Below, in pieces: positions 1 through 32,158 of a stretch of 32,158 nt of DNA (position 1 is its first letter; each line of letters begins with the position of its first letter). A program made the translations under genes and the position numbers. The notes below the pieces were generated by a model, which worked only from the letters and a program-made list of their open reading frames with translations, ran no database searches and had not been told where the DNA came from. This DNA comes from Desulfuromusa sp. (lineage in GTDB: Bacteria; Desulfobacterota; Desulfuromonadia; Desulfuromonadales; Geopsychrobacteraceae). The DNA lies in the NCBI GenBank assembly GCA_029932345.1, contig JAOZQF010000004.1, positions 1 through 32,158 of the forward strand, in the 5' to 3' direction.

Positions 1-3000
1 GATGGCAACGACGATCTGGATAACAGTGGTTTGTTGAACGCCACTGCCACAGCTACGGCTCTATCTGCCAACGTTGCAGTTGTAAATAAGGGGGTGGCTG
101 CCGCTGCCGATGCCGTCTGGGACGGTGGCACCAAAGCTGAAGCAACAGCGGTCGGTATCGCTGGCGACGGTGGTGATCGCTCGCGTACGACCTACCTGGC
201 GATCGGCACCGACCAATTCAAATTCGAGAAAAACACCATCACCGCAGATGGCATGGACAACATCAACAATCGCGGTGAAATCAACACCGCTGCGATGGCC
301 AATGCAGCATCAATCGGCGTCGCGGTTGCAGCCAAGGGGATCGGTGTAGCAACTTCGACAGCGACTGCCGAATCTCGCGCTGCAGCGATCGACGCCGGTA
401 GCGGAGATAGCATCGATGATCTCTATAACTCCGGCAAGTTGAATGCGGTGTCGACGGCGCGCGCGGCCGCGGCCTCGGTCAGTGTCACAAATAAGGGGCT
501 CGCAATTTCGGCCGATTCGGTCTGGGATGGTGGCACCAAGGCGACCGCTGTTGCCCGTGGCATCGATGTTGGTGCCGGTGGCGAAGCCCTGACCAATGAT
601 GGCCAGATTGATGCAGCGGCCGATGCAGCGACAGCGTCAGCAAGTATTGCGGTGAGTATGAAAGGGGTGGCCGGTGCCAGCGCTACGGCAACCGGCAAAG
701 CCGACGCGATTGCGATTGATGCGAGTGCCGGTGATGATGTTGATACAGTGACCAACAATGGCGTATTGACTGCCAATGCGACAGCGCTCTCAACGGCCGC
801 CTCGATCTCGGTCACGAACCAGGGGTTAGCGATCGCTTCGGGTGCGGTCTGGGATGGCGGCACGAAAGCCGAAGGGAGCGCACGAGGGATAGACGTAGGC
901 GACGGGGGTGATGTGATCGACAACAACGGTGCCGTGACGGTTTCGTCGCTGTCCGCAGCGGCAGAAGCTGCAGTCGGAGTCGCGGTAAAGGGTGTGGCTG
1001 GAGCGGTTGCCACCTCGACCAGTAAATCGGCGGCTGTAGCCCTCCATGCCGGTGACGATGACGACAATGCTGTTGACGTAGTTACCAATAGTGGCGATCT
1101 GACGGCTAACGCCGATGCCGGTGCAGTCTCTGCTGCAGTATCGTTCAGTAATCAGGGGGTCGCAATTGCCGGTGGTGCAGTCTGGGACGGCGGCACACAC
1201 TCGACTGCCGATGCCAGGGGGATTGAACTTGGTGGAGGTGCTGATGAAGTTGATAACAGCGGTGATATTTCTGCGAACAGCATTTCTCTGGTGGCCGAAT
1301 TGGCCGCCAGTGTCAGCATCAGTGGGGTCGCCGGTTCGGTAGCAACTTCCACCGGAAAATCGAATGCTACAGCAATTGATACCGGTAGTGGCAATGCCGT
1401 CGATAGTGTCATCAATAGTGGCAACTTAAGCGCCACATCCGCTGCTGCAGCCGCAACCGCAGCAATCTCCGTTACCAATGCAGGGCTGGCTGTTGCCGGT
1501 GGTGCGGTCTGGGATGGCGGTACCAAAGGAAGTTCTGAAGCGCGTGGTATTTATGTGGGTGCTGGTCTTGAAAATGTCGGTGATTCGATAGACAACAGCG
1601 GCAACATTACAGCGACGAGTACTGGTATTGCAGCCGAGGTAGCTGCGGCAATTTCGGTGTCGGGTGTCGCCGGTGCCACCGCAACCTCGACCGGCAGTTC
1701 ACTCGCAACCGCTATCGATGCCAGTGAAGGCACTGATACGGATAGCGTCATTAACAGTGGTAGTTTGAGAGCGGAATCGACCGCTGCAGCTGCAACCTCG
1801 ACAGTTACATTTACCAATGCCGGTCTGGCTGTGGCCGCTGGCGCAGTTTGGGACGGTGGCACCAAGGCGATATCTGATAGCTACGGTATCGCCGTCGGGG
1901 ACGGTCAGGATCGTGTTGATAACTCAGGCAAGGTCACCGCCATAGCAAATGCGGCAGCGGCCGAGTTGGGTGTCAGTGTCGCGGTTACCGGCGTGGCCGG
2001 AGCGATTGCGACATCCACAGGTAAATCATCTGCAACCGCTATCGACACCGGCGCAGTAGAGGAAGATGCGGATACGGTCATTAACCGCGGTGATCTGACG
2101 GCTGAAGCCAATGCCCTTGCCGCTACCGCCACAGTTTCGGTGACAACCGCGGGGGTAGCAGTGGCCGGCGGCGCTTCCTGGGCTGGTGGTACCACAGCAA
2201 ATGCACAAGCGCGCGGTATTGAAGTGGGTGAAGGGACGGACCTGGTCGATAACTCCGGTAATATCGATATCTGGTCTAATTCTATTGCGGCCGAAGCGGC
2301 AGTGGCAGTGGCTGTTTCCGGCGTTGCCGCCGGTGTGGCTACCGCGACCAGCAGCGCTGATGCCAGTGCGATCGATACCGGCTTCGGCAACGCCGTTGAT
2401 GTTGTCAAAAATAGCGGCGACCTCGATGTGACTTCACATGCACTCGCAGCAACAACTTCGGTCAGCGTAACAACGGCCGGTGTCGCTGTCGCCGCCGGAG
2501 ATGTCTGGGATGGCGGCACCGAGGCTAAATCGAGTGCGCGTGGCATCGAAGTCGGCGAAGGTGCAGACACGATCGAAAACAGCGGCTCGGTACAAACGGA
2601 CGCATGGGCTGAATCGGCGTCTGCGACCATCAGTGTTGCAGTTGCTGGTGTTGCCGGTGCAGTTTCCACAGCCACTGCAACAGCCGACTCTACGGCCATC
2701 GATACAGGTTCCGAGGAGTACAACGACGTAATTATAAACAAAGGTGATGTTGGTGCTGATGCTACGGCTATTGCCGCTTCTGCGGCAGTGTCGTTCACGG
2801 CGGCCGGTGTGGCTATTTCCGGAGGCGCAGCGTGGGATGGTGGTACAACCGCCAAGTCCGATGCCATAGCCATGAATTTGGGTGGCGGTGCAGATGTTGT
2901 GTACAGTGATGGAGTTGTCACCGCCGATGCTCTCGCTACATCGACCGATATAGCCGCCTCGGTAGCTATTTTGGGGGTTGCCGGCGCGATCACTGCGGCA

Positions 3001-6000
3001 AACTCGCATGCCGCTGTAACCGGTATTGATCTGGGGGCAGGCGCTGATGTCGTTGAAACCTATAACCTCATTTCCGTATCGTCAGTTTCAAACTCCAATA
3101 CCGTGGCCAATGCGGATTCCAAATTCGGTGTAACTGTAGCGGGCAACAATTCCTGGGATGGCGGCACCCGCAGCAATTCAACAGCGTCGGGTATCACTGC
3201 TGGAAGCGGGAGCGACCGCATTGACAATTATGCCGATATAAGCAGCTCCGCAACCTCAGTCCCGACAGCAAGTGCCCTGACTTTTGTGGTTGGTGGTGTT
3301 GGTGTCGCAAATTCAACAGCGACCGCCGATGCCCGGGCCAATGCGATTGATGCTGGCAGCGAAAACGACACCATTAATAATCTCGGAGACCTGAATGCGA
3401 CCGCCACTGCAGCAGCAGTGGCGAGCAACGTGGCGCTCACCGGAATCGGTGTTGGTGTGGCAGCCGATGCCGTCTGGGACGGTGGGACGACGAGCAACTC
3501 GGATGCACGTGGTATTGCTGGCGGCGCCGGCGATGACCTTATTCTGACCGGCAACGCCGAGGATGTTTCGGTTATCAATGCGACGGCCAACTCGACCTCG
3601 GTCTCGACCAGTCTTGCGGTTACCGTGGGCGGCGTCGCAGGTGCAATCAGCACGTCGACAGCCAATGCCGACGCCAGCGGTATCGATGCAGGTACGGGCA
3701 ACGATACGATGATCAGTAACAGTGCTGTTACCGGGTTCGCCAACGCCAATGCTGCCAGTACCAGTGTTGCTCTGACCGGTGTTGGTGCGGCAGTCGCCAG
3801 CGATTCGTTCTGGGATGGCGGTACAAAAACGAACGCCTACGCAACCGGTTTGTCCGGCGGTGTCGGTGATGACGAAGTTCGTAATCTTGACTTTGCCCGG
3901 GCCGAAGCCGATTCAGACGCGACCTCGGTCGCAGCAGCAGTTACGGTCGGTGGTATAGCGGGTGCAGCAGCGGCAGCTACAGCGACCGCAGAGGCAGTCA
4001 CCCTGAGTGGTGACAAGGGTGACGATACTGTCGTTAACGAGGGGGTTGTAGAAGCGGTCGCTGATGCGACGGCAACCGGAGTCAGCGTGGCTTTCACCGG
4101 GCTTGGTATCAGTGTCGCAGGAACCTTCTTTGAAGGTGGTTCGACCTCCGATACGGTCGCCAGAGGGATTGGTGGAGGAGCAGGCGAGGATGTGCTGGTC
4201 AACAGTTTGGACGCGATGATCGACGTGCAGTCGCATGCGCGGACCAGCGATACTGCTGTTGCGGTCGCCCTGTTTGGTGTTGCCGGTGCGGGTTCGCGTG
4301 CGACAGCAATCTCAGACGGTTATGGCATAGATGGTGGTGACGATGCCGACGTGATCCTGAATGAAGGGATAATAACCCAGGCAACCAGTGCGGATGCTGT
4401 GGCAACCAGTATCTCCTATGCTGGAACGGGTGCCGCGATCAGTAGCGCTGGATCAGTCGGTCATTCGCAGGGAACCGGCCTGGCCGGCGGCGGCGGTGAT
4501 GATATCGTGACCAACACCGGGCAGGTAGACCTGACTTCTACTGCGAAAGCCATCGGCCAATCGATCAGTGTCACCTATGGCTTCGGCGGTTCGATTGCCG
4601 ATGCCAACGCTGATGCGATCGCTGCAGCGACCGGAATCGCTGGAAACGATGGCGCAGATATACTGACAAATGCCAGCACCCTGAAGGTAAGCACCAATGC
4701 TGGCACGACGGCGCGTTCAATCAGTTACTCGACCCTCGGTATTGCGCTGGGTAAAGCTAACTCGACATCTGAGGTTGCAGTGACTGGAATGTCCGGTGAC
4801 GCTGGTGGTGACACCATTATTAACAGCGAAGCCGGCGAGATTGTGGTTGCCTCAAAGGCGACAGCTGACGCCGGTTCGGTTGCGATTGTTCTGGGTGGGG
4901 TTGCAAATGCGGAAGCGCGTAGCAGCATCCTCGCTGATGCAACCGGTCTGAGTGGTGGTATCGGTGATGACGCAATCCGCAATGACGGTATTCTTGGCAT
5001 CCAGAGCAACTCGATCAGCACGGCCAACAGTGCCTCCGTCGGTTTCCTTGGCGTAAGTGGTGCTAAAGCCGGGACCGAAGTTGAAACCAGAGCCGTCGGC
5101 ATCTCGGGTGGCGACGGATCCGATAATATTGTGAATACCGGCTCTATTCGCGTCGGTACCGCAGTTGGTGCGACCGGCGATGAAAGCTACATGGCGGTTC
5201 TGCGCGGTGCTGCAGCAAGTACCGGCCTGGCCGGACTTGCCAGTGCAGAAGCATCGGCCTTTGCAGCGACCGAATCGACCGGGATAGCCGGCGGGGCGGA
5301 TGACGATTTCATCAGTAATCGGGGTGATGGTGATATCACCGTCCTTGCCAGGTCGTTGAACCAAACCGGGGCATTGGCTATTCAGATTTTTGGTTCCGCT
5401 GAAGCGGCCGGTGAGTCAGGCGCATTCACTCTTGCTACCGGGCTGTCCGGGGGGGTGGGCAATGACACCATCGAGAGCTTGACCCAACTCTATGTCGAGG
5501 CTGAATCAGAGCTGCTGCATAACGGTGCAAGTCTTACCTTCGCTGGTGCCAGTGAGGCAGAATCGTCACTGCAGGCACGAACCGAAGCGGTTGGAATCAA
5601 CGGTGACAGTGATGATGATGCCATCTTGACCGGCGGGACTATCGTGGTTGAGGCTACATCGACAATGGTTTCGAGCAATGGTGCCAGCGCGACATTCGGT
5701 AGCGGCAGTGTTGCCGGTCAAGCCGGTGCGGCGACCCGTGCGACAGCTGTCGATGGCGGTGATGGACACGACATCATCGATAGCTCTGCCGATATCACCC
5801 TCATTGCTCTTTCAGATCTGGCTCTGCACGGTTCCAGCTTTTCACTGGGCGGCAGCAGCGCGTCATCCGGGCAACTGGCAGCGACCACGCAGGCCGAAGC
5901 GCTGGTTGGCGGCGGTGGTAATGACCAGATCGTGAATCGCGGAGTGATTTCAATCATAGCGCAGTCGGAAATGACCTCAAGCGGCGCAGCTAAAACCGGT

Positions 6001-9000
6001 TTTGGCAGCTCATCTGCAAGTAATGTCTCGGGCGGTATAACCAGAGCGACCGGGATGCGTGGGGGTGACGGTGATGATTTGGTGGAGAATTTTTCCGGAG
6101 CCGAAATCATCGTTGATGCATCGACCAAAGTAGACGCCGATGCCATCACCTATACCTTTGCCGGTGGCACCAGTGCGGGCAATTTGCTCACCGGACTCTC
6201 TTATGCCGATGGCATCACCGGTGGCGAGGGCAACGATCAGTTACTCAATAATGGTCGTATGGTTATTTCAGCTACTGCGGACTTGACCGCTAGAGGTGGT
6301 TCCAAATCAACATTCACCGGCGGTAGCTCTTCTGCAACCGGAAAGTCAGCAGCAGGTGCTGATGTCGTTGGGATGAATGGTGGTGAGGGCGACGATCTGG
6401 TCATATCGACCGGTAATATCGAAGTCAGGGCAAAATCGATTGCCAGGGCACAAAATAACTCGAGCAGTTCAGCATCATTCAGTAGCGACCAGATAGCCGG
6501 ATCAATCAGTGAAACAACGGCAACCGCAACTGGTCTTCGCGGGGAAAGCGGCAATGATACACTAATCAACACCGCGAATCTGATGGTTTTTGCCGACAGT
6601 ACCGCTTACTCGTTCGCTTACGCCAACGGTGCGAGTTTCTCTTTTGACGGTGATGCGGAGGCAAGAAGTACCAGTACTGCAACTGCAACTGCCACAGGAT
6701 TCTCGGCGGAAGATGGCGATGTCGTGGTGCGAAACGACGGTCAGCTCACGGTTACAGCAACGGCAGGGACATCAGAAGATCTGGTTTCAACACTCATTTT
6801 CTATCGTCTCCAGGGCGACTACGAGGAAGATGTTGACCCCGATGAAATTGCTATTGCCGAAACTGTCACAACTGAGCCAGACTGGGATGATCCGGATGTT
6901 CAAGCACAGTATACAGATGGCGACATTCTTTACTGTACCGATGCCGCCTGTGTGCAAAACTCGGATATTAATTCCACCGGTAACCATTACCGGGTTGCCG
7001 TCGAGCAGGTCGATGATGACAATGATTCGAACACCGCTCCGATAGACGTATACAGCTGGGTCGTATTCGCTGTGGTCGACGATTTGCCCGATCTGACTAA
7101 TCCTGCAGTTAGTAGTCAATATGTGACTGGTGAAATTGTCGCATGCACGTCGATTTCCTGCCGTGAAGCTCCATCGGTAGAGTCATCCGCGACCTATTGG
7201 ACGGTTATCGTCGAACCGGTCGATGATGACAATGATCCAAACACCGCTCCAATAGACGTATACAGTTGGGAACAGCAAACTGGCCTGGTGATCGAGGTGT
7301 CGGTGGAGATCACTGAAACGAGCTTCCCGACTTACGCGGCCGCGAATGCCAACGGGCTTGACGGCGATGGTGTCGCAAGAGCCACGGGCGTGACCACCGC
7401 TAGTGCTTACGGTATTCAGCTCGGCAACGGTCATAACGATGTCGTATCGAATGACATGAACATCAATGCTGTCGCAAATAGTGTGATTAATTCCGCGTCA
7501 GACGGCGACGTTTTTGGCGATTCGAGGGGGAGCGTCAATGCGAGTGCGACGGCGAAGGCGTACGGAATCGCCGTCGGTGATGGTGACGATTATGTCTGGA
7601 ACTCGGGAACAATGTCGGTTACTGCAACACCGATGGCACAGGGGTACACTGCGGTCAGTCCCGGCGGTGGCATCTGCATCTGGTTCTTTGGTTGGTGGTG
7701 CGCTGCTGGAGGAACACCTGACGCACAGGCTATTACCACATTTACTGCGGAAGCCTCGGGTATTCTGGCTGGCGCTGGTGACAATTTTATCACCAACGAC
7801 GGATCCATCATTGTCACTGCCGCCCCGGATGTCATCGATGATTTGCGCCGTCCCGATTATGGTGAGTACGCGGCAATGACTCGCGGTGATGGTTCACCCG
7901 TCAGAACGGTCATATCCCACTCGACCGCGATTGGCATACTCACCGGTGATGGCAACGACACGGTGATCAACAATGGTACTATCATTGTCGAGGCTAAAGA
8001 CATCCTCAGTGGTTGCGCTGATGGTAGTTGCGGCATTCCGGCTAACGTCCAGGCAACACTCAGTGCCAGCGGCATTGTCACTGGTGCCGGCAACGATATC
8101 GTTACGAACCGTGGTGCCGTTGTCGCCAATCTGGTACAAAACGGAGTCCGTACCGGCAGCATTGCGATCAGCACCGGTGCCGGCAACGACACCATCAGCC
8201 TCTTTGATCCGGTGGAAGTTATACACCCTGAAACCGGCGAGACACTGACTGTTTCAGTTGTGGGTGATATCGATTTTGGTTCTGGTGATGATACTCTCCA
8301 TTTGACTGGCAGCCCGATTATCCAAGGCGACATGCGCCTTGGGGCGGTTGACGATGGTGTCGATTCGCTCATTGTCGAAGGGGCGGGATTTTTTGATAAA
8401 TCACTGCTCGACTTCGAGTCTGCCACAAAACTGGGGGCTGGTATCTATCGTGTCACTACCCTGTCATCCTTGCAACGACTCGAAATGAAAGAGGGAACCC
8501 TTGAGTCCGATGGTAGCTATACTTTTGCCAGTGACGGGCTGTTCAGGACAACTGTCCATAGTGATGGCAGTCACGGTAAACTACATTTGCTCGGCGCGGC
8601 TGAACTTGATGGGAACTTAAGTGTATTGCGTAGTTCGGGAGGACCTTATCTCGATGGCACGCGGTATGCGATCATTGAAGCCAATGATGGCCTGGTTGGC
8701 ACTTTCAGTGATGTTTCTCTTCCGCCAGACACACGATTACTTAGTTTTATGCTGGACGACACGTCTCCCACTCTCAGGGAAGTGGTCGTCGATGCCGAAA
8801 GCTTTGGTAGCGTTGCCAAGTCTCGTTTGGCGCAGACTCTCTCTGGTTATCTGGACAGCTGGATGACCACGGCCACAGGTGATCTCAGAACTACCCTCGG
8901 CAAATTCCAGACCCTTTCTTCAGCAGAAATTGAGCAGGCTTTCCGTAGCTTCAGCCCGGAACAGTATGACAGCCTGACCGTGTCGACTACCAAATCGACC

Positions 9001-10011
9001 CAACTGTTCACCCAGTCTCTTCTGCAGCGGATTCATAGTGTCCGTCTTCTCGGGGAAACGACCAGTAACGGCGGACTTAATGCCCATTTCACCTCAGGTG
9101 AAACACCGATCTTGTTGGCTTTTAACGGCCCTGCGGAGAGTATCGGCCAACTGTTCCCCACAGAAAAAAAGAAAAAAGCCAAGTATGGGGTCTGGGCAAA
9201 GAGCTTCGGGCAATGGGGTGATCAGGATAAAGACAGCGGTTTTAATGGTTACGACTACGATGTCTATGGTGTCGCCTTCGGCCTTGATTTTCTGTTCCAG
9301 GATCATTACCTGGTCGGCGGCAGTCTAGGTTATTCTGACACCAACGTAGATATGGATAAAAATCAAGGTGATGGGCAGGTCGATTCTTACTATGGATCAT
9401 TGTACGGTAGTTATTTTTCAGAAAAAGGTTATGTCGATGCGGTTCTCTCTTACGCTCATCTGGATTTCGATAGCTCGCGTAAAATCGTCATCGGTTCGAT
9501 TCGGGAAACCGCACGGGGTGACCATGATGGTGATTCTTATTCAGCATTTATTGAAGGTGGTTATAACTTGGGTGGCAACACTTGGGTGTTCCAGCCTTTT
9601 GCTAATCTCTTTTACGCTTATCTGGAAGAGGACGGTTTTACCGAAACTGGTGCCGGTGGGCTCAATCAGACTATCGACAAGCGCAATACGGATACCTTGA
9701 TCTCGGAACTGGGATTGCGTATCACTCCTGTCGTTCAACTGAAATCAGGTCTGTTGATTCCTGAGGCCAGTCTCGCCTGGAATTATAATTTTGATATCGA
9801 TGACCGGACCATTAAGTCGTCGATTGCCGGACAGCCGGGCACGTCGTTCACAATCGACGGGAATAGTGTGAAGAAATCCGGTGCGGTTGTCGAAGTTGGC
9901 ATGACCTACCTTGGTTACAGTGGGTTTAAGCCTTCAGTGCGCTACCGTGGGGAGTTTCGAGATGGATATAGAGGAGATGCTATCATCGGCGAACTGCGCT
10001 GGGAGTTTTAG
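1..10011 (+). CDS. Giant repetitive autotransporter (type Va) outer-membrane protein/adhesin, 5' partial
   Basis: Frame 1 is open from base 1 (DGNDDLDNSGLLNA...), so the TTG at 31 is not a convincing start. Passenger of >2,700 aa made of GD.V.NSG / ATAIDTG / AVWDGGTKA repeats, followed by a C-terminal beta-barrel (KYGVWAKSFGQWG...YDVYGVAFGLDFLF) ending in ELRWEF with terminal Phe. Confidence 0.93.
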   Translation, partial: DGNDDLDNSGLLNATATATALSANVAVVNKGVAAAADAVWDGGTKAEATAVGIAGDGGDRSRTTYLAIGTDQFKFEKNTITADGMDNINNRGEINTAAMANAASIGVAVAAKGIGVATSTATAESRAAAIDAGSGDSIDDLYNSGKLNAVSTARAAAASVSVTNKGLAISADSVWDGGTKATAVARGIDVGAGGEALTNDGQIDAAADAATASASIAVSMKGVAGASATATGKADAIAIDASAGDDVDTVTNNGVLTANATALSTAASISVTNQGLAIASGAVWDGGTKAEGSARGIDVGDGGDVIDNNGAVTVSSLSAAAEAAVGVAVKGVAGAVATSTSKSAAVALHAGDDDDNAVDVVTNSGDLTANADAGAVSAAVSFSNQGVAIAGGAVWDGGTHSTADARGIELGGGADEVDNSGDISANSISLVAELAASVSISGVAGSVATSTGKSNATAIDTGSGNAVDSVINSGNLSATSAAAAATAAISVTNAGLAVAGGAVWDGGTKGSSEARGIYVGAGLENVGDSIDNSGNITATSTGIAAEVAAAISVSGVAGATATSTGSSLATAIDASEGTDTDSVINSGSLRAESTAAAATSTVTFTNAGLAVAAGAVWDGGTKAISDSYGIAVGDGQDRVDNSGKVTAIANAAAAELGVSVAVTGVAGAIATSTGKSSATAIDTGAVEEDADTVINRGDLTAEANALAATATVSVTTAGVAVAGGASWAGGTTANAQARGIEVGEGTDLVDNSGNIDIWSNSIAAEAAVAVAVSGVAAGVATATSSADASAIDTGFGNAVDVVKNSGDLDVTSHALAATTSVSVTTAGVAVAAGDVWDGGTEAKSSARGIEVGEGADTIENSGSVQTDAWAESASATISVAVAGVAGAVSTATATADSTAIDTGSEEYNDVIINKGDVGADATAIAASAAVSFTAAGVAISGGAAWDGGTTAKSDAIAMNLGGGADVVYSDGVVTADALATSTDIAASVAILGVAGAITAANSHAAVTGIDLGAGADVVETYNLISVSSVSNSNTVANADSKFGVTVAGNNSWDGGTRSNSTASGITAGSGSDRIDNYADISSSATSVPTASALTFVVGGVGVANSTATADARANAIDAGSENDTINNLGDLNATATAAAVASNVALTGIGVGVAADAVWDGGTTSNSDARGIAGGAGDDLILTGNAEDVSVINATANSTSVSTSLAVTVGGVAGAISTSTANADASGIDAGTGNDTMISNSAVTGFANANAASTSVALTGVGAAVASDSFWDGGTKTNAYATGLSGGVGDDEVRNLDFARAEADSDATSVAAAVTVGGIAGAAAAATATAEAVTLSGDKGDDTVVNEGVVEAVADATATGVSVAFTGLGISVAGTFFEGGSTSDTVARGIGGGAGEDVLVNSLDAMIDVQSHARTSDTAVAVALFGVAGAGSRATAISDGYGIDGGDDADVILNEGIITQATSADAVATSISYAGTGAAISSAGSVGHSQGTGLAGGGGDDIVTNTGQVDLTSTAKAIGQSISVTYGFGGSIADANADAIAAATGIAGNDGADILTNASTLKVSTNAGTTARSISYSTLGIALGKANSTSEVAVTGMSGDAGGDTIINSEAGEIVVASKATADAGSVAIVLGGVANAEARSSILADATGLSGGIGDDAIRNDGILGIQSNSISTANSASVGFLGVSGAKAGTEVETRAVGISGGDGSDNIVNTGSIRVGTAVGATGDESYMAVLRGAAASTGLAGLASAEASAFAATESTGIAGGADDDFISNRGDGDITVLARSLNQTGALAIQIFGSAEAAGESGAFTLATGLSGGVGNDTIESLTQLYVEAESELLHNGASLTFAGASEAESSLQARTEAVGINGDSDDDAILTGGTIVVEATSTMVSSNGASATFGSGSVAGQAGAATRATAVDGGDGHDIIDSSADITLIALSDLALHGSSFSLGGSSASSGQLAATTQAEALVGGGGNDQIVNRGVISIIAQSEMTSSGAAKTGFGSSSASNVSGGITRATGMRGGDGDDLVENFSGAEIIVDASTKVDADAITYTFAGGTSAGNLLTGLSYADGITGGEGNDQLLNNGRMVISATADLTARGGSKSTFTGGSSSATGKSAAGADVVGMNGGEGDDLVISTGNIEVRAKSIARAQNNSSSSASFSSDQIAGSISETTATATGLRGESGNDTLINTANLMVFADSTAYSFAYANGASFSFDGDAEARSTSTATATATGFSAEDGDVVVRNDGQLTVTATAGTSEDLVSTLIFYRLQGDYEEDVDPDEIAIAETVTTEPDWDDPDVQAQYTDGDILYCTDAACVQNSDINSTGNHYRVAVEQVDDDNDSNTAPIDVYSWVVFAVVDDLPDLTNPAVSSQYVTGEIVACTSISCREAPSVESSATYWTVIVEPVDDDNDPNTAPIDVYSWEQQTGLVIEVSVEITETSFPTYAAANANGLDGDGVARATGVTTASAYGIQLGNGHNDVVSNDMNINAVANSVINSASDGDVFGDSRGSVNASATAKAYGIAVGDGDDYVWNSGTMSVTATPMAQGYTAVSPGGGICIWFFGWWCAAGGTPDAQAITTFTAEASGILAGAGDNFITNDGSIIVTAAPDVIDDLRRPDYGEYAAMTRGDGSPVRTVISHSTAIGILTGDGNDTVINNGTIIVEAKDILSGCADGSCGIPANVQATLSASGIVTGAGNDIVTNRGAVVANLVQNGVRTGSIAISTGAGNDTISLFDPVEVIHPETGETLTVSVVGDIDFGSGDDTLHLTGSPIIQGDMRLGAVDDGVDSLIVEGAGFFDKSLLDFESATKLGAGIYRVTTLSSLQRLEMKEGTLESDGSYTFASDGLFRTTVHSDGSHGKLHLLGAAELDGNLSVLRSSGGPYLDGTRYAIIEANDGLVGTFSDVSLPPDTRLLSFMLDDTSPTLREVVVDAESFGSVAKSRLAQTLSGYLDSWMTTATGDLRTTLGKFQTLSSAEIEQAFRSFSPEQYDSLTVSTTKSTQLFTQSLLQRIHSVRLLGETTSNGGLNAHFTSGETPILLAFNGPAESIGQLFPTEKKKKAKYGVWAKSFGQWGDQDKDSGFNGYDYDVYGVAFGLDFLFQDHYLVGGSLGYSDTNVDMDKNQGDGQVDSYYGSLYGSYFSEKGYVDAVLSYAHLDFDSSRKIVIGSIRETARGDHDGDSYSAFIEGGYNLGGNTWVFQPFANLFYAYLEEDGFTETGAGGLNQTIDKRNTDTLISELGLRITPVVQLKSGLLIPEASLAWNYNFDIDDRTIKSSIAGQPGTSFTIDGNSVKKSGAVVEVGMTYLGYSGFKPSVRYRGEFRDGYRGDAIIGELRWEF
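106..4200 (+). repeat. Coding tandem repeat, ~330 bp (~110 aa) unit with WDGGT signature, about 13 copies
   Basis: WDGGT or variant (AVWDGGTKA, ASWAGGTTA, TFFEGGSTS) recurs near 118, 520, 849, 1186, 1510, 1850, 2180, 2508, 2833, 3154, 3477, 3811 and 4130, with spacing of roughly 318-342 bp after the first copy. Confidence 0.9.
4200..6780 (+). repeat. Degenerate ~55-60-aa half-repeats (TGLSGG.GDD.I.N.G) without WDGGT
   Basis: Translated motifs such as ATGLSGGIGDDAIRNDG, AVGISGGDGSDNIVNTG and TAVDGGDGHDIIDSSA continue after the WDGGT signature is lost. Confidence 0.75.
6868..7275 (+). repeat. Two tandem 70-aa modules inside the autotransporter (Y..GDI..C....C...Y...VE.VDDDND.NTAPIDVYSW)
   Basis: gtcgatgatgacaatgat..aacaccgctcc.atagacgtatacag.tggg occurs at 7009 and at 7219, 210 bp apart, with about 4 mismatches in 52 nt. 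Confidence 0.88.
9181..10008 (+). other. Autotransporter beta-barrel domain coding region
   Basis: Alternating aromatic/polar strand pattern, YGVWAKSFGQWGDQDKD start, EASLAWNYNFD and VRYRGEFRDGYRGDAIIGELRWEF end, typical of C-terminal autotransporter domains. Confidence 0.88.
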
Positions 10012-10030
10012 CCGGCGGTTGAAAAACTAT

Positions 10031-10057
10031 CTGTAAACAGTATTGTTTCAGATTTTC
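10031..10057. terminator. Weak hairpin between convergent genes
   Basis: ctgtaaaca/tgtttcag imperfect inverted repeat followed by attttcatt, in the gap between convergent CDSs. Confidence 0.35.
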
Positions 10058-10059
10058 AT

Positions 10060-10575
10060 TCATCGTTCCAAAAGACGGTGCAGCGCTGCCTCAGCATTAG
10101 CTAGTCGCTCCAGCCCTCGGCCTTCTACCACCTCATAGGGACGTTCGAGCCGGATGATTTCATCGAGATGACACTGGTAAATTCGCTGCAAGTCATGCCG
10201 GTTTTCCCGTAGAGGATCAGGTTCCCAGGGCAGGTCCGGTTTACAGAGCAGATAAACGTGGGATGCTTCCTGTTTAATCCCGCTGCTGATTTCTGCAGGA
10301 CAACAGCCAAAAACTTCCTCTGCCCAGATTTTATAATTGATGAGATCGGTATCAAAAATCCCCCATGGTGTAGATGTGGGAATTTTTTCCTGTTGATAGA
10401 TCAGGTGTAAGCGAGACATTTTCCTCAACTGTTCCAGATCGTATTCCGGACCGTTCTCTTCAAGATAAGTACGAGCATATTCCAGCACATAGGGAAGTTT
10501 GAAAACTTCTCCCAGATGTTGAGTGAGATAACTTTTCCCCGATGATTCTGCACCGGTCAGGATGATCCGTCTCAT
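10060..10575 (-). CDS. NadR-like ribosylnicotinamide kinase (AAA_28-type P-loop NTPase), kinase domain only
   Basis: From internal Met: MRRIILTGAESSGKSYLTQHLGEVF...LEYARTYLEENG...FDTDLINYKIWAEEVFG; Walker A GAESSGKS; directly downstream of pnuC. Confidence 0.8.
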   Translation of the reverse strand: MRRIILTGAESSGKSYLTQHLGEVFKLPYVLEYARTYLEENGPEYDLEQLRKMSRLHLIYQQEKIPTSTPWGIFDTDLINYKIWAEEVFGCCPAEISSGIKQEASHVYLLCKPDLPWEPDPLRENRHDLQRIYQCHLDEIIRLERPYEVVEGRGLERLANAEAALHRLLER

Positions 10576-10579
10576 CTCT

Positions 10580-11224
10580 CTATTCAACCTGTGGTTGCTT
10601 TTGGGTTTGGGTGGATTTATGCCATTGCCTCCAGCCATAGATGCCAATCAGCAGAAAAATGGCGTATTGAATCGAGTATATGGGGGCTTCTTTGATCCAG
10701 TAAATATGGATTCCAAGCAGGTTAACCACCAGCCAGAGAACCCAGTTTTCCATCCGCTTATGAGCCTGGAGGAACTGGGCAAAAAAGTTCAGGACGGTTG
10801 TTGTCGAATCTCGCCACAGCAGGGCAGGTTCAGGAATCCAGCTCACCTGTGCCGCCAATGTAGAAATACCAAATGCCCAACCGATAATACCAAGGGTCGC
10901 TGCAACAATAATAAGGAGTTGTTTCTTTCGTGGTAGCCAGACTGGAACAAATGAATTTTCTTTGTGGGGATTGCGGCTTCGTACCCAGGTTATCCAGCAG
11001 TAGATCTGAATCGGAATGTAGGAGAGGTAGAGAATTCCATCGGAAATCAGTTGCCACTGGGTAAAGGCCAACCAGGTTGAGATGGCCGCCCAGAGGATCC
11101 CCAGTGGCCAGCCGAGAATATTTTGTCGGGCAATCAGTACCACACCGCAAACAGCACACAGTGTCGCAATAATTTCTACTGGAGTGGTTCCAAGAACCTG
11201 GATCCATGGGATAGTTTCTGTCAC
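10580..11224 (-). CDS. pnuC: Nicotinamide riboside transporter PnuC family protein (GTG start)
   Basis: LCAVCGVVLIARQNILGWPLGILWAAIS...SYIPIQIYCWITWVRSRN...LQAHKRMENWVLWLVVNLLGIHIYWIKEAPIYSIQYAIFLLIGIYGWRQW matches the PnuC pattern. Confidence 0.88.
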   Translation of the reverse strand: MTETIPWIQVLGTTPVEIIATLCAVCGVVLIARQNILGWPLGILWAAISTWLAFTQWQLISDGILYLSYIPIQIYCWITWVRSRNPHKENSFVPVWLPRKKQLLIIVAATLGIIGWAFGISTLAAQVSWIPEPALLWRDSTTTVLNFFAQFLQAHKRMENWVLWLVVNLLGIHIYWIKEAPIYSIQYAIFLLIGIYGWRQWHKSTQTQKQPQVE

Positions 11225-11289
11225 GTTTTAACCCTTACGTGTTTAGTGCCAGTACATCGAGGCCATATTTTAGTGACATGAAATCGTGT

Positions 11290-11502
11290 TCACCGTCGTT
11301 CGGCCTCTATCACTTTGGCAATCAGTTGCCGGGCTCCAGAGCGAAGAAGCTCTGTCAAAAGATCCGTGTTTGATTCATCTCGCTTTTTCAGGTCAAAAAC
11401 ATTACTCTTAGTTATGACGTATCCTTTTTTGTTGGAATCCAGTTTTGGCGAACTGTTCCAACAGGGTATGTCATTTATTTTTGCAAATTTCCTGAACACC
11501 AC
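11290..11502 (-). pseudogene. Truncated IS256-family (mutator-type) transposase N-terminal remnant
   Basis: The C-terminal part of the 70-aa ORF, DLLTELLRSGARQLIAKVIEAER, resembles the IS256 transposase N-terminus (LLREGAR.LIA.AIEAE), then stops. Confidence 0.55.
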
Positions 11503-11560
11503 TTTCGATTATAACTCATGATTAAGGGGAGCACCAGCTATCTTGTGCAGAGTATTCTGA

Positions 11561-11932
11561 GTTGCTGACACGTCGGCTCAGCAGGTTAAAGCCGCCATCC
11601 TGAGGTCGCTACAGCCGATCGACTTTTTGATAAAGACAATATCCTGTGACAACGGTAAAGAGTTTGCTCTCCATCAACAGGTGAACAAGGAACTGGGTAG
11701 CAAAAGCTATTTTGCTCATCCCGATCACTCATGGGAGCGGGGAACGAACGAAAACACCAACGGATTGATTTGGCAATATTTCCCAAAGCGAAAAGACCTT
11801 TCGGGTGTTACTGATGTTGAAATCCAGACTGCCATGGATAAAATCAACAATCGACCCAGAAAATGCCTTGGGTAGAAAACACCGAATCAGGTACTCTTGG
11901 GAATCAGACCACCGATTACATTTGAAATTTGA
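11561..11932 (+). pseudogene. IS30-family transposase C-terminal remnant with internal TAG stop
   Basis: VADTSAQQVKAAILRSLQPIDFLIKTISCDNGKEFALHQQVNKELGSKSYFAHPDHSWERGTNENTNGLIWQYFPKRKDL...INNRPRKCLG*KTPNQVLLGIRPPITFEI; TAG at 11873-11875, TGA just upstream at 11558. Confidence 0.88.
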
Positions 11933-11965
11933 ATTCAGATATAAATAAAAAGATAGGAGAAAGTT

Positions 11966-13471
11966 ATGACAAAGGAGTTGGTTATTTGTACCACCTCCCA
12001 GGAAACCCGGGTCGCGCTGCTTGAAGGTGGCCATATTGCTGAGCTCTATATTGAGCGGGATCGGCAAATGGGGATTGTGGGAAATATTTACAAGGGAAAA
12101 GTGATTCGGGTATTACCGGGAATGCAGGCCGCTTTTGTTGATGTCGGTCTGGAAAAGGCGGCATTTTTGTATGTTGCCGATGTTCTGGATGAAATGGAGC
12201 AGGTTGAACGGACCATTGAAGGGGACGAAGATACCCTGGAACCGGATACGTGCCCTGAGTTGCCCCCACTCCCCCCGATTGAAGATCTCCTGACCGAAGG
12301 GCAGGAACTTCTGGTGCAGATCTCCAAGGAACCGATTGGGACCAAAGGGGCTCGAATCACCTCACATATCTCTCTGCCGGGGCGCCATTTAGTTTATATG
12401 CCGACCGTAGACCATGTTGGTATTTCGCGACGCATTGAAGATGAAGGTGAACGGGAGCGGTTACGGCAGTGTGTGGAGTCGCTGCGGGCACCGGGAACCG
12501 GTTTTATTGTCAGGACTGTTTCCGAAGGGAAGAGTGAAGACGACCTGAGGCACGATATGGAATTTCTGGTCGGTCTCTGGGAAAATCTCAGTCGTGGAAT
12601 CGATGAAATAAGTGCTCCAAGTTTGGTCCATTCGGATCTCGATGTAACCAGCAAGGTGCTGCGTGATATTCTGACTGAAGATGTTAAAAAAATCGTTGTC
12701 GATAATATTGAAGAGTATGACAAAATTGTCCGATTTCTCCGCACCTTCATGCCCCGCTTGAATTATTGTATTGAACTCTACAAGGGGGATGAACCGGTTT
12801 TTGATACCTATGGGCTGGAAGTTGAAATTTCTCGTTCCCTAGGGCGTAAGGTGTGGCTGAAGAGTGGTGGGTCGATCATTATTGAGCAGACTGAAGCGTT
12901 GGTCGCTATCGATGTCAACACCGGGCGTTATGTCGGTAAACACAACCTTGAGGATACGATTCTTAAAACTAATCTTGAGGCCCTTAAAGAGATCGCCTTT
13001 CAGCTGCGCTTAAGAAATATCGGTGGCCTGATTATCATCGATTTTATCGATATGGAGAAAGAAACTCATCGTGAAAAAGTCCATGCGATGTTGGAAGAGG
13101 CATTGAAGGCCGATAAAAATAAAACCAATATTCTGAAGATTTCCGAATTGGGTTTGGTTGAGATGACCCGTAAGCGGGTTCGGGAAAGCATTGGTCGCAC
13201 CCTTTGCGAACCTTGTCCCTATTGTGAAGGAAAGGGCTATGTGCGTGGCAAGCTAACGATCATCTATGAAATCCTCCGTGAGCTACACCGTGAAATGGCC
13301 GATTTGCCTGCCGGAAACGTCACCTTACTGGCCAATCCTGAGATCACCGGGTTGTTGATTGATGAGGAGCGGTGTGGCCTCGATGAACTGGAGAGGCGCT
13401 ATGGACGAACTGTATCGATCAATTCACGTCCGGGGTTTCATCTGGAGCAATTTGAAATTGCGGTGGGCTGA
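11966..13471 (+). CDS. rng: Ribonuclease G (RNase E/G family)
   Basis: MTKELVICTTSQETRVALLEGGHIAELYIERDRQMGIVGNIYKGKV..., VAIDVNTGRYVGK, IIIDFIDM, GLVEMTRKRVRESIGRTLCEPCPYCEGKG. Confidence 0.96.
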   Translation: MTKELVICTTSQETRVALLEGGHIAELYIERDRQMGIVGNIYKGKVIRVLPGMQAAFVDVGLEKAAFLYVADVLDEMEQVERTIEGDEDTLEPDTCPELPPLPPIEDLLTEGQELLVQISKEPIGTKGARITSHISLPGRHLVYMPTVDHVGISRRIEDEGERERLRQCVESLRAPGTGFIVRTVSEGKSEDDLRHDMEFLVGLWENLSRGIDEISAPSLVHSDLDVTSKVLRDILTEDVKKIVVDNIEEYDKIVRFLRTFMPRLNYCIELYKGDEPVFDTYGLEVEISRSLGRKVWLKSGGSIIIEQTEALVAIDVNTGRYVGKHNLEDTILKTNLEALKEIAFQLRLRNIGGLIIIDFIDMEKETHREKVHAMLEEALKADKNKTNILKISELGLVEMTRKRVRESIGRTLCEPCPYCEGKGYVRGKLTIIYEILRELHREMADLPAGNVTLLANPEITGLLIDEERCGLDELERRYGRTVSINSRPGFHLEQFEIAVG

Positions 13472-13475
13472 AATA

Positions 13476-13499
13476 TAGGGGCGCTGCTTGCCGTGCCCT
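13476..13499. repeat. Short dispersed palindromic repeat, copy 1 (TAGGGGCGCTGCTTGCCGTGCCCT)
   Basis: 24 nt matching 17465-17488 with 3 mismatches; GGGCGC/GTGCCC stem with G-U wobble. Confidence 0.6.
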
Positions 13500-13549
13500 T
13501 AGCCTTGACATCGGAGTTCTATTCAACTGATTCAGGTTTAAACCTATAG

Positions 13550-13770
13550 GTCGCGGGGTTGCGCCCCCGCCCAGCGCCTTCATTTTTTGTGTGTCCAAAG
13601 AAACGAAGCAAAGAAATATGCCCGACCTCCTTGCCCGCTCTTGGCGGGTTCCCGGGGATGGACAACGGCTTATGTGGGGCGGCAAAAACTCGCTACGCTC
13701 AAACATTTGCCACCCTGATCGCAACACCGTCATCCCTCCCCGGCTGCGTCACACGGGGTGAGGCTGCAAG
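13550..13770. repeat. Probable dispersed non-coding repeat element
   Basis: gggttgcgcccccgcccagcgcc...tgtgtccaaagaaacgaagcaaagaaat...; overlapping short low-confidence ORFs on both strands. Resembles intergenic repeats seen in multiple bacterial genomes; copy number cannot be verified here. Confidence 0.4.
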
Positions 13771-13795
13771 CTTTGAGCTACATTTCCATGAATTC

Positions 13796-14842
13796 TTACG
13801 GCAGATAAACTGTCTGCTGAAAGACATTCTGGATAATAAATAGAAAGATAAAGCTGATCAGACAGGAGAAAATCGGGGTGGTGACCCAGCTGCCGGCAAT
13901 GCCACCAACCGTTCTCCAGCGAATATTATGCCCCCCCTTGAGGAGACCCATCCCGACGACCGCTCCGACAATCGCCTGGGAGCTGGAGACTGGAACCAGA
14001 GGGATGGTTGGTAGCCCCAGATTGAGCAGTAACTGTTCCAGTTGTTGTGAAGCAAACAGGAACAGCACCACAGAGTGAGCCCAGACAGCAACCAGAGCCA
14101 TCACCGGAGAGAGTTTGAAAATTCCACTACCAACAGTATCCATGACCCGTCTCGAGTAGGTCACCACACCGACAGAAATTGCCACGCTGCCAAGAAAAAA
14201 GAGCTGCTGTGCCGGACTGACACGAAAAACGCCAAAGATTTCAACCTCGGTGAAGGGAGAGACGGGAAGAAACACTCCGACCACGTTGGCAATGTTGTTA
14301 GCTCCCAGGGCGAATGCCCCGAATGCTCCCATGATGAGCAACCCGTAGCGGGTCATTTCATCCAGCTTGAACATGTGAATTTTCCGCTTGAGGATGAACA
14401 AACAGAGGACCTTATATGACACTACGGCAATGATTCCCGATAGCACCGGACAGGCTACCCAGGTGATCACAATTTTGGAGAGAGCGTTACTGTCCGTTGG
14501 TGATCCGGTGAACAGGTTCCAACCGATAATCGCACCGACGATCGCCTGGGATGTCGATACCGGGTAGCGGGCCAGGGTCATCAGGTAGACACTCATGGCG
14601 GCAGAAAAGGCAACCACAAAAGCTCCGGCAACGGCATTGACCGCACCCAGCTTCCCCAGCGTATGGGTTGCCCCGGCACCACTGGTCACGGATCCCAGAA
14701 TAACAAAAATACAGCACATGATCGCAGCGGTACGAAATCTGACCATCCGCGAACCGACCGCTGTACCAAAGACATTGGAGGCATCGTTTGCCCCCAGCGA
14801 CCAGCCGAGGAACATGCCGCTTGAAAGAAAAATCAGGAACAT
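13796..14842 (-). CDS. Inorganic phosphate transporter, PiT (PHO4) family
   Basis: GWSLGANDASNVFGTAVGSRM, STSQAIVGAIIGWNLF, GANNIANVVGVF, SSSQAIVGAVVGMGLLKGGHNIRWRTVGGIAGSWVTTPIFSCLISF. Confidence 0.93.
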   Translation of the reverse strand: MFLIFLSSGMFLGWSLGANDASNVFGTAVGSRMVRFRTAAIMCCIFVILGSVTSGAGATHTLGKLGAVNAVAGAFVVAFSAAMSVYLMTLARYPVSTSQAIVGAIIGWNLFTGSPTDSNALSKIVITWVACPVLSGIIAVVSYKVLCLFILKRKIHMFKLDEMTRYGLLIMGAFGAFALGANNIANVVGVFLPVSPFTEVEIFGVFRVSPAQQLFFLGSVAISVGVVTYSRRVMDTVGSGIFKLSPVMALVAVWAHSVVLFLFASQQLEQLLLNLGLPTIPLVPVSSSQAIVGAVVGMGLLKGGHNIRWRTVGGIAGSWVTTPIFSCLISFIFLFIIQNVFQQTVYLP

Positions 14843-14851
14843 AGAGGGTTC

Positions 14852-15505
14852 CTAAAGAGAACGTTTAATAACATAAATGGCCAAACTATCACCTAAATCT
14901 TCAGCTTGATCGGCTATTTTATCGATACTTCTGACCAGATCGCGGAGTTGCATTTTGACGTCCAACCCCAGTTCAGCATCACTGAAAATCGCTTTTTGTA
15001 TATGAGTTGCCGCCTTATCCGCCTCCGTCTCCCAAAATGAGACCTTGTGGATGTGATCAGTCGCCTGCGAAATATCTTTGAAATAAGCCCTGAGTGACAA
15101 GGTGACTGATTCGACCGATTGAATGACGCAGTTGATCAGGGCTTTCAGGGGCTCGTGAAACTTTTTGTCAATGTGTGGTTGCTCTATTTCAAGTCGAAAC
15201 ATCACCCCTTTAAAACGTCCCAGGACCGCGTCCATTTGTTCAATCAGCTCCAGAACATCACCCCGGGATTCCGGAATCAAGGTTTTCCGGTAGAGTAAAT
15301 CCTCAATTGAATGGCGAAGATTATCGGCACCATTTTCTGTTGCTATAATGTGGTCGAGATGCTCCTTGAAAATATCGAGTTTATTGTTCAGAAAAGCATC
15401 GACACCCTGAATGAAAATAAGTCCCGATTCACTCGCCAGGTCCAAAAAACTGTCAATCTCTTTTTCAATCCCGGTACGGTTTTTAAAAATAGTGACAAAT
15501 GCCAT
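14852..15505 (-). CDS. DUF47/PhoU-like putative Pit accessory protein (TIGR00153 type)
   Basis: MAFVTIFKNRTGIEKEIDSFLDLASESGLIFIQGVDAFL...FWETEADKAATHIQKAIFSDAELGLDVKMQLRDLVRSIDKIADQAEDLGDSL; immediately upstream of pit. Confidence 0.88.
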   Translation of the reverse strand: MAFVTIFKNRTGIEKEIDSFLDLASESGLIFIQGVDAFLNNKLDIFKEHLDHIIATENGADNLRHSIEDLLYRKTLIPESRGDVLELIEQMDAVLGRFKGVMFRLEIEQPHIDKKFHEPLKALINCVIQSVESVTLSLRAYFKDISQATDHIHKVSFWETEADKAATHIQKAIFSDAELGLDVKMQLRDLVRSIDKIADQAEDLGDSLAIYVIKRSL

Positions 15506-15880
15506 ATATAGATCCCTTTTGTAGTAAGGACGGACGCATGTTCTAACTCGGATGAAGGGTGATGGTTGGGGTGCCGGCAACAGCAACGGTATAATTTTTT
15601 TTCGAGGAGCTACCCCTATACCAGATATAGATATAGACTATCATTTTGACCATCAAATCAAAACTTAAATTTTTTTAGGTGGAAAGAATGGATAGATGTA
15701 GTGGGACTTCAATAGAATAAGAGAAGTGGGCTCATCCTTCTGTTACACCAGCTGATTATGTTTTGTCTTGGTGGTTTTGGGGTGCTTTGTTAGTATTATT
15801 TTAAAGGGGCAGGGTTAAGAAAGGTGAAAAAATGATCAATAAGATATCAGAAGCTGCAGATTCGGCGGCGGAGATGAAGA

Positions 15881-16372
15881 ATGGATGAGTTAAGTTTTCA
15901 ACCCATTGGAATCATCAAAACCCCCTACCTTGATAGTGCCCCCTATCAGCCTGTTGACACTGACGCGCAAGAATTTTACCTGGAATTGGAGCCGAAATAT
16001 GCTGCCGGGTTAAAAGGGCTGGATACTTTTACCTATATCTATGTTCTCTATTATATTGACCGCTTGAAAAACACTTCAGAGATGAATGTCTCTCCCCCCT
16101 GGGCGGGTGGAAAGAAAATAGGTTTGTTTGCCAGTCGTTCACCCGTGCGTCCCAACCCAATCGGTTTAAGTGTTGTCAGAATCAAAAAAATCAGTGGTCA
16201 GCGGGTTTATACTTCCGGACTCGATGTGTTTGACAACACCCCCCTCCTCGATATCAAGCCCTATATCAATGATCTGGATAGTAAATGTGACGCCAATAAC
16301 GGTTGGGTTCAAAATATGGATGAAGATGAGCATCTGACCTTGCATATTCAGGGAATTCCGCACGATTATTGA
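15881..16372 (+). CDS. trmO: TsaA/TrmO-like tRNA (N6-threonylcarbamoyladenosine-N6)-methyltransferase family protein
   Basis: FQPIGIIKTPY, IGLFASRSPVRPNPIGLSVVRI, LDVFDNTPLLDIKPYI. Confidence 0.85.
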   Translation: MDELSFQPIGIIKTPYLDSAPYQPVDTDAQEFYLELEPKYAAGLKGLDTFTYIYVLYYIDRLKNTSEMNVSPPWAGGKKIGLFASRSPVRPNPIGLSVVRIKKISGQRVYTSGLDVFDNTPLLDIKPYINDLDSKCDANNGWVQNMDEDEHLTLHIQGIPHDY

Positions 16373-16594
16373 ATCAATATGGTTTTGTTAGCGTGGGGCG
16401 GATCCCTTTGCACCCGGCTTTTTTTGGTGGGGGGATGGATGTTTTTTTATAGAATGTGACTTATTTTGACACAGTGGTGTGGTAGGGTTGTGAGGTAGTG
16501 AGCTAATGGTTTCGTTTGGCGCACACTAAATAGTCAATCAGGCTAAATTCGGTATGAAATATATCCATTGTTTAGAAAAGAATTTGGAGGAACA

Positions 16595-17428
16595 ATGACT
16601 GAGAAACTGGCTATTTTTAAGGGAAAAGAAATTCGCCGTACTATTCATGACGATGAATGGTGGTTTTCGGTTGTCGATGTTTGCGGTGTCCTGACGGGTA
16701 GTGCTGATGCTGGTGCCTATTGGCGCAAACTAAAGCAGCGGTTAAGCAATGAAGAAAGTGAAGTCGTGACATTTTGTCACGGGTTGAAATTGAAGGCACC
16801 TGACGGCAAAAATCGTACAACCGATTGTGCCAACACCGAAGGCATATTTCGCATTATCCAATCTATCCCATCCCCCAAGGCCGAACCATTTAAACGCTGG
16901 TTGGCCAAGGTTGGCTACGAACGGGTACAAGAAATTGAAGACCCAGAATTGGCAACCAAGCGTACTCGTGAGCTGTATCAGGCTAAAGGTTATTCTGATG
17001 CCTGGATTGAAAAACGGATGCGCGGCATCGCCGTTCGTGCTGAATTAACCGAGGAATGGAAAAATCGAGATGTCGGCAAGAGCCGTGAGTATTCCATCCT
17101 TACCGCCGAAATATCCAAAGCAGCATTTGGGGTGACCCCTTCTGAGTACAAACAACTCAAAGGTTTACAGCGAGAAAATCTGCGCGACCATATGGGGGAC
17201 CTCGAATTGATTTTTTCTATGCTTGGCGAAGCAGCTACGACGGAAATTACCAAAACAAAAGATGCACAGGGATTTGATGAAAATCTCTGTGCAGCGAACA
17301 AGGGTGGCACGATTGCCGGTGATGCCCGGAAAAAATTGGAACAGGAATCGGGTCGCAAAGTGATGTCTGGGGGGAATTATCTGGACATACCAGAAAAGCA
17401 AAAACGGTTGGAGAAAAGGGGAAGCTGA
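16595..17428 (+). CDS. Orphan Bro-N domain (phage antirepressor-like) protein
   Basis: FKGKEIRRTIHDDEWWFSVVDVCGVLTGSADAGAYWRKLKQRL (Bro-N) plus ILTAEISKAAFGVTPSEYKQLKGLQRENLRDHMGDLELIFSMLGEAATTEITKTKDAQGF...GGTIAGDARKKLE; ATG at 16595 preceded by ggagg. Confidence 0.85.
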   Translation: MTEKLAIFKGKEIRRTIHDDEWWFSVVDVCGVLTGSADAGAYWRKLKQRLSNEESEVVTFCHGLKLKAPDGKNRTTDCANTEGIFRIIQSIPSPKAEPFKRWLAKVGYERVQEIEDPELATKRTRELYQAKGYSDAWIEKRMRGIAVRAELTEEWKNRDVGKSREYSILTAEISKAAFGVTPSEYKQLKGLQRENLRDHMGDLELIFSMLGEAATTEITKTKDAQGFDENLCAANKGGTIAGDARKKLEQESGRKVMSGGNYLDIPEKQKRLEKRGS

Positions 17429-17464
17429 TGACGAAAACCCGGTCAACTGCCAGAACAATATCTG

Positions 17465-17488
17465 TAGGGGCGCAGTTTGCCGCGCCCT
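17465..17488. repeat. Short dispersed palindromic repeat, copy 2 (TAGGGGCGCAGTTTGCCGCGCCCT)
   Basis: Matches 13476-13499 at 21/24 positions; perfect GGGCGC/GCGCCC stem. Confidence 0.6.
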
Positions 17489-17500
17489 GATTGTGTGGAT

Positions 17501-17515
17501 GCCCCCTTCGGGGGT
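17501..17515. terminator. CCCCC-UUC(G)-GGGGG hairpin downstream of the Bro-N gene
   Basis: gcccccttcgggggt; compact UUCG-type hairpin flanked by direct GTGTGGAT copies; no clear T-tract. Confidence 0.4.
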
Positions 17516-17586
17516 GTGGATTGAAGGGTGGGGAGTGTAACACTTTAAATACAGTCGACCTGTACCAGCGGGGATGAGGTGTTCTG

Positions 17587-19191
17587 CTAGTTTTCAGTTT
17601 CAGGCGGCAGGGGTTTGGATTCAAAAAGAGTGCTGGCATGTCTGGCAAAACCGAGGCCGGCCTCATTGTAGAAATTAAAGGCGGTGGTGACACCTGCTTC
17701 TTCTAGCTCAGTGATCTGGTCGTCAAAGTGGGCGGTTGCGACGATTATCCCGCGGAATTTGTGTGACGCGAGATGTTTCGCAGCGGTCAGGTTAACCTGA
17801 TGTTTCGGCATCGCCAGCATCACCATCCCGGCTTTCCCTTCCTGTCGCTTGATGCGCGGCCAGAAATCCGGGTTGGTTGGATCGGCCAGGATGACCCGCC
17901 GACCGGCGGCGCAATGCTGCTTGACTTTGGTTTCATTAAAGTCAAATCCGAGAACCGTCTCGCCATACTTTTCACGCATAAAATCGTAGGCCATGGTGCC
18001 GATTCGGCCCATCCCGAAGATCCCGATGGTTGTTTCTCCCAGGTCGATCGGTGGCTCCTCGGCATGGTGGGCTTCGACCTCGAACTTACACAACTTTTCA
18101 CGATACCTCGTGTAGAGTGCATCAGCCATACTGTTTAACGGCGAGGCAATGACAAATGTTGCTGAGAGTGCCAGGGCGATAATCACCAGCCACTCCGGAC
18201 CGATCCAACCTTGTGAAGATCCCACTGCCGCGACAATCAGGCCGAACTCACTGTAGTTTGCCAGACTTAACGAGCCGAGCAGGGCAGAGCGGGCACGCAG
18301 TTTAAAGCGGGTCAGCAGCAGGTAGAAGAGGCCGACTTTTAGTGGCGCGACAGCTACCAGCAGGGCGGCAATTCCCACAGTGGTCAAGTCTGGGTTCCCG
18401 GAGAGGCCGATGGTCAGAAAGAAACCAACCAGCAGCAGTTCTTTGAACCCCAGCAAGGTTTTGGCCAGTTCTGAACTTTTGGGATGACCTGCCAGCAGGA
18501 TACCGAGGATCAGTGCCCCGAGGTCTGCTTTGAGCCCGACCAGTTCAAAGCCGCTGGCTCCGGCTACCAATGCCGCGAACAGTCCAAACAGTAGCAGTAG
18601 CTCACCGTGGCCGCTGCGGGTCATCAATCTAAATAGCAGTGGTCGCAGGCCCCAGAGAACCAGGGGGATCAACAGTGCCCACAAAGATGGCAGTTTGCCG
18701 AGGGAGAAGGTTAGAAAAAGGACGGCAAAGATATCCTGCATGATCAGAATGCCGATGGAGACCCGTCCGTGCAGCGCTCCCATTTCCCCTTTCTCTTCGA
18801 GGATTTTGACGGCAAAAACGGTGCTGGAAAAACTGAGCGCAAAGGCAACCAGGATTGCTAGCGGGAAAGTCAGGTCGGTAAATAACGGCAGTCCGGCCAT
18901 GCCTAGCCCGAACAGTCCGGCGCTGAAGGCCGCTATGGTGATCAGCATATGTAATGAGGCCCCTGCCCAGACCTCAGGTTTTGCCAGACTCTTCAGATCA
19001 AGCTTCAGACCGATGGAGAAGAGCAGCAGGGTCACGCCGAGATCGGCGATCGTCTGCAGAGTCTCTCCCCCCTCGAAACCAAGACCGTCGAGAACAAAGC
19101 CGGCCACCAGAAAGCCGACCAATGGTGGCAGACCAACCTGCCGGACCAGGAATCCCAAAATAAAAGCAACAGTGATCAGCAGCGGATCCAT
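17587..19191 (-). CDS. KefB-type CPA2 monovalent cation:proton antiporter with C-terminal NAD-binding (TrkA-N) domain
   Basis: MDPLLITVAFILGFLVRQVGLPPLVGFLVAGFVLDGLG...DLGVTLLLFSIGLKLDLKSL...FALSFSSTVFAVKILEEKGE; TTIGIFGMGRIGTMAYDFMREKYGETVLGFDFNE. Confidence 0.9.
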   Translation of the reverse strand: MDPLLITVAFILGFLVRQVGLPPLVGFLVAGFVLDGLGFEGGETLQTIADLGVTLLLFSIGLKLDLKSLAKPEVWAGASLHMLITIAAFSAGLFGLGMAGLPLFTDLTFPLAILVAFALSFSSTVFAVKILEEKGEMGALHGRVSIGILIMQDIFAVLFLTFSLGKLPSLWALLIPLVLWGLRPLLFRLMTRSGHGELLLLFGLFAALVAGASGFELVGLKADLGALILGILLAGHPKSSELAKTLLGFKELLLVGFFLTIGLSGNPDLTTVGIAALLVAVAPLKVGLFYLLLTRFKLRARSALLGSLSLANYSEFGLIVAAVGSSQGWIGPEWLVIIALALSATFVIASPLNSMADALYTRYREKLCKFEVEAHHAEEPPIDLGETTIGIFGMGRIGTMAYDFMREKYGETVLGFDFNETKVKQHCAAGRRVILADPTNPDFWPRIKRQEGKAGMVMLAMPKHQVNLTAAKHLASHKFRGIIVATAHFDDQITELEEAGVTTAFNFYNEAGLGFARHASTLFESKPLPPETEN

Positions 19192-19536
19192 ATTTAATCC
19201 TGATAAGAGAGGTCAGTTTCGGGACGTGGGGACTTTTCTCCGGTGGGGTAAATGATACGCACACTGAATCGGTATGTCAAAAGTTGTAAACGGCTTTTAT
19301 CTGGCTGAGAAATTTGCCAGCAATTTTTACGGTCATCTTGGCTGGAAGAGTTGAGTTTTCAGGGCTAATGATGACCTGGATGCTATCTTATTTGACCAGG
19401 AAAATTGTATACAGTATCCACAATAAAGATGATAAAAAAGCTCGGGTTTTAAATGTAACTTTTAAATTAAGCCTGTTAAATCAAATGGTTATTACCATTC
19501 CACTATGTGTTATAAAAAAACATCATAATAAAAATC

Positions 19537-19565
19537 TTGACAAGAAAGAGCTGTTCCGCTAGAAG
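19537..19565 (+). promoter_or_regulatory. Candidate sigma70-type promoter for the nuo cluster
   Basis: TTGACA 19537-19542, 17-nt spacer, TAGAAG 19560-19565; upstream region is AT-rich. Confidence 0.5.
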
Positions 19566-19590
19566 GTACATGGTTTGTCTACACTGCTGA

Positions 19591-19612
19591 AAAGTGTGTA
19601 AATCCACACTTT
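19591..19612. promoter_or_regulatory. Inverted repeat in the nuo leader (AAAGTGTG-TAAATC-CACACTTT)
   Basis: Perfect 8-bp arms with 6-nt spacer, just downstream of the candidate promoter. Confidence 0.5.
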
Positions 19613-19686
19613 GAGAACGTGCGAAGGATGGGTGTTTGGGTCGCCTCTCCACCGTGCAGATTTTCTCTATGGAGGTATAGTTCGTT

Positions 19687-20079
19687 ATGGTCGAACAGTA
19701 TCTGGTCGATTACATGTATGTATTTGTGCTTTTAATCATGGGCATTATCTGCGGCGTTGCGCCCCTGTTGATCTCCGTGTTTTTTGCACCCCGTCATCTG
19801 TACCTTAAGACTCGAGATACCTATGAGTGCGGTATGGATCCTTACGGCACGGCATGGAATATCCGTTTTGATGTGTCTTATTATCTCTATGCCCTTATTT
19901 TTCTGGCATTTGATGTTGATGTTCTGTACCTGTTCCCTGTTGCCACCGCTTTTGATACCGTTTCGGCAGTGCGGGGAATTTCTGAATTGATGATTTTTGT
20001 TGGCATTTTATCTCTGGCGATTGTCTACGCTTGGGTTAAGGGAGTATTTACGTGGCCGAACAGAAGAAAAGCCTGCTAA
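19687..20079 (+). CDS. nuoA: NADH-quinone oxidoreductase subunit A
   Basis: [46 protein letters not shown]; ggaggt upstream of ATG. Confidence 0.96.
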
Positions 20080-20645
20080 ACGTCCACTCCTATTCCAAGG
20101 AGTGTGCTGAGCGCTATGACGGCGCTGATCTGCAGCAAACCAAAACTTCAGATGGACCACCGCTGATCCAGATGAAATTGTCTGATGCGATCTTCGATCT
20201 GTGTCGAGCCAACTCTCTCTGGCCTCTCACTTTTGGTCTTTCGTGCTGTGCTATTGAGATGATGTGTTGTGGTATGGCCCGTTTCGATATGGCTCGCTAC
20301 GGTGCCGAGGTTTTTCGCCCCTCTCCACGTCAATCTGACTTGATGATTGTTGCTGGTACGGTTAATCGTAAGATGGCCCCCGCTCTTGTTACCCTGTATG
20401 AGCAGATGCCGGCACCCCGCTATGTTATCGCTATGGGTAACTGTGCTGTGGCTGGTGGTCCTTTTGCGGTAGAGGCAAACTATGATGTTGTCCTCGGTGT
20501 CGATAAGCTGATTCCGGTCGATGTTTATATTCCCGGTTGTCCACCCCGCCCGGAAGCCTTGATTGAAGGTATCCTGCAGTTACAAGAGCAAATTACCGGC
20601 AAGCGTTTCCCGTTCCCGCAGAACAAGATGCCGGAGGGAGCGTAA
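20052..20645 (+). CDS. nuoB: NADH-quinone oxidoreductase subunit B
   Basis: [50 protein letters not shown]...[11 protein letters not shown]...[20 protein letters not shown]. Confidence 0.97.
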
Positions 20646-20649
20646 AACG

Positions 20650-21204
20650 ATGGATATTAATAAACTAAAAAAACAGTGGCAGGATCTTTCAACAGCTGTT
20701 GAAGGTATCGATTATTCAGTCAGTGGTCATGACTATAACGTCTCTCTTGAGCGTGACAAAGTTCGTGATTTTGCAGCGCTGATGCTTGAGGAGGGGTTTT
20801 ATCTGGTTGATTTGATGGCAGTCCATGTGACTCCGGCCATCGAAGTGGTTTACCAGTTTGCTCACTTTGAAGCCCGCTGCCGAGTTCTGGCGCGTGCTTT
20901 TGTTGATGATAATAGTGAAATGCCGACTATCTCTGATATCTATCAGGGAGCTAATTGGCATGAGCGTGAAACCCGTGATTTTCACGGTGTCGTATTTGTT
21001 GATCATCCATACCTCTACCCATTGATTCTGGCGGAAGAGGATGTTGATCTGAAGCCACTGTTGAAAGATGAGGCAAATCTCAAAGATGTTGATGCCGTAA
21101 GGCGGAAACCGCCTGAGCCTGCGCCCGAGCCAAAGCCTGAGGTCAAACCTGAGGTGAAGCCCGAAGCCAAGCCTGAAGCCGCCAAGAGTCAGGAGCAAAG
21201 CTGA
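20650..21204 (+). CDS. nuoC: NADH-quinone oxidoreductase subunit C with Pro/Glu/Lys-rich C-terminal tail
   Basis: LVDLMAVHVTPAIEVVYQF...PTISDIYQGANWHERETRDFHGVVF; tail PEPAPEPKPEVKPEVKPEAKPEAAKSQEQS. Confidence 0.93.
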   Translation: MDINKLKKQWQDLSTAVEGIDYSVSGHDYNVSLERDKVRDFAALMLEEGFYLVDLMAVHVTPAIEVVYQFAHFEARCRVLARAFVDDNSEMPTISDIYQGANWHERETRDFHGVVFVDHPYLYPLILAEEDVDLKPLLKDEANLKDVDAVRRKPPEPAPEPKPEVKPEVKPEAKPEAAKSQEQS

Positions 21205-22331
21205 TGGCCATGGATGTAGAAATACTGGAAGATCCCAAACATCACCGTTATGTTTTGAATATGGGACCCCAGCATCCAAGTACCCACGGGGTGCTGCGGG
21301 TGTTGCTGGAGCTTGAAGGTGAGTATGCGATGGAGCTATTGCCGGTTCTTGGTTATGGGCATCGCTGTCATGAGAAAATTGCTGAGCATAAGCCGGTTAA
21401 GTCATTTATGCCGAATACGGCACGGATGGACTACCTTGGTGCGTTGATTTATAACCACGGTTACGCTCAACTGCTGGAGCGGGCAGCTGGAATTGAGGTT
21501 CCCGAGCGGGTTGAGTATATTCGGGTGATTACCTCAGAGCTGAACCGGATTCAGAGTCACCTCCTCTGGTATGGTGCCTACCTGCTGGACCTGGGCGCAT
21601 TTACCCCGATTATGTATGCCTTTGATGATCGTGAGCACATTCTCGATATTCTTGAAGATGTGACCGGTTCCCGGTTGACCTACTGTTATTTCAGGGTTGG
21701 CGGGGTGAGTAAAGATATTGATGACAAATTTGTCACCAGCACCAGAGCTTTTGTCAAGCGGTTGCGCAGTCGATTCCCGATGTACGAAGATCTGGTGAAT
21801 GGCAATGTTATCCTCCAGAACCGCCTGAATGATGTCGGTGAACTCACACCACATACCTGCGCTCGCTATGGAATCACTGGTCCATTGTTGCGCGGTACCG
21901 GTGTTGCTTATGATATGCGCCGGGCTGAACCATATTCAATTTATTCTCAATTTGATTTTGAAATCCCGACCGGAACCAAAGGTGACTGTATGGCATCTTT
22001 TATGGTTCGTTTCCACGAACTGGAGCAGAGTCTGCGGATCATTGAGCAGGCATTGGATGGGTTACCCGAAGGTCCGATAATGACCCCAAAGGTTCCCAAA
22101 AAGTTGAAAATTCCGGCTGGTGATTATAATAGTTCGGTTGAGGCACCACGTGGTGAGCTTTCGTACTATCTTGTTTCTGATGGATCAGATGTCCCGTATC
22201 GTCTCAAAGTGAGAACACCGTCATATTCCAACCTGAGTGTTGTTCCGGAGATGTGTCAGGGGATGCTTCTTTCAGATGTTGTATCGGCCATGGGGGCTCT
22301 TGATCTGGTTATCCCCGAGATTGACAGGTAG
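21204..22331 (+). CDS. nuoD: NADH-quinone oxidoreductase subunit D
   Basis: NMGPQHPSTHGVLRVLLELEGE...LGYGHRCHEKIAEHK...GRLT-type core with VEAPRGELSYYLVSDGSDVPYRLKVRTPSYSNL. Confidence 0.97.
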   Translation: MAMDVEILEDPKHHRYVLNMGPQHPSTHGVLRVLLELEGEYAMELLPVLGYGHRCHEKIAEHKPVKSFMPNTARMDYLGALIYNHGYAQLLERAAGIEVPERVEYIRVITSELNRIQSHLLWYGAYLLDLGAFTPIMYAFDDREHILDILEDVTGSRLTYCYFRVGGVSKDIDDKFVTSTRAFVKRLRSRFPMYEDLVNGNVILQNRLNDVGELTPHTCARYGITGPLLRGTGVAYDMRRAEPYSIYSQFDFEIPTGTKGDCMASFMVRFHELEQSLRIIEQALDGLPEGPIMTPKVPKKLKIPAGDYNSSVEAPRGELSYYLVSDGSDVPYRLKVRTPSYSNLSVVPEMCQGMLLSDVVSAMGALDLVIPEIDR

Positions 22332-22336
22332 GGTAT

Positions 22337-23323
22337 ATGGAAATCTTTTACAGTTTACTTCCGGAGCTGATTCGGATCGTTATTGCTGCCATATGTGGAG
22401 CCGTGATCGTGTTTGGCAACGCTCTGGTGATGGGTTATGCCGAGCGGAAGCTGGCGGGGCACATCATGTTTCGACCCGGGCCGATGGAAGTTGGCCCGCA
22501 CGGTATTTATCAGTTGGTGATCGATGGCTTAAAGTTGATGGGTAAACAACTGGTGATTCCGAAAAACGCAGATACGCCACTGTTTATGTTGGCTCCATTG
22601 ATTGCGTTTGCTCCGGTTTTTGTCCCCTTGCTGGTAATACCATTCAGTGACAAGATTCAGGGTTTTGACCTGGATGTCGGTTTGCTGTTGATTCTCGCTT
22701 TTGCCTCAATCAATGTTCTGGCGATTCTGATTGGTGGTTGGAGTTCCAACAATAAATATTCTTTGTTTGGCGCTATCCGTTCCGTTGCCCAGAATGTCGC
22801 CTATGAAATCCCGATGCTGATTTCGTTGCTGGCTATCATCTTCATGACTAATACTTTCAGCTTGAAAGAGATTGCCGCAGCGCAGAGTCCGGTCTGGTTC
22901 GTCGTCATCCAACCTTTGGCTTTTCTGATTTACATCGTAGCTATGGTTGCTGAAACTAACCGTGCACCGTTTGACTTGCCGGAGGCCGAGAGTGAATTGA
23001 CCGCAGGTTTCCACACGGAGTACAGCGGCATGAGCTTCAGTCTGTTCGTGTTGGGTGAGTACGCCAACATGTTTATTGTCTGCAGCGTTGCAACGGTTTT
23101 CTTTCTCGGCGGAGATTCCGGGATTCCGTTGCCGTATTTCGAGTATACCGGGATTATCTGGTTCCTGTTGAAAGTCTATCTGTTGATGTTCTTCCTGATC
23201 TGGATCCGTTGGACCTACCCTCGAACCCGTTTTGATCAGTTGATGAATTTTTGCTGGAAGTATCTGATTCCATTTTCACTGGTTAACCTCCTTATTACTG
23301 TCGTGATGGTGAAGCTGCTATGA
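22337..23323 (+). CDS. nuoH: NADH-quinone oxidoreductase subunit H
   Basis: GYAERKLAGHIMFRPGPMEVGPHGIYQLVIDGLKLMGKQ...ETNRAPFDLPEAESELTAGFHTEYSGMSFSLFVLGEYANM. Confidence 0.97.
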   Translation: MEIFYSLLPELIRIVIAAICGAVIVFGNALVMGYAERKLAGHIMFRPGPMEVGPHGIYQLVIDGLKLMGKQLVIPKNADTPLFMLAPLIAFAPVFVPLLVIPFSDKIQGFDLDVGLLLILAFASINVLAILIGGWSSNNKYSLFGAIRSVAQNVAYEIPMLISLLAIIFMTNTFSLKEIAAAQSPVWFVVIQPLAFLIYIVAMVAETNRAPFDLPEAESELTAGFHTEYSGMSFSLFVLGEYANMFIVCSVATVFFLGGDSGIPLPYFEYTGIIWFLLKVYLLMFFLIWIRWTYPRTRFDQLMNFCWKYLIPFSLVNLLITVVMVKLL

Positions 23324-23760
23324 AATCCTATTTCTCAACGTTATTTACGGGAGCATGGAGCCTTATCCTTGGCCTGAAGGTCACTATCAAGGCGCTGTTC
23401 TCACCAATTGTTACTTGTCAGTATCCACGCGAGAAAATGGAGGTTACTCCCAACTATCGTGGTCATATTGATCTGGTTAAGTTTGCCGATACTGGCGCAC
23501 ACAAATGTATCAGCTGCGGTAGCTGTATGCGTGATTGTCCTTCTGACTGCATTGTCGTTGAGGGGGAAAAGCGCGAAGGGGTCAAGGGGAAGGTGTTAAC
23601 GATATTTACCCTCGACTTTACCAAATGCAGTCTCTGCGGTGCCTGTGTCGAAGTCTGTCCAACTAAAGCTCTCGATTATTGCAATGATTATGAATTGGCG
23701 GGGTTTACGCGTGAAGAGTTTTACTTCGACCTATTGAAGAGAGTGGAGGAACGGGAATGA
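23320..23760 (+). CDS. nuoI: NADH-quinone oxidoreductase subunit I (2x[4Fe-4S])
   Basis: CISCGSCMRDCPSDCI and CSLCGACVEVCPTKAL ferredoxin motifs. Confidence 0.95.
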   Translation: MKSYFSTLFTGAWSLILGLKVTIKALFSPIVTCQYPREKMEVTPNYRGHIDLVKFADTGAHKCISCGSCMRDCPSDCIVVEGEKREGVKGKVLTIFTLDFTKCSLCGACVEVCPTKALDYCNDYELAGFTREEFYFDLLKRVEERE

Positions 23761-24284
23761 TTGTTTTTGAGTACATCGCCGAAGCTCTCTTTTTCGGATT
23801 TGTGATCCTGACATTTATGGGTGGATTCATGGCGATCCGATCCAGGCTGTTGATGCACGCCGTTCTGGGCCTGGCGGTTTCACTGTTTGGAGTTGCTGGC
23901 CTCTATTTTCACCTTGGCAGCCCTTTTCTGGCGATGATGCAGATACTGATTTATGTCGGTGCTGTCTGTATCATCATTGTCCTGGGGGTGATGATCGGCA
24001 ATACTCCGGACCAACTGTTGGCCAAGAAGCAGGTTAGAAAAAACCTGCCGTTAGCTTTGGTGACTTGTGCCCTCGGGTTTGTCGGGTTGTTCGTGGCAAT
24101 GATTGTGCGAACCGAATTTACTTCAGCGACAGAAAAAGTGGGTGACATGTCGATCCGCTTTGTCGGTGAAAACCTGTTGTATCAATATTGTATGGCCTTT
24201 GAATTGATTTCAGTTGTATTGCTGACAGCTATTATTGGTGCCATTATCCTGGCACGTGGCGGTCGGGAGGAAGAGACATCATGA
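23757..24284 (+). CDS. nuoJ: NADH-quinone oxidoreductase subunit J
   Basis: AVLGLAVSLFGVAGLYFHLGSPFLAMMQILIYVGAVCIIIVLGVMI. Confidence 0.94.
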   Translation: MIVFEYIAEALFFGFVILTFMGGFMAIRSRLLMHAVLGLAVSLFGVAGLYFHLGSPFLAMMQILIYVGAVCIIIVLGVMIGNTPDQLLAKKQVRKNLPLALVTCALGFVGLFVAMIVRTEFTSATEKVGDMSIRFVGENLLYQYCMAFELISVVLLTAIIGAIILARGGREEETS

Positions 24285-24598
24285 TGATCAGCGCTAATTT
24301 AAATACTTATCTGATTATCGCCGCCGTTTTGCTGGTTATTGGTTTGTACGGCATGGTGCAACATCGCTCTTTGATCGGCATGCTGATTTCGAGTGAATTT
24401 ATCCTCAACGGTGCTGCTTTAAACTTTATGGCATTTAATCGCTTTGTTGCACCAAATCCGGCGGTCGGACAGATCTATGCTCTGTTTATCATGGGGATTG
24501 CGGCGGCTGAAGCGGCGATAGCGGTGAGTATTATCATCGCGGTGTATCGTAAGTATCAAAGTGAAGATCCTGAGGATCTTCAAGATATGAAAATGTGA
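24281..24598 (+). CDS. nuoK: NADH-quinone oxidoreductase subunit K
   Basis: LIGMLISSEFILNGAALNFMAFNRF...GQIYALFIMGIAAAEAAIAVSIIIAVYR. Confidence 0.95.
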   Translation: MMISANLNTYLIIAAVLLVIGLYGMVQHRSLIGMLISSEFILNGAALNFMAFNRFVAPNPAVGQIYALFIMGIAAAEAAIAVSIIIAVYRKYQSEDPEDLQDMKM

Positions 24599-24672
24599 TT
24601 TTTTCCGATAGTTGGTAACGGCAGCCACTTAAGGCTCTGTAGTAAGACACACCACTTGAGAAAGTACATGCA

Positions 24673-26166
24673 ATGAACACAATTATCACCAGTAAAATTC
24701 TCATGACAATGCTGATTCCGATGATCACGGCACTACTCGTCTTGATTACGGGGAAAAAAGAGAACCTGCGCGACGGGATATCGGTTATTGGTGCCATTTT
24801 GACCTTTGCCTCGGTGCTGAGTTTTCTCCCAGTTATTCAAGGTGGAGATCAGCTGCAGTATACACTGTTTCAGATCTATCCCGGGGTAACGGTCAAATTG
24901 AATCTGGACCCGCTCGGGGTGATTTTTGCCATGGTGGCATCTTTTCTGTGGATTTTAGCCGCTCTATACTGTGTCGGCTATATGCGCGGACTTAAAGAGC
25001 ATGCCCAGACCCGTTTTTATATCTGTTATGCAGTTTCGGTTGGCGCTGCGATGGGTGCCGCATTTGCTGGTAACCTGTTTACCCTGTACTTGTTCTATGA
25101 GATTGTTTCTATTTTCACCTATCCTCTGGTTATGCACCATCAGGATAAAGAGGGTTACTGGGGATCCAAAAAATACATTGTTTATCTGATGTTCACCTCC
25201 AAAGCATTTCTGTTGCCGGCGATGATTATCATTTACGTCCTCTGTGGAACTCTTGATTTCAACACCGCCAGCATTGCCACCGGAATTTTCCCGGCTGATG
25301 CTGATCGCTTTGTCGTTGGGATCACCTACCTGCTTTGTTTCTTCGGCTTTGCCAAGGCGGGTGTTATGCCACTCCATAACTGGTTGCCAGATGCGATGGT
25401 TGCACCGACTCCAGTCAGTGCATTGCTCCACGCCGTTGTCGTTGTTAAAGTTGGGGTCTTCTCCATCTGTCGCGTTATGCTCTCTATCTTTGGTACCGAT
25501 ATCCTGCATGAAACCGGTCTGGGCTTATTTACCGCGTATTTTGTCTCATTTACCATTCTGACCGCCTCAGTCATTGCTCTCACTAAAACTAATCTCAAGG
25601 CACGACTCGCTTATTCAACTGTCAGCCAATTGTCTTATATTATTCTGGGTGTTGCCATGTTAACCCCGAATTCTATTACCGGTGGTCTGATCCATATTGC
25701 TAACCATGCATTTGCCAAAATCACCCTGTTCTTTGCTGCTGGCTGTATTTTTGTTGCCAGTGGGAAAAAGGATATCTCTGAGATGGGGGGGCTTGGTAAA
25801 CGGATGCCTTGGACTATGACGGCATTTGGTCTTGCTTCGCTGGGGATGATCGGTGTCCCTCCGGTTGGCGGCTTTGTAACCAAGTGGTACCTGGCTCTGG
25901 GGACAATTGACCTGCATAACTGGATTTTGCTGACGGTATTGCTGGTGAGTAGTTTGCTCAATGCCGGTTATTTTGTCCCGGTTGTTCTAAAGGCCTTTTT
26001 TGGCAAGCCATTACCTGCCGATGAAGGATTAACCAGCAGCCTTGAGGGAAAACCTCTGATTATGTTTATGGTTATTCCATTGTGTATAACCGGAGCAATA
26101 TCGGTATTGATTGGTGTTTATCCCACCCTGTTTCTGGACCTCATTAACCTTATGGTGAAGTCATGA
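24673..26166 (+). CDS. Proton-conducting membrane transporter, MrpD/NuoN-like antiporter subunit
   Basis: FYEIVSIFTYPLVMHHQDKEGYWGSKKYIVYLMFTSK, HNWLPDAMVAPTPVSALLHAVVVVKVGVFSICRVML, LAYSTVSQLSYIILGVAM. Confidence 0.9.
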   Translation: MNTIITSKILMTMLIPMITALLVLITGKKENLRDGISVIGAILTFASVLSFLPVIQGGDQLQYTLFQIYPGVTVKLNLDPLGVIFAMVASFLWILAALYCVGYMRGLKEHAQTRFYICYAVSVGAAMGAAFAGNLFTLYLFYEIVSIFTYPLVMHHQDKEGYWGSKKYIVYLMFTSKAFLLPAMIIIYVLCGTLDFNTASIATGIFPADADRFVVGITYLLCFFGFAKAGVMPLHNWLPDAMVAPTPVSALLHAVVVVKVGVFSICRVMLSIFGTDILHETGLGLFTAYFVSFTILTASVIALTKTNLKARLAYSTVSQLSYIILGVAMLTPNSITGGLIHIANHAFAKITLFFAAGCIFVASGKKDISEMGGLGKRMPWTMTAFGLASLGMIGVPPVGGFVTKWYLALGTIDLHNWILLTVLLVSSLLNAGYFVPVVLKAFFGKPLPADEGLTSSLEGKPLIMFMVIPLCITGAISVLIGVYPTLFLDLINLMVKS

Positions 26167-26411
26167 TTGTTAATTTTCTAACTTACTTGCGGGAAAGACC
26201 AAGTTTTTTAAAATGGTTGTTTCTGGCCTATCTGGCTTTTGCCTTGATCTTCGATTTTTTTGCTGATCGACATCATGCCCACTTCTGGGGCGATCATCTG
26301 GTGGGCTTTTGGGCGGCATTCGGTCTGGTCGGGTGCCTGGCTATGATTGTATTCTGTAAAGGGCTGTCGCACGTATGGCTGGAGAGGGACAAGGATCATT
26401 ATGACAAGTAG
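26163..26411 (+). CDS. Small (82 aa) membrane protein of the complex I cluster, predicted two TM segments
   Basis: MIVNFLTYLRERPSFLKWLFLAYLAFALIFDFFADRHHAHFWGDHLVGFWAAFGLVGCLAMIVFCKGLSHVWLERDKDHYDK; translationally coupled to both neighbours by overlaps. Confidence 0.8.
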   Translation: MIVNFLTYLRERPSFLKWLFLAYLAFALIFDFFADRHHAHFWGDHLVGFWAAFGLVGCLAMIVFCKGLSHVWLERDKDHYDK

Positions 26412-28167
26412 TATTTTTATGCATCCAGCCACCATGTTCATTATTGGTGCGCTGCTTCTCCCTTTAGCTAAAAAGTGTAAAGTCCAGAAAATCTGGCTGG
26501 TACTGATACCCCTGGTGGCATTTATTCAGATTCAGTATCTACCGGAATCATTCGGTAAGGTTGAGTGGCTGGGTTTTGATTTACAGTTTGGTCGAGTTGA
26601 CAAGCTGACGATGGTCTTTTTACACGTTTTCACTTTAATGGCGCTGATCGGAAGTATCTTCGGTCTCCATGTCAAGGAGAGTGGTCAACACGTAGCCGCC
26701 TGGCTATATGTTGCCGGTTCTCTGGGAACTACGCTGGCTGGTGATTACTTGACGGTATTCATCTTCTGGGAACTGATGGCTTTTGCTTCGGTCTTCCTGA
26801 TCTGGTACCGCAAGCGGAAACGTTCAATCGAAGCCGGTTACCGCTACCTGTTGGTCCATACATTTGGTGGGTTAGTGCTTTTGGGCGGGATATTCCTTCG
26901 CTATCAGAATGTCGGTGATCTCACCTTTGAGTTGATTTCTGTCGATCAAGCAACCTTAGCCGATTATCTGATTATGATTGGTTTCATGCTCAATGCGGCA
27001 GTACCACCAATTCACGCCTGGCTACCGGATGCTTATCCAGAAGCAACGGTCACCGGCGCTGTATTTATGTGCGCTTTTACGACTAAAACTGCCGTTTATG
27101 TTCTGGCGCGTGGATTTGCCGGATTTGAAACACTGGCAATCATGGGTGCCATCATGACCCTGTACGGGGTCGCTTACGCGGTTATAGAAAACGATGCCCG
27201 GCGAATATTGGCGTACCATATCGTCAGTCAGGTCGGCTACATGGTCTGTGCGGTTGGGATTGGTACCGAAATGGCGATCAATGGTGCCAGTGCCCATGCC
27301 TATGCCCATATCCTCTATAAAGCTTTGTTGTTCATGGGGATTGGTAGTGTTCTGGAGATGACCGGGCGTTCCAAACTTAGTGAGTTGGGCGGCTTGTATA
27401 AATATATGCCGTACACCATGATTTTTACTGTGATCGGTGGTATTTCAATCTCCGGATTCCCGCTGACCAGTGGCTTTATCAGTAAATCTATGATTATTGC
27501 GGCAGCGGGCAATAATCACCAGCTTGTCATTATGGCTATGTTGTTGCTGGCAGCCGTTGGTACTTTCTTGTCGGTTGGAATCAAATTACCATATTATGTT
27601 TTCTTTGGACCCAGGGATAGCGGACTTCAGCCCAAGGAAGCTCCCTGGAATATGCAAGTCGCCATGGGTATTGCTGCTTTTATGTGTATTTTCCTCGGTT
27701 TTTACCCCGATTATCTTTACGACATGCTCCCCTATGCGGTGAATTATCATCCATATAACAGCTACCATTTAACTGAAACTTTTCACCTTCTTGGCTTCAC
27801 CGGACTTGGTTTCTACCTTATGGTCAAATACCTCAAGCCTCACGATGTTTCTAACCTTGATCTTGACTGGTTCTATCGTCGCGGTGCTGATTGGTTCATG
27901 TGGGTTGCCCGCAAGCCGGTTAGTGCCACCAACGAATGGGTCAGTAACATTTATCAGAATATTGGTTTGCGCTTTACCATGGCGCTGGCTCGTGCCCTCT
28001 CCTGGTTTGACTGGGAAGGGATCGATTGGGCTCTGGATGGTAGCGCCCGTGGTGTTGTTAAAGGTGGAGAACAGGTCCGACAGTTTCAGACCGGGAAGTT
28101 GCAGCATTACATAGGTGCTGCAGTGGCTCTGTTGTTCATAGTGCTTATCGTTGTGGTTCTGGTCTGA
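26401..28167 (+). CDS. NuoL/MrpD-like Na+/H+ antiporter family subunit of complex I
   Basis: Internal ATG at 26401 (MTSSIFMHPATMF...); IHAWLPDAYPEATVTGAVFMCAFTTKTAVYVLARGF, ILAYHIVSQVGYMVCAVGIG, HAYAHILYKALLFMGIGSV. Confidence 0.88.
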   Translation: MTSSIFMHPATMFIIGALLLPLAKKCKVQKIWLVLIPLVAFIQIQYLPESFGKVEWLGFDLQFGRVDKLTMVFLHVFTLMALIGSIFGLHVKESGQHVAAWLYVAGSLGTTLAGDYLTVFIFWELMAFASVFLIWYRKRKRSIEAGYRYLLVHTFGGLVLLGGIFLRYQNVGDLTFELISVDQATLADYLIMIGFMLNAAVPPIHAWLPDAYPEATVTGAVFMCAFTTKTAVYVLARGFAGFETLAIMGAIMTLYGVAYAVIENDARRILAYHIVSQVGYMVCAVGIGTEMAINGASAHAYAHILYKALLFMGIGSVLEMTGRSKLSELGGLYKYMPYTMIFTVIGGISISGFPLTSGFISKSMIIAAAGNNHQLVIMAMLLLAAVGTFLSVGIKLPYYVFFGPRDSGLQPKEAPWNMQVAMGIAAFMCIFLGFYPDYLYDMLPYAVNYHPYNSYHLTETFHLLGFTGLGFYLMVKYLKPHDVSNLDLDWFYRRGADWFMWVARKPVSATNEWVSNIYQNIGLRFTMALARALSWFDWEGIDWALDGSARGVVKGGEQVRQFQTGKLQHYIGAAVALLFIVLIVVVLV

Positions 28168-28218
28168 CCCTGTCCGCTAATTTACAGACAGGCAATTACT
28201 CTTAGACAGTAGGAAGTC

Positions 28219-29814
28219 ATGGAAAACTATCTAATCCTGAATACATTAAATTTTCCGATCTTATCGTTGCTGCTGATAGTACCGGTGGTCGGAGCCATTG
28301 TCGCCATGTTTTTACGTGGTGATACCGTGCTTAAATTCTGGGGCCTTGCCGTTACCCTGGTCACGGCACTGGTCTCACTGCCGTTGTGGACCCGCTTTGA
28401 TCAAACTACAGCTAAATATCAGTTCGTTGAATTGCGCCACTGGTTTCCCGCTTTGGATCTTGATTATGTTGTCGGTGTCGACGGAATCAGCGTCCTGCTG
28501 GTGCTCCTTACAACCCTGGTGATGCCCCTGTGTGTTCTCTGCTCCTGGACCTATATCAAAACCCGCTGGAAAGAGTTTGTCATCGTTACCTTGTTGATGG
28601 AAACGGCCATGCTTGGGGTTTTTGTCAGTTTGAACACGGTACTGTTCTGGATCTTCTGGGAGGGGATGTTAGTCCCCATGTACCTGATTATTGCTATCTG
28701 GGGCGGGGCACGCAAAGATTACGCATCAATCAAGTTTTTTCTCTACACCTTTTGCGGCAGTATTTTTCTGCTGGTTGCAATCGTGGCGATGTATATCAAG
28801 ACAGGAACTTTCTTTATTCCGGAATTGATGGCTCATAACTTCGATTTTTCATATCAAGTTTGGATATTCCTCGCCTGTGCCCTTGGTTTTGCTATCAAAA
28901 TGCCAATGTTTCCGTTCCACACCTGGCTGCCTGCTGCTCACGTTGAGGCTCCGGTTGCCGGATCGGTTATTCTCGCCAGTATTCTGCTGAAAATGGGTGG
29001 CTACGGATTCTTGCGCTTCTGTCTACCCATGGCTCCGGCCGCAACGGTATACTTTGTGCCGCTGCTTCTGGTGATGTCACTGGTCAGTATTGTTGTTGGT
29101 GGATATCTGGCCTTGGGACAATCGGATATCAAGAAATTGATCGCCTATTCTTCAGTCGGGCATATGGGCTTTGTTACCCTGGGAATCTTTCTGCTCAATG
29201 ACGCCGGGATCAAAGGTGCGATGCTGCAGATGCTCAACCACGGGATTACAACGGGTGCCCTGTTTATCCTGATCGGGATCATTTACGAGCGAACCCACAG
29301 TCGTGAGATTGCTGACAACAGCAAGCTGGGGATGTTCATGCCGATCTATGTCACCTTTTTGGGCATTTTCTCTCTGTCATCGTTGGCTTTTCCTGGAACC
29401 AACAGTTTTGTCAGTGAGTTTCTGGTGCTCTTCGGTGCTTTTGACAAGTTCCCACTGGTTGGTGCTGTTTCGATCCTCGGAGCAATTCTTGCTGCAGCGT
29501 ATATGTTGCGCCTGATGCAAAAAATGGTCTGGGATGATTCCGATGGTCATGTGCCTCACGGAGAGCATGCAGAAGAGCGCAAGCGTATTCTCTTTGATTG
29601 TAATCCACGGGAAATCATTCAACTGGCGTTTTTAACTGTCTTTGTTTTTTGGATTGGTCTCCACCCAACGCCACTACTCGATATGATGGATAGCAGTGTT
29701 GCTCACCTGATTCATCAGATTGATGCTGGCAGTGTTATGCCGGATGCAGCACATCATGGTGAGAGTCATGCTCTGCTTGAAAATGCAGGCACTTGGATCA
29801 AGAATCTCTTTTAA
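28219..29814 (+). CDS. nuoM: NADH-quinone oxidoreductase subunit M
   Basis: FWIFWEGMLVPMYLIIAIWGG, FPFHTWLPAAHVEAPVAGSVILASILLKMGGYGFLRF, LIAYSSVGHMGFVTLGIF. Confidence 0.96.
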   Translation: MENYLILNTLNFPILSLLLIVPVVGAIVAMFLRGDTVLKFWGLAVTLVTALVSLPLWTRFDQTTAKYQFVELRHWFPALDLDYVVGVDGISVLLVLLTTLVMPLCVLCSWTYIKTRWKEFVIVTLLMETAMLGVFVSLNTVLFWIFWEGMLVPMYLIIAIWGGARKDYASIKFFLYTFCGSIFLLVAIVAMYIKTGTFFIPELMAHNFDFSYQVWIFLACALGFAIKMPMFPFHTWLPAAHVEAPVAGSVILASILLKMGGYGFLRFCLPMAPAATVYFVPLLLVMSLVSIVVGGYLALGQSDIKKLIAYSSVGHMGFVTLGIFLLNDAGIKGAMLQMLNHGITTGALFILIGIIYERTHSREIADNSKLGMFMPIYVTFLGIFSLSSLAFPGTNSFVSEFLVLFGAFDKFPLVGAVSILGAILAAAYMLRLMQKMVWDDSDGHVPHGEHAEERKRILFDCNPREIIQLAFLTVFVFWIGLHPTPLLDMMDSSVAHLIHQIDAGSVMPDAAHHGESHALLENAGTWIKNLF

Positions 29815-29834
29815 CTCAAGAATCGGATCAACTT

Positions 29835-31253
29835 ATGTTAAACACGGTTTTTATGCCAGAAATTGCCCTGATGTTAACGGCCTTAGTTTTGTTTTTTATG
29901 ACTTTGGGCAAATTTCGTACTGGTACTGTTCAGGCAGTGAGTCTGGTGCTGACCGCAATTACTCTGATTATTACCTTTGCCAGCCTTGGTACTCAGGGGC
30001 TGATGTTTTATGATGTCTATCAGATTGATGCCCTGTCTCAGCTATTCAAAGTCGTGATTGTTTTCGGTCTGTTTCTGGTTTTCTTCCTGGGTCGTGATTT
30101 AACCGGAATCGAAGAGAAGTTACACACCGAATACAACATGTTTCTGGCAATAAGCGCCCTGGGGCTGGTTTTTTTGAGCAGCTCAGTTGAACTTTTAACC
30201 ATCTTGCTCAGCCTTGAAATCTCATCTTACGCTCTCTATGTTGTCATTCCGTTTAGGCGTGGGCAGGGACGGATCCATGTTGAAGCCGGAATTAAATACA
30301 TTCTCTTCGGTGCTGCCTCAACCGGACTGACTCTCTACGGGATGAGTTACATCTTTGGTCTGGCGCACACCACCTACTTGTCAGAACTGTCAGAAAAATT
30401 ACCGGGATTGGTCGCAACACAACCTTTGGCTGTCATCGCAATTGTTTTGGTGATGGTCGCTTTTTTCTATAAATTGGCAATGTTCCCGATGCACTTCTGG
30501 GCACCAGATGTCTATCAGGGTGCAGCCAATGAAACTACCAGTTTTGTAGCAACACTCCCCAAGGTTGGTGCAGTTTTGTTGTTGCTGCGGTTTGTCGCAG
30601 TTGCCGGGTTTGATATCTCCCAGGTTACCTGGGTTCTGGCGACAATTGCTGTATTGTCAATGGTTTTTGGTAACTTCAGTGCCCTGGTACAAACAGACTT
30701 AAAGCGATTACTTGCTTATTCCAGTATCGCTCACGCCGGTTATGTGATGATCGGAATCTTGACGGCAGATAAAATGGGAATGGCAGCCGCAGTCTTTTAT
30801 GTTATCGGCTATCTGCTGATGAATCTTGGTGCATTTTATGTCATCTACAATATTTCACCTAAAGGGGAAAACGTGACCTTTGATGATCTTAAGGGATTGT
30901 CGCGTCGTTCTCCGTTGCTGGCATTAACGCTACTTGTGTCTGTTTTTGGTATGGCGGGTATCCCACCAACCATCGGTTTTATTGGTAAGTTTATGATTTT
31001 TACCGGAGCCTTGCATAAGGGATTCTATGCTCTGGTTGTGATTGCAGTGATGAATGCTGCAGTTGCTTCTTTTTACTACCTGAAAATGGCGAGAGCGGCA
31101 TATTGCGCTGCAGATAACGAGCAGGAAGTTATTGTCCTCCCCCTCGGGGCAAAGCTTATGGGTGCTTTTTTCATTCTTGCAATTATTTTGATCGGGGCGT
31201 TGCCACAAAGTCTTCTTGCCAGTGCTAAGGCCGCAGTTGCAACCCTGCTTTGA
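29835..31253 (+). CDS. nuoN: NADH-quinone oxidoreductase subunit N
   Basis: LLSLEISSYALYVVIPFRRG, FPMHFWAPDVYQGAANETTSFVATLPKVGAVLLLLRF, LLAYSSIAHAGYVMIGIL; ATG at 29835. Confidence 0.95.
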   Translation: MLNTVFMPEIALMLTALVLFFMTLGKFRTGTVQAVSLVLTAITLIITFASLGTQGLMFYDVYQIDALSQLFKVVIVFGLFLVFFLGRDLTGIEEKLHTEYNMFLAISALGLVFLSSSVELLTILLSLEISSYALYVVIPFRRGQGRIHVEAGIKYILFGAASTGLTLYGMSYIFGLAHTTYLSELSEKLPGLVATQPLAVIAIVLVMVAFFYKLAMFPMHFWAPDVYQGAANETTSFVATLPKVGAVLLLLRFVAVAGFDISQVTWVLATIAVLSMVFGNFSALVQTDLKRLLAYSSIAHAGYVMIGILTADKMGMAAAVFYVIGYLLMNLGAFYVIYNISPKGENVTFDDLKGLSRRSPLLALTLLVSVFGMAGIPPTIGFIGKFMIFTGALHKGFYALVVIAVMNAAVASFYYLKMARAAYCAADNEQEVIVLPLGAKLMGAFFILAIILIGALPQSLLASAKAAVATLL

Positions 31254-31276
31254 TTTAACCTTATATTAAAATTCCC

Positions 31277-31310
31277 AAAAAAGGCCTGCCATTTGTGTGG
31301 GCCTTTTGCT
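31277..31310 (+). terminator. Rho-independent terminator after nuoN
   Basis: aaaaggcc-tgccatttgtgtg-ggccttttgct hairpin with U-rich tail. Confidence 0.8.
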
Positions 31311-31361
31311 TTGCAATGGCTTTGTCGAGCTCGATAACGGATACGGGTTCTTGGATTTTAC

Positions 31362-31389
31362 TTGACAGTTGATTTGAGGATCATATAAA
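31362..31389 (+). promoter_or_regulatory. Candidate sigma70 promoter for rplU-rpmA
   Basis: TTGACA 31362-31367, 16-nt spacer, TATAAA 31384-31389. Confidence 0.7.
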
Positions 31390-31456
31390 GTACGCCGTTG
31401 CAGCGCAATTATTGCGACTGTGTTCTTAGGTAATATTTCATAGGAGAATCAAAACG

Positions 31457-31765
31457 ATGTATGCGGTGATCAAGACCGGAGGCAAACAGTACAAAGTTTC
31501 CGAAGGCGACCTGTTTAAGGTCGAAATGCTTGACGGTGCAGTGGGTGATACCATTGAACTCGATCAAGTCCTCATGGTCGGTGGCGCAGAGGTTAAACTC
31601 GGAACACCTCTCGTACCAGGTGCTAAAGTTAAGGCACAGATCGTTGCTCAGGAAAAAGACAAGAAGATTCTTGTTTTTAAATCCAAGCGACGTGGTGGTA
31701 ACCGTAAAAAATACGGCCATCGTCAACCTATAACCCGACTTAAAGTCGCGGCAATCGAAGTTTAG
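31457..31765 (+). CDS. rplU: 50S ribosomal protein L21
   Basis: MYAVIKTGGKQYKVSEGDLFKVEML...FKSKRRGGNRKKYGHRQPITRLKVAAIEV; aggag upstream. Confidence 0.98.
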   Translation: MYAVIKTGGKQYKVSEGDLFKVEMLDGAVGDTIELDQVLMVGGAEVKLGTPLVPGAKVKAQIVAQEKDKKILVFKSKRRGGNRKKYGHRQPITRLKVAAIEV

Positions 31766-31774
31766 GAGGGTCTC

Positions 31775-32029
31775 ATGGCTCATAAAAAAGCTGCTGGTAG
31801 TTCCCGGAATGGTCGTGACAGTGCTGGTCAAAGGCTCGGGATTAAACGTTATGGTGGTGAAGAGGTCTCTTCCGGTTCTATTCTGGTTCGCCAGCGTGGA
31901 ACAACTTTTCATCCAGGGACCAATGTTGGTTGCGGCAAGGATTATACCCTGTTTGCAACGATTGATGGTGTGGTTAAGTTTGAAACTAAGAAGCAGGGAC
32001 GTAAGTATATCAGCGTTTACGCTGCTTAA
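31775..32029 (+). CDS. rpmA: 50S ribosomal protein L27
   Basis: [61 protein letters not shown]. Confidence 0.98.
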
Positions 32030-32055
32030 TCAGTCTGTCATGCAATACTTAAAAT

Positions 32056-32098
32056 GAGAACCCGGTATCGCTTTGCGGTCACCGGGTTCTTTCGTTTA
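32056..32098 (+). terminator. Rho-independent terminator after rpmA
   Basis: agaacccggt-atcgctttgcggtc... accgggttctttcgttt strong hairpin with T tract. Confidence 0.85.
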
Positions 32099-32119
32099 AG
32101 GGGAGAGGATAATTGTTAG

Positions 32120-32158
32120 ATGAAGTTTGTTGATCAGGTCAGAATTGAGGTAAAAGCA
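32120..32158 (+). CDS. obgE: GTPase Obg/CgtA N-terminus, 3' partial
   Basis: MKFVDQVRIEVKA at the window end, matching the Obg N-terminus (MKFVDE..I.VKAG); conserved rplU-rpmA-obg order. Confidence 0.85.
   Translation, partial: MKFVDQVRIEVKA

Follow-up and report, generated by a model that had tools for sequence, protein, structure and literature searches.

Do the two MrpD-like subunits that stand in for NuoL in some forms of complex I act as a pair on their own, or is there a third partner? The question is raised by a short open reading frame lying between the two antiporter genes of a complex I operon in a 32,158-nucleotide stretch of Desulfuromusa DNA (the window). Tallies of green-type complex I have so far listed the core subunits and two MrpD-like pumps. 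Should the product of the small gene prove to be a subunit, the inventories of green-type complex I and of related Mrp antiporters are both incomplete.

The complex I operon and its small gene

The window comes from a fragmented draft genome of 235 contigs, and its closest named relative, judged by D2, is a Desulfuromusa MAG (96% identity). The operon runs in the order NuoA-B-C-D-H-I-J-K, D1, small, D2, NuoM, NuoN, with the following features:

19687..20079 (+), NuoA
20052..20645 (+), NuoB
20563..21204 (+), NuoC
21204..22331 (+), NuoD
22337..23323 (+), NuoH
23320..23760 (+), NuoI
23757..24284 (+), NuoJ
24281..24598 (+), NuoK
24673..26166 (+), D1, MrpD-like antiporter subunit (NCBIfam NF006236 PRK08375.1-1, 752 bits versus a cut-off of 663)
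26163..26411 (+), small, putative 82-aa two-TM subunit with a His/acid loop at residues 35-45 and a conserved tail, ERDKDHYD
26401..28167 (+), D2, second antiporter subunit, 588 aa (NCBIfam NF009310 PRK12668, 756 bits versus a cut-off of 564)
28219..29814 (+), NuoM (TIGR01972, 574 bits)
29793..31253 (+), NuoN (TIGR01770, 356 bits)

The start of D2 was taken as the ATG at 26401; the mechanical open reading frame opens at TTG 26347. Canonical NuoL is absent from the operon (19687-31253): D1 and D2 occupy its place and, with NuoM and NuoN, bring the antiporter-like subunits to four. NuoEFG are absent from the operon as well, and NuoF had no match in G000 or in five of the six further genomes of the genus searched (G001, G003, G004, G008, and G011), three of them being listed as 100% complete; a match was present in the remaining one, G005. 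Because the operon lacks NuoEFG and six genomes lack a NuoF match, gene content suggests that the electron donor is probably not NADH delivered through the usual module.

The small gene has an ATG start that overlaps the stop codon of D1 as ATGA, and its 3' end overlaps D2 by 11 nt. Its product has two hydrophobic segments flanking the loop DRHHAHFWGDH, and the protein carries histidines at positions 37, 38, 40, 45, 70, and 79. The two-TM protein and the overlaps with both neighbors, as first described in a sequence-only reading of this DNA, were confirmed; the overlaps suggest coupled translation. A frame so short, with no Pfam or NCBIfam match, could in principle be a chance or vestigial product of operon overlap, a reading to which we give almost no credence: dN/dS between the window and 12 relatives was 0.03-0.09 (about 0.05), matches were found in 42 of 60 related genomes (one of the weakest, on contig 120 of G014, is a CAAX-protease-like false match), and the gene sits in the same place across several phyla. 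Judged by the first two of these measures, it is a real gene and strongly conserved.

A three-gene cassette shared by complex I and Mrp operons

In a class-level survey of 277 genomes searched for all three genes, 103 carried the small gene, 101 carried D2, and 105 carried D1; the tallies for clean genomes (68/187) and for genera (43/82) were identical for the three, and the D1 and D2 families had no match in 14 control genomes. Directly upstream of a D2 match and on the same strand lay 116 of the 118 small-gene matches. The other two are in G012 and G114, neither of which has a D2 match; in G012, the small gene is followed almost at once by the end of the contig. Conversely, 116 of 124 D2 matches were accompanied by the small gene, and each of the eight exceptions was either a contig edge, at which two of these loci start, or a divergent two-TM ORF: the other six loci belong to a divergent Mrp clade with such an ORF in the same gap. 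These gap ORFs mostly end in REDYYD or similar, and that of L086 resembles the small gene by position and shape only.

Among 80 named loci, which are the best matches to the D2 profile and not a random sample, 73 held both D1 and D2, and in all 73 the small gene lay between them (with the ATGA overlap in 50). The named loci span at least six phyla (Thermodesulfobacteriota, Verrucomicrobiota, Pseudomonadota, Planctomycetota, Acidobacteriota, and Fidelibacterota), a count that leaves out “Deltaproteobacteria” MAGs filed by NCBI under Myxococcota; the Pseudomonadota include rhizobia, Rhodobacterales, Moritella, and Wenzhouxiangella. Loss of the small gene beside an intact MrpD-like pair, which would have told against the sequence-only reading, was seen in none of these loci. 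As a control, a second Mrp-type operon of G049 (L100; G049:C1:2066000-2084000) has three antiporter-like genes, one of them distantly D1-like, and neither D2 nor the small gene. On this genomic distribution, the small gene is the obligate third member of a D1-small-D2 cassette, recognized here as new.

The same triplet occurs in Mrp antiporter operons, so that the small protein is not tied to complex I alone, the setting in which it was first noticed. The Mrp operons of relatives run MnhE, MrpF, MrpG, MbhD, MbhE, MnhB, MrpC, MrpD, and then D1-small-D2, and both the Mrp and the complex I versions were present in G011, G043, G049, and probably G028. Trees of D1 and D2, which fix neither a root nor the way in which the cassette moved, require at least two changes of context; on these phylogenies, the cassette moved between Mrp and complex I at least twice. 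A single clade of complex I cassettes was rejected on the concatenated tree (p-AU 0.0073), a result to which recombination may contribute (L034). In the Mrp cassette of L034 (G049), D1 falls in one Mrp clade and D2 in another, near the complex I cassettes; recombination inside this triplet is suggested because its D1 and D2 group with different relatives. The strictness of the triplet suggests that what Mrp and complex I exchange is a module of three genes, and such a module makes the old question of how complex I gained antiporter modules directly testable.

The small protein and its partner D2

Neither the single small protein nor all 35 members of A1 could be placed in a Pfam or NCBIfam family, the searches returning scattered weak and inconsistent matches. 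Searches of the PDB by profile and by Foldseek gave no credible match, the Foldseek negative being a weak one at the pTM of the model (0.45). Descent from a known Mrp or Nuo subunit was rejected on hhalign comparisons with MrpB/C/E/F/G, MbhD/E, and NuoA/J/K, in which the probability was at most 2.6% each; by the same measure, the classical small Mrp subunits MrpE/F/G/B/C are nonhomologous to the small protein. In rhizobia, 99 plasmid records carry the small gene; among the 25 of them listed, from a plasmid gene table that is incomplete, the protein is labelled “hypothetical protein” or has no listed gene. The cassette also offers a simple annotation rule for this gene of nitrogen-fixing rhizobia, at present labelled “hypothetical protein.”

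The AlphaFold model of the small protein (mean pLDDT 74) has a short N-terminal helix (residues 2-11), TM1 (13-33), TM2 (49-72), and a low-confidence tail. Mean K+R counts were 4.27 before TM1, 1.29 in the loop, and 3.17 after TM2, and the positive-inside rule held in 91 of 108 small proteins. Because of this charge distribution, the predicted topology, which combines the positive-inside rule with a model of modest confidence, most likely places both termini on the cytoplasmic side and the loop on the periplasmic side. Across the 108 sequences, the acid at position 44 was present in all, K/R66 and Tyr80 in 107 each, and at least one loop His in 106; His made up 13.5% of loop residues versus 1.5% elsewhere, a roughly nine-fold enrichment. 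The His/acid loop picked out by the sequence-only reading is thus a trait of the family. Of the functions that it had suggested, metal binding at a fixed His site is unlikely and, as an invariant-His site, unsupported: none of the individual His positions is invariant, and H40, found in 77% of the complex I form, is kept in 17% of the Mrp form, where it is mostly Phe.

The predicted fold of D2 is NuoL/MrpA-like, the best Foldseek matches being MrpA and NuoL chains, and its C terminus resembles that of NuoL in having long helices (490-563) and a last TM, in a part of the model of low confidence. From the TM12 Lys to the C terminus, the window D2 has 226 residues versus 214 in Escherichia coli NuoL, and the medians were 230 in 73 complex I D2 proteins and 231 in 29 Mrp D2 proteins; a lengthening of the lateral helix with pump number was not seen, since the complex I and Mrp forms are equally long. 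In all 102 D2 sequences, from complex I and Mrp operons together, Asn replaces the TM7 Lys of NuoL, whereas the TM5 Glu, TM8 Lys, and TM12 Lys are retained. The Asn at the TM7 site calls into question whether D2 pumps by the usual mechanism.

Three features make a direct part in ion movement the main rival to a structural role: the acid at position 44 is invariant, the loop is rich in His, and D2 lacks the TM7 Lys. The loop would then be a periplasmic entry or exit site for protons or cations, or a metal ligand, for D1-D2, and the small protein would possibly offset the missing Lys. Such a role also accords with a cassette common to cation/proton antiporters, and charged residues that do not vary could, in a membrane protein of this size, equally reflect a part in ion transport. 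We nevertheless regard it as unlikely: no His is invariant, the loop is predicted to lie outside the membrane, conserved acids are no less typical of contacts between subunits, and D2 keeps the other three residues named above. Similarly doubtful is a broader proposal, in which the small protein would be an unrecognized obligate subunit defining a transferable D1-small-D2 module in Mrp and complex I, with its acid/His loop in the ion path and the TM7-Lys-less D2 an unusual translocator, perhaps of Na+ and not H+.

A proposed structural role at the distal membrane arm

We think it very probable that the alternative complex I and the Mrp-type Na+/H+ antiporters each have the small protein as a hitherto missing subunit. 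We further consider it likely that it is a stoichiometric structural subunit keeping D1 and D2 joined at the distal end of the membrane arm. A physical partnership with D1 and D2 is proposed because the triplet is strict, is shared with Mrp, and shows no loss. In complex I, the cassette takes the place of NuoL and brings the antiporter-like subunits to four, and in Mrp-type operons, it lies beside MrpD. With two membrane spans and cytoplasmic termini, the small protein would pack against D1/D2 and lock the pair together. Its loop, with the invariant acid and the histidines, would touch the pair from the periplasmic side, and its EDYYD tail and Lys66 would do so from the cytoplasmic side. Because the lateral helix of D2 is of roughly canonical NuoL length, D2 would take the NuoL place and D1 the tip; the proposed distal location draws on this length and on the cyanobacterial analogy below. 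The view of the sequence-only reading that the protein is a dedicated linker between two extra antiporter modules thus survives in part: it is a dedicated partner of the MrpD-like pair, but the pair replaces NuoL and is not extra.

The same genetic evidence could be read as that of an assembly factor, acting in the insertion or pairing of D1 and D2 and absent from the finished complex, given that overlaps with both partner genes and a strict position between them fit cotranslational assembly equally well, as does the genomic co-occurrence. As a rule, however, the gene for an assembly factor lies elsewhere and is more readily lost or replaced, whereas the small gene was absent from none of the loci examined, highly divergent cassettes included; we therefore think this reading improbable.

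For the structural subunit that we favor, the closest functional analogy lies in cyanobacterial NDH-1L, in which NdhP and NdhQ touch NdhD and NdhF at the distal arm and their deletion disassembles the complex (PMC6992706). These too are tiny membrane subunits at a distal antiporter-like pair and are needed for a stable complex, and the small protein may occupy the border between D1 and D2 and hold it in the way that NdhP/NdhQ hold NdhD and NdhF. The likeness is one of function only: no sequence or fold match to the small protein was found (PDB profile search; Foldseek with a low-confidence model), and NdhP/NdhQ are smaller (NdhP about 5 kDa) and part of the photosynthetic NDH-1. If the small protein acts in this way, leaving it out of a structure or reconstitution would put the stability of the complex at risk.

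Green complex I is the established name for a complex I in which two MrpD-like subunits replace NuoL; D1 and D2 correspond to these subunits in the same place. Rhizobial loci L137, L146, and L154 share the D1-small-D2-NuoM-NuoN order of the window and fall in the same cassette tree, but they are rearranged relative to the ABCDHIJK order without NuoEFG of the window operon. Green complex I also has an N-module and a NuoG with extra Fe-S clusters (PMC4967309), features not shared by the window operon. Since the operon has no NuoEFG and NuoF is absent from G000 and five of six genomes of the genus, our claim is limited to the same antiporter cassette as green complex I and does not extend to full membership. 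What is new relative to the known green complex I is the small subunit, together with the cassette of three genes; the literature on green complex I that we found, which did not cover the founding papers, makes no mention of the small subunit, and an earlier mention is possible.

Chadwick et al. reportedly described in 2018 a 2M complex I with a second NuoM; the window operon has a single NuoM, and D1 and D2 score best to other families. In Complex_I_3 of “Ca. Manganitrophaceae,” an MrpD1 and MrpD2 pair replaces NuoL, as in the window operon, and two NuoM bring the pumping subunits to five (PMC9040806). The MrpD2 of that complex has a 26-aa insert in its lateral helix (PMC9040806), and none of that size is evident in the window D2 at the lengths given above.

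Elsewhere in the window, a 3326-aa open reading frame at 31-10011 (+) has no Pfam match, and a BRO-N domain protein, of a family often found in phages and viruses, is encoded at 16568-17428 (+) between TrmO and a Na+/H+ exchanger. Encoded on the opposite strand from the operon and upstream of it (17587-19191, -), this exchanger carries a TrkA-N domain and is another monovalent-cation transporter beside the Mrp-like cassette.
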